DNA of 64,000 nucleotides, taken from positions 1 through 64,000 of the forward strand of contig NKIY01000001.1 in the NCBI GenBank assembly GCA_002256345.1, read 5' to 3'. The notes under the pieces were generated by a model. That model did not search any database and was not told the origin of the DNA. It was given only the letters and a program-made list of their open reading frames with translations. This document shows positions 1 through 64,000 of the stretch, piece after piece (within the stretch, counting starts at the first letter, position 1; every line of letters starts with the position of its first letter). Source of the DNA: Bradyrhizobiaceae bacterium PARB1 (GTDB lineage Bacteria; Pseudomonadota; Alphaproteobacteria; Rhizobiales; Xanthobacteraceae). The position numbers and the translations under genes are program-made.

Positions 1-471
1 TGCTGGGGCTCCGCCCTGGCCGGCGGTGCGGCCGCCGCCGCGCGGGGCGGTGCGGCCATGGCGGGTGGAGCCTCCACCGCCTACAGCCTCGGCGCCGCCG
101 GTCAGTCCGGCGCGTCAGGTGTCGCGTCGGGACTCGGCGGCGTCGCCCGTGCCGGCGCCAGCGCCGCGACTTCGCCGCTTCGCCGGGCCACCTCTCGCGC
201 CGCCGAGAGCATGCGTTCGAGTTTCAACGAGGGCGGCATGGCCGCCTTCGAGGCGACCGGAGGCTCCTCGACCAAGGGCACGATCGGTAGCGACGCCGCC
301 GATACAGCCTCGTCTTCATCCGGAGGGTCCGGCGGCGCCCCCGCCTGGGCCCGGCGCATGAAGCGCTCCCAGTCCCTGACGCACGGCGTCCAGGCCGCCG
401 CCCACGCCGTCCGCGCCGGCGATGCACACGGCGGCGGCTCTTCAGTCAACCTCGCCGAAAGTGACCGCTGA
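1..471 (+). CDS. trbL: TrbL, P-type conjugative transfer membrane protein (C-terminal part)
   Basis: Frame 1 is open from the first base to a TGA at 469-471, so only the last 156 residues are present. The segment is the Ala/Gly/Ser-rich hydrophilic tail that follows the membrane segments in TrbL, an inner-membrane channel component of the type IV secretion apparatus for conjugation (VirB6-like). The stop codon shares its final A with the ATG of trbF (TGATG), which signals translational coupling. The family call rests mostly on gene order, because this low-complexity tail is weakly diagnostic alone. Confidence 0.8.
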   Translation, partial: CWGSALAGGAAAAARGGAAMAGGASTAYSLGAAGQSGASGVASGLGGVARAGASAATSPLRRATSRAAESMRSSFNEGGMAAFEATGGSSTKGTIGSDAADTASSSSGGSGGAPAWARRMKRSQSLTHGVQAAAHAVRAGDAHGGGSSVNLAESDR

Positions 472-1154
472 TGTTCAAACGACCCTCCACCCATTACGGC
501 AAGGCGCCCGAGCCCGAGACGCCCTACCAACGCGCCGCCCAGGTCTGGGACGACCGCATCGGCGCGGCCCGCGTCCAGGCCAAGAACTGGCGCTTGATGG
601 CCTTCGGCTCGCTGATCCTGTCGGCGGGGTTTGCCTCCGCCCTGGTCTGGCAGTCGGCGCGCGGCACCATCGTGCCGTGGGTGGTGCAGGTTGATCGGCT
701 CGGCCAGTCGCAGGCCGTCGCGCCGGCGGTCGCCGACTATCGCCCGACCGATCCGCAGATCGCCTGGCATCTGGCGCGGTTCATCGAGCAGGTCCGCTCG
801 ATCCCCGCCGACGCCATCATCGTGCGGCAGAACTGGCTGCGCGCCTACGACTTCACCACCGATCGCGGCGCGATGGCGCTCAACGACTATGCGCGCTCGA
901 ACGACCCCTTCACCAAGGTCGGCACGCAGCAGATCGCGGTCGATGTCTCCAGTGTCATCCGCGCCTCGCCCGACAGCTTCCGCGTCGCCTGGACCGAGCG
1001 CCGCTATCAGGACGGTTCGCTCGCCGAGACCTCGCGCTGGACCGCTATCCTGACAATCGTCGTGCAGCCGCCACGCGACGCCGAGCGTCTGCGGAAGAAC
1101 CCGCTCGGCATCTTCGTCAACGCCATCAACTGGTCACGGGAGCTTGGGCAATGA
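471..1154 (+). CDS. trbF: TrbF, conjugal transfer protein (VirB8-like)
   Basis: 227 residues. A short cytoplasmic N-terminus (about residues 1-40) is followed by one membrane segment (about 42-64, ending in LVWQSA) and a periplasmic VirB8-type domain; the middle contains the RQNWLRAYDFTTDRGAMAL stretch characteristic of TrbF. VirB8-type proteins nucleate the mating-pair-formation channel at the inner membrane. The start overlaps the trbL stop by one base and the stop overlaps the trbG start (ATGA), so the genes are one tightly packed operon. Confidence 0.92.
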   Translation: MFKRPSTHYGKAPEPETPYQRAAQVWDDRIGAARVQAKNWRLMAFGSLILSAGFASALVWQSARGTIVPWVVQVDRLGQSQAVAPAVADYRPTDPQIAWHLARFIEQVRSIPADAIIVRQNWLRAYDFTTDRGAMALNDYARSNDPFTKVGTQQIAVDVSSVIRASPDSFRVAWTERRYQDGSLAETSRWTAILTIVVQPPRDAERLRKNPLGIFVNAINWSRELGQ

Positions 1155-2200
1155 AGCCGTCTTTCCGTAAAGCCGAAAACCCGGCCTTACCCGCAATCGC
1201 TAATCCGTCGTTCCGCACATCCGCCTTGCCGCTGGCCCTGCTCGCGGCGACGGTGCTCGCTGGCTGCGCCACCACGCAAAAGCCGCCCGAGATCGCCTAT
1301 GACGACGCCGCGCCGGCGACGATCGCGGTCGACCCGCCCGCGCCCATCACCGTGGTCGAACTTTCCCGTCCGCTGCCGCTGCCGGGCCAGATGAAACCGG
1401 TCGAACCGTCGCGTCGCGCCCCGGAGGCCACCGACCCGGCGGCACGGGTGAACCAGGCCAACGCCGCCGCCCGCGTCCAGCCCGTCCGCGACGGCTTCAT
1501 CAACGCTATGCAGGTCTATCCATACACCGGCGGAGCGCTCTATCAGGTCTATACCGCCGTCGGGCAGATCACCGACATCGCGCTCCAGCCCGGCGAGCAG
1601 CTCGTCGGCGCAGGCCCCGTCGCCGCCGGCGATACCGTGCGCTGGATCATTGGTGATACCGAAAGCGGCTCCGGTGCCTCGCGTCAGGTCCACATTCTGG
1701 TCAAGCCATCGCGCGCTGACCTGATGACCAACCTGATCATCAACACCAATCTGCGGACCTACCATATGGAACTGCGCTCGACCGAGCGGACGTATATGGC
1801 CTCGGTCTCCTGGCAGTATCCGCAGGATCAGCTCATCGCGCTGCGTCGGCAAAATGCCCAGGCGGAAGCCGCGCAGCCGGTCGCCTCTGGCGTCGATCTA
1901 GCCAACATCAACTTCCGCTATGCGATCGAGGGCGACCGAGCGCCGTGGCGGCCGCTGCGCGCCTACGACGATGGGCGGCAGGTGTTCATCGAGTTCCCGC
2001 GTGGCATCGCCCAAGGGGAAATGCCGCCGCTGTTTGTCGTCGGCCCGGAAGGCAACACCTCCGAACTGGTCAACTACCGCGTCCGCGGCCACCACATCAT
2101 CGTCGATCGCCTGTTCGCCGCCGCCGAGCTGCGGTTCGGCAATGGGAATTCCCAAAGGCGCGTCCGCATCGTGCGCACCGACGGGAGGCCGACCTCGTGA
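1151..2200 (+). CDS. trbG: TrbG, conjugal transfer outer-membrane complex protein (VirB9-like), lipoprotein
   Basis: 349 residues. The N-terminus has a basic stretch, a hydrophobic segment and a lipobox (TVLAGC, Cys at about residue 39), indicating a lipoprotein signal; the mature protein is a VirB9/TrbG domain (the segments GALYQVYTAVGQITDIALQ and NLIINTNLRTYHMELRST are typical). VirB9-type proteins form the outer-membrane core of the T4SS with the TrbI/VirB10 protein encoded next. The start overlaps trbF by four bases and the stop overlaps trbI (GTGA). A lipobox in the VirB9 member is notable because VirB7 normally supplies the lipoprotein. Confidence 0.92.
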   Translation: MKPSFRKAENPALPAIANPSFRTSALPLALLAATVLAGCATTQKPPEIAYDDAAPATIAVDPPAPITVVELSRPLPLPGQMKPVEPSRRAPEATDPAARVNQANAAARVQPVRDGFINAMQVYPYTGGALYQVYTAVGQITDIALQPGEQLVGAGPVAAGDTVRWIIGDTESGSGASRQVHILVKPSRADLMTNLIINTNLRTYHMELRSTERTYMASVSWQYPQDQLIALRRQNAQAEAAQPVASGVDLANINFRYAIEGDRAPWRPLRAYDDGRQVFIEFPRGIAQGEMPPLFVVGPEGNTSELVNYRVRGHHIIVDRLFAAAELRFGNGNSQRRVRIVRTDGRPTS

Positions 2201-3414
2201 GCGAGCCTGAGCCCCGGAAGGAGGACGAGGATGCGCCACTCGGCGGATCGGTCGCGGACGCGGCCGCCCCGATGCGGCTTCGCGGCGAGGCGCCGCGCGT
2301 CACCCGACTGTCGCGAAAGGCGCTGGCCGGAATCGGCGTGGTCGCCAGTGTCGGCCTCGGCGGTGCCTTGATCTACGCTCTCCAGACCCGTGATGGCTCC
2401 GGGCCGAGAGAGGAACTCTATTCGACTGAGAACCGCTCAACAGCCGACGGGCTGGCCGGTCTGCCCCGCGACTATAGCGGGGTGCCGCGGTTGGGGCCGT
2501 CGCTTCCGGGCGATTTGGGACGTCCGATGCTCGATGCTCAGAATCGCGGCCAGCCGGTCCCGGCGCCCGGTATCGCCACGCCTAATCCTGGGATCAGCGC
2601 CGAAGAGCAGCGGCGGCTTCAGGAGATCGAGGCGGCGCGAACGAGCAAGATGTTCGCCGGGACCGAGAGTCGCACCATATCCGTGCCGGGTGTCGCACCG
2701 GAGGTCGCCGCGCCGCCGCCGTTGCCCAATCTCACCGGCCTCGGGCTCGCGCCGCCGCCTGCGACGCCATCCGCCCAGGATCGGCAGCTCGCCTTCCTCA
2801 ACGCCGCCGCCGACCGGCGCACCGTCGCGCCTGATCGGGTAACGGCGCCGGCGTCCCCGAACGTCCTCCAGGCCGGAGCGGTCATCGCGGCCGCGCTGAT
2901 CACCGGCATCCGCTCCGATCTGCCAGGGCAGATAACCGCGCAGGTGACGGAGAACGTCTATGACAGCCCGACCGGCCGCATCCTGCTCGTGCCGCAAGGC
3001 ACGCGCCTGATCGGTCAGTATGACAACGGCGTCGGTTTCGGTCAGCGCCGGGTGCTATTGGTGTGGAACCGCCTCATCCTGCCGAACGGCCGCTCGATAG
3101 TGCTCGAGCGCCAACCGGGCGCGGACACCGAAGGATACGCCGGCTTGGAGGACGGGGTCGACTATCATTGGTGGGACCTCGCCAAGGCCGCCGCGCTGTC
3201 GACATTGCTTGGCATTGGCGCGGAGTTGGCTACCGACGACAATGATCGTCTGGTGCAGGCAATCCGCGACGGCGGGCAATCGACGATCAATGACGCCGGC
3301 CAGCAGATCGTGCGGCGGCAGCTGAACATCGCGCCCACGCTGACGATCCGGCCGGGTTTCCCGGTTCGGGTCATCGTCACGCGCGACCTCGTCCTCGAAC
3401 CCTATGGAGGTTGA
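2197..3414 (+). CDS. trbI: TrbI, conjugal transfer protein (VirB10-like)
   Basis: 405 residues from a GTG at 2197 that overlaps the trbG stop (GTGA), with a GGGAGG sequence upstream; the frame is open further upstream but that part overlaps trbG. Layout: cytoplasmic N-terminus, one membrane segment (about residues 37-57, ALAGIGVVASVGLGGALIYA), a Pro-rich linker (about 100-220), then the VirB10 C-terminal domain (LQAGAVIAAALITGIRSDLPG onward to LDLAPT-like end). VirB10 proteins bridge inner and outer membranes and transmit energy to the channel. Family length and domain order look complete. Confidence 0.93.
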   Translation: MSEPEPRKEDEDAPLGGSVADAAAPMRLRGEAPRVTRLSRKALAGIGVVASVGLGGALIYALQTRDGSGPREELYSTENRSTADGLAGLPRDYSGVPRLGPSLPGDLGRPMLDAQNRGQPVPAPGIATPNPGISAEEQRRLQEIEAARTSKMFAGTESRTISVPGVAPEVAAPPPLPNLTGLGLAPPPATPSAQDRQLAFLNAAADRRTVAPDRVTAPASPNVLQAGAVIAAALITGIRSDLPGQITAQVTENVYDSPTGRILLVPQGTRLIGQYDNGVGFGQRRVLLVWNRLILPNGRSIVLERQPGADTEGYAGLEDGVDYHWWDLAKAAALSTLLGIGAELATDDNDRLVQAIRDGGQSTINDAGQQIVRRQLNIAPTLTIRPGFPVRVIVTRDLVLEPYGG

Positions 3415-3416
3415 AA

Positions 3417-3635
3417 ATGGCGAAGCTAAAGCTCGGCGCGCTCGATGACGACAAGCCAGTAAAGGTGTCGCTTGAGGTGCCAGCCGCGGTGCATCGGGAC
3501 TTGGTGGCCTACGCCGAGGTGCTCGCTGTCGAGACCGGGCGACCAGTGGGCGACCCGGTCAAACTCATCATTCCGATGGTCCAGCGCTTTATCGCCACCG
3601 ATCGCGGGTTTTCAAGAGCTCGAAGTGCCCGGTGA
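3417..3635 (+). CDS. DUF2274 domain protein at the end of the trb operon
   Basis: 72 residues. ATG at 3417 is preferred over the in-frame TTG at 3411 because GGAGG (3406-3410) sits six bases before the ATG. The protein resembles the small DUF2274 proteins that regularly follow trbI in proteobacterial ICEs (KVSLEVPAAVHRDLVAYAEVL, PVGDPVKLIIPMVQRFIATD). The pattern suggests a small helical, ribbon-helix-helix-like fold, possibly a regulator, but the function is not established. It ends six bases before the convergent LysR gene. Confidence 0.85.
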   Translation: MAKLKLGALDDDKPVKVSLEVPAAVHRDLVAYAEVLAVETGRPVGDPVKLIIPMVQRFIATDRGFSRARSAR

Positions 3636-3641
3636 TATCGA

Positions 3642-4574
3642 TCAGCCCACAAATCCATAAATTGGCAGGCCCAAGCAGAGAAGCACACTCGGCAGCAGGC
3701 TCCTGGACATTGTTCTAGCGAGGCTAAGCAATCGTCTGAGCGCGGGGTTGTCGTTTTTCGATGACCAGATCGCGCAGAAGGGCAGGATTTCGTCCTTGAT
3801 CTGACGGTAGATGACACCCGGGAATCTTGCGGCTCCGGCCGCTTCATGAACGAGCGTTAGGCCTTGGCCCATCGCAACGAGATGCATTAGATTATCCCTA
3901 CCGACGCGAAGCCGCGCGATGCTTGGATGGTGCCCGAGATCGCCGAGATGCTTGACGAGATAGTCATAAATTTCCGGCCCCGGGTCGTCCTCGCTGAGAA
4001 TGAAGTGCCGGTCGCGAAGATGCATCCAGTTGAGTGTACGCAGCGACGCGAGTTCATGCTTGCTCGGCATGACCGCCAAGACCCGCTCGTTCCATAGGTG
4101 AGCCACATCGCAACCTTCGGCGACGGGCTGTCCCGTCAGAAAAGCGATATCCAGATGAAGACGCTGGACGGCGGCAATGTGCGCAGCGGGACCGCCCTCG
4201 ATCAGGTCAGGTCGAACACCTGGATTAGCGCTGACATAGGCGCGCAGCAGATCGGGCAGGAATCCGGAGGCGAGCGACGTGAAGATCCCAATTCTAACGG
4301 TGCCGGCCTCGCCGCGTCCGAAGGACCCAGCATCGGCAGCTGCGCGCTCGATTTCATTCAATGCCCGAAGCGCGCGATACAAAAATCGCTGGCCAGCGTA
4401 CGTGAGACGGACGCCGCCATGATGGCGAATGAAAAGAGCCACGCCTACCTCGTCCTCTAGGTCGCGGATACGTCGGCTGACTGCGGATTCGCGAATGTCG
4501 AGCGCAATTGCCGCGCGACGAAAGCTGCCACGCTCTGCGGCTGCGACGACGTATCGGAGATGGCGCAATTCCAT
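3642..4574 (-). CDS. LysR-family transcriptional regulator
   Basis: 310 residues from the ATG at 4574 (MELRHLRYVV), which aligns with the usual LysR N-terminus; the longer in-frame extension to 4682 is Arg-rich and unlikely to be translated. The N-terminal winged HTH (about 1-60: FRRAAIALDIRESAVSRRIRDLEDEVGVALF) is followed by a substrate-binding domain (about 90-290, DIAFLTGQPVAEGCDVAHLW and ALVHEAAG-like segments). It is convergent with the trb operon. LysR genes of this kind commonly sit beside trbI/DUF2274 in ICEs; target and ligand are unknown. Confidence 0.88.
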   Translation of the reverse strand: MELRHLRYVVAAAERGSFRRAAIALDIRESAVSRRIRDLEDEVGVALFIRHHGGVRLTYAGQRFLYRALRALNEIERAAADAGSFGRGEAGTVRIGIFTSLASGFLPDLLRAYVSANPGVRPDLIEGGPAAHIAAVQRLHLDIAFLTGQPVAEGCDVAHLWNERVLAVMPSKHELASLRTLNWMHLRDRHFILSEDDPGPEIYDYLVKHLGDLGHHPSIARLRVGRDNLMHLVAMGQGLTLVHEAAGAARFPGVIYRQIKDEILPFCAIWSSKNDNPALRRLLSLARTMSRSLLPSVLLCLGLPIYGFVG

Positions 4575-4738
4575 GACGCTACTGCTGTGCCTTCGGTTGG
4601 CGCTCGGCTTCACGCGTTGAGCACTGTGACGCGGCCGACTTGTGTAGGTAGCCCGGGCGCTCGCTCGATCAGGCGCTCGCACCGCGAGGTATGCTCAGCG
4701 CCGTCCCGCCCGGTGCCTTATTGAGTACGACGTAGCTC

Positions 4739-4987
4739 TTATGTATCCGCGCGCGCGCTCGACGAAGCGTCCGGGGCTTCAAGATACAATCTGACAGACG
4801 CCTCACATCGCGCACTAAGCACGTGCCGTAACACCTCGAGGTCATTCATGATCTGTATCGGATCCTGATCGATAGCCGATCGCAACGCGTCCTTGAGCCA
4901 GGGGCTCATGCGCGGATGAGCAAGTACCCACTCAATCTGCCGCTCAGCCTCGCGCAGCTCATTACTGGACGGCACGGACATACCCAT
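4739..4987 (-). CDS. Conserved small hypothetical protein, last gene of the dab unit
   Basis: 82 residues, acidic and helical in appearance, with no signal peptide or membrane segment (ELREAERQIEWVLAHP, SPWLKDALRSAIDQDP, NDLEVLRHVLSARCEA). A strong ribosome site (AAAGGAGGT) stands seven bases before the ATG, so it is very likely a real gene. It begins 28 bases after the DUF6671 gene in the same direction and probably belongs to the same transcript. I do not recognise the family. Confidence 0.7.
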   Translation of the reverse strand: MGMSVPSSNELREAERQIEWVLAHPRMSPWLKDALRSAIDQDPIQIMNDLEVLRHVLSARCEASVRLYLEAPDASSSARADT

Positions 4988-5014
4988 TCGAACCTCCTTT
5001 CTCGGATCACGGCG

Positions 5015-5878
5015 TCACGGGTTGCATCCACTGCACTGCCCGGGATCCGCGGTTGTTGCTGGTGCCAGGCGCTCGATCCGGTGGCCACAAGCCGCGCAGG
5101 ACAGCACCTCCGCCTTGATCGCCAAGGTCGGCTCGCCGCACCATGAACAGGGCAAACCGACGAGGCGCTCGGTCACGGCGAAACCGGGCGCTGCGCAAAC
5201 CGGGCACGGGCTGCGGAACCGACGGACCAGGTCGAGGGTCGCTCGCTTGATGGCCCGCATGCGCGTCGGATTGCGGTGCGCGCGCATGTCGGTCTCTACA
5301 AAGCCCGCGCCGCACATCCCGATCACCTGCGTGACGGCATTTTCGAGGTCCTCCGCGTTGCGGATATTCTTGATCAGCGCGCGAGCCGGCGCCGGCTGGC
5401 CGTCGATGGCGCCCATGACGATCACGCCGTGCTCAGGGAACTGCGCGCGGTCCGCGAAGGCGCGGGCCGCACCCACGTCCGATACAACCGCGTGGCTGAA
5501 GTTCGTGGTCGGACTCGCATGATGCCCGATCAGTTCGAGGCCGGAGGCGCGGTCGGCGAGAACCACGATCTCACGGGCGAACGGGAGGAATGGAATGTAG
5601 GGGTGCGGACCGAAACTGCCTTCGCTGGCCAACGCCACCTGGGCGTCGGGCGCGTCTGCGAACGCCGCTGCGATCTTGGCGCGCGCCGCATCGAGCTGCG
5701 AGCCGGTCCGCTCGACGTCCCGGCTAAAGGTGCCGAAGCGGTCGGTATCGATGCTATCGCTCACCCGGACCCGCAGGCCGAGCGCGCGCTCAAGCAATGG
5801 AGCGATCACCCGCTCCTTGCCGTGCATCGTCGCGAGCACCGCCGGCTCTTGCCTGTAGGGTCGGGGCGCGCTGGCCAT
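5015..5878 (-). CDS. DUF6671 family protein with C-terminal zinc ribbons
   Basis: 287 residues. An N-terminal domain (about 1-210) with the segments ATMHGKERVIAPLLE, DTDRFGTFSRDVERTG and ASEGSFGPHP matches my memory of the DUF6671 family, of unknown function and also present in cyanobacteria. The C-terminus has four Cys pairs (CPVC, CSWC, CAAC, CSGC), read as two zinc ribbons. Its ATG is two bases after the stop of the cysD-like gene, so it is in the dabB-dabA-cysD unit. No reaction can be assigned; the conserved acidic/His motifs could be a catalytic pocket. The gene context suggests an accessory role with the carbon or sulfur activities of the operon. Confidence 0.75.
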   Translation of the reverse strand: MASAPRPYRQEPAVLATMHGKERVIAPLLERALGLRVRVSDSIDTDRFGTFSRDVERTGSQLDAARAKIAAAFADAPDAQVALASEGSFGPHPYIPFLPFAREIVVLADRASGLELIGHHASPTTNFSHAVVSDVGAARAFADRAQFPEHGVIVMGAIDGQPAPARALIKNIRNAEDLENAVTQVIGMCGAGFVETDMRAHRNPTRMRAIKRATLDLVRRFRSPCPVCAAPGFAVTERLVGLPCSWCGEPTLAIKAEVLSCAACGHRIERLAPATTADPGQCSGCNP

Positions 5879-5880
5879 CG

Positions 5881-6786
5881 CTAGAAATACCCCTCGCGCT
5901 TCTTCTGCTCGAGCGAGCCGCCGTCCTCACCGTCGCTGATCCGGCCCTGACGCTCGGAGCCCGAGGCCGCCAGTGTCTCCCGAACCACGGAATTGAGGTC
6001 GGTCGCCTCCGATTCGACCGCCGCGGTGACCGGCCAGCAGCCGAGAGTGCGGAAGCGCACCGTCATTGTTTCGACGATCTCGCCGGCCCGCAGCCGCATG
6101 CGAGGTTCGTCATCGACCACGATCAGTCCGCCGCCGCGCTCGACCACCGGTCTCGGCATCGCGAAGTAGAGCGGCGCGAGCGCGATGTTGTGAGTGAGCG
6201 CGTAAGTCCAGAGGTCGATCTCGGTCCAGTTGGAGAGCGGGAAGACGCGCGCCGACTGGTTCTTGCCGAGCCGGGTGTTGTACAAGCGCCAGAGCTCGGG
6301 ACGCTGCTGGCGGGGTTCCCAGACATGCCCCGCGCCGCGAACGGAAAAGACCCGCTCCTTGGCCCGCGATTTTTCCTCGTCACGGCGGGCGCCGCCGAAG
6401 ACGATATCATAGCCGCCCTGGTCGAGTGCGGCCTTCAGCGGCTCGGTGCGCATCGCCAGCGTGTAGCGGTCGCCATGATCGAAGGGGTTGAGCCCCGCGG
6501 CGCGACCTTCCTCATTGGCGTGGACGATCAGCTCAAACCCGTGCTCGCGCGCGAAGGCATCGCGGAAGTCGAGCAGCGACCGAAATTCCCAGGTCGAGTC
6601 GATGTGGAGCAGCGGAAACGGCGGGGGACCGGGATAGAAGGCGCGCAGGGCGAGATGCGCCATCACGGTCGAGTCCTTGCCCGCCGAGAACAGCATGACC
6701 GGCTTGCGCGCTTCGGCTACCGCTTCGCGCAGGATATGGATCGCCTCGGATTCGAGCCGCGCCAGATGCGAGAGCCGCGCGGTCAT
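5881..6786 (-). CDS. cysD: CysD-like sulfate adenylyltransferase subunit 2 (ATP pyrophosphatase)
   Basis: 301 residues. The PP-loop SAGKDS is at residues 34-39, followed by [41 protein letters not shown] and the C-terminal [13 protein letters not shown], all hallmarks of CysD. CysD makes adenosine phosphosulfate from ATP and sulfate together with the GTPase CysN. The start was set at 6786 because its ATG overlaps the dabA stop (ATGA); a start at 6801 would lie inside dabA. No cysN or cysH is encoded nearby, which is odd for a two-subunit enzyme, so it may work with a chromosomal CysN or have a different adenylylating role in this operon. Confidence 0.9.
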
Positions 6787-9347
6787 TCGACAGCATCCCA
6801 CAACAGACCGCCGGCGTAGCGGCGGATCGTTCGGCCGTCCTCATCGATCCGGAACAGATGCACCCAGCCATTGTCGACGAGTTCGCGAACGCCGCCATGG
6901 GCGGCGATCATCTGGCTGAGCACCTCTTCGGGCGCTTCGATGAAGACGTTGAGCCGCAGCGGCTCATGGACGAACCGTGTGCCGTCATGCACCGACTGCC
7001 AGGGCAGCCCGACCTTCAGGTCACCGGAATTGCCTTCCAGCACGCCCAATTGCCCGACGACGTTGTGGAGCACCTTGTTGCCGCTGCCGAAGGCGCGGTT
7101 GTTCACGGTCGAGCCGTAATATTGCAGGTTGATCCAGCTCGCGACGACCATCGGCGCGGTCATGATCAGTTCGAGAACGCCGAACCCGTCGTCCTTGCGC
7201 CACTCATAGTCATGGAGGAACGCGCGGCCGCCGAGGTCGAGCCCGCGGGTGCGTTCGCGCGGCGCGGCGATGAACGCGGCGTTGCCGGCGAGACCCCATT
7301 CGGGGCGAACCTGCGCCCAATCGCGGCTGCGGGCCTTCACCGCATGATCTATGTCCGCGGTCTGCTTGACGCCGAGTAGCAGCGCTCGCTCGGCGCGTGC
7401 CAAGGACGAGGCTTTGGCGAGCGCAACGCGCAGACCGGCCAGATCACCGGCGTGCGAAATGGGCAATCCGTCGGCATCGAAGATGCGGACCTCGTCGGTC
7501 GTCGTATCGTGCAGGCAGCCGAGGAACCACGTATCCTCAGGGATAACGATCCCCTTGTCGGCAAGGCCGGTGCGGACGCCGGAATCGTTGAGAATGGCGG
7601 CGGCGACGCGCGCGTTCGCCTCACCGGTATGGCCGCCGCACGCGCCGCAATCGAGCCCCGAGGCGTGCGGGTTGTTGACGGTCGTGCTGCCATGTCCGGT
7701 AAGCAGCACCAGCCGCGCGAACCCTTCAGTCATCGACATCGCGCGCAGCACCGCCTCGGCCATGGCGACGCGCTGTTCGTCGTCGAAACCGGTGAGCCGG
7801 CCGCCGACCATGCTCGTCTTAAGACGCGGCCCGATGCGGCCGATGATGCTTGCGTCGAGACCGTCAGTGTTCGGGTCGGTGACCGTGCGGGTCAGCCGCG
7901 CGCTGTCGCCGACGAGCTTGCCGGCGAACAGCAATCCCGCCGTCTCGACATAGGTGAACGAGGACACCGCCGAGAGCTTGAACGCCTTCCACGCCTTGGT
8001 CGCGCGGCGGCGCAGCAGGCGCAGGTTGAGTATCTCCGATTCCTCGGCCTGGGTGGCTCCGGCGACAGCCTCGCACACGATGAAGGCTGGCTTCAGCAAC
8101 ACCGGGCACTGCGCGCCGCCGGTGTCGCGACCGATCGGCACGTATTCGATCGGGAAGCCGAAGAAGCCGGCGAAGCCAATCGTCTCGGCCTCGGGACAGA
8201 CGGTTTCGAACGCGCGCCGATAGACCTCGGAGCGGACGTCGATGCAGAACGCCGCCTGGAACATCGGGCGGATTTTAGCCGGATGCGCCGCCGGTGTTGT
8301 GAGGTGCTGCGCCATTCGCGCCAGCAAGCGCCGCCGGTATGCGGCCTCATAGGCTTCGTGGAGGATCAGATCGAGCGCGAGCTCGGGATCGTCGCCCAGC
8401 CGCTCGTCTTCGGGCAGAGTGGCCGCCGCGGCCATTGCCTTGCTCCAGGCTGCCCTGAAGTCCGGATCGACGCGCTCGAGGAACAGCGCATAGCCCCACA
8501 CGACCCGAACCGCGAGCAGCTCCACCAGCGTGTCGTCGCCGCGCCCGTAGAGCGCATTGTCCCAGACGAGGTAGCGCGCATAGGCTGCCCAGCCGCCAAT
8601 ATCGATCAGCGCGCGGTGCAGATAATCCTCGACCGCGCGCTCAGGAATGCCGAGCGCCGCAACGACCGCGGCGATCGCATCACGCGGGTCGTCGGGCATC
8701 GACGCGACGGCCTGGCGGAAGCCCTTGATCCCCATCGTCTCGGGATTGCGGTCGAACCGCATCGCCGTACGCCAGGCGGCATAGGGAGGCAAAGCGCGCG
8801 CTGGCAGCTTCCAGGCGGCCTGGCCTTCATCGAAATAGGCCGCGCACCATTTGGAGATCTCGTCGATCATGAAGGCCGTGCGCGAAGCCTGACGGTCACC
8901 CGCCGCCAAGCCGTCGAGGGTTTCGGCGACGGTCGCGACCACGGCCTTCGGCCGGCCATTCCTGACCGGTTCGTGTGCGGCCGCCCGGCGCAGCGAAGCG
9001 GTGTCCCTCGCCAGCGGCGAGAGACCCGATGTTGCGGCTATGCCCGCCGCGAGGTCGCGGTCTTCGATCAGTCCTGCCGCTAGCGCCTCGCGGTAAAAAG
9101 CGCGCGGCATCAGCATATCGACCCCGGCCACCCGCTTCAGCGTCGCGCAGGTCGCCGCGAAGCTCTGGTCGCTGAACCCGAGGAACGGATTGACCGCGAC
9201 GAAATGCTTGAGCGGCCATAGCGGCGCGATCTTGTTGCAGGCGCGGTCTATCGCGGGGTCGATCGTCAGCTGTTCAGGGCTCATCGAGGGCGGCTCGGTG
9301 GCCGCGTGGCCTGGCGGATCAATCGCAATGGCGACGGTGTGGCTCAT
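6783..9347 (-). CDS. dabA: DabA, inorganic carbon transporter subunit (DUF2309, carbonic-anhydrase-like)
   Basis: 854 residues. DabA forms a membrane-associated complex with DabB that takes up inorganic carbon, thought to hydrate CO2 unidirectionally using the ion gradient. The zinc-site residues are all present: Cys368 and Asp370 (FCIDVRSE), His552 (TGHGS) and Cys567 (LDCGACGG), with the same 2- and 15-residue spacings as in characterised DabA. The start at 9347 overlaps the dabB stop (ATGA); the frame is open further upstream to 10013, but that region is dabB in another frame. The stop overlaps the cysD-like start. Family length is normal. Confidence 0.95.
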
Positions 9348-10975
9348 GGATGGACTCCGCTGGCGGTGGTGGAGGGGGTCGCGCCGGTGCGCGGCGGCGG
9401 GCTCGGCCAGAAGCGCAGCACCAACCGGTTGGCGAGCGTGTTGACGTAAAGGCCGTTGGCGAGATGGACATGGAGTGCCTGCCAGCGCGGCGTGGCTGCC
9501 TTGCCCGGCAACAGACTTTGGAAGACCGTTACCGCCGCGAAGGCGAGCACGACCAGGGCGACAATGACGAGGTCGAGCGGGCCACGCAGCGCGTGCACCG
9601 GCGGCACCGAACCGGCCAGCACATGCTCCGCCGCCCACTGCAGCACGAAATAGGCGATCGCCACGACCGCCGCGAGCGCGAGGATCCGGCCGATGACATA
9701 GAGGCTGGGACGCTCGTCGAAGGCCTGGGTGATCAGGTGCGCAAGACCGAGCATCACTACTGCGCCGAGCGCGAACACCCCGGGCTGCGCGGTGATCGTC
9801 GCGCCGAACAGCGTGCCAACGAGGAGGGTGACCGCCAGAACCAGGCCGACGATCATCGCCATCCGAGCAGGGTGCGGGTTCCCGCCAGGGCTCGGCGACC
9901 ACGACGCCCGCGCCAGGTCGATGACGCTGCCCGACGAGAGGAAGGCGTGCGCCTTGTAGAGTGAGTGGGCAACGATGTGCAGGAGGGCGGCGGCGAAGGC
10001 GCCGAGCCCGCATTGCAGCATCATGAAGCCCATCTGCGCGATCGTCGAATAGGCCAGCGAAACCTTGACGCTGGTCTGGGTCAGCATGACCACTGATCCG
10101 AACAGGGCGGTGATGCCGCCGATTATGACCAACACCTCCATCGACGGCACCGATAGGGAGATCAGCCCGGCGAATCGCAGCACGAGGAAGCCGCCGGCAT
10201 TAATGACACCGGCATGGAGGAGTGCGGACACCGGCGTCGGCGTCTCCATCACCTCGGTCAGCCAGCCATGAAAAGGAAACTGAGCCGACTTGAGCAGCGC
10301 GGCGACCACCAGCAGCACCGCGACCGCGTGGATCGTCCCCGGAATGTCGCCTGCAACGCGCATCGTCTCCGCCCCGGCGAAGAGCACCGCATAGTCGAGG
10401 CTGCCGAAGATTCGGTGAAGCAGCACCATCGCGCCTATCAGGCAAAGGTCCCCGAGGCGGCTGGCGAGAAACTTCTTGCGCGCCGCGAGCATTGCCGCCT
10501 GCCGCTCGGGATAGAACAGCAGCAGCTTGTTGAGCCCGACACTGGTCGCGATCCACGCCAGCGCGAACTGGAACAGGTTGCCCGATACGATCAGCAATAG
10601 CACGGCTGCCAGCGTCAGGCACAGCCATCGGGTAAACCGACCCTGCCCCGGATCGCCGTCGAGATAGTTGCGACTGTAGAGGATGACGATCAGGCCGACG
10701 AAGGCGACGAGGCCGACCATGATCGCGCTCAGTGCATCGACATATATGCCCAGCCCCACGCCGCCGATGCCCAGCGTGCCGGTCGTCAACGGACCATAGG
10801 CAACAACGGCAACCCCAGCGGAAAGCGCCATAGCCAACGTGAAGGCAGCCGCGAGGCTTGCCGCCATCGCGGTGCCAGCGATGCGTTGCCGCGCGCCCGG
10901 GGCTACCGGCGCAAGGCCAACGGCCGAAAGGACGAGCGGACCGAACCCAAGAAGCCAAAACAGGGATGATGACAT
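9344..10975 (-). CDS. dabB: DabB, proton-conducting membrane subunit of the DAB carbon uptake complex
   Basis: 543 residues, related to NuoL/MrpA antiporter-like subunits. It is almost entirely hydrophobic, with about 13-15 membrane segments; the centre shows the proton-conducting motifs (FPFHGWLTEVMETPTPVSALLHAG and LTQTSVKVSLAYSTIAQMG-type segments). It provides the cation path that drives DabA. The ATG at 10975 was chosen because GGAGG stands six bases upstream; an in-frame start at 11008 would need a longer leader with no ribosome site. First gene of the leftward unit, divergent from a LysR gene with 108 bases between the starts. Confidence 0.95.
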   Translation of the reverse strand: MSSSLFWLLGFGPLVLSAVGLAPVAPGARQRIAGTAMAASLAAAFTLAMALSAGVAVVAYGPLTTGTLGIGGVGLGIYVDALSAIMVGLVAFVGLIVILYSRNYLDGDPGQGRFTRWLCLTLAAVLLLIVSGNLFQFALAWIATSVGLNKLLLFYPERQAAMLAARKKFLASRLGDLCLIGAMVLLHRIFGSLDYAVLFAGAETMRVAGDIPGTIHAVAVLLVVAALLKSAQFPFHGWLTEVMETPTPVSALLHAGVINAGGFLVLRFAGLISLSVPSMEVLVIIGGITALFGSVVMLTQTSVKVSLAYSTIAQMGFMMLQCGLGAFAAALLHIVAHSLYKAHAFLSSGSVIDLARASWSPSPGGNPHPARMAMIVGLVLAVTLLVGTLFGATITAQPGVFALGAVVMLGLAHLITQAFDERPSLYVIGRILALAAVVAIAYFVLQWAAEHVLAGSVPPVHALRGPLDLVIVALVVLAFAAVTVFQSLLPGKAATPRWQALHVHLANGLYVNTLANRLVLRFWPSPPPRTGATPSTTASGVHP

Positions 10976-11039
10976 GGTCGCCTCCAGGGAGCGGGGAGCA
11001 GCAACCACCTAACTATCGTGAGCTAGGCATTCTATAAAA

Positions 11040-11068
11040 TACAAAGATTGTAAGATATCGTTCGGTTT
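11040..11068. promoter_or_regulatory. Putative LysR operator between dabB and the NhaR-like gene
   Basis: Contains TACAAAGATTGTA (11040-11052), an inverted repeat TACAA-AGA-TTGTA that fits the T-N11-A pattern bound by LysR-type regulators. The 29 bases from 11040 are repeated with three mismatches at 16427-16455. It lies 65 bases before dabB and 32 bases before the LysR start, the usual position for a divergent LysR operator. That the adjacent regulator binds it is inference. Confidence 0.65.
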
Positions 11069-11083
11069 CCTAAACTCACCGGC

Positions 11084-11971
11084 ATGGCGAGTCTGAACTA
11101 TCATCACCTGCGCTACTTCTGGGCGATCGCTCATGAAGGCAGCCTCACCCGCGCCGCCGAGCGGCTCAACCTCTCGCAGTCGGCGCTCTCGGTGCAGCTC
11201 GGCAAGCTCGAACTGCAGCTCGGACACCCGCTGTTCGACCGGACCGGCAAGCGCCTCATCCTCACCGAGGCCGGGCGTATCGCCCTTGACTACGCGGACA
11301 CCGTATTCCAGGCCGGCGACGAGCTGGTCAGCACGATGAAGGGTCGGCCGGTGGATCGCCGGCAGGCGTTCCGGGTCGGCGCGTTGACCACGCTCTCGCG
11401 GAACTTCCAGCTGGAGTTCCTGAGCCCGCTCGTGGGCCGGGCCGACGTTGAACTGATCATCCGCTCGGGCACCATGCGCGACCTGCTGGCCCAATTGGAG
11501 GCCCATGCGATTGATGTCGTGCTTGCAAACAGCGCTCCTCAGCACGACGCGCGGTCAGACTTTCGCAGTCACCTGCTTGCTCAGCAACCGGTCGCGTTGG
11601 TCAGGCGATCAAGCGTCGAACCTTTTGCGTTCCGTTTCCCGGAAGATTTGCGATCCCAGCCTGTCCTGCTCCCCAGCCTCGAAAGCGAAATCCGGGTCGC
11701 GTTCGACCGGATCCTCGACCTCGCCGGGGTGCGCCCGATCATTATTGCTGAAGTGGACGATATGGCCATGTTGCGACTTCTTGCCCGCGACAGCGACGGT
11801 CTGGCGCTCGTGCCGCCGATCGTGGTGCGCGACGAGCTGGCTGCCGGCCTTCTCGTCGAGGTCTGCCCAGTCCCGAACCTCAGCGAGACGTTTTATGCAA
11901 TCACACAGAAGCGCCGCTTCCCCAATCCCTTGCTCGCAGAGTTGCTCATGCGGGCGGCGAAGGGAAAGTGA
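11084..11971 (+). CDS. NhaR-like LysR-family regulator of the dab unit
   Basis: 295 residues. The N-terminus NYHHLRYFWAIAHEGSLTRAAERL is the NhaR-type LysR signature, followed by the HTH recognition region (LSQSALSVQLGKLELQLGHPLF) and a NhaR-like effector domain (about 90-290). NhaR proteins respond to cations or pH in E. coli; in carbon-uptake loci a LysR-type activator commonly stands divergent to the transporter. Transcribed away from dabB with the putative operator in between, so it probably controls dabBA-cysD-DUF6671 and its own gene. The effector is unknown. Confidence 0.9.
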   Translation: MASLNYHHLRYFWAIAHEGSLTRAAERLNLSQSALSVQLGKLELQLGHPLFDRTGKRLILTEAGRIALDYADTVFQAGDELVSTMKGRPVDRRQAFRVGALTTLSRNFQLEFLSPLVGRADVELIIRSGTMRDLLAQLEAHAIDVVLANSAPQHDARSDFRSHLLAQQPVALVRRSSVEPFAFRFPEDLRSQPVLLPSLESEIRVAFDRILDLAGVRPIIIAEVDDMAMLRLLARDSDGLALVPPIVVRDELAAGLLVEVCPVPNLSETFYAITQKRRFPNPLLAELLMRAAKGK

Positions 11972-12012
11972 TCCGGCCGCTTTGGCTGGCTCACCAAGGG
12001 CACCATCGGCTT

Positions 12013-13326
12013 TCACCTTGGCCAGGTTTCTGGATCCAGCGCCAAAACCTCTCCGGCGAGATAGAGCGACCCGCAGATGACCACACGCGGTGGTGGTCCA
12101 GCGTCCGAAAGCGCCAGATCGAGAGCCGACGAGACGTCGGGCCGAGCTTCCGCGCAAAGGCCCGCCGCCCGCGCGCCATCCAAAAGTAACGCCGGATCGG
12201 CTGCCGAACTCGCATCGAAGCCCACGAGGAACAGCTTTAGGGAACCGACCGACCGCAACGCCGCAAAAATGCCCTCAAGGTCCTTGTTCGCGAGCACGCC
12301 GAGGATGACCACCAAGGGCCGACCGTCCGCTTCTCTGAGTGCGCGGAGCGACTGCGCCAAAGATTTGAACGCGTGCGGATTATGGGCGCCATCGATCCAG
12401 AGATCGGCCCCTCGCGCTGATGCTCTTTCGGCTAACGGACCGGCCGTCAAGGGCTGCATGCGGGCTGGCCACGAGACGCGTCTCAGCCCCTCCGAGATGG
12501 ATTGGTCCGGGAGGCCGAACGTGCGGGCGACAGCGACCGCGAGCCCAGCGTTCAAGACCTGGTGCGCTCCTGCAAGACGACCGGCGGGCAGGTCCAGAAC
12601 GCCGGTCGCATCCTGGTAACGAAGACCTCCGTGTTCCAACCTGACGTCGAAGTCCCGACCCGCAAGCATGAGCATTGACCCGGCGCGCGCGGCCACCTCC
12701 CGGATCACGATCGCGGCGCTTTCGGGCTGCCGGGCCGAAATGCAGGGAACGCCAGCTTTGATGATCCCGGCCTTCTCCTCCGCGATCTTGCCGATCGTGT
12801 CTCCGAGAAACTCACAATGATCGAGGGCGACGGGCGCGATCACGGTGATCGCCGGACGCTCGATGACGTTCGTTGCGTCATAGCGCCCGCCGAGCCCGAC
12901 CTCGACCAGACACAGATCGGCGGGCGTCTCCGCGAACGCCAGCAACGCCGCCGCGGTGGTTACCTCAAAGAATGTGATCGGCTCGCCCGTGTTTGCTGCT
13001 TCGATCCGCGTCAGCAAGTCGGTGAGGTACTCTTCAGAAATCAATTCGCCGGCCAGCCGGATCCGCTCGGCAAACCGCACGAGGTGGGGTGAGGTATAGA
13101 CGTGCGCGCGCAGACCAGCAGCCTCTGCCATTGCGCGCAGGAAGGCGATGGTTGAGCCTTTTCCGTTCGTTCCCGCGACATGGATTACCGGCGGCAAACG
13201 CCATTCGGGACGGCTCAATCGTTCTAAGAGACGATCGATCCGGGTAAGCGACAGGTCGATCATCTGCGGATGCAGCGTTCGCAAACGCTCCAACGCAGCG
13301 TCATGAGGCCGGAGATGGTCCGTCAA
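12013..13326 (-). CDS. folC: FolC, bifunctional folylpolyglutamate/dihydrofolate synthase
   Basis: 437 residues. Mur-ligase fold: ATP loop AGTNGKGST (residues 51-59), YTSPHLVRFAERI, EVGLGGRYDATNV, the conserved DHCEFLGDT, AEEKAGIIK with the carbamylated-lysine region, and DGAHNPHA in the C-terminal domain. FolC adds glutamate to dihydropteroate and to folates. The frame begins at TTG 13326, with a GGACGGAAG-like purine stretch upstream; the region matching family N-termini (LERLRTLHPQMIDLSLTRI) starts about ten residues in, so this start is plausible but not certain. Third gene of the ilvD-pyrC-folC unit; 87 bases separate it from pyrC. A FolC on an ICE would be a second copy in most hosts. 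Confidence 0.93.
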   Translation of the reverse strand: MTDHLRPHDAALERLRTLHPQMIDLSLTRIDRLLERLSRPEWRLPPVIHVAGTNGKGSTIAFLRAMAEAAGLRAHVYTSPHLVRFAERIRLAGELISEEYLTDLLTRIEAANTGEPITFFEVTTAAALLAFAETPADLCLVEVGLGGRYDATNVIERPAITVIAPVALDHCEFLGDTIGKIAEEKAGIIKAGVPCISARQPESAAIVIREVAARAGSMLMLAGRDFDVRLEHGGLRYQDATGVLDLPAGRLAGAHQVLNAGLAVAVARTFGLPDQSISEGLRRVSWPARMQPLTAGPLAERASARGADLWIDGAHNPHAFKSLAQSLRALREADGRPLVVILGVLANKDLEGIFAALRSVGSLKLFLVGFDASSAADPALLLDGARAAGLCAEARPDVSSALDLALSDAGPPPRVVICGSLYLAGEVLALDPETWPR

Positions 13327-13413
13327 GAACTTCCGTCCGACACATTCGGCCCGTCGGCAGCGCCCAGAGGGCTGCGGCCAGCGGATGGCCGCCCAACGTC
13401 TTTGACGCGGCGC

Positions 13414-14517
13414 CTAGATCGGCTCATCGACCCGTCCCCGACAGGTCCAGGCAATGGCCGCGCCGGCCCGGAAGGGCACGATGCGGCTGCCGGCGGCGGC
13501 ATAAGAGGATGGCGCCCGCCACGCCGTCCGCTCAAGCACGATCGACCCCGCGTTGAGCGGAAGACCATAGAAGCGCGGACCATGCTCCGAGGCGAAAGCT
13601 TCGAGCCGGTCGAGCGCCCCGTCGTCTTCAAAGACCGTGGCGTAACTCTGCAGCGCCACGGGGGCATTGAAGATGCCGGCGCAGCCGCAGGCCGACTCCT
13701 TGTCACCGACGACATGCGGCGCCGAATCTGTTCCGAGGAAGAATTTCGGATTCCCGGACGTCGCCGCGCGGCGCAGCGCCAGACGATGCCGTTCCCGCTT
13801 GGCGATTGGCAGGCAGTAGAGATGCGGCCTGATGCCGCCGTCAAACATGGCATTACGATTGATCATCAGGTGGTGCGGCGTGATCGTGGCGCCGACGTTC
13901 GGCCCACTAGCCTCGACGAAGGCGACTGCCTCGGCAGTGGTGATATGTTCGAAGACGATCTTCAGAGCCGGGAAGTCCGCGACGATCCCGGCAAGCACAC
14001 GGTCGATGAACACGGCTTCGCGGTCGAATATGTCAACGTCATGGTCGGTGACTTCCCCGTGGAGCAGCAGCGGCATTCCGATGCGCTGCATGACGTCGAG
14101 GACGCCGAAGATGCGACGCACGTCGGTCACCCCCTGCGCCGAGTTGGTGGTCGCATGCGCAGGGTAGAGCTTGGCCGCGGTGAATACGCCCGATCTGAAG
14201 CCGCGCTCGATTTCCGCCGGATCGATGCCGTCGGTCAGATAGGCCGTCATAAAAGGCGTGAAGGCGAGACCCGGCGCGAGCGCAGCCTGGATACGTGAGC
14301 GGTAGGCTTCCGCCGCGGCCACGGTCGTCACAGGCGGATCGAGGTTGGGCATGACGATCGCCCTGGCGAACTGACGGGCGGTCTCGTTGACGACGGCGGC
14401 GAGCATCGCGCCGTCACGCAGATGCACATGCCAATCATCGGGCTGGCGAAGGATCAAGCGGTGCGCGCTGGATGGCTCTAGCCTCTCGGCTGCGGCGCCT
14501 GGGTCAGATATCGGCAT
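13414..14517 (-). CDS. pyrC: PyrC, dihydroorotase (type II, E. coli class)
   Basis: 367 residues. Dihydroorotase closes carbamoyl-aspartate to dihydroorotate in pyrimidine synthesis. Metal ligands seen: His30 and His32 (DWHVHLRDG), Lys116 ([13 protein letters not shown], the carboxylated lysine), His153 (LLHGE), His191 (FEHITT) and Asp264 (GTDSAPH). This compact E. coli-type enzyme differs from the larger class I dihydroorotase expected of many alphaproteobacterial chromosomes, which fits an ICE-borne copy. Its ATG lies 14 bases inside the ilvD stop region, indicating translational coupling. Confidence 0.94.
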
Positions 14518-16270
14518 AGACGTGCTCTTCCGCGGCAGCGCCTGGATGGGTCACCGCGCCCTTGCCGGCGGAACCGACGGTCTGCGCGTAGCGCCACAGC
14601 GCCCCAGACTGGAAGGCATGCCGGCGCGGCTGCCACCGCTCACGGCGCGACTCCAGTTCTTTAGTTTCAAGGCGCACGGAAAGCGTTCCGCGCGCGGTGT
14701 CGATCTCGATCATATCGCCGTCCTCGATCAGCGCGATTGGACCGCCGACCGCGGCTTCCGGGCCGACATGGCCGACGCATAGGCCGCGCGTCGCGCCCGA
14801 GAAGCGGCCATCGGTGATCAAGGCCACTTCCTCGCCCATGCATTGGCCATAGATGGCCGAGGTGGTGGACAGCATCTCGCGCATGCCGGGTCCCCCGCGC
14901 GGCCCCTCATAGCGGATCACCAGCACCTCGCCCGCCTGATAGCGCCGCTGCATCACAGCTGCGAAGGCGTCCTCCTCCCGGTCGAACACGCGCGCCGGAC
15001 CGCTGAAGGTCAGCGTTCGCAGGCCCGCCACCTTAACGATCGCTCCTTCAGGCGCGAGATTTCCCGAAAGGCCGACCAGGCCGCCGGTCGGGGACAGCGG
15101 CTGCATTGCCGGTCGGACGACGTCCTGGTTGTCCGGCAGACGCACGCCTTCTAAGTTCTCGGCCAAGGTGCGGCCGGTCACGGTCAGACAATCCCCGTGG
15201 AGGAAACCGCCGTCGAGGAGCGCCTTCAGCACCACCGGCACGCCGCCAACGTCGTGCACGTCCTTGGCGAGATAGCGTCCGCCGGGTTTCAGATCGGCGA
15301 TCAGCGGCGTGCGCCGGAACACCGCGGCGACATCGAAAATGTCGAAAGCAATGCCGGCCTCATGTGCCATGGCGGGCAGATGCAGCGCGGTGTTGGTCGA
15401 TCCCCCCGTCGCCGCCACGACTGCCGCTGCATTCTCCAGCGCCTGGCGTGTAACGATGTCGCGCGGCCTGAGGCCCCGTTCCAGCAGCGCCATCACAGCG
15501 CGACCGGACGCGTCCGCGAAGCGGTCTCGCGACTCGTAAGGCGCCGGCGTGCTGGCCGAACCCGGCAGCGCAAGGCCGATCGCCTCCGACACATAAGCCA
15601 TGCTGTTGGCGGTATACTGGCCGCCGCACGACCCCGCCGATGGACACGCCACCGTTTCGAGTTCGGCCAAGTCGGTATCGGTCATGGTCCCGGCGGCGTT
15701 GGCGCCGACCGCCTCGAACACGTCGAGCACGGTTACGTCCTTTCCGCGGAAACGTCCCGGCAGGATCGAGCCGCCGTAGAGAAACACTGAGGGAACGTTA
15801 AGGCGCAGCATCGCCATCATCAGTCCCGGCAGGGTTTTGTCGCAGCCGGCCACCCCGACGAGGGCGTCGTAGCAATGCCCGCGCATCGCGAGTTCGACCG
15901 AGTCGGCGATTACCTCTCGGCTAACCAGCGACGCCTTCATACCGGCGTGACCCATCGCGATGCCGTCTGTGACCGTGATCGTGGTGAATTCGCGCGGGGT
16001 GCCGCCCGCGGCTGCCACGCCCTTTTTCACCGCCTGCGCCTGGCGGGACAAAGAGATGTTGCAGGGCGCCGCCTCGTTCCAGGTTGAAACGACACCGACG
16101 AAGGGCTGGGCGATCTCGCGCTGCGACAGGCCCATGGCGTAAAGGAATGACCGGTGCGGCGCCCGCTCGGGACCGACCGTTGTATGCCGACTGGGCAAGC
16201 CCGTCTTGTCCGCGTCCCAACCTACCGTCGGCGCTCGACCCTCTTCAACGCCTTCCGGATGATCGTTCAA
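14504..16270 (-). CDS. ilvD: IlvD, dihydroxy-acid dehydratase
   Basis: 588 residues. Converts dihydroxy acids to the keto acids of the valine and isoleucine pathway. Iron-sulfur cysteines are in NEAAPCN, GCDKT and [34 protein letters not shown] and the C-terminal [12 protein letters not shown], which includes the metal/active-site region, are intact. Start: TTG at 16270 with GAGAGGG seven bases upstream; no in-frame ATG fits the family N-terminus before residue 46. First gene of the leftward ilvD-pyrC-folC unit, 156 bases after the second copy of the LysR-type motif. An oxygen-labile iron-sulfur enzyme on a mobile element is unusual. Confidence 0.94.
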
Positions 16271-16426
16271 GATTCGCCCTCTCGGCCAAAAGGCCCTCGC
16301 GCATCCTGCGGCTTGCTTGCATCACCACGCTTGTTCCACGACGCCGGGAATCCATGGCGAGACAGGCAGCATCAGCTCGCAGGCCGCTAAGTGCTGAAGA
16401 TAGACTCAATGATACCTTCTGTTGAC

Positions 16427-16455
16427 TACAAAGATTGCAAGACATCGTTCTGTTT
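16427..16455. promoter_or_regulatory. Second copy of the LysR-type motif, upstream of ilvD
   Basis: TACAAAGATTGCA (16427-16439) plus the following AAGACATCGTTCTGTTT match 11040-11068 at 26 of 29 bases. The copy has the same orientation relative to its leftward unit (ilvD-pyrC-folC) as the first has to dabB. It lies between the 3' end of the TerB gene and the ilvD start, so it can only serve ilvD. Inference: the NhaR-like regulator also acts here. Confidence 0.6.
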
Positions 16456-16527
16456 TATGTATCGTCACCCTTGGTCGGTCGCGCCGTTCAGACGTTGAAC
16501 ACACGTTTGGCGCCGACACATGTCGAA

Positions 16528-16995
16528 CTACGGTGCGTCGGCAATACCGAACTCGGCGGCATCGAGCCCAAGGACCTCGCAGATGCGCAGGGCCGCCCGG
16601 CGCTCTTCAGCATCAAAGCCGCCATCGGCGGCGGCGATTGCGCAGCATGCCTCGACCAGCATTGCCGGGTAGCGCGCCGCACCTTTGACCCTAGCGACGG
16701 CTTCTAACGCAGCGGCCTCGCCGCCTTTCTGGTCGGAGGCGAACCGCTCGGTCATTGCTTCGAAGGTGGCGCCGACATCGTCGAGACCGAACGCGGCGAT
16801 CGGCTGGAATCCGCGGAGCAAGCCCAGCATCCGATCATGCTCCTCAGTCGTCACCCACCCGTCAGCGTAGGCGACCAGCGCGCATCCCGCCACGATGCCC
16901 TCCATCAGATGCTCGTTCCGCGCCCTGTGAACCTCGTCGCCGAACTCTTCCCAGGAGCGTTTGGAGAAGCGGCCAAGCGAACGTCGATATGGCAT
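16528..16995 (-). CDS. TerB-like tellurite-resistance/stress protein
   Basis: 155 residues. The central part (EGIVAGCALVAYADGWVTTEEHDRMLGLL and ACCAIAAADGGFDAEERRAALRICEVLGL) shows the two helical acidic repeats of TerB-type proteins, which associate with TerC-type membrane proteins and may bind metal. Start at 16995 with AAAGGAC six bases before it; the longer in-frame opening to 17226 overlaps the zinc-ribbon gene. The TerC gene lies 0.3 kb upstream in the same direction, so they probably form one unit. Ligand and role in this element are not known. Confidence 0.8.
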   Translation of the reverse strand: MPYRRSLGRFSKRSWEEFGDEVHRARNEHLMEGIVAGCALVAYADGWVTTEEHDRMLGLLRGFQPIAAFGLDDVGATFEAMTERFASDQKGGEAAALEAVARVKGAARYPAMLVEACCAIAAADGGFDAEERRAALRICEVLGLDAAEFGIADAP

Positions 16996-17044
16996 GGTCT
17001 GTCCTTTCGTGGATTGGCCTTCGGGCGCTGCCTGTGATGGCTGG

Positions 17045-17332
17045 TCAGTCGAAAATGTCGAAGATGCTGGAGCGCTTTTTCTTGCGCCGATAGCCGTCGT
17101 CATTGTCCCAGTCGCGCTGGCCGTCGTGACGCTGTTCGAACGCTGATCGTGGCGCTTGGCCATGCACCGGCCGGTCGTCGGGTTCGGCTTCGCGCCCCCC
17201 AGCAAGCAGTTTTTCAAGTTCGCCACGATCGAGCCAGACGCCTCGGCAGGTCGGGCAGATGTCGAACTCGATGCCGGACCGCTGTACGGTCTGCATCGAT
17301 CCGTTGTCGTTGGGGCATAGCAACAGGGGCAT
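17045..17332 (-). CDS. TFIIB-type zinc-ribbon protein
   Basis: 95 residues. The first 40 residues carry the zf-TFIIB pattern (CPNDNGSM...CPTCRGVWLDRGELEKLL), with CxxD and CxxC zinc-binding pairs; the rest is charged and ends RRKKKRSSIFDIFD. Its ATG overlaps the terC stop by one base (TGATG). Small zinc-ribbon proteins of this type are frequent beside TerC/TerB genes, but no activity is established. Confidence 0.82.
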   Translation of the reverse strand: MPLLLCPNDNGSMQTVQRSGIEFDICPTCRGVWLDRGELEKLLAGGREAEPDDRPVHGQAPRSAFEQRHDGQRDWDNDDGYRRKKKRSSIFDIFD

Positions 17333-18321
17333 CAGGATTCTCCTTTCAGGGTGGGGACGGGATTGCGGGTGCGCCAGAGGGAATAGGCGATGCCCGAAGC
17401 GAGGATCGCGAAGGTGACGCCGAGCGACCAGGCTGGTGGGAACTTCGTAAGCCCGAGCAGGTCGGCGACGAAGATCTTCGAGCCGATGAATATCAGCAGC
17501 ACGGCGAGCGCCTGCTTCAGATACGCGAAGCGGTGCAACACCGCCGCCAGCGCGAAGTAGAGCGCGCGCAGCCCCAGAATTGCGAAGATGTTCGAGGTGT
17601 AGACGATGTAGGGATCGGTGGTGATCGCGAAGATCGCCGGCACGGAGTCGACCGCAAAGATCACGTCGGCGATCTCGATCAGAATGAGCGCGAGGAACAA
17701 CGGCGTCATGTAGCGCGCGAGCTTGCCCGTTTCAGGGTCGGGCAGCTTCACGAGGAAGCGCTCGCCGTGCAGTTCGTCCGTAACGCGGAAACGGCGGCGG
17801 ACGAACTTAAGCACCGGGTTGGCGGCAAGGTCCATTTCCTTGTCGCCGAAGGCGAGCATCTTGATGCCGGTGAGGATCAGGAATCCGGCGAAGAGGTAGA
17901 GCACCCAGCCAAACTCGGCGACAAGCGTCGCCCCGATGCCTATCATGATCGCGCGCAGCACGATCACGCCGAGGATGCCCCAGAACAGCACGCGGTGCTG
18001 GTACTGGCGCGGCACGGCGAAGAAGCCAAAGATCAGCGCGATGACGAAGACGTTGTCGAGCGCGAGGCTCTTCTCGACCACGAAGCCGGTGAGGTATTGG
18101 ATGCCGGCGGTCTCGCCGAGCTGCCACCAGACGAGCCCGGCAAAGCCGACACCGAGTGTAAGATAGCCCGCCGAGAGCGCTAGGCTCTCGCCGACGCCGA
18201 TCTCCTTCTGCTTGCGATGCAGGACGCCGAGGTCGAGCGCCAGTAGCACGCCAACGATCGCGAGAAAGCCGAGCCACATCCAGGCGGGCTTGCCGAGCCA
18301 CTCAAGAAACAGAAATTCCAA
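17332..18321 (-). CDS. TerC/Alx-family membrane protein
   Basis: 329 residues with about nine membrane segments and the family motifs DNVFVIALIF, FVVEKSLALDN and IEIADVIFAVDSVPAIFA (acidic residues in membrane helices). Alx/TerC proteins are linked to manganese export, pH stress and tellurite resistance. The start is TTG at 18321, chosen because a near-ideal AAAGGAGG is six bases away. It lies 250 bases downstream of tRNA-Leu in the same direction, at the edge of the element, and heads the terC-zinc-ribbon-TerB unit. Confidence 0.93.
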   Translation of the reverse strand: MEFLFLEWLGKPAWMWLGFLAIVGVLLALDLGVLHRKQKEIGVGESLALSAGYLTLGVGFAGLVWWQLGETAGIQYLTGFVVEKSLALDNVFVIALIFGFFAVPRQYQHRVLFWGILGVIVLRAIMIGIGATLVAEFGWVLYLFAGFLILTGIKMLAFGDKEMDLAANPVLKFVRRRFRVTDELHGERFLVKLPDPETGKLARYMTPLFLALILIEIADVIFAVDSVPAIFAITTDPYIVYTSNIFAILGLRALYFALAAVLHRFAYLKQALAVLLIFIGSKIFVADLLGLTKFPPAWSLGVTFAILASGIAYSLWRTRNPVPTLKGES

Positions 18322-18571
18322 CTGCCGCCTCCTTTAAGGAGCGCAGCTCGAACGGGAGCGGTGAACATCGGACCCGGGCATCGAGCGCGCTCGATGCGGT
18401 CCGACATCGCGACCATCAGGGTCGCCAGAGGGGCCCGGCCCGCAAAACGCCAAGTAGGCGAAAGCAGATGACGTTACAAGAGGGCTTCAGCAATATAAAC
18501 TGTCGAGAGATGGCGCACCCGACGCGATTCCAGCGAAGTTGCCTATTCTAATGGCATCGCGATCTGACCGG
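18322..18571 (-). promoter_or_regulatory. terC leader region with two hairpins
   Basis: The transcript from a promoter in this 250-base gap would hold two strong hairpins: 18368-18404 (TCGGACC/GGTCCGA outer stem around a perfect 20-base palindrome) and 18409-18425 (GCGACC-atcag-GGTCGC). No coding frame is supported. Alx/TerC genes in other bacteria often have manganese- or pH-sensing leaders, but the known yybP-ykoY consensus is not visible. Confidence 0.45.
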
Positions 18572-18656
18572 TGGTGCGGGTGGCCGGGGTCGAACCGGCA
18601 CTCCTTTCGGAACTGGATTTTGAATCCAGCGCGTCTACCAATTCCACCACACCCGC
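18572..18656 (-). tRNA. tRNA-Leu (anticodon CAA)
   Basis: 85 bases on the minus strand form a complete class II cloverleaf. The acceptor stem GCGGGTG/CACCCGC is followed by an encoded ACCA, the anticodon loop TTCAAAA lies between CTGGA and TCCAG, there is a long variable arm, and the T-arm is GCCGG-TTCGACC-CCGGC. The 3' end faces the element. Confidence 0.95.
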
Positions 18657-18790
18657 ATTTTGGCCGCCGATTCTAGCCGTCGCTCTCTGCACCTATACTG
18701 CACCTAGCGCGATTCCAGAACTGCGGCGGCTTCAACTCCTGTCTTTGTAAACAACTGATCTTACTACACTTTCGGCCCGTCTCAAAAGCT

Positions 18791-18843
18791 GTGGATATGG
18801 TAGACAAACCACTTTTTGAGTCGAGCGCGTCTACCAATTCCAC
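18791..18843. repeat. Inverted repeat around the tRNA-Leu break point
   Basis: GTGGATATGGTAGAC (18791-18805) and GTCTACCAATTCCAC (18829-18843) pair at 13 of 15 bases, with a 23-base centre holding TTTTGAG, the anticodon-loop sequence. The right arm is tRNA D-arm sequence; the left arm is on the element side. Symmetric arms around a short overlap are the layout of a tyrosine-recombinase core site, so this may be the attachment site. Confidence 0.55.
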
Positions 18844-18852
18844 CACAGGGGC
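18814..18852 (-). pseudogene. 5' half of a second tRNA-Leu(CAA), broken in the anticodon loop
   Basis: Minus-strand sequence beginning GCCCCTGTGGTGGAATTGG follows a normal tRNA-Leu through the D-arm and 5' anticodon stem (CTCGA) to TCAAAA, then departs; the 3' anticodon stem, T-arm and the matching CAGGGGC acceptor strand are absent. Twenty-three consecutive bases are shared with the intact tRNA, but the acceptor stem differs. The missing half may lie at the other end of the element. Confidence 0.75.
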
Positions 18853-19018
18853 CATCGGACGCCGGATACCGCCGTCGCGAAGTGGGCGGAATATAACCGG
18901 GACTACTCGCGGGTCAACCGGCGATAAGATGAGAAAAGGCGCTGCGCACACCCCGTTCGATGTCGGCAGTGTGATCCCCCGACGTCTCGACAGGCCGACA
19001 GGCCCGCGATAGGACGCG

Positions 19019-19573
19019 ATGGCCATACCGGAGAGCAATGTGACCGCCGTTTCATCCTCGTCTGCCGCGTCGCCCGGCTCGAATCCCGCATTTGCCGCAG
19101 CGGTTGCGGTTGCGATCGTCGCCGTTGCCACGATCGCCGGCGCCTGGTTTTTCCAGCTGGTGCTCGATATCCGGCCATGCCCGCTCTGCCTCGAACAGCG
19201 CTATGCCTATTATCTGTCGATCCCGCTGGCCGTGCTGGTGGCGATTGCCGCCGGCCGGGGGGCGCCGCGAGGGCTCCTCGTGGCCGGGCTTGCGATCCTG
19301 GCGCTGGCGGCGTTCGCCAATGCGGTGCTTGGCGCCTACCACGCCGGCGTGGAATGGAAGTTCTGGCAGGGGCCGACCGATTGCTCGGGCCCGGTGGTCG
19401 ATCTTGGCAAGGCAGGCAGCCTGTTCGAGCGGCTCGACACCGTGAAGGTGATCCGCTGCGACGAGGTGCAGTGGCGTTTCCTCGGCCTGTCGCTGGCCGG
19501 CTACAACGTCCTGATTTCGCTGCTGATGGCGGTCATCGCAGGCTGGGGCGTCGCGAAGACGGCGCAGCGCTAG
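19019..19573 (+). CDS. dsbB: DsbB-family disulfide bond formation protein
   Basis: 184 residues with four membrane segments. The first periplasmic loop has the redox pair CPLC (about residues 54-57) and the second has DCSG and RCDE, matching the two cysteine pairs that pass electrons from DsbA to quinone. It overlaps the convergent AbrB-type gene by four bases. A DsbA-like protein is encoded at 23810, a likely partner. First chromosomal gene after the element. Confidence 0.9.
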   Translation: MAIPESNVTAVSSSSAASPGSNPAFAAAVAVAIVAVATIAGAWFFQLVLDIRPCPLCLEQRYAYYLSIPLAVLVAIAAGRGAPRGLLVAGLAILALAAFANAVLGAYHAGVEWKFWQGPTDCSGPVVDLGKAGSLFERLDTVKVIRCDEVQWRFLGLSLAGYNVLISLLMAVIAGWGVAKTAQR

Positions 19574-20640
19574 TCGTCGATATCGTCCTGCGCCTTGCCG
19601 AACAGGTGCACGATCCCGGGTGTCACGATCGAGACATAGATGAAGCGCGAGAGATGATGCGCGCCGACGAAGACCGGGTCGATATGCAACGTCAAAGCCA
19701 ACGCCAGCATGGCGTCCATCGCGCCCGGCGCGAAGGCGACCACCGCATCGCTCAGCTTCACATTGGTGGTCAGCGCAATGATGGCGACGAACACCGCCGA
19801 GATGGCGATTGCTACCGAGAATGAGCCGAGCGCGGCCCAGACATGGCTCAGAATGGTGCGCGGCGAGATCTTGCCGAAGCGCGAACCGATCAGGCTGCCG
19901 ATGCCGACCAGGGCGGTGATATAGGCCCATTGCGGCAGGGTGCCATGGACCCAGCCCGTGCCGTGCAGCACCGATGACGCCATCATGGCGCCGAACATCC
20001 AGCTGGCCGGAAACCTGATCCATTTCATCACCAGCGAAACGACAATGGCCGCCGCGGCCAGTTCGAGCAGTGCCAGCGGTGTCGCTTCCGGTCCACGCGA
20101 GGGCAGCGGGCCGTGCCCCATCAGCCCGGTCGCCGCGAGCAGCAGCGGCACCATGCCGGTGAGGATGATGACGCGAAAAATCTGGACGACCGCGATGCCC
20201 GGCACGTCGGCATTGCGTTCGGTCGCCAGCATGATGATCTGGGACAGTGCGCCGGGGCTACCGGCGAGCAGCGCCGAGGTGCGGTCCCAGCCATGGATGC
20301 GCTGCAGATAGATGCTGCTGCCGAAAGTGGCGCAGAACGTCGCCAGCGCGAGCAGCGCGATCGTTACCGGATAGGCGGCGAGATTCTGCACCATCTCGGG
20401 CGACACCATCGACCCCAGGGACAGGCCCAGCGTCATCAGGATCACGTGGGCGAGCGGTTGTGGCAGGCCGACGGGGCGGCCGAAAATGCCATAGGCTGCC
20501 ACGGCCACCATGGCGCCGGAGATCAGCCCTCCCGGCAGCTCGGCCCAATAGAAAAGCGCGCCGCCGAGCGTGCCGAGCAGCAGTGTTTCGACGGTGGTGC
20601 GGATTTGTAGCAGGCTGGGAACGGCGAAGGGCAGGGACAT
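19570..20640 (-). CDS. AbrB-family membrane protein (ammonia monooxygenase-like fold family)
   Basis: 356 residues, about ten membrane segments in two similar halves (LLLGTLGGALFYWAELPGGLISGAM and WMFGAMMASSVLHGTG, each followed by a GxGLSLG or GxGSLIGSRFG motif), the layout of the AbrB duplication membrane family. Despite the name these are probably transporters or regulators of envelope stress, not DNA-binding AbrB; a function cannot be assigned. The ATG at 20640 has a purine-rich AAGGGCAGGG just upstream. Stands alone, convergent with dsbB. Confidence 0.85.
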   Translation of the reverse strand: MSLPFAVPSLLQIRTTVETLLLGTLGGALFYWAELPGGLISGAMVAVAAYGIFGRPVGLPQPLAHVILMTLGLSLGSMVSPEMVQNLAAYPVTIALLALATFCATFGSSIYLQRIHGWDRTSALLAGSPGALSQIIMLATERNADVPGIAVVQIFRVIILTGMVPLLLAATGLMGHGPLPSRGPEATPLALLELAAAAIVVSLVMKWIRFPASWMFGAMMASSVLHGTGWVHGTLPQWAYITALVGIGSLIGSRFGKISPRTILSHVWAALGSFSVAIAISAVFVAIIALTTNVKLSDAVVAFAPGAMDAMLALALTLHIDPVFVGAHHLSRFIYVSIVTPGIVHLFGKAQDDIDD

Positions 20641-20708
20641 TCGGCGGCGGCTCGAGGAGCTCGCTTTATGACAAAGTCCGGCCCGGGCGACAAATGCGTC
20701 CTGGTCTA

Positions 20709-20740
20709 CCTGTCCCTCGCTTTCGCAGGCGAGGGACAGG
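20709..20740. terminator. Strong hairpin after the PsiF-like gene
   Basis: CCTGTCCCTCGC (20709-20720) and GCGAGGGACAGG (20729-20740) form a perfect 12-bp stem with an eight-base loop, 12 bases beyond the PsiF-like stop on the minus strand. No U-run follows, so it may be a transcript-end stabiliser rather than an intrinsic terminator. Confidence 0.5.
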
Positions 20741-20751
20741 CCGCGGCTCGT

Positions 20752-21027
20752 TTAGTTCGCCTTCACACCCTTCTTGCATTCCGAGCGGAATTTGCGGCGG
20801 GCGTCGCCGTGCAGGCCCTTGGCGTCCGCCTGCTTCGAGCATTCCAGCGACGCGGCCGTACGCGGCTTCTCTGCCTTGCTGTCGGCTTTGCTGCTTTCGG
20901 CCGGCGCCATCTTGCTGGCGGGGGCCATTTTCTGGCCGCCCGTTGCGGGGGCCTGGGCGCTTGCTGCGCCGATTAACATCAGGGAGGCAACAGCAGCAGC
21001 GGCGAGGCTGGTAATAAGTCGGGCCAT
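20752..21027 (-). CDS. PsiF-repeat periplasmic protein
   Basis: 91 residues. A signal peptide (MARLITSLAAAAVASLMLIGAASA) is followed by an Ala/Lys/Pro linker and a C-terminal psiF-type motif (CSKQADAKGLHGDARRKFRSECKKG). PsiF was named as a phosphate-starvation-inducible protein in E. coli; its role is unknown. The ATG at 21027 follows an AAAAGG sequence; the upstream frame is open but has no ribosome site. Confidence 0.85.
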   Translation of the reverse strand: MARLITSLAAAAVASLMLIGAASAQAPATGGQKMAPASKMAPAESSKADSKAEKPRTAASLECSKQADAKGLHGDARRKFRSECKKGVKAN

Positions 21028-21213
21028 GGTGACACCTTTTCTTACGGGGATTGGCAGCCTGATAACACCGGGATGAACCGGAGGTGAACGAACTACACTT
21101 CGTGCCGGGCCGCCGATCACGATAAATTTTCGCTACCGCGTGCGATGTCATTGCCGTGGATTACCGCTGGATTAGGATAGTTCCGTCATTTTCGTATCCA
21201 GGGAGAAAGCGAC

Positions 21214-21705
21214 ATGACCAAGCACATCATAATTGCCAGTGCCTTTTTGATCTCCGGAATGACGCTGCTGGCCTCGCAGCCGGCCAGCGCGCTTACGGCC
21301 GCAGAATGCAGTGCAAAATATCAGGCGGCAAAGACCGCCGGCACGCTGAACGGCCAGAAATGGAATGACTTCCGCAAGGCCGAGTGCGGCGCCAATGCTG
21401 CTGCGGCGCCGTCGGCTACGACAACGGCCGCGGCTCCGGCTGCGGCTGAGACCAGACCGGCGGCTGCGCCGAAGACGGCTGCTGCTCCCGCCGCAACACC
21501 CGCGGTGCCATCCGGCCCGGCGACCTTCCCCTCGGCGGTCGATCCGAAATACGCCAAGGAGACGGCCGGCAAGCAGCGGATGCATACCTGCGTGGATCAG
21601 TACAATGCCAACAAGGCCACCAATGCCAATGGCGGCCTGAAGTGGATCCAGAAGGGCGGCGGCTATTACAGCGAATGTACCAAGCGCCTGAAGGGCGCGG
21701 CGTGA
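21214..21705 (+). CDS. Secreted Ala/Pro-rich hypothetical protein
   Basis: 163 residues. Signal peptide (about 1-26, cleaved after PASA), then CSAKYQAAKTAGTLNGQKWNDFRKAECG, an Ala/Pro-rich middle and a second module with HTCVDQYNANKATNANGG and YYSECTKRLKGAA. The two Cys-containing modules resemble each other and the PsiF motif next door (xxCxxKY...W..FR..EC), suggesting related periplasmic repeats. GGGAGAAAG precedes the ATG by about six bases. Function unknown. Confidence 0.75.
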   Translation: MTKHIIIASAFLISGMTLLASQPASALTAAECSAKYQAAKTAGTLNGQKWNDFRKAECGANAAAAPSATTTAAAPAAAETRPAAAPKTAAAPAATPAVPSGPATFPSAVDPKYAKETAGKQRMHTCVDQYNANKATNANGGLKWIQKGGGYYSECTKRLKGAA

Positions 21706-21783
21706 TCGGATCAGCCGTGCAGTTGACTTGATCGACATATTCCACTCCGCGGGCGATAAAGCCCCAACACCCGCGGAGCTTCC

Positions 21784-22170
21784 ATGATTGCCAGTCTTTG
21801 TTTGATTCTGCTGTGCCAGCTTGCCGGCGAGATCGTCGTTCGTAGTCTGGCCTGGCCCATTCCCGGTCCCGTGCTCGGGATGCTGCTCCTGTTCATCCTG
21901 CTGTTGCTGCGCGACCGCGCGGCCTTGTTCGCGATTGGCCCCCTGCAAGGCGGGGGCGTCGAGAACGCAGCCAGGGGATTGCTGGCGCATCTGTCATTGA
22001 TGTTCATCCCGGCCGGTGTCGGCGTCGTGCAGCGTCTCGATCTGCTTGCCGAGCATGGCGTAGCCATTGCCGGCGTGTTGGCGATTTCCGTCGTGATTAC
22101 GCTCCTGGTCACCGTCGGCACGTTTCTGGGCATCAGCCGCGCGATGACACGCGGCCGGCAAGCATCATGA
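21784..22170 (+). CDS. lrgA: LrgA/CidA-family holin-like protein
   Basis: 128 residues with four membrane segments and the family motif PGPVLGMLLLFILLLL near residue 30. LrgA-type proteins form holin-like assemblies, tied to cell lysis control or to export of small metabolites such as pyruvate and glycolate. The stop overlaps the lrgB start by four bases (ATGA), so the two are co-translated. Confidence 0.9.
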   Translation: MIASLCLILLCQLAGEIVVRSLAWPIPGPVLGMLLLFILLLLRDRAALFAIGPLQGGGVENAARGLLAHLSLMFIPAGVGVVQRLDLLAEHGVAIAGVLAISVVITLLVTVGTFLGISRAMTRGRQAS

Positions 22171-22889
22171 ACTCAAATCCCTTCGCTCTGTGGGTCTATC
22201 TCTCGCAGCAGCCTCTGCTGTGGCTGACCGTTACGTTGTTCGTTTATGCCGCCGCCGATGCCCTGTCGCAGGCATCGGGACGGCATCCATTCGCCAATCC
22301 TGTCTTCCATTCGATGTGGATCGTCGCGGTCTTCCTGCTGCTGACGGGCACGTCCTACACCACCTATTTCAGCGGCGCCCAGTTCGTCCATTTCCTGCTC
22401 GGCCCGGCCACGGTGGCGCTGGCCGTCCCGCTCTATGAGAACCGCAGAACGGTGCTCGGGGCCATCGTCCCTATGCTGGGGGCACTGGTGGTCGGCTGCA
22501 TCACCGCCATCGTCTCCGTGGTGGTGCTGGCGCAGGCTTTCGGTCTGCCTGAGAAGGTGACGCTGTCGCTGACGCCGAAATCGGTCACGGCTGGCGTCGC
22601 GATGGGCATCAGCGAATCCCTCGGTGCGGATGCGTCGCTGACGGCCGTGTCCGTGGTGCTCACCGGCATCATGGGGGCGATCATCGTCACGCCGATGATG
22701 AACCGGATGCGGATCACCGACTATCGCGCCCGCGGCTTTGCGGTCGGTCTGGCCTCGCATGGCATCGGTGTCGCCCGGGCCTTCCAGGTCGATGCCATGG
22801 CCGGTGTGTTTGCCGGCATCGCCATGAGCCTGAATGCGCTGGTCACCTCGCTGCTGGTCCCCATCGCCGTCACGCTGCTGGTGCGTTGA
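22167..22889 (+). CDS. lrgB: LrgB-family membrane protein
   Basis: 240 residues with about seven membrane segments and the typical segment TPKSVTAGVAMGISESLGADASLTA (residues about 133-157) and RGFAVGLASHGIGVARAF. Partner of the LrgA-like protein encoded directly upstream. LrgAB-type pairs influence murein hydrolase activity or act as carboxylate exporters; which applies here is not visible. Confidence 0.93.
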   Translation: MNSNPFALWVYLSQQPLLWLTVTLFVYAAADALSQASGRHPFANPVFHSMWIVAVFLLLTGTSYTTYFSGAQFVHFLLGPATVALAVPLYENRRTVLGAIVPMLGALVVGCITAIVSVVVLAQAFGLPEKVTLSLTPKSVTAGVAMGISESLGADASLTAVSVVLTGIMGAIIVTPMMNRMRITDYRARGFAVGLASHGIGVARAFQVDAMAGVFAGIAMSLNALVTSLLVPIAVTLLVR

Positions 22890-22996
22890 GGCAGACACAA
22901 CCGTTCACAAGCTGCTGAGCCATGCGCTTCCCTGCATGGAGGTGCAGGAGAAACGCCACTAAGGTCCCCGCCGTAGCAATCGCGAATCGGCGGGTC

Positions 22997-23776
22997 ATGA
23001 TCACGGTGATGCAGGGCGTGCTGGGGCTGGCTTCCGGCGCACTGGTGGGGTTTTCGCTCGGTCTGGTCGGCGGCGGCGGGTCGATTCTCGCAGTGCCGCT
23101 GATGGTCTATGTGGTGGGGGTCCCCAATCCGCATGTCGCGATCGGCACCAGTGCCATTGCGGTGGCCGCCAATGCGGCGGTCAATCTCGGCAATCACGCG
23201 CGCGGGGGCAATGTGCACTGGTCCTGCGCGCTGGTCTTTGCGGCTGCGGGCATCGTCGGCGCGCTTGGCGGTTCGCTACTCGGCAAACGGATGGACGGGC
23301 AGAACCTTCTGGCGCTGTTCGCCGTCTTGATGCTGGTCATCGCCGTCCTGATGCTGAAGACGCGCGCCCGTGTCGGCGAGGAGCGTGTGGCAATCAGCTC
23401 GGCAAATACGCCGGCGCTGCTCGGCCTCGGCCTGATCACCGGCACACTGTCCGGATTCTTCGGCATCGGCGGCGGCTTCCTGATCGTGCCGGCCCTGATG
23501 CTGGCGACCGGCATGTCGATCATGAGCGCGATCTCGTCGTCGCTGGTCGCCGTGACGGCGTTCGGCCTGACGACGGCGCTCAGTTATGCCTGGTCCGAGC
23601 TGATTTCGTGGACGCTGGCGCTGGTGTTCATCGTCGGTGGGATCGTCGGCGGGCTGGTTGGAACCGCCGTCGCGCGCTCGTTGTCGGTCCGGCGCGGCGC
23701 GCTGAATGTCGTTTTTGCGATTATCATTATCCTCGTGGCGCTCTATATGTTGGCCCGCAACATCTACGTGACATGA
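22997..23776 (+). CDS. TauE/SafE-family membrane transporter
   Basis: 259 residues with about eight membrane segments in two halves, each with a GGGG/GIGGG motif (GFSLGLVGGGGSILAVPLMVY and LSGFFGIGGGFLIVPALML). The family exports sulfite, sulfoacetate or similar anions. ATG 22997 (MITVMQGV) is preferred; the frame runs back to 22922 but that part is not like the family. A later ATG at 23009 is also possible. No sulfur genes adjoin it. Confidence 0.88.
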   Translation: MITVMQGVLGLASGALVGFSLGLVGGGGSILAVPLMVYVVGVPNPHVAIGTSAIAVAANAAVNLGNHARGGNVHWSCALVFAAAGIVGALGGSLLGKRMDGQNLLALFAVLMLVIAVLMLKTRARVGEERVAISSANTPALLGLGLITGTLSGFFGIGGGFLIVPALMLATGMSIMSAISSSLVAVTAFGLTTALSYAWSELISWTLALVFIVGGIVGGLVGTAVARSLSVRRGALNVVFAIIIILVALYMLARNIYVT

Positions 23777-23809
23777 CGATCGGCGCATGATGCGTCTGCG
23801 GAGAACATC

Positions 23810-24481
23810 ATGAGCGAGCGTAACTCTCATATTTTCGCGCCGACGCGTCGGACGGCGCTTGGCCTGTTGGGCGGAGCCATGCTGCTCGGTGCCGGCGGTC
23901 GTGCCATGGCGGCGCCGGGCGCCGATGAGGACGACGAAGTTCTCAAAGAATCCCTCGTGCTGCGCGATCCCGATATTCCGGCTTCGGGCAATCCGAAGGG
24001 CGATGTCACCATCGTCGAATATTTCGACTATCAATGCCCATATTGCCGCAAGCTTGCGCCCGAGCTGCGCGCCGTGGTCAAGGAAGACGGCAAGGTCCGC
24101 CTCGTCTCGAAGGATTGGGCGATCCTCGGACCCGTATCGGTCTATGCCGCCGGCCTCGTGCTGGCGACGCGCTATCAGAACAAATTCATCGAGGCGCAGG
24201 ATGCGCTGATCAGCCTCAACACCAAGTTGACGGAGCAGGTCGCGCGCGACACGCTCGCCAAGGCGGGGATCAATGTCGATCGCACGCTCGCCGACCTGCA
24301 GACAAATCGCGATGCCATCGTCGCCAAGCTCAAGCAGATCGACAAGCAGGCGACCGCCTTCGGCTTCCGCGGCACGCCGTCTTTCATTGTCGGCAAGTTC
24401 CGTATTCCCGGTCCGATCAGCAAGGAGCATTTCAAGCTCGCGATCGCCGATGCCCGCAAGGTTGCGGCCGAGAAGAAGTGA
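23810..24481 (+). CDS. DsbA-family thioredoxin-like protein, exported
   Basis: 223 residues. The N-terminus has RRTALG followed by a hydrophobic stretch ending AMAA, a twin-arginine-like signal. The thioredoxin fold holds the redox motif YQCPYC (about residues 77-82) and cis-Pro segment GTPSFIVG (about 184-191). DsbA-type oxidoreductases oxidise or isomerise exported proteins. Candidate partner of the DsbB at 19019. GGAG-like sequence (GCGGAG) lies upstream. An intrinsic terminator follows at once. Confidence 0.9.
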   Translation: MSERNSHIFAPTRRTALGLLGGAMLLGAGGRAMAAPGADEDDEVLKESLVLRDPDIPASGNPKGDVTIVEYFDYQCPYCRKLAPELRAVVKEDGKVRLVSKDWAILGPVSVYAAGLVLATRYQNKFIEAQDALISLNTKLTEQVARDTLAKAGINVDRTLADLQTNRDAIVAKLKQIDKQATAFGFRGTPSFIVGKFRIPGPISKEHFKLAIADARKVAAEKK

Positions 24482-24492
24482 TCGACGAAAAA

Positions 24493-24518
24493 CGCCCCGT
24501 TTTGCAACGGGGCGCTTT
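24493..24518 (+). terminator. Intrinsic terminator after the DsbA-like gene
   Basis: CGCCCCGTT (24493-24501) and AACGGGGCG (24506-24514) form a nine-base-pair stem with a TTGC loop, followed by a short CTTT. It starts 12 bases after the stop codon. A run of A upstream could serve transcription from the opposite side. Confidence 0.75.
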
Positions 24519-24586
24519 GCTAGCCGGCTTGAGCCGGTCTGGTTGATCCCGGTTCGATCCTTGCGTCGTTTCCCCCGCAAGCCGTC

Positions 24587-24802
24587 TTACGACTTCATCT
24601 GTGCCGTCAGTTTGGCCCAATCCTCCTTGGTCCGCGCCTTCAGCGCTTCCCAATTGGTCTGGGCTACATCCCAATTGACGATCGTGCGGCGCTCCTGTGC
24701 GGCTTGGCCGTTTGCTACCGATGACGTTGTCATCGTGTCATGCATATAGACGCCAATGCCCAGGATCAGCGCACCCAGGATCATTCCAAAAAACGTCCGC
24801 AT
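24587..24802 (-). CDS. Small single-pass membrane protein, hypothetical
   Basis: 71 residues. An N-terminal membrane segment (FFGMILGALILGIGVYMHD) is followed by a short soluble part with two Trp-rich turns (NWDVAQTNWEALKARTKEDWAKL). ATG 24802 was chosen because GGAGG lies eight bases before it; the frame is open further upstream. Proteins of this shape occur in Bradyrhizobiaceae; no function is known. Confidence 0.7.
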   Translation of the reverse strand: MRTFFGMILGALILGIGVYMHDTMTTSSVANGQAAQERRTIVNWDVAQTNWEALKARTKEDWAKLTAQMKS

Positions 24803-24936
24803 CGCGAAAGCCTCCATTGTGTCCCAACAACGCTGCCCGGAAGGCTTTGGTTCCGGCCGATGCGCACCGGTTAGCCGCAGCAGGGGCGCGTGTGGCATTG
24901 ATTTGAGCCGTCCGTCATGATGATCCTTCCTTTGCT

Positions 24937-25593
24937 ATGACCGTCCATCTCACAGATCAGTCCGTCCTCGAAGACGCCATCCGGCAACTGGTGAAGGACG
25001 ATCCGCGCCTGAAGCCGATCCTTGCAAAAGCCGGCATGCCGGCATTGCGCCAGCGCGCGCCGGGCTTCGAGGGATTGGCACAGATCGTCTGCGGACAACA
25101 GGTTTCCGTTGCCGCAGCGGCGGCGATCTGGGGGCGTGTTTCGACCGCCTATTCGCCCTTCGACCATCACGCCATCCGCAAGGCGCGTACCGACCGGCTC
25201 GGTCGGCTGGGCTTGTCGGCGGCGAAGATCAAGACGTTGAAGGCGATCGCGAAGGAGCTTGTCGATGGGCGGCTCAATCTCGATGTGCTCGCCGAAGAGG
25301 ATGCTGACGCCGCACACAACACGCTGGTGGCGCTGCATGGAATCGGGCCATGGACCGCCGATGTGTATTTGCTGTTCTGCCTTGGCCATGGCGATGCCTG
25401 GCCGGCTGGTGATGTCGCCTTGCAGGAGGCGATCAAGGTCGGGTTTGGTTTGAATGAGCGCCCGACCGTGAAACAGATGGCACCCCTTGCCGAACCATGG
25501 CGCCCGCTGCGCGGCGCCGCGGCACATCTGTGGTGGGCCTACTATCATGCGATCAAGAAGCGTGAAGGGGTGATCGCGGGAACGTCTGCATGA
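24937..25593 (+). CDS. DNA-3-methyladenine glycosylase, AlkA type (HhH-GPD)
   Basis: 218 residues. Helix-hairpin-helix and GPD region: ALHGIGPWTADVYLLFCLGHGDAWPAGDVALQ (residues about 130-160), with the catalytic Asp in PAGD. FEGLAQIVCGQQVSVAAAAAIWGR matches the core fold. The enzyme removes alkylated bases in base-excision repair. It lacks the N-terminal domain of E. coli AlkA, as is usual for this short subfamily. No ada or alkB is adjacent. Confidence 0.92.
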   Translation: MTVHLTDQSVLEDAIRQLVKDDPRLKPILAKAGMPALRQRAPGFEGLAQIVCGQQVSVAAAAAIWGRVSTAYSPFDHHAIRKARTDRLGRLGLSAAKIKTLKAIAKELVDGRLNLDVLAEEDADAAHNTLVALHGIGPWTADVYLLFCLGHGDAWPAGDVALQEAIKVGFGLNERPTVKQMAPLAEPWRPLRGAAAHLWWAYYHAIKKREGVIAGTSA

Positions 25594-25599
25594 AACGCC

Positions 25600-25624
25600 G
25601 TTTGAAACGAACGTCGTTTTAAAC
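25600..25624. promoter_or_regulatory. TetR-type operator-like palindrome upstream of the DUF2855 gene
   Basis: GTTTGAAACGA (25600-25610), a three-base centre, and TCGTTTTAAAC (25614-25624) pair at 10 of 11 positions. The inner AAACGA-NNN-TCGTTT resembles sites for TetR/AcrR-type repressors. It lies 63 bases before the DUF2855 start and directly after the AlkA-like gene. No TetR gene is in the window, so the regulator would act from elsewhere. Confidence 0.55.
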
Positions 25625-25687
25625 GTCGCGCTTGTCGCAAAACGGACATCGCCGCCGGCGAAGCTCCTCAAAAAAGAGGAGACAGCG

Positions 25688-26782
25688 ATGAGTAGCATCA
25701 AGCAATTCAGTGTCGATAAAGCCGATCTTGCGAAGACGTCACTGACGGAAACTCCGCTGGCATCGCGCGAGACGCTGCCGGACGATGGCCTCCTGGTGAA
25801 AGTCGATCGCTTCGCCTTCACCGCCAACAACATCACTTACGCCATGCTCGGCGATGCCATGAAATACTGGCAACTGTTTCCTGCTTCCGACGGCTTTGGC
25901 AATATCCCGGTCTGGGGCTTTGGCAATGTCATTGCCTCGAAGCATCCGCAGGTCGAGGAAGGCGAGCGCCTGTTCGGCTACTTCCCGATGGCGACGCATC
26001 TGGCGATCGAGGCGGTTGATGTTAGCAAGCGTGGCTTGCGCGATGGCGCCGCGCATCGGCAGGGTGTCGCGCCGGTCTACAACGCCTATGCCCGCGTCGG
26101 CGCTGATCCCGCATTCGCGGGTCGTCAGGGCGACTATCAGGCGCTGCTGCGGCCGCTGTTCATGCTGTCATTCCTCGTCGATGATTTTCTCGCCGAGGCA
26201 GAGTTCTTCGGCGCAAGTCAGGTGATCCTGTCGAGTGCGTCCAGCAAGACCGCCTTCGGTCTGGCCCATCTGCTGCATACCAGGCGCCAGCCGATTCGCG
26301 TTGTCGGTCTCACGTCCGGCGGCAACGCCGGATTCACTGCGTCTCTCGGCTGCTATCACGAGATAGTTCCATATGATCGTATCGAGACGCTGCCGCCGGA
26401 GCAGGCGACCGCCTTTGTCGATATGGCCGGCAATGCCGAACTGCGCGGCCGGCTGCATCGTCATTTCGGCGATCGTCTCGTCTATAGCGGCCGGATCGGC
26501 ATGACCCATCAGGACACGGCCGAGACCGACGATCTGCCGGGCGCCAGACCGTCCTGGTTCTTCGCACCAGATCAGCTTCGCAAGCGCGCCAAAGAATGGG
26601 GTCCGGGCGGCATCGATCAGCGCTTTGGCGCGGCCTGGGCCGATTTCGTGCCGATGCTGGAGAAGTCCCTCGCGATCGTCGAGGGCTTCGGCGCCGAGGC
26701 CGTCGAGCGGATCTATCGCCAGACGCTGACAGGAAAGGTCGCGCCCAGCGAAGGCCACATGCTTTCTCTGTTCGAGAGCTGA
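25688..26782 (+). CDS. DUF2855 family protein (quinone-oxidoreductase-like fold)
   Basis: 364 residues. Segments VDRFAFTANNITYAMLGD, WGFGNVIASKHPQVEEGERLFGYFP and the Rossmann-like LSSASSKTAFGLAHLL resemble the N-terminal catalytic and NADPH-binding parts of medium-chain dehydrogenases without the usual zinc ligands. AAAGAGGAGACAGCG precedes the ATG. The only clue to regulation is the palindrome at 25600. Substrate unknown. Confidence 0.85.
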   Translation: MSSIKQFSVDKADLAKTSLTETPLASRETLPDDGLLVKVDRFAFTANNITYAMLGDAMKYWQLFPASDGFGNIPVWGFGNVIASKHPQVEEGERLFGYFPMATHLAIEAVDVSKRGLRDGAAHRQGVAPVYNAYARVGADPAFAGRQGDYQALLRPLFMLSFLVDDFLAEAEFFGASQVILSSASSKTAFGLAHLLHTRRQPIRVVGLTSGGNAGFTASLGCYHEIVPYDRIETLPPEQATAFVDMAGNAELRGRLHRHFGDRLVYSGRIGMTHQDTAETDDLPGARPSWFFAPDQLRKRAKEWGPGGIDQRFGAAWADFVPMLEKSLAIVEGFGAEAVERIYRQTLTGKVAPSEGHMLSLFES

Positions 26783-26788
26783 CCGGGC

Positions 26789-28543
26789 TCACATCTCGCC
26801 AAGGGCCTCGCGTCGCCGCTGCTCGGATTCCTCGGCATAGCGGCGCGTGGCATGTGCTTCTGAGAGCGTGCCGACGACGCGGTAGGTCTCGGCTTCGACG
26901 ACCGCGAGCGATTCCGCCTCGTTGCCCTCGAACACCACCATGGCATCGCGGACGTTCATCTCGGGATGCAGCACGACATTTCGGCAATATAGCAGGCTGT
27001 CGAGCCGGAACGCGGCGACGTCGGGCGAATGAGCCTCGGGCACGCTGGCGAGCCCTACATAGCTGCCTTCGGAGTCCACCACGACCACCTGATTCTTCGA
27101 TCCGAGCGGAAATTTTGTGCGGAATTCGTCGAGTGGCATTGTCGATTCCACGATCGAAATATCCGGGCGCATCAGGCGTCGCACGGTGAGATCACGGATC
27201 CAGCCGATATCCGCGGCGCTGCGGATCGTTTCGCCGCGCAGATGCAGGCGCCAGGTGGCGAAGGAGTAGCCGAACAATTCGCGTGTGATCTGCGTGGAGA
27301 TGATGACGGCCACCAACACGGCTGTGGTGAGCCACAGGTTGCCGGTGGATTCCAGTGCGATGAAACTCATTGTCAGTGGCCCGCCGATCACTGACGCAGA
27401 GAGCGCGCTCATGCCGATGATCGTGTAGATATTCGGATCGACATTGAGCTCGGGCCACAGCGCATTGATGCCGGTGGCGAACAGATGGCCGCCGAGCGCG
27501 CCGATGAACAGTGAGGCGAAGAACAGGCCGCCGCGAAATCCGGTGCCGAGCGAGATAATCGAGGCGATGGTCTTCAGCACCATCACGAAGGCGACGAGGG
27601 CGATCGGGTAGGCGGTCATGCCTCCGAAATGCAGCGCGCCATGGCCGGACGACATGACCTGCGGCGTCAGCAATGCCAGCGCTCCCACGCCGAGCCCGCC
27701 GAGCGCCGGACGCAGCGGCGGCCAAAGCCGGATCTTGGCCAGCAGCCATTCGCACCAGGTGACCACGCGCATGATACCGATGCCATAGGTCGCGGCGAAC
27801 ACACCGAGCAGGGCGGCAACCGCGAGGTCATGGCCCTGTACATCACCGAATCGACCGGCGACGACGCCGAGCGTGAGCGGTGAGAAGGAGTGGGCGACAA
27901 AATAGCCGGTGACGGCGGCGACGCCGACAGGCATCAGGCTTGCGGAACTGTAGGCGCCGATCACCAGTTCAAAGGCGTAGAAGGCGCCGGCCAGCGGCGC
28001 CCCGAAGGCGCCGGCAATTGCCGCTGCGGCGCCGCAGCCCACCAGCACACGCTGATCCGCCCGGCGCAAATGGAACGCCCGGCCGATTGAGGCGCCGAGG
28101 CCGCTGGCCAGCTGGGTATAGCCCGCTTCCAGCCCTACCGAGGCACCGACACCGCTTGACCAGACAGTCTGCAGGGAGACGATGACGCTGCCGCGAAATG
28201 ACATGCGGCCGCCATAAAGCGCATTGGCCTCGATCGGGTCGATCTCGCGTGACGGCCGCCAGCGCAGCAAAAGCAGGAAGGCGATACCCAAAGCGAGCCC
28301 ACCCAGGGTGGGAACCAGCATCGCCCGCACCGGGTCAATCCAGTACTGGCTCGACAGGCGTTGGCCCCATTCGAGATTGAACAGCACGGCATGCAGCACG
28401 CTCACCATGGCGCTCATGCCAGCCACCACGAGGCCGCCAGTCACGCCGATCACCGCGGCCAGGAGCGCAAGGCTGGTTTCATGTGCGCGGACGAAGACGC
28501 GCAGCCATTGCGGGGCCTCAAGATATCGTGACGAAGTGACCAT
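26789..28543 (-). CDS. CLC-type chloride channel/transporter with C-terminal CBS domains
   Basis: 584 residues: about 10-12 membrane segments (residues 1-420) and a pair of CBS domains (about 450-570, VRRLMRPDISIV and VLHPEMNVRDAMVVFEGNE). The gating Glu is retained in GLEAG, in place of the usual GREGP, and the GGIFAP site is GGLFFAS; the GSGIP site is not recognisable, so anion specificity is unclear. ATG 28543 was chosen; a TTG at 28576 would add 11 residues without a better ribosome site. Tail to tail with the DUF2855 gene (six-base gap). Confidence 0.88.
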   Translation of the reverse strand: MVTSSRYLEAPQWLRVFVRAHETSLALLAAVIGVTGGLVVAGMSAMVSVLHAVLFNLEWGQRLSSQYWIDPVRAMLVPTLGGLALGIAFLLLLRWRPSREIDPIEANALYGGRMSFRGSVIVSLQTVWSSGVGASVGLEAGYTQLASGLGASIGRAFHLRRADQRVLVGCGAAAAIAGAFGAPLAGAFYAFELVIGAYSSASLMPVGVAAVTGYFVAHSFSPLTLGVVAGRFGDVQGHDLAVAALLGVFAATYGIGIMRVVTWCEWLLAKIRLWPPLRPALGGLGVGALALLTPQVMSSGHGALHFGGMTAYPIALVAFVMVLKTIASIISLGTGFRGGLFFASLFIGALGGHLFATGINALWPELNVDPNIYTIIGMSALSASVIGGPLTMSFIALESTGNLWLTTAVLVAVIISTQITRELFGYSFATWRLHLRGETIRSAADIGWIRDLTVRRLMRPDISIVESTMPLDEFRTKFPLGSKNQVVVVDSEGSYVGLASVPEAHSPDVAAFRLDSLLYCRNVVLHPEMNVRDAMVVFEGNEAESLAVVEAETYRVVGTLSEAHATRRYAEESEQRRREALGEM

Positions 28544-28767
28544 GGGCAGCGTCCGGACGTGGCAAGCCTCGCGCAAGGACCGCTTCCGTGGTCTAGCGGC
28601 AGCCCTGCGGTGAAGGCACCCGATGTAGCGGAAAAGGCCGGTTTTGCGGCATGCTTTTGCGGAGGGGATAGACCAGAGCTATGCCCTTCACAACCCTGTC
28701 ACGCTGCCTGTAGTATGTGAAATGCAGGCTGCTTCGCGCAGTCGAATTGTGGAGCCAGGAGCGTTAC

Positions 28768-29325
28768 TTGAACGCACATGTCTCGCAAGGCGGCTGGCCG
28801 GTTCTGGTTCTCAATGCGGACTTCCGGCCGCTGAGCTACTATCCTCTTTCGCTTTGGTCGTGGCAGGACGCGGTCAAGGCGGTGTTTCTCGACCGTGTGA
28901 ATATCGTAGCTCACTACGATCACGCGGTGCGGAGTCCTTCGTCCGATTTTCAGCTGCCGAGCGTGGTCTCGCTGAAGTCGTTCGTAAAGCCGACCACGCA
29001 TCCCGCCTTTACGCGGTTCAATGTCTTTTTGCGCGATCGCTTCTCTTGTCAGTATTGCGGATCGCGCGACGACCTGACTTTCGACCACATCATCCCGCGC
29101 TCGAAGGGCGGCCAGACCACCTGGGAAAACGTTGTCGCGGCATGCTCGCCCTGCAATCTGCGCAAGGGCAATCTGACGACGCATCAGGCCGGCATGTTCC
29201 CGCGCCAGACTGCGTTCGCGCCGACGGTGCATCAGTTGCATCGCAACGGGCGGCTGTTCCCGCCGAACTATCTGCACCAGAGCTGGCTGGACTATCTGTA
29301 TTGGGACACGGAGCTCGATCCGTAG
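28768..29325 (+). CDS. HNH endonuclease-family protein
   Basis: 185 residues from TTG 28768, favoured because AGGAG lies six bases before it; an ATG at 28717 in the same frame lacks a ribosome site. The HNH motif is CQYCGSRDDLTFDHIIPRSKGGQTTWENVVAACSPCN, with four zinc cysteines and DH/N catalytic residues. The N-terminal half (VLVLNADFRPLSYYPLSLWSWQDAVKAVF) is typical of a housekeeping HNH subfamily of alphaproteobacteria whose target is not known. Not linked to a restriction or phage locus here. Confidence 0.9.
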   Translation: MNAHVSQGGWPVLVLNADFRPLSYYPLSLWSWQDAVKAVFLDRVNIVAHYDHAVRSPSSDFQLPSVVSLKSFVKPTTHPAFTRFNVFLRDRFSCQYCGSRDDLTFDHIIPRSKGGQTTWENVVAACSPCNLRKGNLTTHQAGMFPRQTAFAPTVHQLHRNGRLFPPNYLHQSWLDYLYWDTELDP

Positions 29326-29717
29326 TCGCGTGGCTCAGTGTCCGTAGCATCTTGTATCCGGCGAGGCCCGCGCTGATCAGAGCGGCGAGTCGTCGGGGTG
29401 AGAGCCCCGACAATGAAACGCAAGCTTGTCTTTGATGGCATCTTCGAGTGGACGCGATGCAGCCTCGTGAAGCGAGGCTTGGCTTGGTCGTGCCGCCGCG
29501 CTCCGCAGAGCCTCCATTCCGGAAGCACCAAGCCCGGGACGTGTTTCTGCAAGATGTGAAAATGCTCTAGGCTTTTCTGCGATCGACGAATCGTCCGCCG
29601 GACTGCCGCAATCGATGCCCATGTTGGACATCCGCCGATTCATCGGGCCGGTCAGAATTGGATCGCGCGCGCGAAACGACCTATGCAGCGCAGTCGGCGG
29701 GTGAGCTGGAGAAACTG
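29326..29717. other. Non-coding gap between HNH and esterase genes
   Basis: 392 bases with no supported gene. Two hairpins are present: GTCGGGG-tgagag-CCCCGAC (29392-29411) and AGCCTCG-tgaag-CGAGGCT (29461-29479). Neither has a T-run. The first may end the HNH transcript. Confidence 0.5.
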
Positions 29718-30785
29718 ATGAGCGACAGGGTGGTCGACGATATCGTGGCTTGGCTTCCGTCATTGCTGCAGGGGCTGGAGGCTCTCCAGTTCGTCGCGCG
29801 CAATCTGCATCCACCCGCTTTCGATGCCGTGATGGAAGCGGTCGGGCAGCCCGAGCAGGCGCTGCAGGCGGCGCGTGCAGGTCTTGGCGAGTGGCCACAG
29901 GATTTTGCCGATCTGCGCCATCATCTCGATGCCACAAGCGAAGCCGTTCTCGCGGGCATTGCCGGCCTGCGTGCTGCACAGCAGCCGGGCGGTGACATGA
30001 CCACGGTGTTCCGTGCGCTACGTTATTCTCCGCGTGCGCAGGAGGCGCTTTATGCCACTGTGGCGCGGCTGCCGCCGGTCAGCAGCTTCTTTCTGCCGCC
30101 TGCCTTGCGAGAGGATGTCGCGCTCGTCGAGAGATTGGCACAACCTGCGGCAGAAGGCTCCGGGGTGATTCATGGCGGCGAGCCGGGCGCGCGTGGCAGC
30201 TTTTCGCTCTATGTGCCTGAATACTACACGCCCGACCGCGCTTGGCCGCTGGTGGTCGCGCTGCATGGCGGCACCGGCAACGGTCGCGCCTTCCTGTGGA
30301 GCTGGCTTGCGGATGCTCGCGCCCGCGGCACGATCCTGATCGCGCCGACGGCCGTCGGGAGCACTTGGGCGCTGATGGGTGACGATCGCGACACGCCGAA
30401 TATCGGGCGAACTCTCGACATGATCCGGTCACGTTACAATATCGATGCCTCCCGCCAGTTGCTTACCGGCATGAGCGATGGCGGTACGTTCTGTTATGTC
30501 AGCGGTCTGCGTGCAGAATCGCCGTTCACGCATCTCGCCCCGGTCTCGGCCACCTTCCATCCTCTGATGGCGCAATTCGCGGACGCGGATCGCCTGCATG
30601 GTTTGCCGATCCATCTGGTTCATGGCCGGCTTGACTGGATGTTTCCGGTGCAGACTGCACGTGACGCGCGAGATGCGCTCGCTGCGGCAGGTGCAAACGT
30701 CACATATCGCGAACTCGACGATCTCAGCCATTGCTATCCGCGAGAGGTCAATGCGCTGCTGTTGGACTGGCTGGACGGGTGCTGA
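29718..30785 (+). CDS. Alpha/beta hydrolase, esterase/phospholipase-carboxylesterase type
   Basis: 355 residues. A helical N-terminal region (about 1-130) precedes a hydrolase domain with oxyanion-hole HGGTGNG, nucleophile elbow GMSDGG, acid HGRLDWMFP and catalytic His in DLSHCYP. No signal peptide. ATG 29718 follows GGAG at six bases; the upstream extension to 29658 is not needed. Substrate unknown; the N-terminal part is unlike simple esterases and may be an oligomerisation or recognition module. Confidence 0.87.
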   Translation: MSDRVVDDIVAWLPSLLQGLEALQFVARNLHPPAFDAVMEAVGQPEQALQAARAGLGEWPQDFADLRHHLDATSEAVLAGIAGLRAAQQPGGDMTTVFRALRYSPRAQEALYATVARLPPVSSFFLPPALREDVALVERLAQPAAEGSGVIHGGEPGARGSFSLYVPEYYTPDRAWPLVVALHGGTGNGRAFLWSWLADARARGTILIAPTAVGSTWALMGDDRDTPNIGRTLDMIRSRYNIDASRQLLTGMSDGGTFCYVSGLRAESPFTHLAPVSATFHPLMAQFADADRLHGLPIHLVHGRLDWMFPVQTARDARDALAAAGANVTYRELDDLSHCYPREVNALLLDWLDGC

Positions 30786-30874
30786 GATACACCTAAGTTT
30801 CTGCACCGGACTTTTGCATCTGTAATCGGTTCCTATATGCTCGCGGGGCGGGCGATACGGACGAGGAGATCTGG

Positions 30875-31846
30875 ATGCCGTCATTGACCGAATGGAAGGT
30901 GCCCCCCGGGGTGCAGCCTCGCGCCGATGATTTCGGCTTCGATCTCGACCACGCACTCGAAGCCGTTGTCGGCCTCCGTTGCATCATCCCCGAAGATGCT
31001 TTCACAGCCGAGACGCTTGGCAGCGAACGCGCCGGCAATGGCGTCCTGATCGACGACGGCCTCATTCTCACCATCGGCTATCTCATCACCGAGGCCGAAA
31101 CCATCTGGGTCCATCTTGGCGATGGCAGTGTCGTGCCCGGCACCGTGCTGGGTGTCGATCAGGAAACCGGATTTGGTCTGGTCCAGGTGCTCGGCGATAT
31201 CGATGTCACGCCGCTCAGGCTCGGCAATTCCAGCGCGGCCAAACCCGGTGACCGGGTGGTGATCGGCGGGGCCGGTGGGCGCACGCGTTCGGTGTCCGGA
31301 AAGATCGCAGCAATCCAGGAATTTGCTGGCTACTGGGAATATCTGGTCGATGATGCATTCTTCACGCATCCCGCGCACCCGAACTGGGGTGGTGCGGCGC
31401 TGATCGATAACAAAGGCGAATTGATCGGTATCGGTTCGCTGCAGATCGAGCGCGAGCATGCCGGACAGAACGAGCACCTCAACATGATCGTGCCGACCGA
31501 TCTTCTGAAACCGTTGCTCGACGATCTCCGCAAGTTGGGGCGCGTCAACAAGCCGCCGCGACCGTGGCTTGGTCTCTATGCGGCCGAGATCGAGGACAAG
31601 GTGGTGGTGGTCGGCATCGCCAGGAAGGGTCCTGCGGCGCGGGCCGAGCTGAAAACCGGCGACGTCATTCTGGCAGTCAACGGCGAGGAAGTCCAAGACC
31701 TCGCCACGTTCTATCGCGCGCTATGGGATCTCGGTCCTGCCGGCTGTGACGTGCCCGTGACGCTCTATCGGGGCGGCGATACCTTTGATGTCGAACTCGT
31801 TTCGACCGATCGCGCCCGTATGCTCAAGACACCCCGGCTGCACTGA
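30875..31846 (+). CDS. HtrA/S1C-like protein with PDZ domain, catalytic triad missing
   Basis: 323 residues. A trypsin-like beta-barrel domain (about 25-220) is followed by a PDZ domain (about 235-315, GIARKGPAARAELKTGDVILAVNGEEV). In active HtrA proteins the triad is His (TxxHV), Asp (TDLA) and Ser (GNSGGP); here the aligned residues are Tyr69 (TIGYLI), Gly99 (TGFGLV) and Trp171 (NWGGA). No signal peptide is visible. It is probably a pseudoprotease or scaffold that binds C-termini by the PDZ domain. GAGGAG lies upstream of the ATG. Confidence 0.87.
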   Translation: MPSLTEWKVPPGVQPRADDFGFDLDHALEAVVGLRCIIPEDAFTAETLGSERAGNGVLIDDGLILTIGYLITEAETIWVHLGDGSVVPGTVLGVDQETGFGLVQVLGDIDVTPLRLGNSSAAKPGDRVVIGGAGGRTRSVSGKIAAIQEFAGYWEYLVDDAFFTHPAHPNWGGAALIDNKGELIGIGSLQIEREHAGQNEHLNMIVPTDLLKPLLDDLRKLGRVNKPPRPWLGLYAAEIEDKVVVVGIARKGPAARAELKTGDVILAVNGEEVQDLATFYRALWDLGPAGCDVPVTLYRGGDTFDVELVSTDRARMLKTPRLH

Positions 31847-32133
31847 GGCGGTGGCCCCATATGGCTGTTCGAAATTGAGCGGTCAGTCTTTCGTCGTGTA
31901 GCGAATTGAACAGATCTCGTGCAGCATCGTTAAAAGCGATGCGGTCCGCCTGACGAATGAAGCGATTGTGACCGCGTATTATTTAGCTATCCTTGCAAGC
32001 TATTGAGATAAGATAAATAGTCTGAAACCGATACTTCTGTGATTCGTATTTCAATCCGCGTTTATCAGTTCCGCGATTAGCTTTTCGTTATCCTGGCAGC
32101 CGGAAGGGCGCCAACGCCCGACTGAGGTTTCAG
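31847..32133. other. AT-rich intergenic region
   Basis: 287 bases, distinctly less GC-rich than the flanks, with no coding potential and no clear hairpin. Likely holds the promoter of the zinc-ribbon gene at 32134. Confidence 0.4.
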
Positions 32134-32346
32134 ATGTCGCATCGTCGGCACGGCAACGATAACATCCGTACCAGCCATCTCAAATGCGATCGCTGCCGGA
32201 CCCGTATCCAGCTGAAGGCGATCGATCAGTTCGATGGGTTCGAAACACGTTCATTCGCATGCGATCATTGCGGTGCCGTGAAACTGGTTCGCGTCAACCG
32301 GCCTCTGCTGCAGTGGCAGCGGGTTCGCGATCACACCAGCTGCTGA
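32134..32346 (+). CDS. Small zinc-ribbon hypothetical protein
   Basis: 70 residues. Two CxxC pairs (KCDRC at about 18-21, ACDHC at about 43-46) give a single zinc ribbon; the rest is basic and polar. GAGG lies seven bases before the ATG, which supports it being real. Probable nucleic-acid- or metal-binding protein; I do not recognise the family. Confidence 0.6.
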   Translation: MSHRRHGNDNIRTSHLKCDRCRTRIQLKAIDQFDGFETRSFACDHCGAVKLVRVNRPLLQWQRVRDHTSC

Positions 32347-32401
32347 CCGGGGACCGCGCCGTTGCGCGATCCCGACTCTGGTTCACCCGGTTCTCGTTCT
32401 C

Positions 32402-33361
32402 TCAGTGAGCATGCCCGCCGCCCGCAGGCGCCGAGGCACCGACCGCATTGACATCGAGTTCGATATCGACTGTGCCGGCTTTCTCGAACTGCAGCTGCGC
32501 CTTCACCTTGTCTCCCTTGGTGAACGGCTTCTTCAGATCCATCAGCATCAGATGGTAGCCGCCGGGCTCCAGCTTCACGGTGGCGCCGGGCTTGATCTCG
32601 AGCCCGTCATTGAGCGGGCGCATCTTCATCACGCCATCGGTCACGCTCATCTCATGCACCTCGATCCGGCTGCCGCCGGCGAACGAACCGCCGATGAGCT
32701 TGTCGCTGGTCTTGCCGTTATTGGTGATGGTGAGATAGCCGCCGGCCACCTTGGCCGCAGGCGGGGTTGCGCGCGTCCATGGCGCCGAGATCATCAGATC
32801 GCCTGCATGCACCATGCCGGCCATCTGTGCCATCGCATCCTTCGGCGAAGCCGCTGCAAGACGCAGCGCCGGAGCGGGTGATTTCAGGCTGTGCGGGTCC
32901 TCTCCGGTAGCCGGAATCTGCGCCCAGTCCTCTGAGCCGTTCTCGCAAGTCTGCAGCGTCGGCAGATAGAGCGGCGCATCGGCCTTCAACGACGCCGGCA
33001 AATAGGCCGAGAACACGAATTCGTCGTAGAAATTGTTGTCGAGCTTGCCGGTCCACGAAATCTGCTTGATGCCTTCGGACGCTTTCATGCCATGCATGAA
33101 ATCGTAGCTCTGCGCATAGGGACCCGTCTTGGTCTCGATCAGCCAGCCCGGCTTCGGCATCGGTTTCACCGCGATCATCCCTTCGGGAATCTGCACGGTG
33201 ATCTTCGTTGTCGGCGACGCGCCGCAGCCATGTGGCACGGCGAGCACCGCGCGGTAGGAGCCGCCGATGGTGGCGGCGCCGCTCTGCACGAAGACGTGGG
33301 CGGAAGCGGGCACTGCGGCTGTGCCGAGCGCAGCGATGAACAGCAGGGAGCGGTTGATCAT
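32402..33361 (-). CDS. YcnI (DUF1775) - PCuAC copper chaperone fusion
   Basis: 319 residues. Signal peptide (INRSLLFIAALGTAAVPASA), then a YcnI/DUF1775 domain whose mature N-terminus starts with His (AHVFV), the copper-binding residue of that family, then a PCuAC domain (about 200-310; HEMS, with Met/His copper site residues in EVHEMSVTDGVMKMRPL and GGYHLMLMDL). The C-terminus ends GGGHAH. Both domains carry copper in the periplasm. ATG 33361 follows AAGGA at six bases; the upstream extension to 33412 is discarded. Last gene of the DUF2946-receptor-chaperone unit. Confidence 0.92.
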   Translation of the reverse strand: MINRSLLFIAALGTAAVPASAHVFVQSGAATIGGSYRAVLAVPHGCGASPTTKITVQIPEGMIAVKPMPKPGWLIETKTGPYAQSYDFMHGMKASEGIKQISWTGKLDNNFYDEFVFSAYLPASLKADAPLYLPTLQTCENGSEDWAQIPATGEDPHSLKSPAPALRLAAASPKDAMAQMAGMVHAGDLMISAPWTRATPPAAKVAGGYLTITNNGKTSDKLIGGSFAGGSRIEVHEMSVTDGVMKMRPLNDGLEIKPGATVKLEPGGYHLMLMDLKKPFTKGDKVKAQLQFEKAGTVDIELDVNAVGASAPAGGGHAH

Positions 33362-33405
33362 GGCGTGTCCTTTCACGAATGGCATTCTAGCGTAAATCGT
33401 CATCG

Positions 33406-35610
33406 TCACCACCTCGCTTTGATACCGGCATAGATGGCGCGGCCGGTGCCGGGTTCGAACAGGGGGGAGGTTGCCGTCGCCACATTGAGGATGCTGGCGG
33501 AGGCGATGTAACGGGTGTCGAGGATGTTGCGCGCCTCGATATAGCCGGAGTAGGTGCCGCCATTGTCCACACCGGCCTTCAGGCCGAGCAGCGCATAAGG
33601 TTCGGTCTTCAGCGTATTGGCGCTATCGACGTAATAGGATTCAGGCACCCATTCGACATTGGGACCGAGATAGAATCCGTTGGCATGTTTGTAGAGCAGC
33701 TCCGCACGCAGATAATGCCGCGGCGCGCCCGGCAGCAGATTGTTGCCGTAGATCGCATCGTTGTCGAAGCGGAAGTCGTTCAGCGTGTAGGCCATGTTGA
33801 GCCACAGCCTGTCCGGCTGCGCCGATGCATCGAACATGCCCTTCAGCACAGCGATGCCGAGGCCGGCCTCGATGCCCTGATGGATCGTCCGGCCCGCATT
33901 GGTGACGTTGCAATTGCCGAAGGCGCTATAGAGGCACTGCAGCTCGTCCTTAATATTGGCGCGATAGCCCGTGAGCTCCCACGTCACATCCGGTCGCCGG
34001 CCGCGCGTGCCGATCTCATAGGTCGTTGCGCGCTGCGGACGGATGCTGGTGAACGGGATGGTGGGGATGCCCGGCCCCATTGAGCTCTCGCCGAAGCTCG
34101 GCACTTCCGCGCTGCGCGAGATATTTGCGTAGGCCTGCCATGTCGGATCGATATTCCACAGCACACCACCCTTCGGGCTCCACAGGTTGAACTCTGTCGA
34201 GCCTGATTGATCGCCGTCACTGAGGAAGCGATCCTTGCGGCTGCGGGTGGCATAGAGGAACTGGGTGCCGCCGATCAGCGCGACGCTCGGCAGCACATAG
34301 AGCGAGTTCTCGACATAGACCGACGTGTTCTTCGAACTGTCGATCGATGACGAAGCCAGCGCGCCCTTCTGCCCGGCGACGTTCACATACTGGTTGTTGT
34401 CGATGCGGCCGTTGATGACATTGACGCCGGCCACGAACACATTGCGATAGCCGCCGATCATGCGGTCGTCCGTGACTTTCGCGAAGCCGCCATAGTCCTG
34501 ATAGCGATAGTCCAGATACTGGAAGATCGGATGCATCAGGTGCCGATCGACGCCGAACAGGCCGAAATCGATGGTGGTGTTGTCGAGTCGGATCGTCGTC
34601 TTGTTGGCGAGGCGGACCGTATCGATGTTGCGCTGCTGATCTCCGCTAAGGTTGTTCGCCGCGGCGATCGTCGGCGTGTTCAACGCGCTATCCTTGCTCA
34701 CCGAGCCGGGAATGCGCTGCCGCACGCTGTTGGCATTGAGATAGAAACGCGTCTCGAAATCCGGCGAGAACTGATAGCCGACATTGCCGCTCACGCGCGT
34801 GGCGTCGCCGTAGCTGTGGTCGCGATAGCCGTCCGCCGATTGGGTGGATGCGGTGATGAAGCCGTCCCATGGCCCGTTGGCGCCACCGGTCGAAGCTTGC
34901 AGGCGGCGGAAGCCGAAGGCGCCCATGTCAAGCGAGACGGCATTTAGCCACGGATCGCGCCCGGTCGGCGTCACGAAATTGATGGCGCCGCCGAGCGAAT
35001 TGGCGCCGAAGCGCAGCGCGTTGCCGCCCTTGAACACCTCGACATATTTATAGGCGGTTGGGTCGATCTCCTGGAAATCGCCATAGCCATCCGCCGTATT
35101 GATCGGGATGCCGTCCATATAGAGCTGCACGCCGCGCAGATGGAAGTTGCGCGACAGGCTGGAGCCGCGGATCGACAGTCGCGTGTCGTCGCCCCATTTT
35201 GGCTGCGCGAACACGCCGGGCACGTAATCCAGGATGTCCTTGATGGTGTTCGACGGCGTGGAGTTCTTCCACGCATCTGCCGTCACCAGCGCGACGCCGC
35301 CCGGCGTCTGCTGGATCTCGCGCAGTGCCTGCTGCGCGGTCAGGACGGTAAGGGCGCCGGGTGCACTCGGTGCGGCGGAGGCAGCCGCGGCCGGCATTGC
35401 TGCCGGCGCAATGCCGCTGCGTGCGGCGCGGACATTGGGTGATGCCTGCCGCGGCTTGCGGGTTGCGACGGAGCGTTGCTGTGCGGGTGCATCGACGGTC
35501 ACCGCGGGCAGTGATGTGAAAGGACCTGATTGGGCAGATACCATGCTGGGAACAAGCATGGCCGCGGATGCCAGCAGGACGCTGCGCAGCCGCATGGAAA
35601 CGGATAACAT
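33406..35610 (-). CDS. TonB-dependent outer-membrane receptor, probably copper-related
   Basis: 734 residues. Signal peptide (RLRSVLLASAAMLVPSMVSA), a Pro/Ala-rich linker, a plug domain (about 110-250: LDYVPGVFAQPKWGDDTRLSIRGSSL, VQLYMDGIPIN) and a beta-barrel ending in a terminal aromatic (IYAGIKARW). Neither TonB box nor ligand is certain. Placed between the DUF2946 and YcnI-PCuAC genes in the same direction, the usual copper-acquisition layout. ATG 35610 was chosen with GGTGGAG nine bases upstream. Confidence 0.9.
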   Translation of the reverse strand: MLSVSMRLRSVLLASAAMLVPSMVSAQSGPFTSLPAVTVDAPAQQRSVATRKPRQASPNVRAARSGIAPAAMPAAAASAAPSAPGALTVLTAQQALREIQQTPGGVALVTADAWKNSTPSNTIKDILDYVPGVFAQPKWGDDTRLSIRGSSLSRNFHLRGVQLYMDGIPINTADGYGDFQEIDPTAYKYVEVFKGGNALRFGANSLGGAINFVTPTGRDPWLNAVSLDMGAFGFRRLQASTGGANGPWDGFITASTQSADGYRDHSYGDATRVSGNVGYQFSPDFETRFYLNANSVRQRIPGSVSKDSALNTPTIAAANNLSGDQQRNIDTVRLANKTTIRLDNTTIDFGLFGVDRHLMHPIFQYLDYRYQDYGGFAKVTDDRMIGGYRNVFVAGVNVINGRIDNNQYVNVAGQKGALASSSIDSSKNTSVYVENSLYVLPSVALIGGTQFLYATRSRKDRFLSDGDQSGSTEFNLWSPKGGVLWNIDPTWQAYANISRSAEVPSFGESSMGPGIPTIPFTSIRPQRATTYEIGTRGRRPDVTWELTGYRANIKDELQCLYSAFGNCNVTNAGRTIHQGIEAGLGIAVLKGMFDASAQPDRLWLNMAYTLNDFRFDNDAIYGNNLLPGAPRHYLRAELLYKHANGFYLGPNVEWVPESYYVDSANTLKTEPYALLGLKAGVDNGGTYSGYIEARNILDTRYIASASILNVATATSPLFEPGTGRAIYAGIKARW

Positions 35611-35679
35611 GAGGTGAAACTCCACCGGAATTGAACTGAGCACGCATGTGTCGCCACATGCGCAAGGCGTCGAAGGACG

Positions 35680-36063
35680 TCAGCTCAGCTGCGGCGGTGC
35701 GCGGGCCCGGTGGTCGGACGTAGCCGCGCGCGCGACAATGCGGTCGTCGGGCGCGGCGATCGGCGCGATCGCAATGGCGACGCGCGAAACGGAGAAAGTG
35801 ACGCTGGCCGGTGGCGCGCCCGGCGCATGGGTGCCGACGCAGACCGGACAATGAACCGCCGGCGCGCCGGTGGTCTTGCCGGTGTTATCGGGCGAGGCGG
35901 CGAGATCGGGATGGGTAAGGCAGAGCTCGAACCCCGCGGCCTGCGCCGCCGGCGAGATCGAAGCCAGGATCAGGCTCGACAACACCACATTGAGGACGAG
36001 CGCATAGACCGCGGCCAAAGAAGCCACGGCGCCAAACCAGCGTTTGCGCGATCCATGTGTCAC
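35680..36063 (-). CDS. DUF2946 family small exported protein
   Basis: 127 residues from a GTG at 36063, preceded by GAGG at nine bases; a GTG at 36078 is the alternative. One membrane/signal segment (about 15-40, VYALVLNVVLSSLILASI) and the conserved HCPVCVG. DUF2946 proteins accompany copper- or iron-linked TonB receptors; a metal-relay role is possible but unproven. First gene of the copper unit. Confidence 0.8.
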   Translation of the reverse strand: MTHGSRKRWFGAVASLAAVYALVLNVVLSSLILASISPAAQAAGFELCLTHPDLAASPDNTGKTTGAPAVHCPVCVGTHAPGAPPASVTFSVSRVAIAIAPIAAPDDRIVARAATSDHRARAPPQLS

Positions 36064-36082
36064 AAGTGCGATCCTCACCTCA

Positions 36083-36110
36083 TGGTTAGCATGGGCGAGG
36101 GAACTGTCAA
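36083..36110 (-). promoter_or_regulatory. Possible sigma-70 promoter of the copper unit
   Basis: On the minus strand TTGACA (36110-36105) is separated by 16 bases from TAACCA (36088-36083), close to the DUF2946 start. The -35 is perfect, the -10 weak. Confidence 0.35.
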
Positions 36111-36150
36111 AGGCGGTAAGGCCGCATCACGCTCCGCTAATCTGCAACGC

Positions 36151-37038
36151 CTAGAGCACCACGATCCCCGAATGCTTCGCCTTGTCATCGGGCTCCACAT
36201 GAATCGTGATCAGGGCCTCGCCGATCTCCGCGCGGATTGCCTGTTCCAGATTGTCGCAGATATCGTGGGCGGCGCTCACGGTGGTTGTTCCTGCCACTAC
36301 GAGATGAAAATCGATAAAAGTCATGCTGCCGGCGCGGCGGGTGCGCAGGTCGTGCGCCTCGATGGCGCCCACGGCATGGGCCGAGATAGTCTGCTTGATG
36401 GTGGCGAGCATCGCGGGCTCGAGCGCCTCGTCCATCAGCCCGCTGAGCGATTCCCTCATCAGCCCCCAGCCGGCCCACAGGATGTTGAGCGCCACCAGCG
36501 CCGCGAGGATGGGATCGAGCACGGCGATGCCCGACAGGGCTGCGACCGCAACGCCGGCCAGCACACCGAGCGAGGACACCACATCGGTCATCAGATGGCG
36601 GCCATCGGCCACCAGCGCAGGTGAACGGCGCGCGCGGCCGCGATTGATCAACAGCCACGCCCAGCTCACATTGATGGCCGTGGCCGCGCCGTTGATGGCG
36701 AGGCCAAGCCATGGCGTGTCGAGTTGACGTGGCTCGAGATACGAAAAATAGGCCTCGCGCAGAATCAGGATCGCCGCGAGCACGATCAGCACGCCTTCGA
36801 GCACCGCCGAGAAATATTCGGCCTTGTGATGGCCGTAGGGATGCTCATCGTCGGCCGGCTTCGCGCTCAAGCTGATTGCGAGATAGGCGACGATTGCCGT
36901 CACCACATTGACGATGCTCTCGATGGCATCCGATAGCAGGGCGACGCTGCCGGTCAGATGATAGGCCCAGTATTTGAGCCCGAGCACGATCAAGCCAACG
37001 GCAATACTGCCTTGCGCAAGATTGCGAACGCTTGTCAT
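36151..37038 (-). CDS. Cation diffusion facilitator (CDF) transporter
   Basis: 295 residues, six membrane segments and a C-terminal cytoplasmic domain (about 205-290). Metal-site motifs SDAIES (helix 2), HHKAE (loop) and DGRHLMTD (helix 5, HxxxD) match zinc/iron/manganese-type CDF exporters. It extrudes divalent metal from the cytoplasm in exchange for protons. It faces the DUF2946 gene in the same direction, 87 bases away, and may be part of a metal-homeostasis group with the copper unit, but CDF specificity cannot be read here. Confidence 0.92.
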   Translation of the reverse strand: MTSVRNLAQGSIAVGLIVLGLKYWAYHLTGSVALLSDAIESIVNVVTAIVAYLAISLSAKPADDEHPYGHHKAEYFSAVLEGVLIVLAAILILREAYFSYLEPRQLDTPWLGLAINGAATAINVSWAWLLINRGRARRSPALVADGRHLMTDVVSSLGVLAGVAVAALSGIAVLDPILAALVALNILWAGWGLMRESLSGLMDEALEPAMLATIKQTISAHAVGAIEAHDLRTRRAGSMTFIDFHLVVAGTTTVSAAHDICDNLEQAIRAEIGEALITIHVEPDDKAKHSGIVVL

Positions 37039-37514
37039 GTGAAAGTCTCGTTGTGATGGAAGTGCCGGCGACGACGGGGCTGTCCTCTAGACCGCGCGAG
37101 TGCGTGATGCAAGTCGCGACAAGTAGCTGCAAACGCTTCGCATTATGATACGCAACGCTGCTGTGTAGGGTGGCTAGAGCGCAACGATACCCATCTCATC
37201 CCGCGCTGGTGGCGATGGGTGTCGCTTCCGCCTTCGCTCTTCGAGCTACGGCGGACAAGTCGCTCAACCCATCCTACGATCCGTGCGCGCGGCAATCGCA
37301 TCCATTCGCGTCATTGGAATTGTCGGGCATCGGAACATCCTGAAGTCATCCGCACACCATGTGTCGCTGTGGCGCTCTCGTCACAGCCGCTCGCAAAATG
37401 GCCCGTAGCGCCTGTTCCATGCCCGGATGACGCGCTCTTGTGCCTGTCACGGCACGCCGACCCTGTATGACAGGCAGGTCGCCTCGATCGTGCGGGTTGA
37501 AGTTGGGAATGGAA
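37039..37514. other. Intergenic region before the L,D-transpeptidase
   Basis: 476 bases with no gene. It contains the GTAGGG-type dispersed repeat (37165-37277, listed separately); the remainder holds an AT-poor stretch with a probable promoter region before 37515. Confidence 0.4.
37165..37277. repeat. Rhizobial GTAGGG-type dispersed repeat (degraded)
   Basis: Begins GTAGGGTGGCTAGAGCG and ends CGCTCAACCCATCCTAC, imperfect inverted ends of a repeat family common in Bradyrhizobiaceae intergenic regions; the middle (CGCTTCCGCCTTCGCTC-like) is part of the same family. It is not known to encode a protein. Confidence 0.6.
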
Positions 37515-38189
37515 ATGACTGGTTTGGGTAAATTGCGCTGGCCGCGTCTCGCAGCGCTGTTCGTTTTGCCTGCTGTGCTGGCGGGCTGTGTCAGCAATGG
37601 CGGGATGATGCCTGCGGGCCTTGGCGGGTCGTCTGCGAAATATGCCGAGCTGAATGACGGTGGCCACACGCTGCCGGCCATCGATGTGTCCGGCATCGAC
37701 CCCGCCATGCTGCGCCAGCGCGTCGATTATCGGACGCGCGAGCCTGCCGGCACCATTGTGGTCGATACGGCCGCACGTCATCTCTATCTCGTCGAGGGCG
37801 ATGGCAAGGCGATGCGCTATGGTATCGGCGTCGGTAAGGCCGGCCTCGCTTTTGCGGGCAGCGCCACCATCAAGCGCAAGGCGGAGTGGCCGCATTGGGC
37901 GCCGACCGAAAACATGATGAACCGCGAGCCGGCACGTTACCGCCACATGGCCAGCGGCATGACCGGCGGCCTTGATAATCCGCTCGGGCCGCGCGCGATG
38001 TATCTCTATCAAGGCGACCGCGACACCATGTTCCGGATCCACGGCACCACGGAGCCCGAGACCATCGGCCACGCCGTCTCCAGCGGCTGCATCCGTCTGA
38101 TGAACCAGGACGTCATCGACCTCTACAACCGCGTCAAGACCGGAAGCCGCGTGGTGGTGATCCAGGGCGGCCGGGCGGCTGAATCGTAA
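37515..38189 (+). CDS. L,D-transpeptidase (YkuD domain), lipoprotein
   Basis: 224 residues from ATG 37515 (MTGLGK), with GGGA six bases upstream. Signal and lipobox VLPAVLAGC (Cys at about residue 24). The YkuD domain contains RIHGTTEPETIGHAVSSGCIRLMNQDV, with catalytic Cys and His (SSGCIRL and HGT). Links peptidoglycan strands 3-3 or attaches lipoprotein. A strong terminator follows. Confidence 0.9.
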   Translation: MTGLGKLRWPRLAALFVLPAVLAGCVSNGGMMPAGLGGSSAKYAELNDGGHTLPAIDVSGIDPAMLRQRVDYRTREPAGTIVVDTAARHLYLVEGDGKAMRYGIGVGKAGLAFAGSATIKRKAEWPHWAPTENMMNREPARYRHMASGMTGGLDNPLGPRAMYLYQGDRDTMFRIHGTTEPETIGHAVSSGCIRLMNQDVIDLYNRVKTGSRVVVIQGGRAAES

Positions 38190-38235
38190 ACTCGGAGATA
38201 TTCCCGTTTGGGGATATTCTGTTGATCTACCTATG

Positions 38236-38282
38236 TCCCGATCGGGAAGATTCCCGGACTTGTTCCCGATCGGGATTTTTAT
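38236..38282 (+). terminator. Strong intrinsic terminator after the L,D-transpeptidase
   Basis: TCCCGATCGGGAA (38236-38248) pairs with TTCCCGATCGGGA (38263-38275) over 13 bases, loop of 14, followed by TTTTTATT. This explains the two identical palindromic 12-mers. Confidence 0.8.
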
Positions 38283-38319
38283 TGATAGTTTTCCGTTCGA
38301 GCCATCAATTGCTTGAACG

Positions 38320-39207
38320 ATGACAGCCATTTGCCCCGTCTTCCGCTTCGCTCCCAGCCCGAATGGCTATCTCCATCTCGGCCACGCCTACTCGGCGTTG
38401 CTGAATTTCGATCTGGCGCGGCAGGCCGGTGGCCGTTTGCTGCTGCGGATCGAGGACATCGACATCACGCGCTGCCGGCCGGATTTCGAGCAGGCGATCT
38501 ATGAGGATCTCGAATGGCTCGGGATGGCATGGGAGACGCCGGTGCGCCGGCAGTCCGATCATCTGGGTGCCTATGTCGCTGCGAGCGACAGGCTGGCTGC
38601 GATGGGGCTGCTCTATCCCAGTTTCGAAAGCCGCGCCGAGATCGCGCGGCTGGTGGCCGGCGAGGAGGCCAAAGGTCCGTGGCCGCGCGATCCCGATGGC
38701 GCGCCCATCTATCCGGGCACGGCGAAGTCTCTATCCGCCGGCGAGGTCGCTGCGCTGAAGCACGCGGGTGCGCCGATGGCGCTGCGGCTCGACATGGCTG
38801 CGGCGATCCGGCATGTCGGCGCGCTGACCTGGCAGGAGCGCGGCAGCGGCCCGGATGGCGAGACAGGTGAGGTCGCCGTACACCCGGAAGCCTGGGGTGA
38901 TGTCATTCTGGCGCGCAAGGAAGTCCCCACCAGCTATCATCTGTCCGTGGTCATCGACGACGCCCTGCAGGGCGTCACCGATGTCGTTCGCGGCCAGGAT
39001 CTGTTCTGGTCCACCAGCGTGCATCGTCTCCTGCAGGCGCTGCTCGGCTTGCCGGCGCCGGTCTACCGGCATCACGCTTTGCTGCGTGACGAGACCGGGA
39101 CGAAACTCGCGAAATCCCTGGCATCCACCGGCTTGCGCGACTTGCGCGCGCAAGGTGTGACGCCCGCAGATGTTCGCCGCCTCGTCGGATTGTCGCCCCG
39201 TCCCTGA
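38320..39207 (+). CDS. gluQ: GluQRS, glutamyl-Q tRNA(Asp) synthetase
   Basis: 295 residues. Catalytic signatures HIGH-type (FAPSPNGYLHLGHAYSA, residues 9-25) and KMSKS-type (TKLAKSLAS), as in a GluRS core lacking the anticodon-binding domain. It charges glutamate onto queuosine of tRNA-Asp. Length and truncation match the family. Downstream is the hybrid kinase, apparently a separate transcript. Confidence 0.92.
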   Translation: MTAICPVFRFAPSPNGYLHLGHAYSALLNFDLARQAGGRLLLRIEDIDITRCRPDFEQAIYEDLEWLGMAWETPVRRQSDHLGAYVAASDRLAAMGLLYPSFESRAEIARLVAGEEAKGPWPRDPDGAPIYPGTAKSLSAGEVAALKHAGAPMALRLDMAAAIRHVGALTWQERGSGPDGETGEVAVHPEAWGDVILARKEVPTSYHLSVVIDDALQGVTDVVRGQDLFWSTSVHRLLQALLGLPAPVYRHHALLRDETGTKLAKSLASTGLRDLRAQGVTPADVRRLVGLSPRP

Positions 39208-39298
39208 CTTTGGCGGGGTTATCCCAACGCCTCTGAGGCCGGCGGCGTGACTCGGCAGGGGCCGCCATGGCATGGTGCGAGGGACGAGTGGGCATCCA

Positions 39299-40561
39299 AT
39301 GGCGCTGACATCGCGCGCGCCGCGCAAGCCGCGGAAGCGCAGTACGACAATCGCAAAGCCGAAGACCGCGAAAGCGCGCGCCGCCAAGAAGGCCGCGCGC
39401 AAGCCGCGTTTGGCACCGGGGGCGACACGTGCCGATGCGATGGTTGAGCAGGCGCTGGCGATGTTCGCCCATGAGGTGCGCACGCCGCTCACCGGCATTC
39501 TGGCGGTCAGCGATCTGCTCGCCACTTCCGAGCTTTCCGAGCGCGAACGGCGCTGGGTCGAAACCATCAGGACCGGCGCCGAGCATCTTGCCGGCCTTGC
39601 GACCTTGTTCGTCGATGCCGCCAAAAGCCACAAGACCGGGCTCGATTTGCGGCAGGACTTCTTCGATCTGCGCACGCTGACGCGCGCCGTCGGCGATTCG
39701 CTCGCCGGTCGCGCCACGGCCAAGGGGCTGCAGGCCGTTGTCACGATTTCCGAGAAACTGCCCAACTTCGCCGTCGGCGACCCCATTCGGCTGCGTGCGG
39801 CGCTGGAGAACCTGATCGACAATGCGGTGAAATTCACCGACAGCGGCAATGTCACGCTGAAAGTCGCGCCCGTCCGTATCGCTGGCAAGGTCGGCGTATC
39901 CTTCGCGGTGTCCGACTCCGGCATCGGCCTGTCTCTCGCAGAGACCAAAAAACTGTTCAGGCCGTTCTCGCAAGCCAATGTCTCCATCGCCGCGCGTTTT
40001 GGCGGCGCCGGGCTTGGCCTCTTCTCGGTCAAGCAACTGGCCAAGGCGATGGGAGGCGACATCGCAGCAACGGCGCGGCTGGGTGGCGGCACGACATTCA
40101 CGCTGACCGTGGCGCTCGATCGGGTGCGCGGCGACATTGCGCAAATGGCGCAACTCGAGGAAGCATCGGCCGCTGGCGATGCGCTGCGCATTCTCAGTGT
40201 CGAGGACAATCCGTTCGGCCGCGTGGTGCTGAATGCCATTCTCACCGAACTCGGCCATCTCGCCGAATTCATCGGCCGCGGCGAGGATGCCGCTGCGCGC
40301 GTGGCGCAAGGCGATTTCGATGCGGTGCTGATGGATATGGTGCTGCCGGATATCAGCGGCATTGAAGCGATCCGCCAGATCCGCGCATTGAAGAAGCCGC
40401 ACGGCCGCGTCGCCATCATTGGCGTCTCCGGTCGCGGCGAGGACGAGACCGCGGCGCGTCAGGCTGGCGCGGACGGTTTTCTGACTAAACCGGTTTCTCC
40501 GCGGGCTCTAGCGACTGCGCTGCTTGCAGCGAAACGCCGCTCGGCAGCCGCGAGCGGATGA
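39299..40561 (+). CDS. Soluble hybrid histidine kinase with receiver domain
   Basis: 420 residues. A basic N-terminus (Lys/Arg-rich, about 1-45) leads to HisKA (phosphorylated His in FAHEVRTPL, about residue 56-64), HATPase (DNAVKF, DSGIGLS, GAGLGLF) and a receiver (SVEDNP, phospho-Asp in LMDMVLPDISG, KPVS). There is no sensor or membrane segment, so the signal must come from a partner or from the basic N-terminus. It overlaps the convergent BrkB-like gene by 77 bases at the 3' end. ATG 39299 was chosen as the first good Met before the domain. Confidence 0.87.
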   Translation: MALTSRAPRKPRKRSTTIAKPKTAKARAAKKAARKPRLAPGATRADAMVEQALAMFAHEVRTPLTGILAVSDLLATSELSERERRWVETIRTGAEHLAGLATLFVDAAKSHKTGLDLRQDFFDLRTLTRAVGDSLAGRATAKGLQAVVTISEKLPNFAVGDPIRLRAALENLIDNAVKFTDSGNVTLKVAPVRIAGKVGVSFAVSDSGIGLSLAETKKLFRPFSQANVSIAARFGGAGLGLFSVKQLAKAMGGDIAATARLGGGTTFTLTVALDRVRGDIAQMAQLEEASAAGDALRILSVEDNPFGRVVLNAILTELGHLAEFIGRGEDAAARVAQGDFDAVLMDMVLPDISGIEAIRQIRALKKPHGRVAIIGVSGRGEDETAARQAGADGFLTKPVSPRALATALLAAKRRSAAASG

Positions 40562-41378
40562 TTGCCGCATTCAGCGCCCCGCCGAACACGAAGATCGCCG
40601 CAATGAAATACAGGAACACCAGCGCGATGATCACCGAGGCGAGCCCCGCATACATCGTCACGTAATTATTGGCGAAGCGCGCAAGGTAGAGGCCGAAGCC
40701 GATGGCCGCGGCCAGCGAGCCCAGCATCGTGAACACGATGCCGGGCAGGATCTGCGGAAATGTCCGCCGCCCCGCTGGCAGCTGGGTGTGCAGGATGATG
40801 AGAGCGACGGACATCGCGGCGATGGTGATGCCGTAGCGTGCGACCGTGAGCAGTCGCTCGTTGTTCTCCACCATCAGAGGCACGTAACGCCGCACGATTT
40901 CCAGCACCAGCGGGCCGAGCACGATCAGGAATGCCATCAACAGCGCCGTTACCGCTGCGATCAAGGTGTAGCCGATGGATTCCAGCCGCAGCCAGTACCA
41001 GCGGCGCGGTTCGGTCACCGAATAGGCGCGGTTCAGTGCCACCCGCAGGCTTTCGACGCCGTTGGAGGCGAAATAGACCGCGAGCACGAGACCGATGGTC
41101 AGGGCGTCGCCTCGCGTCGTGGTGAGCACCTGATGAATCTGGCCGGACAGCGCATTCGACACCTGGTCGGGCCAGACCTCCAGCAGCAGGTTCATGGCCT
41201 GGTCGGCGAGATCGCGCGAGCCGAAGAAGCCGGCCAGCGAGGTCAGCACGATCAGGAACGGAAACAGCGCCATCAGCGTGGACAGCGCGATATGGCTGGC
41301 GATCGCCCAGCCGTCATCGGCGAGAAAACGGTAAAAGGCGTCGAGGCCGATATCGAAGGCGATGCGTATCTGCCTCAC
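40485..41378 (-). CDS. YihY/BrkB-family membrane protein
   Basis: 297 residues with about six membrane segments and the family motifs DDGWAIASHIALSTLMALFPFLIVLTSLAG and RRTFPQILPGIVFTMLGSLAA. Start GTG at 41378 behind GGGGTGAACT. Function: putative transporter or membrane-shaping protein; often misnamed ribonuclease BN. The C-terminus overlaps the kinase gene by 77 bases. Confidence 0.88.
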   Translation of the reverse strand: MRQIRIAFDIGLDAFYRFLADDGWAIASHIALSTLMALFPFLIVLTSLAGFFGSRDLADQAMNLLLEVWPDQVSNALSGQIHQVLTTTRGDALTIGLVLAVYFASNGVESLRVALNRAYSVTEPRRWYWLRLESIGYTLIAAVTALLMAFLIVLGPLVLEIVRRYVPLMVENNERLLTVARYGITIAAMSVALIILHTQLPAGRRTFPQILPGIVFTMLGSLAAAIGFGLYLARFANNYVTMYAGLASVIIALVFLYFIAAIFVFGGALNAAIIRSRLPSGVSLQAAQSLEPAEKPV

Positions 41379-41577
41379 AGTTCACCCCGTTAGCGGCTTC
41401 GCCAAATCGGCCTGCCCGCGCGAGCTTCAGATATATAACGCGCAAAAGCCAGAACGTTGCCTTAACCCATATGAATGACAGCGCAGGCAGTACGCCGGTG
41501 AGGAGCGCATGCGGCATGGCAAATCGGCCGGGCATTCCCTACATTCGCGATCACCGACCATCCATCGAGGGCCCCGC

Positions 41578-42831
41578 ATGACCGTTCATCAGCGCAACAT
41601 CTCCACCGTCGATCCCGTGAAGCTCGACCGGCTCGCCGAAGTCGCCGTGAAAGTAGGGTTGCAGCTGGCGCCGGGGCAGGATCTGTTGCTGACGGCGCCT
41701 GCCGCCGCACTGCCGCTGGTGCGCAAGATTGCCGAACATGCCTACAAGGCCGGCGCCGGCCTTATCACGCCGTTCTTCTCCGACGAGGAGATCACCCTGG
41801 CCCGCTATCGCTACGGCCATGACGACACCTTCGACCGCGCCGCCGGCTGGCTCTATGAGGGCATGGCCAAGGCGCTCGGCAACAATACCGCGCGTCTCGC
41901 CATCGTTGGCGACAATCCAATGCTGCTGTCGAACGAGGACCCGGCAAAGGTCTCGCGCGCAAGCAAAGCCAATTCGATCGCCTATCAGCCGGCGCTGCAG
42001 AAGATCGCCGGTTTCGACATCAACTGGAACATCGTCGCCTATCCGACGCTGTCCTGGGCCAAGCAGGTGTTTCCGGGCGATGACGACGACGTCGCCGTGC
42101 AGAAGCTGGCTGAGGCGATCTTCGCCGCCTCGCGCGTGGACAATGCCGATCCCATCGCCGCCTGGACCGCGCATAACGCCGCGTTGCGCACGCGCACCGA
42201 CTGGCTGAACGGCCAGCGTTTTCACGCGCTGCATTTCAAGGGACCGGGTACCGATCTCGTGGTTGGTCTCGCCGATGGTCACGAATGGGAAGGCGGTGCC
42301 TCCACCGCGAAGAACGGCATCGTCTGCAACGCCAATATCCCGACCGAGGAAGTCTTCACGACCCCGCACGCCGCGCGTGTGAGCGGCCATGTCCGCTCCA
42401 CCAAGCCTTTGTCCTATCAAGGCACGCTGATCGAGGACATCGCGGTTCGCTTCGAGGACGGCAAGATCGTCGAAGCCAAGGCCTCGCGCGGCGAAGCCGT
42501 GCTCAACAAGGTGCTCGACACCGATGAAGGCTCGCGCCGGCTCGGCGAGGTGGCGCTGGTGCCGCATTCGTCGCCGATCTCGGCAAGCGGCTTGTTGTTC
42601 TACAACACGCTGTTCGACGAAAATGCCGCCTGCCACATCGCGCTCGGCCAATGCTATTCGAAATGCTTCGTCGGCGGCGACAAGCTCACTCCTGAGCAGA
42701 TCGCGGCGCAGGGCGGCAACAAGAGCTTCATCCATATCGACTGGATGATCGGCTCCGGCGAGATCGACATCGACGGCGTTCACGCCGATGGCAGCAAGGT
42801 GCCGGTCTTCCGCAAGGGCGAGTGGGCCTGA
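41578..42831 (+). CDS. M29-family aminopeptidase
   Basis: 417 residues from ATG 41578, preceded by GAGGG. The C-terminal metal site is seen in IPTEEVFTTPHAARVSG, RLGEVALVPHSSPIS, FDENAACHIALGQ and HIDWMIGSGEIDIDG, giving the Glu, Glu, His, Asp ligands of the M29 (AmpS/PepS) fold. Removes N-terminal residues from peptides. Length is normal. Confidence 0.92.
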   Translation: MTVHQRNISTVDPVKLDRLAEVAVKVGLQLAPGQDLLLTAPAAALPLVRKIAEHAYKAGAGLITPFFSDEEITLARYRYGHDDTFDRAAGWLYEGMAKALGNNTARLAIVGDNPMLLSNEDPAKVSRASKANSIAYQPALQKIAGFDINWNIVAYPTLSWAKQVFPGDDDDVAVQKLAEAIFAASRVDNADPIAAWTAHNAALRTRTDWLNGQRFHALHFKGPGTDLVVGLADGHEWEGGASTAKNGIVCNANIPTEEVFTTPHAARVSGHVRSTKPLSYQGTLIEDIAVRFEDGKIVEAKASRGEAVLNKVLDTDEGSRRLGEVALVPHSSPISASGLLFYNTLFDENAACHIALGQCYSKCFVGGDKLTPEQIAAQGGNKSFIHIDWMIGSGEIDIDGVHADGSKVPVFRKGEWA

Positions 42832-42946
42832 CCAAACGCGCATCGGCGGGGATGATGGCGGCGGTTTGGGGCTAAAACCGTGCTATCATCCCTGCCGCAA
42901 GGCGGCCGCTGTGATGCCGCAAGATTGCCGCAGGAAATTTGCGAAA

Positions 42947-44098
42947 ATGGGTTCCGACGGCAACGATTTCTACGCAAAAATTCCGATCTTTCGTGATTTT
43001 CATCGGCTGATGGACCCGGCGCTCTACGCGCCGCTGCCGGATGACTGGACCATCGGCGTCGCCGACATCGTCGATTCCACCAAGGCAATTGCAGACCGGC
43101 GCTACAAGACCGTCAACATGGCCGGCGCGGCTGTCGTCGCTGCGATCACCAATGTGCTGGACGGTCGCGAATTCCCCTTCGTGTTCGGCGGTGACGGTGC
43201 CAGCTTCGCTGTTGCGCCTGCCGATCTTGATCGCGTGCGCGATGCGCTGGCCGCCACGGCTACATGGGTGAAGGACGATTTGGATCTCACCATGCGTGTG
43301 GCATTGGTGCCGCTCGCCGATATTCGCGCGCAGGGCCGCGATGTCCGTGTGGCGCGTTTCGGTCCGTCGAAGAACGTCTCCTATGCGATGTTCAGCGGCG
43401 GCGGTCTTGGATGGGCAGAGTCCGCGATGAAGCGCGGCGATTATGCCGTGACGCAGGCTCCAGCCGGCAGCTATCCCGATCTCACCGGCTTGTCGTGTCG
43501 CTTCGAGGAAATGCCGTCGGCGCGTGGACTCATTCTGGCGGTGCTGGTGATGCCGCGCGACGGCGGCGATGTCGCTGCATTTCGCGGTGTCATTGAGGAC
43601 ATTATCGCTTTGGTCGAACGTAGTCCCGATGCGGCACGGCCGATCCCCGCACAGGGGCCGAGTATGACATGGCCGCCGGCCGGGCTGGAACTGGAAGTGC
43701 GGGCCGGACGCGGTGCACGGTCACGGGCGCGGTTTCGGCCTTGGGTGATGATGCGAACGCTGTTTGTCTACACGCTCGTCCGGTTCGGCATCAGTTTCGG
43801 GGGCTTCGCGCCGCAGGCCTATATGCGTGAACTGGTCGAGAATTCTGATTTCCGTAAATATGACGACGGGCTTCGAATGATCCTCGATTGCGCATCGGAG
43901 CTGGAACGCGAACTGGCGGAGCGTCTCGCAACGGCCGCGTCGGCAGGCATCGTGCGTTACGGATTGCATCGGCAAGACGCGGCGATGATGACCTGTTTCA
44001 CGCCATCGGCGCTGCGCAGCGATCATGTCCATTTCATCGATGGCGCGCGCGGTGGCTATGCCTCCGCAGCCACGGCGCTGAAATCGATGCCGACCTGA
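42947..44098 (+). CDS. DUF3095 family protein with class III cyclase-like core
   Basis: 383 residues. The N-terminal part shows VADIVDSTKAIAD (Asp40) and FVFGGDGASFAV (Asp83), similar in motif and spacing (43 residues) to the two metal-binding aspartates of class III nucleotidyl cyclases. The C-terminal half (about 250-370) is a separate domain, possibly sensory, with no recognised motif. Convergent with the DUF2147 gene with no gap. A cyclic-nucleotide activity is inference; the family is unassigned. Confidence 0.8.
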   Translation: MGSDGNDFYAKIPIFRDFHRLMDPALYAPLPDDWTIGVADIVDSTKAIADRRYKTVNMAGAAVVAAITNVLDGREFPFVFGGDGASFAVAPADLDRVRDALAATATWVKDDLDLTMRVALVPLADIRAQGRDVRVARFGPSKNVSYAMFSGGGLGWAESAMKRGDYAVTQAPAGSYPDLTGLSCRFEEMPSARGLILAVLVMPRDGGDVAAFRGVIEDIIALVERSPDAARPIPAQGPSMTWPPAGLELEVRAGRGARSRARFRPWVMMRTLFVYTLVRFGISFGGFAPQAYMRELVENSDFRKYDDGLRMILDCASELERELAERLATAASAGIVRYGLHRQDAAMMTCFTPSALRSDHVHFIDGARGGYASAATALKSMPT

Positions 44099-44539
44099 TC
44101 AGCGCCCAACGCGCGACCAGTTCTCGCTGCCGCAGATGGCGCCGACGCAGCCTTCGACTTTCAGCGTATCGGGTCCGGCCAGCGAGACATTGCTCACATA
44201 GTACCGGCCATCATCGGCATTGTAGATCTGGCCTGACCACGCACTCGCGCTCGTCGGCTTCATGCCAAAGAACAGATGCACGCCAATCATGGAGCGCGTG
44301 GCGAGTTTCGGATCGGGATTCTTGTCGTCGATGGGCGGCTGGCCGGTGCGCGGATCGATCTTGTCACGCAGCGAAACGATGATGCCGCAAAGTTGCGTGC
44401 CGCATTTGCTGACACGCACATTCGCATCGCCGGCCTGGGTCTGCCACACGCCGCTGATGTCGCCGCCGGACTGCGCGAGGGCTGGGCCGGCGAGTACGGC
44501 GCCCAGCAGTGCGGTCATGACGGTTGCGCGGATAATCAT
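44099..44539 (-). CDS. DUF2147 exported protein
   Basis: 146 residues. Signal peptide (TVMTALLGAVLAGPALA) and a DUF2147 domain (SGVWQTQAGDANVRVSKCGTQLCGIIVSL, ATRSMIGVHLFFGMKP, IYNADDGRYYVSNVSL). GAGGAGAACC precedes the ATG. The family is periplasmic and of unknown role. Confidence 0.88.
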   Translation of the reverse strand: MIIRATVMTALLGAVLAGPALAQSGGDISGVWQTQAGDANVRVSKCGTQLCGIIVSLRDKIDPRTGQPPIDDKNPDPKLATRSMIGVHLFFGMKPTSASAWSGQIYNADDGRYYVSNVSLAGPDTLKVEGCVGAICGSENWSRVGR

Positions 44540-44776
44540 GCGGTTCTCCTCGGATCAGGCGGTCTGCATAACAAGAAAACGGATTCGTGCAATTGCCGTG
44601 AGACGCTTGGATAAAGCGAAATTGTCGCAATTGACGAGATTTGATCGGGATCGCGCTGGCTCGTGACTTTCGATCGCCGAAAAGGTGCGCGTTGGCTTTA
44701 ACCCGTTCGAATTGCCGGAAGATTGCGGTCGTCTGCGCATCAGTATTGCTTTGCTGTTACTTGACCGAGCGAGAGG

Positions 44777-45301
44777 TCACCACGGTAGGCCGCATAGATC
44801 CAATACGCCCTCATGCGGTGCGCGTTTCAGATAATAGACCAGCGGCCGCATGACATCGAAGCGGACGCGCTCGCCTTTCTGCTCGGCGAAAACCTCGCCC
44901 ATGAACGGCTTCCAGTTGCGGCTTGTATAAAAGTCCGTCATGTCGGGATCGCAAAACAGCAGCGCAAAATCGTTGGAGCGCTCGTCGCGCAATGTATGCA
45001 AGGCGGCATCGATCGCCACGCTGGCAAGGCCCTGACGGCGGAAATCCGGATGTGTAAGCACGCCGCCGATGCCGCCGATCCGGATCGGACGGTCTCGCCA
45101 GATACCCTCGCGGCGGTACAGTCCGACATGGCAGACGGGCTGCTCGTCGGCCTCGACGATCACGCGCAAATCCGCATGCGCGAACTCCACATTCGCCCAG
45201 GGTAATTGCGCCATGGTTTCCGGCGGCCAGACCAGGTCGAACAGTGGCTTGACGCGCGGCCAGGCGGAATCGCCTGTCACGATTTCGATCTCGATACTCA
45301 T
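44777..45301 (-). CDS. GNAT-family N-acetyltransferase
   Basis: 174 residues from ATG 45301, with GCGGAA upstream; the frame opens earlier but without support. Acetyl-CoA site GGVLTHPDFRRQGLASVAIDAAL (residues about 80-102, R/Q-x-x-G-x-G/A). Substrate unknown; no neighbour hints. Confidence 0.82.
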   Translation of the reverse strand: MSIEIEIVTGDSAWPRVKPLFDLVWPPETMAQLPWANVEFAHADLRVIVEADEQPVCHVGLYRREGIWRDRPIRIGGIGGVLTHPDFRRQGLASVAIDAALHTLRDERSNDFALLFCDPDMTDFYTSRNWKPFMGEVFAEQKGERVRFDVMRPLVYYLKRAPHEGVLDLCGLPW

Positions 45302-45416
45302 TTCCGCTGATGACCTCTGCGTCTGGTGCAGCCTTATAGAGCGGTGCGTGGGTAGAAACTTATCGAATGTGGTGTTTATGTGAGGAAAATCTTCTAGAGA
45401 TATCAAGGGTTGTGGA

Positions 45417-46658
45417 ATGACCGAGGCGGAGCTCACCAAATATCAGCGCTGGGCGATTTTGGCCGGCGCAGCGACGCTGCTCAGCCTGGCGATGGGCATG
45501 CGCCAGAGCTTTGGCCTGTTTCAGCCGTCGATCCTCCGCGACACCGCCATCACCACCGCCGATTTCTCGCTGGCCACAGCCTTGCAGAATGTCATCTGGG
45601 GTATTTCGCAGCCGTTCGTCGGGGCCATCGCCGATCGTTATGGCACCCGCTGGGTGATGATTTCCGGCGTCTTCATCTATGCGGCGGGCCTCGTTTTCAT
45701 GCTGTTCGCCACCACGCCGCTGTATTTCACGCTCGGCGCCGGCCTGTGTGTCGGTCTCGCGCTGTCCTGCACGGCTTCGAGCATGACGATGACCGTCGCC
45801 TCGCGCTCGGTCTCCGCCGCCAAGCGGAGCGTCACCATGGGCGCGGTGTCGGCCGCGGGCTCGCTCGGTCTGGTCATTGCTTCGCCGCTGGCACAGACGC
45901 TGATTTCCACCGCCGGCTGGCAGGTGGCGCTGATCGGCTTCCTTGGTCTTGTGGCCGTGATGCTGCCTGCCGCCTTGCTCGCAGGCAAGTCCGACAAGAT
46001 AGAGCGTGCAGCTGTCGATGAGCTGCCACAATCGCTCGGGCAGGTCGTCCAATCCGCGCTTGGCCATTCCGGCTATATCGTGCTGGCGCTGTCGTTCTTC
46101 GTTTGCGGTCTGCAACTCGTCTTCATCACCACGCATCTGCCGAATTATCTCGCCACCTGCGGGCTCGACGCGTCGCTCGGCGCTACGGCGCTTGCCCTGG
46201 TCGGCCTGTTCAACGTGTTCGGCTCCTATGCATTCGGGTGGCTCGGCGGCCGCTATCCCAAGCAGATTTTGCTCGGCGGAATTTACATCGCGCGCTCATT
46301 GGCGCTCGCCGCCTATTTCTATTTCCCGGCGACGCCGACCACGACCTTGGTGTTCGCCGCGGTGCTTGGCTCGCTCTGGCTCGGCGTGGTGCCGCTGGTG
46401 AACGGTCTTGTGGCGCAGCTGTTCGGCCTGCGCTTCATGGCGACGCTCACCGGAATCGCCTTTCTCAGCCATCAGGCGGGCTCTTTCTTGGGCGCGTGGG
46501 GCGGCGGCGTGATCTTCGCGCATCTCGGCAATTACGACCGCGCATGGCAGGCCGCAGTGGTGATCGGCCTGATCGCGGGCTGCTTCCAGATGCTGATGAA
46601 CGTGAAGCCGCCGGTGCGGCGCGATGCGGTGCCGCAGGTGGTGCCGAACGCAGCTTGA
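45417..46658 (+). CDS. MFS transporter
   Basis: 413 residues, 12 membrane segments. The signature loop GAIADRYGTRWV lies between helices 2 and 3, followed by GWLGGRYPKQ in the second half. It is similar to oxalate/formate-type antiporters (QSFGLFQPSILRD). Substrate not known. Preceded by AAGGG-type purines and followed by a perfect hairpin. Confidence 0.88.
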   Translation: MTEAELTKYQRWAILAGAATLLSLAMGMRQSFGLFQPSILRDTAITTADFSLATALQNVIWGISQPFVGAIADRYGTRWVMISGVFIYAAGLVFMLFATTPLYFTLGAGLCVGLALSCTASSMTMTVASRSVSAAKRSVTMGAVSAAGSLGLVIASPLAQTLISTAGWQVALIGFLGLVAVMLPAALLAGKSDKIERAAVDELPQSLGQVVQSALGHSGYIVLALSFFVCGLQLVFITTHLPNYLATCGLDASLGATALALVGLFNVFGSYAFGWLGGRYPKQILLGGIYIARSLALAAYFYFPATPTTTLVFAAVLGSLWLGVVPLVNGLVAQLFGLRFMATLTGIAFLSHQAGSFLGAWGGGVIFAHLGNYDRAWQAAVVIGLIAGCFQMLMNVKPPVRRDAVPQVVPNAA

Positions 46659-46681
46659 TCGCACGGAGAGGGGTGGGCGAT

Positions 46682-46714
46682 TTAACGGGAACCTTCTATA
46701 AAGGTTCCCGTTAA
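46682..46714. repeat. Perfect inverted repeat between the MFS and sod genes
   Basis: TTAACGGGAACCTT (46682-46695) and AAGGTTCCCGTTAA (46701-46714) pair at all 14 bases around CTATA. No T-run follows. It ends 33 bases before the superoxide dismutase ATG and could be a terminator-like hairpin for MFS mRNA or an operator for sod. Confidence 0.6.
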
Positions 46715-46747
46715 GCCAACTCTCCCATTAACGTGGACCTTGACCCC

Positions 46748-47347
46748 ATGACCTTCACGCTTCCCGATCTGCCCTACGCCTATGACGCGCTCGCGCCCCA
46801 TATGTCGAAGGAAACGCTGGAATTCCATCACGATAAGCACCATCAGGCTTACGTGACGAATGGCAACAACCTGCTGAAGGGCACCGAATTCGAGGGCAAA
46901 TCGCTCGAGGAAATCGTGAAGGGCTCGTTCGGCAAGAATGCTCCGCTGTTCAACAATGCCGGCCAACACTACAACCATCTCCACTTCTGGAACTGGATGA
47001 AGCCGAATGGCGGTGGCGACAAGCTGCCGGGCCGCCTCGCCAAGAAGATCGACGAGGATCTCGGCGGTCTCGACAAGTTCAAGGCGGATTTCGCTGCCGC
47101 TGGCGCCGGCCAGTTCGGTTCGGGCTGGGCGTGGCTCGCCGTCAAGAACGGCAAGCTCGAAGTCTCCAAGACCCCGAACGGCGAAAATCCGCTGGTGCAT
47201 GGCGCGACCCCGATCCTCGGCGTCGACGTGTGGGAGCACTCCTACTACATCGACTACCGCAACCGTCGTCCGGACTATCTGAAGGCGTTTGTCGATAACC
47301 TCGTCAACTGGGAATATGTGGACGAGCTGTTCGGCAAGGCTGTCTGA
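46748..47347 (+). CDS. sodB: Superoxide dismutase, Fe/Mn type
   Basis: 199 residues. Metal ligands: His27 (EFHHDKHHQAYV), the His in NAGQHYNHLHFW, Asp and His in LGVDVWEHSYYIDY. FTLPDLPYAYDALAPHMS is the typical start. It dismutates superoxide in the cytoplasm; iron versus manganese cannot be told. Ends with a clear intrinsic terminator. Confidence 0.95.
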   Translation: MTFTLPDLPYAYDALAPHMSKETLEFHHDKHHQAYVTNGNNLLKGTEFEGKSLEEIVKGSFGKNAPLFNNAGQHYNHLHFWNWMKPNGGGDKLPGRLAKKIDEDLGGLDKFKADFAAAGAGQFGSGWAWLAVKNGKLEVSKTPNGENPLVHGATPILGVDVWEHSYYIDYRNRRPDYLKAFVDNLVNWEYVDELFGKAV

Positions 47348-47372
47348 TCGCATTTGCGTCGGTAACGCAAGG

Positions 47373-47404
47373 AAGGGCGGTAGCTCCTGCTACCGCCCTT
47401 TTTT
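47373..47404 (+). terminator. Intrinsic terminator after sod
   Basis: AAGGGCGGTAGC (47373-47384), TCCT loop, GCTACCGCCCTT (47389-47400), then a T-run to 47404. Confidence 0.9.
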
Positions 47405-47505
47405 CGTTTTGTGGACATGTCCGCCTCATGCGACCTGCAACTTGCCGCCGCAGATGTGCTGCGGCACAACAGTGAAGACGGGCCGACAAGCGCAGCGGGG
47501 GTTCG

Positions 47506-47880
47506 ATGAATTTCGTTCTGGTTTTCGTAGGCGGCGGTCTCGGCGCAACGCTGCGCCATGTGGTCAACCTTACCTGTGCCCGCTGCATGGCCCCGGGATT
47601 TCCGTGGGGCACTTTCATCATCAACATCACCGGCTCCACCATGATGGGTCTGATCGCCGGCTATCTCGCCTTCAAGGGCGAGGCTTCCCAGCCATGGCGC
47701 CTGTTCCTGATGACCGGCATTCTCGGTGGCTACACCACATTTTCGGCCTTCTCCCTCGACACCGCATTGCTCTATGAACGCGGCGAAATGGGGCTTGCAC
47801 TGGCCTATGTGCTTGGCTCGGTGGTGCTTTCGATTGCGGGCCTGTTTGCCGGCTTGGCCTTGGTGCGCCACTTCGCCTGA
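47506..47880 (+). CDS. crcB: CrcB-type fluoride ion channel (Fluc)
   Basis: 124 residues with four membrane segments and the Fluc motifs GGGLGATLRHVV, GTFIINITGSTMMG and GGYTTFSAFSLD. It exports fluoride as a dimer. No fluoride riboswitch consensus is visible upstream. GCGGGGG precedes the ATG. Confidence 0.92.
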   Translation: MNFVLVFVGGGLGATLRHVVNLTCARCMAPGFPWGTFIINITGSTMMGLIAGYLAFKGEASQPWRLFLMTGILGGYTTFSAFSLDTALLYERGEMGLALAYVLGSVVLSIAGLFAGLALVRHFA

Positions 47881-47892
47881 GCGGCGCTTGCG

Positions 47893-47913
47893 CTATGTTA
47901 TAATGTAACATAG
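47893..47913 (+). promoter_or_regulatory. Zur-box-like palindrome overlapping a -10 TATAAT
   Basis: CTATGTTATAATGTAACATAG is a 21-base imperfect palindrome with nine of ten arm positions paired, matching the alphaproteobacterial Zur box (GTTATA-N-ATAAC type). The TATAAT at 47899-47904 looks like a -10 element, so Zur-Zn would block it. It lies 59 bases before the histidine-rich protein and the znu genes. Confidence 0.8.
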
Positions 47914-47971
47914 ATTGGAAGCGTGGCGCCGCGAGCGCCCTGTTTTCATTGGCGTTCCGGCCCGGTTTCCC

Positions 47972-48181
47972 ATGGCACACGCACATTCCCATGATCATGA
48001 CCACCACCCTGGTCACGCGCATGGTCATGCCCATCACAGCCACGACCCGTCGAGCCCGCATCCGGCCCAGCCTTCGCCGTGGTCGATCATGCGCATGTCG
48101 CTGCCCGGCCGGCTCGCCGCCGCACTGACGGTCTCCGCAGCGCTTTGGGCGGTGGTTTTGCTGGCGATGAGGCCGTCATGA
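47972..48181 (+). CDS. Histidine-rich single-pass protein, first gene of the znu operon
   Basis: 69 residues. Thirteen His residues in the first 30 (AHAHSHDHDHHPGHAHGHAH), then Pro/Ser and a C-terminal membrane segment (LAAALTVSAALWAVVLLAM). The stop overlaps the znuC ATG (ATGA), indicating translational coupling. No obvious ribosome site precedes the ATG; translation may start in a leaderless or weak manner. It would place a zinc-binding His tail at the membrane. Not known to me from the literature as a named family. Confidence 0.7.
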   Translation: MAHAHSHDHDHHPGHAHGHAHHSHDPSSPHPAQPSPWSIMRMSLPGRLAAALTVSAALWAVVLLAMRPS

Positions 48182-48936
48182 CGGCGCAGCTCGCCTTTCG
48201 CGACGTCACGCTCGGCTATGATCGCCATCCGGCCGTGCATCATCTGAATGGCGAAGTTTCGCCGGGTGCGTTGCTTGCCGTGATCGGCCCCAACGGCGCC
48301 GGCAAGTCCACGCTGTTCCGCGGCATCGTCGGCATTCTGAAGCCGCTGGCCGGCAAGATCACGCTTGGTGGCCTGAAGCCGCATGACATCGCTTATCTTC
48401 CGCAAAGCGTCGACGTCGATCGGAGCTTCCCTATTTCGGTGTTCGATTTCGTGGGCACCGGTCTGTGGCGTACCACCGGCATCTTCGGCGGTCTTGGCAC
48501 GAAAGCGCGCGAGCAGATCGCGCATGCGCTCGCTGCTGTCGGTCTCAACGGCTTCGAGAATCGCAATATCGGCACGCTCTCCGGCGGACAGATGCAGCGC
48601 ATGCTGTTCGCGCGCGTGCTGCTGCAGGACGCCGACGTCATCGTGCTCGACGAGCCGTTCAATGCCATCGACGCGAAGACGACCATGGACCTGATTGCGC
48701 TGGTGCAGCGTTGGCACGGCGAGGGGCGTACGGTGCTAGCCGCCCTGCACGACATGGAGATGGTGCGTGCACACTTCCCACAAACGCTGCTGCTCGCGCG
48801 CGGCGCGGTGGCCTGGGGGACGACGGCCGACGTGCTGACCGCGGAAAATCTCTCCGAAGCGCGCCGTATGTGCGAGGCCTTCGACGATACCGCCGCGGCC
48901 TGTGCGGTCGATCACGAGCGATCGCAGGCGGCATAG
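48178..48936 (+). CDS. znuC: ZnuC, zinc ABC transporter ATPase
   Basis: 252 residues. Walker A GPNGAGKST, signature LSGGQMQR, Walker B VIVLDEPFNAID and the H-switch ALHD. Drives ZnuB/ZnuA import. Its start lies within the stop of the preceding small protein; two bases separate its stop from znuB. Confidence 0.93.
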   Translation: MTAQLAFRDVTLGYDRHPAVHHLNGEVSPGALLAVIGPNGAGKSTLFRGIVGILKPLAGKITLGGLKPHDIAYLPQSVDVDRSFPISVFDFVGTGLWRTTGIFGGLGTKAREQIAHALAAVGLNGFENRNIGTLSGGQMQRMLFARVLLQDADVIVLDEPFNAIDAKTTMDLIALVQRWHGEGRTVLAALHDMEMVRAHFPQTLLLARGAVAWGTTADVLTAENLSEARRMCEAFDDTAAACAVDHERSQAA

Positions 48937-48938
48937 CG

Positions 48939-49808
48939 ATGCTTTACGATGCGCTGATCGCGCCTTTCATCGATTTCGAGTTCATGCGCCGTGCGCTGGC
49001 GGGGGTGATCGCGCTTGCCCTCGGCGGTGCACCGATCGGTGTGTTTTTGATGCTGCGGCGGATGAGTCTCGTCGGAGACGCCATGGCTCACGCAATCCTG
49101 CCCGGTGCGGCGATCGGCTTCCTGTTCTCCGGCCTCAATCTTTTTGCGATGACTTTTGGCGGATTGATCGCAGGCTTTTCCGTCGCACTGCTCGCAGGCC
49201 TCGTCTCGCGGGTCACGGTGATCAAGGAAGATGCCTCGCTCGCGGCCTTCTATCTCGTCTCGCTTGCGGTCGGCGTCACCATCGTGTCCATGCGCGGCAC
49301 CAATATCGACCTGCTGCATGTGCTGTTCGGGAATATTCTCGCCCTCGACGATCAGACACTGCTGGTGATCGCCTTCAATGCGACCATCACCCTTGTGGTG
49401 ATGGCCGTGATCTATCGTCCGCTGGTGATCGAATGCGTCGATCCCGTTTTCCTGCGCACCGTGTCGCGCGCGGGCGCACCGGCGCATCTCGCTTTTCTTG
49501 CGCTGGTCGTCGTCAATCTCGTCAATGGTTTTCACGCGCTCGGCACATTGCTGGCGGTCGGGCTGATGATCTTGCCTGCTGGCATCGCGCGGTTCTGGTC
49601 GCGCGACATCACCGGCATGATGCTGATCTCGGTGGCGAGCGCGATGTTCTCCGGTTACGGCGGTCTCGTGATCTCATTTCAGACCAAGGTGCCGTCTGGG
49701 CCCGCGATCATCCTCGTGGCGGCAGTTCTGTATGTATTTTCGGTGTTCTTCGGCAGTGTGTCCGGGCTTTTGAAACAGCTGTTTCCGGGCCGACATCTTG
49801 AGGCTTGA
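48939..49808 (+). CDS. znuB: ZnuB, zinc ABC transporter permease
   Basis: 289 residues with about eight membrane segments; segments GVFLMLRRMSLVGDAMAHAILPGAAIGFLFSG and GFHALGTLLAVGLMILPAGIARFW are typical ABC-3 permease parts. Two bases after znuC; the stop is followed immediately by znuA. Confidence 0.93.
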   Translation: MLYDALIAPFIDFEFMRRALAGVIALALGGAPIGVFLMLRRMSLVGDAMAHAILPGAAIGFLFSGLNLFAMTFGGLIAGFSVALLAGLVSRVTVIKEDASLAAFYLVSLAVGVTIVSMRGTNIDLLHVLFGNILALDDQTLLVIAFNATITLVVMAVIYRPLVIECVDPVFLRTVSRAGAPAHLAFLALVVVNLVNGFHALGTLLAVGLMILPAGIARFWSRDITGMMLISVASAMFSGYGGLVISFQTKVPSGPAIILVAAVLYVFSVFFGSVSGLLKQLFPGRHLEA

Positions 49809-49810
49809 TT

Positions 49811-50737
49811 GTGATCTCCTTGCGTAATTCTTGCGGCGCGCTGCTCGGCGCGATCCTGCTGCTCGTCTCGTCGATCACGCCGTCTTGGTCGCAGGACAAG
49901 ATGAATGTCGTTGCCAGTTTCTCCATCCTGGGTGACTTCGTGCGCAATGTCGGCGGGGAGCGAGTCGCTGTGACCACGCTGGTCGGTCCTAATGGCGATG
50001 CGCATGTCTACACGCCGACGCCGGCCGACGCGAAAACCATCACTTCGGCCAAGCTCGTCGTCGTCAACGGGCTTGGTTTTGAGGGCTGGCTGCCGCGCCT
50101 CGTCAAATCTGCGGGCGGCAAGGCTGACATCGTCACCGCGACGCAGGGCATCAAGCCGCGCGAAACGGAGGAGGGCGGGCACGACCACGGCGGCAAGCAC
50201 GATCACGGCCATGATGATCCGCATGCCTGGCAGTCAGTTGCCAATGCGAAGGTCTATGTCGCGAATATCCGCGATGCGCTGGCGAAGGCCGATCCGGCAG
50301 GCGCCGATGTCTACAAGGCCAATGCGGAGGCCTATCTGATCGAATTGACTAAACTGGAAGGCGAGGTGAAAGCCGCTGTCGCCGGCATTCCGGAGGCCCA
50401 GCGCAAGGTCATCTCGACCCACGACGCCTTCGGCTATTTTGCCGCGGCCTACGGCATCCAGTTCATCGCGCCGCAGGGTGTGTCCACCGAATCCGAGGCG
50501 TCGGCGCGGGACGTCGCCCGCATCATCACCCAGATAAGGCAGGCGAAAATACCCGCGGTGTTTCTGGAAAATGTGAGCGATCCCCGCCTGATTCGCCGGA
50601 TCGCCGCCGAGACCGGCGCAAAGATCGGTGGAACGCTGTATTCGGACAGTCTGACGGCCGAAAACGGCGATGCACCCACTTACATTGCCATGGTCAGGCA
50701 CAATATAAAGGCGCTGGCGGGCGCGCTGACCCCATAG
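49811..50737 (+). CDS. znuA: ZnuA-type zinc-binding periplasmic protein
   Basis: 308 residues. Signal peptide (ALLGAILLLVSSITPSWS), cluster A-I fold with zinc ligands in GDAHVYTPTPADA and STHDAFGYFA, and a His-rich loop GGHDHGGKHDHGHDDPH (about residues 120-136). GTG 49811 is preferred over TTG 49805 since GAGG is seven bases before it. Operon end; hairpin follows. Confidence 0.93.
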   Translation: MISLRNSCGALLGAILLLVSSITPSWSQDKMNVVASFSILGDFVRNVGGERVAVTTLVGPNGDAHVYTPTPADAKTITSAKLVVVNGLGFEGWLPRLVKSAGGKADIVTATQGIKPRETEEGGHDHGGKHDHGHDDPHAWQSVANAKVYVANIRDALAKADPAGADVYKANAEAYLIELTKLEGEVKAAVAGIPEAQRKVISTHDAFGYFAAAYGIQFIAPQGVSTESEASARDVARIITQIRQAKIPAVFLENVSDPRLIRRIAAETGAKIGGTLYSDSLTAENGDAPTYIAMVRHNIKALAGALTP

Positions 50738-50753
50738 GCCGCGCTCCCAACCG

Positions 50754-50792
50754 CCTCATCCTTCGAGAGCCCTTCTCGGGATGAGGTCTTTG
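50754..50792 (+). terminator. Hairpin after znuA
   Basis: CCTCATCC (50754-50761) pairs with GGATGAGG (50779-50786), with an inner CGAGA/TCTCG stem; TCTTTG follows. Also resembles a dispersed rhizobial repeat. Confidence 0.6.
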
Positions 50793-50809
50793 TTTGGAGA
50801 ACCTTCGCA

Positions 50810-51862
50810 ATGACGACTGCCGCTTCCGAAAAAATCCCCGTGACTGTGCTGACCGGCTATCTCGGCGCCGGCAAGACGACGCTCTTGAACCGCATCCTCA
50901 CGGAGAATCACGGCAAGAAATACGCCGTCATCGTCAATGAATTCGGCGAGATCGGCATCGACAACGACCTCATCATCGGCGCCGATGAGGAAGTGTTCGA
51001 GATGAACAATGGCTGCGTCTGCTGCACCGTGCGCGGCGACCTCGTGCGCATTCTCGACGGCCTGATGAAGCGCAAGGGCAAGTTCGACGCCATCATCGTC
51101 GAAACCACTGGTCTCGCGGATCCTGCGCCGGTCGCGCAGACCTTCTTCGTCGACGAGGATGTGCAGGCCAATGCCCGGCTTGATGCGGTGGTCACCGTAG
51201 CGGATGCCAAGTGGCTGAGCGACCGCCTCAAGGACGCACCGGAAGCCAAGAACCAGATCGCCTTCGCTGACGTCATCGTGCTCAACAAGACTGATCTCGT
51301 CACCGCGCCGGAACTCGCCGAAGTCGAAGCCCGCATTCGCGCGATCAATCCCTATGCCAAACTGCATCGCACACAGCGTGCGCAGGTGAAGCTGGAAGAC
51401 GTGCTCGACCGCGGCGCCTTCGATCTCGATCGCATTCTGGAGATCGAGCCGGAATTCCTCGAAGCCGGCGACGATCACGATCATCACCATCATGATCACG
51501 GTCATGGCCACGATCATCATCACCACCACGATCATGGTCACGGCCTGAAGCACTATCACGACGAAGAGATGCAATCGCTGTCGCTGCGCACCGACAAGGC
51601 GCTCGATCCCTCGACCTTCATGCCCTGGCTCCAGGATCTGATGGCCAAGGAAGGCGGCAAGATCCTGCGCTCTAAGGGCATCATCTCCTTTGCCGGCGAT
51701 GACGACCGCTATGTCTTCCAGGGTGTGCATATGATGCTGGAAGGCGACCACCAGCGCGCCTGGCGCGCCGACGAGAAGCGCGAGAGCCGCCTCGTCTTCA
51801 TCGGCCGTGAATTGCCCGAGCAACTGATCCGCGACGGCTTCGAACGCTGCATTCCCGCCTGA
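50810..51862 (+). CDS. CobW/COG0523 GTPase, zinc-type metallochaperone
   Basis: 350 residues. Walker [10 protein letters not shown], switch region [10 protein letters not shown], metal motif GCVCCTV (CxCC) and a His/Asp-rich stretch of about 25 residues near 220-245. NKTD is the guanine motif. COG0523 proteins with CxCC deliver metal at the expense of GTP; location beside znu suggests zinc. TGATG overlap with the WD40 gene. Confidence 0.92.
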
Positions 51863-52881
51863 TGTCCGATTTCAATCCGCTCAAGGAGCAAGAGTCGATC
51901 GTTTCCGTCACCGACCGCGTGGTCGGGGTCACGATTGGCGCCGCCGTCTCCGCCGTGCATTTTCTCGGCGACAAGGCGGCCTTTGTCGGCGCCGAGGAGA
52001 AGGTGACGCTGGTCGATCAGGGGGGGAACGCATCGCCCGTTGATGTCGCCTTCGGCGGCATCCTGTGCTCGACGTCGGACGGCAAGCGTGTGGTCATGGG
52101 GGCCGACGATGGCAAGGTGCTGGTGCTCGATCAGGCGGGCGCGGTCTCGACCTTCGCCACCGATGCCAAGCGGCGCTGGATCGACAATGTCGCTGTGCAT
52201 CCCGATGGCGCCGTGGCCTGGTCGGCGGGCAAGACCGCTTTCGTGCAGGCGCCGAAAGGTGAGGTGAAGAGCTTCGACGTGCCGTCGACCGTCGGCGGCC
52301 TCGCTTTCGCGCCGAAAGGCATGCGGCTCGGCATTGCGCACTACAATGGCGTGACGCTGTGGTTTCCCAACATGGCCGGCAGCGCCGAAGTGCTGGAATG
52401 GCAGGGCTCGCATCTCGGCGTGGTCTTCAGCCCGGATAACAAGTTTCTGGTCACCGCGATGCATGAGCCGGCGCTGCATGGCTGGCGCCTTGCGGACGGC
52501 AAGCATATGCGCATGACCGGCTATCCCGCGCGTGTGCGCTCGATCGCATGGACCGCCGGCGGCAAGGGTCTTGCGACCTCTGGCGCCGATACGGTGATCG
52601 TCTGGCCGTTTACGACCAAGGATGGCCCGATGGGCAAGGAGCCGGCGATGCTGGCGCCGCTCAAGGCCAAGGTCACCATGGTGGCCTGCCATCCCAAGCA
52701 GGACATTTTGGCTTGCGGCTATAGCGACGGCACGATCCTAATGGTGCGCCTTGTCGACGGTGCCGAGATTCTGGTGCGCGCCAACAAGGGCGAGCCGGTA
52801 ACGGCACTGACCTGGAATGCCCGCGGCTCGTTGCTGGCCTTTGCAGATCAGGCGGGAGATGCCGGGCTGCTGGCGGTGTAA
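51862..52881 (+). CDS. WD40-repeat (beta-propeller) protein coupled to CobW GTPase
   Basis: 339 residues with repeated WD-type blades (for example [49 protein letters not shown]). No signal peptide. The start overlaps the CobW stop, so the two are co-translated. Probable protein-interaction partner for the chaperone; not proven. Confidence 0.85.
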
Positions 52882-52964
52882 TCCTTGACCTCGTCCCGCT
52901 TGCGGGACGGGACAGGGAAGATGATTGTCATCCGCCTGTCATCTCCTGTACGCATGCAGGCAGC

Positions 52965-53681
52965 ATGAAATTTATCGCCACCTTCCAGACCCTCGATTTC
53001 CTCGACACGCTGCTATCTTTGGCGGCGGCCTTCGTGCTGGGCACGCTGATCGGCGCCGAACGGCAATATCGCCAGCGCACCGCGGGCCTGCGCACCAATG
53101 TGCTGGTGGCGGTGAGCGCGGCGGCCTTCGTCGACCTCGCCATGAAGCTCGACGGCTCCGGCGGGGCGGTGCGGGTGATCGCCTATGTCGTTTCCGGCAT
53201 CGGCTTCCTCGGCGCCGGCGTCATCATGAAGGAAGGGATGAATGTTCGCGGCCTGAACACCGCGGCGACGCTGTGGAGTTCGGCGGCTGTCGGCTCCTGC
53301 GCCGGTTCGGACATGATCGTGCAGGCAACCGCTCTGACGGTGTTCGTGCTGGCCGGCAATACGCTGCTGCGGCCGCTGGTGAATGCGATCAACCGTTCGC
53401 CGATCGATGCGCTGTCCTCGGAAGTCACTTATTACGTGCGCTTGACGGTCACACCGGATGCGGTGGCCGAGATGCGCGAGAAGCTGCAGGACGCGCTCGA
53501 AGCCGCCAAATATCCCGTCGGCGATGTCGAGGTGAATGAGCTGAGCGAGACGCAGCGTGAGATCGTTGCGACATTGGTCTCCACCGCAGTCGATCCGAAA
53601 GAACTCGATGCGGTGCTCGTGAAGCTTGAAGCGCATCCCGGCGTCCGCAACGCCACCTGGGATTCCAGTACCAAAGAGTGA
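52965..53681 (+). CDS. MgtC/SapB-family protein
   Basis: 238 residues with four to five membrane segments ([44 protein letters not shown] and [12 protein letters not shown]-type motifs) and a C-terminal cytoplasmic domain (about 150-235). The family supports growth at low magnesium and in host cells. The hairpin GTCCCGC-tt-GCGGGAC (52892-52907) lies just after the WD40 gene. Confidence 0.9.
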
Positions 53682-53751
53682 TGAATTCCGTCGCGGGAAC
53701 CTTTGGGCTCGCGCGTCCGTTGTCACCGCAAATCAAATTGCGGTGGACGCC

Positions 53752-54084
53752 ATGAGTTCGATGAAGACGCATCTGTTCCGAACCTGTCTCGCGGTGGCTG
53801 CATTGGCAGTCGCAGGTGCAGGCTTGCCGACATCCGCTTCGGCACGCCTGACTTTGGATCCGCCAAAGGCGCGTCTGGCGCAGGCGACACAGCCGCTGCA
53901 ATCGACGCCTGGCGCCGAACGTAAACCGTCAGCACCGGCAGAGTCTTCGACCACGGGGCAGCGTCCGCATGATACGCCGCCACAGCCTGCGCGTCCGGAT
54001 GCCGATGCGAAGGATGCCGGCGCAAAGCCAGCGTTGCCGCCGGCCCCGGCAGAGAAAATGGCGCCGCCGGTCAAGAACAACTAG
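53752..54084 (+). CDS. Exported Pro/Ala-rich hypothetical protein
   Basis: 110 residues. A signal peptide (RTCLAVAALAVAGAGLPTSASA) precedes a low-complexity Pro/Ala/Lys tail. ATG 53752 or 53761 (MKTHLF) are both plausible. Unknown function. Confidence 0.55.
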   Translation: MSSMKTHLFRTCLAVAALAVAGAGLPTSASARLTLDPPKARLAQATQPLQSTPGAERKPSAPAESSTTGQRPHDTPPQPARPDADAKDAGAKPALPPAPAEKMAPPVKNN

Positions 54085-54102
54085 CAGCACGATTTTCGGC
54101 GA

Positions 54103-55077
54103 CTATGGTTTAACGACGTCGGCCCAATTCGGGCAGTCACGTTCGGGCACCGGCTTCAGCCACGCTTGATAGTTGGTGGCATTGATGAGGTCGGCAACCA
54201 ACATGATCCTGGGCGGCACCTGCTCGCCACGTCTGGATCGCAAGGCCGCTTCGGTGGCGACGCAAGCGATCCTGAACGAGCTGAAATCGACGCTCGACAG
54301 CATTTCTCCTGCTTCGATCCGTTTCACCGCTTCCAGCGCGCCATTGGCTCCGACGATCAACGATTTGCGCCCGGCTTCACGCATCGCCTCCAGTGCCCCG
54401 AGTGCCATCGGGTCGTTCGCTGCCACGATGCCATCGATATGCGGATGCTTTTTCAGCATCTCCGCCATCACACCCTTTGCAACGGCGCGGTCATATTGGC
54501 CGCTGATGGAATCCAGAACTTCGATCTTCGGAAACTCAGTCAAGGCGCGTTGAATTCCGCGACTGCGATCACGACTGGTCGTCGATGCGGCGAGACCTTC
54601 AAGTACGACCACCTTGCCACTGCCATTGAGCTTGGAGAACAGATCGCGAGCCGCTTTGTAGCCGACTTCCGCATCGTCGGATCCGACGAAGGTAACGACC
54701 TTGCCCTTGATTTCGCTGACAGCGGTGACCACAGGAATGCCCGTGTCGGTAATCTTCTTCAGCGTGTCCACCATGGCGACATCATCGACGGGCACGAACA
54801 TGACGAGATCGGGCTTCTCTTTTAGTGCCTGATCGACCAGTTGCTTCTGTTGTTCGACATCGTCCGGCTTGGCAGGCACATAGTGCCGCGTGCGCGCACC
54901 CATAGCTCCGGCGACCTTGTCCGCAGCTATCCGCGCGTTTTGATAGGCGGGATTTGTGTTGTTCTTGGTGAAAACCGCAATCAACGGTCCGTCCGACGCG
55001 CAGGCTGCTTCGGAAAAGCTGCTAATGGCTGCGGCGCTGAGAATCGCGAGCCAGGCGCGCGAAAGAGGGATATGCAT
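54103..55077 (-). CDS. Sugar-type ABC transporter substrate-binding protein (orphan)
   Basis: 324 residues from ATG 55077 behind GGGGAG. Signal peptide (AWLAILSAAAISSFSEAACA), then a type I periplasmic binding fold similar to ribose-binding proteins (FTKNNTNPAYQNARIAADKVAGAMG, GIVAANDPMALGALEAMREAG). No ATPase or permease is adjacent, so it is an orphan. The ligand is unknown. Confidence 0.85.
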   Translation of the reverse strand: MHIPLSRAWLAILSAAAISSFSEAACASDGPLIAVFTKNNTNPAYQNARIAADKVAGAMGARTRHYVPAKPDDVEQQKQLVDQALKEKPDLVMFVPVDDVAMVDTLKKITDTGIPVVTAVSEIKGKVVTFVGSDDAEVGYKAARDLFSKLNGSGKVVVLEGLAASTTSRDRSRGIQRALTEFPKIEVLDSISGQYDRAVAKGVMAEMLKKHPHIDGIVAANDPMALGALEAMREAGRKSLIVGANGALEAVKRIEAGEMLSSVDFSSFRIACVATEAALRSRRGEQVPPRIMLVADLINATNYQAWLKPVPERDCPNWADVVKP

Positions 55078-55203
55078 GTTTTGTCTCCCCACTATAAGAG
55101 TTTGTTATTAGCCGCTCAGATGAGGGCAGATGCGATACTACGGCATCTACCTTGAACTGCTAGCAACCGTGGGGAAACGAGCGGGGATTCTCTTTGATGA
55201 ATG

Positions 55204-55716
55204 CTAGTCTGCGTTCGGATCAAGCAGCGCCAGCGTGATCCAGTGCGCTTCGAGGGCTGGCTTCCTGACGCCTTCGACCTCGATCACTGTGTCCCATGCC
55301 GATTGAACAGACACCGCACGCTCGGTCAGACCTACCAGACGAAACTTGCCACGGACGCGCGCGCCTTCCTTCACCGGACTGTTGAAGCGAACGCGGTCGA
55401 ATCCGTAATTGACGCCCATGCGTGCGCGCTCCACACCCGGCATGGCGTCAAAAGCGAGTGTCGAGAGCAACGACAGAGTCAGGAAGCCGTGCGCGATGGT
55501 TCCGCCGAAAGGCGTTTCTTTCGCGCGTTCCGGATCGACATGGATGAACTGAAAATCGTGCGTGGCATGCGCAAAGGTATCGATCATCGATTGATCGACC
55601 ACGACCCAATCCGACACCAGCTCGTCGCCATTCAGGAGCTTCCGGTAGTCGTCCAGCGGAATGAGCTTGGCGCGGATGGCTTCGAGCTGCTTGGTCGCTC
55701 GTTCTGCGTTTGACAC
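55204..55716 (-). CDS. MaoC-family hydratase
   Basis: 170 residues from a GTG at 55716 preceded by GAGG at six bases; the extra frame to 55779 is not needed. Hot-dog fold with HDFQFIHVDPERAKETPFGGTIAHGFLTLSLL, containing the catalytic Asp/His of (R)-enoyl-CoA hydratases. Substrate not known. Confidence 0.88.
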   Translation of the reverse strand: MSNAERATKQLEAIRAKLIPLDDYRKLLNGDELVSDWVVVDQSMIDTFAHATHDFQFIHVDPERAKETPFGGTIAHGFLTLSLLSTLAFDAMPGVERARMGVNYGFDRVRFNSPVKEGARVRGKFRLVGLTERAVSVQSAWDTVIEVEGVRKPALEAHWITLALLDPNAD

Positions 55717-55788
55717 GTTTGTCCTCGAAAGCGTTTGTGTGCGTTGGTCGCTATGGGCCGTGTCTAGCACAGGTTTCAACCGGTGAGA

Positions 55789-55820
55789 GTAGGGCGGATT
55801 GCGTTTCGCTCATCCGCCCC
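55789..55820. repeat. Short GTAGGGCGGAT-type hairpin
   Basis: GGGCGGAT (55792-55799) pairs with ATCCGCCC (55812-55819). It resembles a rhizobial dispersed repeat and may end the homospermidine synthase transcript. Confidence 0.55.
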
Positions 55821-55839
55821 ACCGATCGACCTGGTTCCG

Positions 55840-57291
55840 TTACCAGCCCTGAACCAGGATGTTCTTGAACTGCCACGGATCCGACGTGTCGAGGTCTTCC
55901 GGGAACAGGCCCGGGCGGCCTTCGAGCGGGGTCCAGTCGGTGTAGTAACCCTTCACCGGGCCGAGATAAGGCAACTGGATTTCGAGCAGACGTTCGAAGT
56001 CCATTTCGTCGGCCTCGACGATGCCCTCGTTCGGATTTTCCAGCGCCCACACCATGCCGCCGAGCACGGCGGAGGTCACCTGCAGTGCCGTTGCGTTCTG
56101 ATAGGGCGCGAGCTTGCGGGTTTCCTCGATGGAGAGCTGCGAGCCGTACCAATAAGCGTTGTTGTCGTGGCCGAACAGCAGCACGCCGAGCTCGTCGATG
56201 CCGTCGACGATCTCGTTCTCGTCGAGGATGTGATGCTTCTCCTGCATCTTTGCCGCGCGGCCGAACATTTCGTGCAGCGACAGCACGGCGTCGTCGGCCG
56301 GGTGATAGGCGTAGTGGCAGGTCGGGCGGTAGACCGCCTTGCCCGAAGCGTCGCGCACCGTGAAGTAATCCGAGATCGAGATCGACTCGTTGTGGGTGAC
56401 GAGGAAGCCGTACTGCGCGCCGCGGGTCGGGCACCAGGTGCGCACGCGCGTATTGGCACCGGGCTGCATCAGATAGATCGCTGCGCCGCAGCCAGCTTCG
56501 TGGGTCTTGGCATTTTCCGGCATCCACTTCTCATGGGTGCCCCAGCCGAGTTCGGACGGTTGCACGCCTTCTGAGAGGAAACCTTCCACCGACCAGGTGT
56601 TGACGAAGACATCCGGCTCTTTCGGATTCTTCGAGCGCTGGGTGTCGCGTTCGGCGATATGGATGCCCTTGATGCCGGCCTGGCGCATCAGGTCAGCCCA
56701 TTCAGCCTTGGTCTTCGGCTTCGGCGCATTGAGCTTGAGGTCAGATGCGACGTTCAGCAGTGCCTGTTTGACGAAGAACGACACCATGCCGGGATTGGCG
56801 CCGCAGCAGGACACAGCCGTGGTCGAGCCGGGCTTGCGCGCGCGCTTGGCGGCCAGCGTGTTTTCACGCAATGCGTAGTTCGAGCGCGCTTCCGGGCCCT
56901 TGGAGGCGTCGAAATAGAAGCCGAGCCAGGGCTCGTTGACGGTGTCGATATAGAGCGCGCCGATCTCGTTGCAGAGTTCCATGATGTCAGTGGAGCCGGT
57001 ATCGACGGAGAGGTTGACGCAAAAGCCCTGGCCGCCGCCTTCGGTGAGCAGCGGGGTCAGGAGTTCACGGTAGTTGTCCTTCGTCACGGCCTGCTGGATG
57101 AAGCGCACGCCCTGCTGTTCGCAATGCGCCTTGCGGCCCTCGTCCTTGGGATCGATCACGGTGACGCGCGACTTGTCATAGTCGAGGTGGCGCTCGATCA
57201 TCGGCAGTGTGCCTTTGCCGATCGAGCCGAAGCCAACCATGACGATGGGGCCGGTGATACGGGCATATACGGGCGAGGCGGGTGACGGCAT
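55840..57291 (-). CDS. hss: Homospermidine synthase
   Basis: 483 residues. NAD-binding GFGSIGKG (residues 20-27) and family segments VTVIDPKDEGRKAHCEQQG, EPWLGFYFD, CCGANPGMVSFFVKQAL and GHDNNAYWYGSQLS are present. It makes homospermidine from putrescine, the usual long polyamine in rhizobia. It is 2.2 kb from the ornithine decarboxylase gene that supplies putrescine. GGAG at nine bases before the ATG. Confidence 0.94.
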   Translation of the reverse strand: MPSPASPVYARITGPIVMVGFGSIGKGTLPMIERHLDYDKSRVTVIDPKDEGRKAHCEQQGVRFIQQAVTKDNYRELLTPLLTEGGGQGFCVNLSVDTGSTDIMELCNEIGALYIDTVNEPWLGFYFDASKGPEARSNYALRENTLAAKRARKPGSTTAVSCCGANPGMVSFFVKQALLNVASDLKLNAPKPKTKAEWADLMRQAGIKGIHIAERDTQRSKNPKEPDVFVNTWSVEGFLSEGVQPSELGWGTHEKWMPENAKTHEAGCGAAIYLMQPGANTRVRTWCPTRGAQYGFLVTHNESISISDYFTVRDASGKAVYRPTCHYAYHPADDAVLSLHEMFGRAAKMQEKHHILDENEIVDGIDELGVLLFGHDNNAYWYGSQLSIEETRKLAPYQNATALQVTSAVLGGMVWALENPNEGIVEADEMDFERLLEIQLPYLGPVKGYYTDWTPLEGRPGLFPEDLDTSDPWQFKNILVQGW

Positions 57292-57497
57292 TTATAGTAA
57301 CTCCGAGATTGAGGTTGGTAACGGGGCCGCCGCAGAGGCTTGGTTGCCAGTGCTGAAAACGACAAAAAGTGGGGAAAATCAAGGCCTAATGGCAAGGCTC
57401 ATGATAGCGATGCGTCATGCAACATTCACAAAATGCCGCGGGCATGATGATCGAGGTAGTACTCTACGCGGTGGGGATGACAGGCTCGCATCGACTA

Positions 57498-57923
57498 TCA
57501 GTCTGGCAATGCCGATTGGGGCGAAGGCCAGCAGATATCGGTGACGGTCAACGAGCGCAGACTGCCGGATGGTGTTTGAAACGCGATGGTCTGCCCGGTT
57601 GATAATCCGATCAGCGCGGCGCCTATCGGCGTCAGAACGGAAATCTTGCCGGCCTCGACGTCGGCGTCCTCTGGAAAGACGAGCGTCACCGTTCGGCTGA
57701 GACCGTTTGTGTTATCGCAGAACGTGACGCTGGACTGCATGGCAACGAAGGCCGGCATCTGTTGATCGTTCGGCTGGATTTTGGCTCGATCGATTTCGCG
57801 AGCGAGAAAATCTGCAGTCGTCGGAAACTTGTCCATGGCGGCTTCGGCAAGATGCCGAAGTCGATTTGCATCGCGTGCTGTGAGGGTAATCGCCGGGAGC
57901 TCCGTCTTTGCTTCCTGATTCAT
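57498..57923 (-). CDS. rnk: Rnk-type nucleoside diphosphate kinase regulator (GreA/GreB-like)
   Basis: 141 residues from ATG 57923, with AGGA eight bases before. A short N-terminal coil and a GreA/B C-terminal-like domain (TVTLVFPEDADVEAGKISVLTPIGAALIGLSTGQTI). Rnk binds RNA polymerase and affects nucleoside-diphosphate kinase levels. An upstream in-frame extension to 58103 is rejected. Confidence 0.85.
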   Translation of the reverse strand: MNQEAKTELPAITLTARDANRLRHLAEAAMDKFPTTADFLAREIDRAKIQPNDQQMPAFVAMQSSVTFCDNTNGLSRTVTLVFPEDADVEAGKISVLTPIGAALIGLSTGQTIAFQTPSGSLRSLTVTDICWPSPQSALPD

Positions 57924-58245
57924 AATCTTCATCCTTTGCCAACTGCTGGCTTTCCGCCGGCGATGGCCGATCAACTGTGACAGGCGGAAATGCCAACTCA
58001 ATCGCATGCAGCGCGACCAATGCCGCTCCGCATGCAATTTGATGCTATCGGAATCTTGGGGGAGTGATGCGTAACCTGCAGAGTATCCCGGAACGGCGCA
58101 CATGCGCGTCCGCCCGGGCTACCTTCCTGCGATAAGGTGACCGGCGCGAAGCAGCAAACGATTGAGGCTGACATTCGACATCATCTGGTCAACCTAGGAT
58201 GATCCGTTCGGAAGTCAACGTATCAAATGCGACATCTTGGCACGA
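57924..58245. other. Intergenic region, no feature seen
   Basis: 322 bases between rnk and RidA genes. No gene, tRNA, strong hairpin or recognised repeat. Confidence 0.4.
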
Positions 58246-58635
58246 TCAAGCTGAATGGTGCCTTGCCGTCACTTCGATTTCGACTTTCATCTCGGGCTTG
58301 TAGAGCCCCGCGACCACGAGCAGGGTCGCGGCCGGGCGGATCTCGCCGAGATGCTCACCGGTGACCGCGAAGACCTTGTCGGCATCAGCGGCGTCGGTGA
58401 TGAAGTAGCTGGCGCGCACGATATCGGCCATGACGAATCCTGCCTCCTTCAACGCGCCTTCAATGGTCTTGAAGCAATTCTGGGTCTGCGCCGTGACATC
58501 GGCGGGCAGCGTCATGGTGGTGTAGTCGTAGCCGGTGGTGCCGGAGACGAAGCAGAAATCGCCATCGACCACGGCGCGGCTGTAGCCGGCGGTCTTCTCG
58601 AACGGCGATCCGGTGGAAATCAGCTTGCGGGTCAT
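58246..58635 (-). CDS. RidA/YjgF-family enamine deaminase
   Basis: 129 residues from ATG 58635 with GGAG nine bases upstream. Family motifs GDFCFVSGTTGYD, QNCFKTIEGALKEAGF and the C-terminal PEMKVEIEVTA; the RidA catalytic Arg is not confirmed. Some members hydrolyse reactive enamines. Confidence 0.88.
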   Translation of the reverse strand: MTRKLISTGSPFEKTAGYSRAVVDGDFCFVSGTTGYDYTTMTLPADVTAQTQNCFKTIEGALKEAGFVMADIVRASYFITDAADADKVFAVTGEHLGEIRPAATLLVVAGLYKPEMKVEIEVTARHHSA

Positions 58636-58689
58636 TGCGAGGCTCTCCTGCAGAGATGAGCCCCGCAATGCCGTGTCTGGAAAGTCAAA

Positions 58690-59286
58690 TCAAGCCGCGA
58701 GGGCAGATGGTTGGAACTCGGCATCCGTGTTACGGACCCGCTTACCGCTCGGCAGGATGATGCCACGGGCTCGGTCCAGCGCTCCCGCCTTCAATTCGAG
58801 GGCGAGCAGGCGCTCGCGCTCGAACGGGCCGGGCAGTGCCAAAGTCTCCATTCGCTCCGGCGTGAAGCCGAAGCGGGCGTAATAGGGCGGGTCGCCCAGC
58901 AGCAGGATGGCACCGTGGCCACGGGCTGCGGCCTCGGCGATCGCATGCTTCATTAGCGCAGCGCCGATGCCGAGCGCGCGCAGCGAGGGATCGACGGCCA
59001 GGGGGCCGAGCATGACTGCTGCTCGGCCCCCGGCGTCGACATGCCAAAGCCTGATCGTGCCGACCAGCTTGCCCTCGAAGTCCACCGAGAAGGCGAGGCC
59101 TTCTGCGGGCAGTCGTCCGTCACGCAGTCGCTGGCAGGTGCGGGCATGGCGCGAGGCGCCGAAGCACACATCCAGCAGGGATTCACGGGCGGCGATGTCG
59201 GAGCTCATCTCCGCACGGATCACGTACGGAGCGGCTGCGATGGTCGGGGCGTAAGAATTGGTAGCGGTCTCGTGCAGATCGGTCAT
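58690..59286 (-). CDS. GNAT-family N-acetyltransferase, YhbS-like
   Basis: 198 residues from ATG 59286. LGPLAVDPSLRALGIGAALMKHAIAEA holds the acetyl-CoA loop, then GDPPYYARFGFTPE. C-terminal extension ends PSALAA. Substrate unknown. Confidence 0.85.
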   Translation of the reverse strand: MTDLHETATNSYAPTIAAAPYVIRAEMSSDIAARESLLDVCFGASRHARTCQRLRDGRLPAEGLAFSVDFEGKLVGTIRLWHVDAGGRAAVMLGPLAVDPSLRALGIGAALMKHAIAEAAARGHGAILLLGDPPYYARFGFTPERMETLALPGPFERERLLALELKAGALDRARGIILPSGKRVRNTDAEFQPSALAA

Positions 59287-59380
59287 GGCATGTGTCCCCA
59301 CTCCGCTTTGTGAGCGGAGTGTTGTCATTCCGGTGAGTGACGGGATGAGAGCCGGCGAACCGGCGCCCTCTTTCTTCTCA

Positions 59381-59510
59381 CTCCCCCTTCTGGGGAGGGC
59401 GGGGTGGGGGGAGCCGCAAACTCAGGAGCCTGTGGCACCCCCACCCGGATCGCCATAGCGATGCTACGCATCGCCTGGGCGATCCGACCTCCCCACAAGG
59501 GGGAGGTGGA
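59381..59510. repeat. Palindromic repeat (CTCCCC/GGGGAG-type, rhizobial)
   Basis: Starts with CTCCCCCTTCTGGGGAGGG and ends CCTCCCCACAAGGGGGAGG, with an inner GGATCGCC/GGCGATCC pair. It is a dispersed repeat common in rhizobial intergenic regions and probably ends the decarboxylase transcript. Confidence 0.65.
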
Positions 59511-59513
59511 AGA

Positions 59514-60656
59514 TCAAATATGGTAGGTCCGCAGCGGCGGGATGCCGTTGAAAGCAACCGCCGAATAGGTCGAGGTATACGCCCCGGTGCCCTCGATCAG
59601 CAGCTTGTCGCCGATCTCGAGCGTGACGGGCAGCGGATACGGCACCTTCTCGTACAGCACGTCGGCCGAATCGCAGGTCGGGCCAGCGAGCACGCAGGGC
59701 GCCATCTCCGCGCCGTCGTGACGGGTGCGGATCGCATAGCGGATCGACTCGTCCATCGTCTCGGCGAGACCGCCGAACTTGCCGATGTCGAGATAGACCC
59801 AGCGGTTGTCGTCCTCGTCGCTCTTCTTCGAGATGAGCACGACCTCGGTCTCGATGATGCCGGCGTTACCCACCATGCCACGGCCCGGCTCGATGATCGT
59901 CTCCGGGATCGCGTTGCCAAAGTGCTTGCGCAGCGCGCGGAAGATCGAGCGGCCGTACTGCACGACCGGCGGCACGTCCTTCAGATACTTGGTCGGGAAG
60001 CCGCCACCCATATTGACCAGGGTGAGGTTGATCCCGCGCTCTGCACAGTCACGGAACACCGACGAGGCCATCGCCAGCGCGCGGTCCCATGCCTTCACCT
60101 TGCGCTGCTGCGAGCCGACATGGAACGAAATGCCGACCGGTTCGAGGCCAAGACACTTGGCGAGATCGAGCACGTCGACGGCCATTTCCGGATCGCAGCC
60201 AAACTTGCGCGACAGCGGCCATTCGGCGCCGGCGCAATCATAGAGGATGCGGCAGAACACCTTGGCGCCCGGCGCGACGCGCGCGATCTTCTCGACTTCC
60301 GGCGCGCAGTCCACGGCGAACATGCGGATGCCCAGCGCAAAGGCGCGCGCGATGTCGCGCTCCTTCTTGATGGTGTTGCCATAGGAGATGCGGTCCGGCG
60401 TCGCGCCAGCGGCGAGCGCCATTTCGATTTCGGCCACGGTGGCGCAGTCGAAGCACGAGCCCATGGAGGCCAGCAGCGACAGCACTTCGGGCGCCGGGTT
60501 GGCCTTCACCGCATAGAACACGCGGCTGTCCGGCAGCGCCTTCGCGAAGCTCTGGAAATTATCGCGGACGACATCGAGGTCGACGACCAGACACGGCTCG
60601 GTGTCGAGGCCTTCGTTGCGGCGGGCGCGCAGGAATTCCTGGATACGTTCGGTCAT
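59514..60656 (-). CDS. Type III ornithine/lysine decarboxylase (PLP, alanine-racemase fold)
   Basis: 380 residues from ATG 60656 behind GGGAG. The PLP lysine is in FYAVKANP (about residue 49), with HVGSQQ, GGGFPTKY, EPGRGMVG and the C-terminal GPTCDSADVLYE active-site Cys/Asp. Makes putrescine (or cadaverine) for homospermidine synthase. An upstream extension to 60734 is not supported. Confidence 0.93.
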   Translation of the reverse strand: MTERIQEFLRARRNEGLDTEPCLVVDLDVVRDNFQSFAKALPDSRVFYAVKANPAPEVLSLLASMGSCFDCATVAEIEMALAAGATPDRISYGNTIKKERDIARAFALGIRMFAVDCAPEVEKIARVAPGAKVFCRILYDCAGAEWPLSRKFGCDPEMAVDVLDLAKCLGLEPVGISFHVGSQQRKVKAWDRALAMASSVFRDCAERGINLTLVNMGGGFPTKYLKDVPPVVQYGRSIFRALRKHFGNAIPETIIEPGRGMVGNAGIIETEVVLISKKSDEDDNRWVYLDIGKFGGLAETMDESIRYAIRTRHDGAEMAPCVLAGPTCDSADVLYEKVPYPLPVTLEIGDKLLIEGTGAYTSTYSAVAFNGIPPLRTYHI

Positions 60657-61160
60657 AGCACTCTCCCAACGCCCTTCGCGAGAAGGGGCGCAAAAGCAAA
60701 TATGCGTCGGATCGAAGCTCTTCGGCGGCGTCACGCGATGGAGGCGGACGAGCCAAAACGCTCAGATCAAACTGTGCTGCCGTGGATTGGTTGGGAGATT
60801 TCCCGCCCGCACACCTGGCAATGAAGGACAAGCCTTTTCAGTAGCCCGCGCCGGCGTTGGACTGCCGGTAGAGACCAAAAAAGCCCGCTCCGTCGTTGCT
60901 TTAAGTCGCGTCCCCCGTTGAGAGCGGGGTGCGCCGGTTCGCCTCCGGCTGCCAGTCACGGTTGCAAAGGGCAAAGTCACCTTCAACGGCATCCCTGGAG
61001 AGAGATGCTGGCCTCTCGCAATATCTCCTGAAGAGATTTTCGAGAGACCCTCGGCTTCTTCGCCCCTTGGCGGCTGTCCGGCCTCTTGTCCGGATACCTA
61101 CCGACTGACACACGACCACAGGCACGTGCGAAATTGGGCAAGACCGCAAATAGGTTCTTT
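60657..61160 (-). ncRNA. Long structured leader of the decarboxylase gene (speF-type RNA)
   Basis: About 500 bases before the start codon hold no obvious gene. speF RNA is a known alphaproteobacterial leader found upstream of ornithine decarboxylase genes; this leader fits the position and length, but the consensus was not checked. A hairpin (minus strand: CCCGCTC, 60928-60922, with GAGCGGGC, 60890-60883) followed by TTTTTT (60882-60877) looks like an intrinsic terminator; an alternative CCCCG-ctctcaa-CGGGG (60929-60913) uses the same strand. The full extent is approximate. Confidence 0.6.
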
Positions 61161-61356
61161 GGACCCCCATCGCAACAACTTTTTTCGGTCGAGGGGTAAT
61201 TTTTGTGATGTGGGTTCGCCGCGTTGCAAACAGGACGCAGTCAGAGCGGCCTGGATGAACGTGCGTTAAGATATCACGCGTGTTTGGCGCTAGCCGGCTA
61301 GCGATTGCGACGATTCCTTGGCGGTGATGTGAAGTATCAAAGTGAGGGCTGAGAGT

Positions 61357-62250
61357 TTACGCCACGCTCTCTGCCCAGCTTCGGTTCGCCTCGGCATGGC
61401 GCGCCGGCGGCGCACCGAACATGCGGCCATATTCGCGGGTGAATTGCGGCACGCTCTGATAGCCGACGGCGAAGGCGGCGCTGCTCGCCGTGGCGCCTTC
61501 CGACATCATCAGCCGCCGTGCCTCGATCAGCCGGAGCTGCTTCTGGAATTGCCGCGGCGACAGCGAGGTGACGCTGCGGAAATGTTCGTGGAACGAAGAG
61601 GCGCTCATGCCGGCTGCTGCTGCCAGGCGTTCCACCGGCAGCGGCTGGGCGAATTCCTGCCGCAGGATGGTCACGGCGCGGGTCACCCGCTGCACATGGC
61701 TGTCCGGCGAGCCGAGCCGGCGGATCGCAGCGCCGTGGCGGCCAGTCAGCAGCCAGTAATGCAGCTCACGCACGAGCTGAGCGTGAAGCACTGGCACGGA
61801 TTCTGGATGATCCAGCAGGCGCATCAGGCGCAACGCGGCATCGCTGACCTCCATGTCGGTCGGGGCATGTCGGATGGCGGAGCCATCGGCGCCCGGCGCG
61901 GCCTTGATCTGCAGCGACAGCTCGGCGATCACCGCGGGGTCGAGATGCATCACCAGCGAGACATAGGGCTCGTCCACGCTGGCGCGGATGATCTGGCTGA
62001 CATTGGGAACGTCGACCGTGATCAGCATGCTGTCGCCAGCGCTCAGGATCAGGCTCTCGGTGCCGACGGTGACCTGTTTGGCGCCCTGCAGGACCAGGCA
62101 CACCAGCGGCTGGTAGATGGCGTGAATGAGCCCGCTGGGCTCGGCGACGCGGATGACCGTGAGGCCGGGGACGGGCGTTTGGGCAAGGCCGGCGGTGTCG
62201 CCATGGGTGTCCACATAGCGGCGGACAGTGTCGCGCAGGGTGTCGGTCAT
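61357..62250 (-). CDS. AraC-family transcriptional regulator
   Basis: 297 residues from ATG 62250 (MTDTLRDTVRRYV). AraC-type N-terminal domain (about 20-180, GLIHAIYQPLVCLVLQGAKQVTVG) and a C-terminal double HTH (about 195-290: VERLAAAAGMSASSFHEHFRSVTSLSP, AFAVGYQSVPQFTREYGRMFG). Divergent to the SDR gene at 62389 with 138 bases between, so it probably controls it. Confidence 0.9.
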   Translation of the reverse strand: MTDTLRDTVRRYVDTHGDTAGLAQTPVPGLTVIRVAEPSGLIHAIYQPLVCLVLQGAKQVTVGTESLILSAGDSMLITVDVPNVSQIIRASVDEPYVSLVMHLDPAVIAELSLQIKAAPGADGSAIRHAPTDMEVSDAALRLMRLLDHPESVPVLHAQLVRELHYWLLTGRHGAAIRRLGSPDSHVQRVTRAVTILRQEFAQPLPVERLAAAAGMSASSFHEHFRSVTSLSPRQFQKQLRLIEARRLMMSEGATASSAAFAVGYQSVPQFTREYGRMFGAPPARHAEANRSWAESVA

Positions 62251-62388
62251 GCGGTCACTATAACCCAATCCCGGCGGTGGCGGGCGTCATTCGGAGGATT
62301 AGGCAAATAGCGTCGAGGTTCCGGCAACGACGGCCGGAGTGAGGAGCAATAGGTCAGGGGCACTCCGAAATCCCTCGAGGAATGCTCC

Positions 62389-63156
62389 ATGACCAATGCC
62401 ACCACCAAGCTCGCGATCGTCACCGGCGCGAGCCGCGGCCTCGGCCGCAACACCGCACTCGCCATTGCCCGCCATGGCGGGGACGTCATCGTCACCTATC
62501 AGAGCCGTATCGAGGATGCGCGGGCTGTCGTCGCCGAGATCGAAGCCATGGGCCGCAGAGCGGTCGCCTTGCAACTCGACATCGGCGATGTCGCGGCGTT
62601 TCCCGGCTTCGTCGAACGGCTGCGCGCCGCGCTGAAAGCTAGTTTCGGCCGCGACAGTTTCGATCATCTCGTCAACAATGCCGGTCATGGCGATTACGCG
62701 CCGCTTGCCGAGACTACCGAAGCCTCTTTCGACCGGCTGGTGAATGTTCACTTCAAGGGTATGCTGTTCCTCACCCGGGCGCTGCTGCCGATCATTGTCG
62801 ATGGCGGGCGCATCGTGAACCTGTCCTCCGGACTGACCCGCATGACGCTGCCGGGCTATGGCGCCTATTCGGCCATGAAGGGTGCTGTCGAGGTGCTCAC
62901 GCGCTATCTGGCCAAGGAGCTGGGCGGACGCGGGATTGCCGTGAATACGGTTGCGCCGGGCGCGATCGAAACGGATTTCGGCGGCGGTGCCGTACGCGAC
63001 AATGCCGAGATCAACAAGCACATTGCCGGCATCACGGCGCTCGGCCGTGTCGGCGTGCCCGACGATATCGGGCCGATGATCGCGAATCTGCTGTCGGAGG
63101 ACAACCGCTGGATCAATGCGCAGCGGATTGAGGTGTCGGGCGGTCAGGGGCTTTGA
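62389..63156 (+). CDS. Short-chain dehydrogenase/reductase (SDR)
   Basis: 255 residues. TGASRGLG (residues 12-19) binds NAD(P), NNAG, catalytic Ser-Tyr-Lys in NLSSG...YGAYSAMK, and PGAIETDF. Substrate unknown. Divergent to the AraC gene, a common paired layout. Confidence 0.92.
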   Translation: MTNATTKLAIVTGASRGLGRNTALAIARHGGDVIVTYQSRIEDARAVVAEIEAMGRRAVALQLDIGDVAAFPGFVERLRAALKASFGRDSFDHLVNNAGHGDYAPLAETTEASFDRLVNVHFKGMLFLTRALLPIIVDGGRIVNLSSGLTRMTLPGYGAYSAMKGAVEVLTRYLAKELGGRGIAVNTVAPGAIETDFGGGAVRDNAEINKHIAGITALGRVGVPDDIGPMIANLLSEDNRWINAQRIEVSGGQGL

Positions 63157-63181
63157 CCGTCTGCCGACTGCTCTGCCAGTC

Positions 63182-63284
63182 ATCCTCCGCGAAAGCGGAG
63201 GATCCGGTGCACGATGTCGGTGGTAATCAAGCGCAGACGCTGGCGTTCAACCGGTTGCCCGGACGAGCCGGGCAACGACAGACG
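63182..63284. repeat. Dispersed palindromic repeat after the SDR gene
   Basis: ATCCTCCGC-gaaa-GCGGAGGAT (63182-63203) and TGCCCGG-acgag-CCGGGCA hairpins, with an intervening GGCGTTCAACCGG-like stretch. This is a typical Bradyrhizobiaceae intergenic repeat. Confidence 0.6.
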
Positions 63285-63286
63285 AG

Positions 63287-63538
63287 TCAGCCCTTCCGCG
63301 TAAACGGTTCGATACGGTGGGCGGTGCGCAGGAATGCGGCCATGATGGCGACGCCGCTCAGGAACAGTACGATCTGCAGGATGTGCTCGCCGATCGTATC
63401 GAGGCCGAACAGGATCGACAGCGCCCAGCCGCCGGCGAAAGCCGCGCCAAAAACTTCGGCGCCGATCAGGATCGCCGCCGAGATGACGGTGATGACGTTG
63501 GGCCAGACGATGCGGCGGGATCCGGTGGAGGTGGTCAT
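63287..63538 (-). CDS. Small two-pass membrane protein, hypothetical
   Basis: 83 residues: two or three membrane segments (VITVISAAILIGAEVFGAAFAGGWALSIL and HILQIVLFLSGVAIMAAFLRTA) and a polar tail. A GTGGTC-type start region with weak ribosome site. Not recognised. Confidence 0.6.
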   Translation of the reverse strand: MTTSTGSRRIVWPNVITVISAAILIGAEVFGAAFAGGWALSILFGLDTIGEHILQIVLFLSGVAIMAAFLRTAHRIEPFTRKG

Positions 63539-63670
63539 AATCTAAATAGTCCTATTTGAGCGCCGCAATCTCTCCGAAAATGCCCGCTGCGGCAAGCGGT
63601 AAAGGGCCCAAAAAAGCCCCATGCATGGTATATCTCGGAACATGATTTGGGACGAAAAGCAGGATTTATA

Positions 63671-64000
63671 ATGTCGGATACGCAGGTTTCGCCGGTTGCG
63701 GCGAAAGGTCTCGATAACCCCCTTCTGCGGCCCTGGCAGACCCCGTTCGAGACACCCCCGTTTGACGAGATCGAGCCGGACCATTTCATGCCGGCCTTCG
63801 AGCAGGCCTTTGCCGACCATGCCGGCGAGATCGCGGCCATCGTCAACGACCCGTCGGCGCCCGATTTCGCCAACACGATCACCGCGCTGGAGCGCTCCGG
63901 CAAGCTGCTGTCCAAAGTCGCGGCGGTGTTCTACGACCTCGTTTCGGCGCATTCCAATCCGGCGATCCTCGAGATCGACAAGGAAGTGTCGCTGCGGATG
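63671..64000 (+). CDS. M3-family oligopeptidase/dipeptidyl carboxypeptidase (N-terminal part)
   Basis: 110 residues before the window end; the reading frame continues. NPLLRPWQTPFETPPFDEIEPDHFMPAFEQAFADHAGEIAAI is the N-terminal region of M3 proteases (Dcp/PrlC). The HExxH zinc site lies beyond the window. Translates oligopeptides into smaller pieces. Confidence 0.88.
   Translation, partial: MSDTQVSPVAAKGLDNPLLRPWQTPFETPPFDEIEPDHFMPAFEQAFADHAGEIAAIVNDPSAPDFANTITALERSGKLLSKVAAVFYDLVSAHSNPAILEIDKEVSLRM

Follow-up and report, generated by a model that had tools for sequence, protein, structure and literature searches.

A single LysR-type operator probably serves two gene units on one mobile element of a heterotrophic bacterium: the dab unit, which encodes an inorganic-carbon pump, and an ilvD-pyrC-folC unit. 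We put the probability that the two form a CO2-limitation regulon at roughly four in five. In the window (the whole 64,000-nucleotide stretch of DNA that was analysed), a 29-bp repeat would form the heart of a conserved operator, recognized by the LysR-type regulator whose gene lies at 11084-11971. One copy would lie in the common promoter region of lysR and dabB-dabA-cysD-DUF6671, and the other, in equal orientation, would stand ahead of ilvD, pyrC and folC, which we infer to share one transcript. When inorganic carbon falls, the regulator would bind both sites in response to a CO2 signal and turn on the bicarbonate pump; activation, as opposed to repression, is the predicted direction at low CO2. 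In this element family, ilvD-pyrC-folC would be induced alongside the pump, so that the element would equip a host that has no RuBisCO with a small CO2-limitation regulon. The features are as follows.

5015..5878, minus strand: DUF6671 gene (PF20376), last in the dab unit
5881..6801, minus strand: cysD-like gene of the dab unit (NF009214, above cut-off)
6783..9443, minus strand: dabA (DUF2309; PF10070, 925 bits over the full model)
9344..10975, minus strand: dabB, membrane subunit of the DAB inorganic-carbon pump (Proton_antipo_M and Proton_antipo_N; NF006029, above cut-off)
11035..11076, plus strand: predicted operator copy 1, between dabB and lysR, containing the 29-bp repeat at 11040-11068
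11084..11971, plus strand: LysR-type regulator, NhaR-like (Pfam HTH_1 and LysR_substrate)
12013..13326, minus strand: folC, folylpolyglutamate/dihydrofolate synthase (TIGR01499, above cut-off; EEKAGI lysine at 185; a paralog at another place in the genome shares 50% identity)
13414..14517, minus strand: pyrC, class II dihydroorotase (TIGR00856, above cut-off; lysine at 116)
14504..16270, minus strand: ilvD, dihydroxy-acid dehydratase (TIGR00110, above cut-off; motif CDKTLPG with Lys145)
16422..16463, plus strand: predicted operator copy 2, before ilvD, containing the 29-bp repeat at 16427-16455
16528-16995, minus strand: TerB gene, whose end adjoins copy 2

The pump is recognized by DabA (PF10070) encoded beside a NuoL-like DabB, which makes the two genes members of the DAB/DAC/MpsAB systems as portrayed in excerpts of PMC13144422, PMC8552792, PMC12628692 and PMC10880623. 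The start of dabA is provisional, as PF10070 aligns only from residue 65 onward in the tested stretch. No cysN was seen beside the cysD-like gene, and no RuBisCO was found in the host genome. For the regulator, the closest NCBI model is that of E. coli NhaR (NF008284), against which it scores 122.5 bits, below the cut-off of 219. We therefore rejected NhaR proper and kept the designation NhaR-like, which the initial annotation had given to this regulator divergent from dabB. Against the CbbR model NF045990, which represents one CbbR group, the score is 54.6 of 450 bits. Both the gene pair and its divergent layout are shared with COGNAT 'clade A' (PMC5700660), in which a reversed LysR gene lies at the 5' end of nuoL-like/ybcC (dabB-dabA) operons; the clade A account, in the excerpt available, gives no operator, regulon or biosynthetic genes.

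The initial annotation had described a 29-bp sequence recurring with three mismatches, 65-157 bases ahead of leftward units, the second time near the end of the TerB gene. This description holds: TACAAAGATTGTAAGATATCGTTCGGTTT (11040-11068) and TACAAAGATTGCAAGACATCGTTCTGTTT (16427-16455) agree at 26/29 bases, copy 1 lies 64 bases from the dabB ATG (10975) and copy 2 lies 156 bases from the ilvD TTG start (16270), with the same orientation relative to ilvD as copy 1 has to dabB. Similarity between the copies extends to 39 nt at 82%, and no third copy occurs in the window within ≤10 mismatches of either repeat. A 62-base query against the host's own genome (6.95 Mb) returned no place but these two at E≤0.001. 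When the same genome was searched with a profile of 59 sites, from which the ilvD copies were left out and in which window copy 1 was included, copy 1 was found at E=4.5e-7, copy 2 at E=2.6e-4 and the next match at E=2.1, leaving the two window copies as the only matches at E<0.01. With motifs trained on other loci (99 of them in the case of copy 2), copy 1 scores 41.4 bits and copy 2 scores 28.8 bits, while the best scores were 7.9 in 2 Mb of simulated sequence (one strand) and 1.4 among 1000 segments of 400 bp drawn at random from the window.

The repeat belongs to a family motif, WTCAWWGWTT-N7-ATCGTTCTGTTTTATAGAAC, whose GTTCT-N7-AGAAC section is a T-N11-A palindrome with a right arm that is degenerate in both window copies. 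A T-N11-A palindrome had been claimed earlier for each copy; the one probably meant, TACAAAGATTGTA at the left end, does exist (perfect in copy 1, 4/5 in copy 2) but is not conserved across the family, and we rejected it as the key feature. We examined 106 lysR loci, of which 99 formed the training set of the motif and 7 were held out. The element starts 40-61 bases ahead of lysR, at >20 bits, in 102/106, a good site is missing in four, and all seven held-out loci score (27.6-41.4 bits). Related elements thus keep the motif. Its absence from them would have refuted the idea by the initial annotation's own criterion, so the idea was not refuted. Across these loci, the motif is a constant partner of the regulator gene, and the repeat very probably serves as operator for the LysR-type regulator that diverges from dabBA.

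The site also accompanies the transporter genes when they stand apart from lysR. Among 98 loci with both lysR and dabB, the two genes are well separated (>500 bases apart or not divergent) in seven, and a strong copy of its own precedes dabB in six of these (L035, 46.4 bits; L036, 44.9; L070, 48.4; L109, 42.6; L125, 44.0; L133, 39.6); the seventh, L105, has a weak copy (17.8 bits). A second, distant dabB of L125 has no site (-15.2). The near-identical L061 and L090 carry two copies in a shorter lysR-dabB gap, and the second dab operon of genome G148 (L195) has its own site with no lysR within the 12 kb. In the verrucomicrobial loci L128 and L131, copies precede sbtA, identified in L128 by Pfam Sbt_1 and P-II. 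Counting against the regulon, high-scoring sites also occur elsewhere, before PF03601 genes in L199 and L207, the latter in a stretch fetched without a dab gene. The predicted operator follows DAB and SbtA, both of which are inorganic-carbon transporters.

Before ilvD, the site was found where the regulator is. Loci with a separate ilvD unit and the regulator have it in 3/3 cases, all of one element family (window, 28.8 bits; L038, 28.9; L060, 24.2, with a poor left block), versus 0/4 units for which the regulator was not in the stretch fetched (L034, L037, L140 and L141, the last two being plasmids of one strain; -17.5 to -24.2). The ilvD copies score below most lysR copies. Locus scores led us to reject a site ahead of every auxiliary enzyme: none precedes folC in L062 and L063, pyrC in L107, L065, L071 and L101, or the tested starts in L037. 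Comparison of loci shows that the candidate operator is kept before lysR, is tied to dabB and sbtA, and precedes ilvD only with the regulator. The occurrence of the motif with lysR, with separated dabB, before sbtA and before ilvD in 3/3 versus 0/4 loci supports, on comparative grounds, the earlier proposal that one LysR-type regulator may govern both bicarbonate entry and ilvD-pyrC-folC.

Why these enzymes should be present is a separate matter. FolC carries a carbamylated lysine (Kcx), and TsaC uses bicarbonate. The initial annotation had linked the enzymes by CO2 chemistry on the strength of PyrC and FolC; new here is that IlvD joins them as a carbamylated-lysine family, a gain for a still hypothetical link. 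Excerpts of PMC5770437 describe the lysine as carbamylated in solved IlvD/EDD structures and as a common family feature, and excerpts of PMC9863593 place Kcx in almost all cyclic amidohydrolases, including dihydroorotase. The corresponding lysine is retained in 8/8 IlvD, 11/11 PyrC and 5/5 FolC matches among the loci searched. CO2-independent variants with the lysine replaced were therefore rejected, as every examined copy keeps it.

Related genes recur in other cassettes. Around 115 lysR/dab loci we grouped the 586 crude open frames lying no more than 3.5 kb away, a small census that includes close relatives. The enzyme groups at ≥3 loci were CysD (16), PyrC (5), FolC (3, of which two are in window-type elements) and beta-carbonic anhydrase (3); further groups at three loci each, amidase-like and FAD-enzyme-like by eye, are loose (26-33% identity). 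DUF6671 frames occur at 12/115 loci. Plasmid records gave 15 DUF6671 places in 12 records, and the best place in each has as neighbours DAB (7), SbtA (4), ilvD (5), pyrC (2) and intact TsaC (1). On two Arthrobacter plasmids, ilvD lies beside SbtA and DUF6671 without the operator. DUF6671 is also present in seven other genomes among 398 of the phylum; DAB or SbtA adjoins it in five (L156, L157, L159, L160 and L161), TsaC is found in L159 and L160, and L158 and L162 have no panel gene within ~10 kb. With two of seven genomes lacking DAB or SbtA nearby, DUF6671 was rejected as a sure marker of carbon cassettes. The Mur-ligase and Sua5 frames of L037 are short or partial and so were not counted as working genes. 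Overall, in both Proteobacteria and Actinobacteria, enzymes of carbamylated-lysine families, TsaC, CysD and DUF6671 turn up repeatedly next to DAB or SbtA, including at loci where the regulator was not seen.

It is plausible that the enzymes are present because of their CO2 need. Enzymes that require CO2 (IlvD, PyrC, FolC) or bicarbonate (TsaC) would lose activity as CO2 drops, and extra or tighter-binding copies could restore flux. This would be a reason for the regulon and not an alternative to it. Retention of the lysine and the recurrence of PyrC, FolC, carbonic anhydrase, ilvD and TsaC in these cassettes, with or without the operator, fit such a backup; the same retention also counts against it, for the element enzymes are not CO2-free versions. 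CysD, the commonest companion, is not known to need CO2, and no other Kcx enzyme family, urease and alanine racemase included, stood out when the neighbourhoods were read through. In the host, two genes of the class I dihydroorotase family score above the family cut-off; some bacterial class I dihydroorotases lack Kcx, so adding a Kcx-type PyrC could work in the wrong direction. The reading was made after the fact, and we regard it as tentative, with the odds somewhat against it. Its wider form is likewise possible yet doubtful: that falling CO2 calls for bicarbonate pumping together with spare copies of CO2-built or bicarbonate-consuming enzymes, in cassettes with DAB or SbtA that originated several times over among Proteobacteria and Actinobacteria. 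If true, CO2 would count for the cell as an enzyme cofactor in limiting supply.

An unlikely explanation is a cassette for alkaline pH or metal stress, in which a lack of CO2 would be one aspect of high pH and the enzymes would serve as spare metalloenzymes; TerC, RaiA and NhaR-like regulators close to these genes would hint at pH or metal homeostasis. IlvD, PyrC, FolC and carbonic anhydrase families do use metals, and TerC-family genes lie near nine cassettes (L037, which also has NhaR and RaiA, L062, L063, L141, L142, L144, L146, L160 and the window, whose TerC gene was named by likeness to those of other loci and not by family search). The operator, however, tracks inorganic-carbon transporters, and in the window neither TerC (best score -28.2) nor TerB (-25.2) is preceded by one. 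Less likely still is that a dab-type promoter was copied before unrelated cargo as a handy promoter without physiological meaning, as the likeness between the window copies, which barely exceeds the operator, might suggest. Against this, the ilvD site of the window and L038 is kept (28/29 bases) while the ungapped flanks diverge (left 26/40 and 42/80, right 22/60). The enzymes also join these cassettes in other layouts, with ilvD inside the dab operon (L033) or beside SbtA and DUF6671 without the operator, and with pyrC directly behind lysR (L065, L071, L076) or in line with dab (L101). A 34.3-bit site (E=3.7e-4) inside an RND efflux gene of L196 (genome G168) probably arose by chance, so when hundreds of genomes are scanned, scoring as high as the ilvD copy is by itself no proof. 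Chance or repeat-element similarity is nevertheless extremely improbable for the window copies, given the low control scores, the two matches alone in the host genome and the recurrence of the site at the corresponding position ahead of ilvD in two other genomes.

The proposed regulon resembles that of cyanobacterial CcmR, a LysR-type protein that, in excerpts of PMC3401165, controls sbtA/sbtB, an NDH-type CO2-uptake operon and itself. That source presents CcmR as a repressor homologous to CbbR, and we liken it to the window regulator by description and not by sites. Its regulon, as excerpted, comprises transporter operons, ccmR and ubiX, unlike that of the window, which would include ilvD, pyrC and folC. 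The word LysR is absent from the main text of PMC13144422, PMC12628692 and PMC10880623, and we met no biosynthetic partners of the pump in the excerpts of these papers and PMC8552792. Our literature search, which covered mainly papers outside subscription journals, returned no paper with DabA, DabB and LysR together and none on DUF6671; among the matches listed, titles and abstract openings did not place ilvD, pyrC or folC with DAB.

These findings suggest that cells may meet CO2 shortage by more than pumping. An operator proposed for the widespread LysR-DAB pair makes its regulon predictable in many genomes. In the organism studied here, a host without RuBisCO, the regulon would couple inorganic-carbon supply with the production of amino acids, pyrimidines and folate, through enzyme families with CO2 in the active site. 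Experiments can ask directly if a shortage of CO2 holds such enzymes back in vivo.

The initial annotation had claimed that a 29-base repeat between dabB and lysR (copy 1) recurs before ilvD (copy 2), and this is borne out, with three differing positions between the copies. No other place in the window lies within 10 mismatches of either copy, and a 62-base query against the PARB1 genome (6.95 Mb, 32 contigs) matches these two copies only at E<=0.001. With a profile built from 59 sites, the ilvD copies being left out, the lysR/dabB site (E=4.5e-7) and the ilvD site (E=2.6e-4) are the only two matches below 0.01 in that genome; the third-best has E=2.1. The features concerned, with others in the window, are as follows.

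471-3414, three adjacent open frames resembling TrbF-, TrbG- and TrbI-type conjugation proteins (translation, by eye)
3642-4571, second LysR-type gene, AlsR-like (below cut-off), beyond the dab unit
11040-11068, copy 1
11084-11971, the NhaR-like LysR-type regulator (lysR)
16427-16455, copy 2
18572-18656, tRNA-Leu gene, adjoining terC

The second LysR-type gene has matches of 68% in locus L060 and 41% in L062 and L063 (L and G numbers denote loci and genomes compared). A 34-bp stretch of the tRNA-Leu gene (18618-18651) is repeated 196 bp on at 18814-18847 (94%), the pattern that a duplicated attachment site bordering an integrated element would give.

Relatives of the regulator were taken from 22 loci beyond the window, out of 289 genomes of the class, from a genome-contig scan (80 named loci, the best 80 of 572) and from plasmid records. 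By record title, Alphaproteobacteria predominate among these best 80 of 572, alongside some Beta- and Gammaproteobacteria and Verrucomicrobiota and one Acidobacteria MAG. lysR and dabB are divergent in 22/22 class loci, and the upstream regions, when aligned at the lysR start, share one common element at a fixed position. Training an expectation-maximisation motif search on 99 loci, with the window and the six loci resembling it held out, yielded AAAAATTCATTGTTTggaccatATCGTTCTgTTTtATAGAAC. This motif scores >20 bits in 102 of 106 lysR upstream regions, 99 of which are the training set (exceptions L106, L125, L136 and L138), and begins 40 to 61 bases upstream of lysR; all seven held-out regions score 27.6 to 41.4 bits, whereas simulated sequence, scanned on one strand over 2 Mb, reaches 7.9 bits at most. 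From the 98 loci with lysR and dabB, we examined pairs >500 bases apart or not divergent, setting aside the L127 dabB, a fragment of a split gene, and, in L125, a second dabB lying far off (best score -15.2 bits). Of the seven separated dabB genes, six are each preceded by their own strong copy (L035, L036, L070, L109, L125 and L133; 39.6 to 48.4 bits); that of L105 has a weak site, 17.8 bits, similarly far upstream. The near-identical L061 and L090 hold two site copies within a shorter gap, and the second dab operon of G148 has its own copy.

In the predicted operator, the left block lies on the side of the leftward gene, and the block facing lysR, on the right, contains GTTCT-N7-AGAAC. LysR-type regulators follow a scheme of a recognition site plus an activation site; by analogy, this regulator would recognise the right block, and the left block, overlying the leftward promoter, would serve for activation. 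The available part of one report describes cyanobacterial CcmR as responsive to 2-oxoglutarate and NADP+ (PMC3401165).

Copy 2 faces ilvD just as copy 1 faces dabB, and lies 156 bases upstream of the ilvD start codon. The 14-base overlap of ilvD with pyrC and the short gap to folC, 87 bases downstream, suggest that ilvD-pyrC-folC are transcribed together, as one transcript. The same element type occurs in two other genomes, at L038 (regulator 93% identical; dabAB, lysR, folC, DUF6671, pyrC, ilvD and terB present) and in the Sphingomonas MAG locus L060 (94%). Conservation of the motif in related elements, the check named in the initial annotation, was found: the ilvD site scores 28.9 bits in L038 and 24.2 bits in L060, where the left block is poor, and the maximum in 1000 random stretches is 1.4 bits. 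Between the window and L038 the site is identical at 28/29 bases, and its ungapped flanks agree at 26/40 adjacent left, 42/80 further left and 22/60 right. Cassettes with ilvD where the regulator was not seen (L034, L037, and L140 and L141, two plasmids of one Arthrobacter strain) have no site before that gene (best -17.5 to -24.2). These sequence comparisons lead us to regard copy 2 as an operator of this regulator, with a probability of roughly 0.8. We note that pyrC and folC are separated in L038 (6233-7078) and L060 (15257-16105) by an additional, divergently oriented DUF6671 gene, which is absent from the window's interval of just 87 bp, and that L038 has a second, shorter pyrC-like stretch (10889-11362, 52%) beyond terB.

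The window ilvD, pyrC and folC are extra copies, because the genome also holds a folC paralog (50%), five long ilvD family members (34-38%) and two class I dihydroorotase-family genes above the family cut-off; a search of it for a second class II pyrC found none. FolC has a carbamylated lysine. Such a lysine is also described, in the parts of the sources available, for the Cys-Asp-Lys motif of the IlvD/EDD family (PMC5770437) and for almost all cyclic amidohydrolases, the group of dihydroorotase (PMC9863593). All three lysines are kept in the window IlvD, PyrC and FolC, and in the matches from the loci searched (IlvD 8/8, PyrC 11/11, FolC 5/5). It is plausible that the biosynthetic genes are present because of their enzymes' CO2 chemistry, and the idea fits beyond what the initial annotation could draw on; however, CysD does not fit it and the unchanged lysines speak against it. 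A pH or metal theme, to which TerC points, is a live rival.

A census made without chosen families, covering 586 crude open frames <=3.5 kb from 115 lysR/dab loci (window ilvD lies beyond this distance), is topped by CysD at 16 loci, DUF6671 at 12 and SbtA, a bicarbonate transporter, at 7; the loci include close relatives, so these counts are rough. Next, at 5 loci each, come PyrC, another LysR, a SOUL protein (Pfam) and an ABC ATPase (by eye); FolC and beta-carbonic anhydrase reach 3 loci each, as do several loose groups. In the window, cysD, the commonest lysR/dab companion, is paired with DUF6671 (5015-6801), with no cysN seen adjoining. DUF6671 is rare (8/398 phylum genomes, PARB1 counted), and DAB, an inorganic-carbon pump, or SbtA is adjacent in 5/7 of the other genomes (not in L158 or L162). 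DUF6671 also occurs in 12 plasmid records; when the top-ranked place per record is considered, DAB is present in seven (Mesorhizobium INR15, M. terrae, Aminobacter, Fuscovulum, Ideonella, Nocardia and Mycolicibacterium) and SbtA in four (Arthrobacter sp. U41, two plasmids; A. crystallopoietes; Pseudomonas pSDM007, ~6 kb away); on the Methylocystis plasmid neither lies <=10 kb from DUF6671. The 12 places hold ilvD (5), cysD (4), pyrC (2), carbonic anhydrase (1) and an intact threonylcarbamoyl-AMP synthase gene (1, Nocardia); this last enzyme uses bicarbonate, and its gene is also near DAB in L159 and L160. L160 (7462-17542) has TsaC, an NhaR-like gene, DUF6671, cysD, dabAB, lysR and terC side by side.

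Profile matches at E<=0.01 occur in 39/385 class genomes, beside lysR or dabB in 32 of them. Among the other seven, the G266 match precedes a PF03601 gene, that of G704 is near no panel gene, and five (G047, G102, G106, G158 and G687) are known by E value alone (0.0027 to 0.0078). Of 23 genomes found to carry the regulator, 21 are among the 39; G131 and G197 are absent, possibly being outside the 385 sampled. In G168, which belongs to the 32, another match falls inside an RND efflux gene (L196; E=3.7e-4, 34.3 bits with the motif) and is probably chance, so a single match this strong is not proof across the hundreds of genomes scanned. This match and the weak L105 site count against copy 2 as an operator; chance similarity behind the two copies, which the L196 match favours, is nonetheless highly improbable in our estimate.

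The LysR-DAB pair is known, the divergent arrangement being in print since 2017 in the part of that paper available (PMC5700660); the operator and the biosynthetic partners were not met in the literature searched, which left most subscription journals outside its coverage. Motif matches ~50-90 bp before PF03601 (YeiH-like) membrane proteins were seen in L207 (6809-7834) and L199 (14133-15188, ~6 kb from lysR-dab), perhaps marking another inorganic-carbon transporter. Verrucomicrobial L133 has an extra site (7617-7658), flanked on one side by a beta-carbonic-anhydrase-like gene and on the other by an RND efflux operon (genes named by eye). A RuBisCO search of the PARB1 genome gave no match, and the pump should therefore not serve the Calvin cycle. 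Sites precede an Sbt_1 bicarbonate-transporter family gene in two verrucomicrobial loci, L128, where a P-II protein gene follows, and L131, and SbtA is near lysR in L117, L118, L133, L135 and L137 as well. With both DAB and SbtA behind the site, these findings indicate that the regulator serves inorganic-carbon supply.
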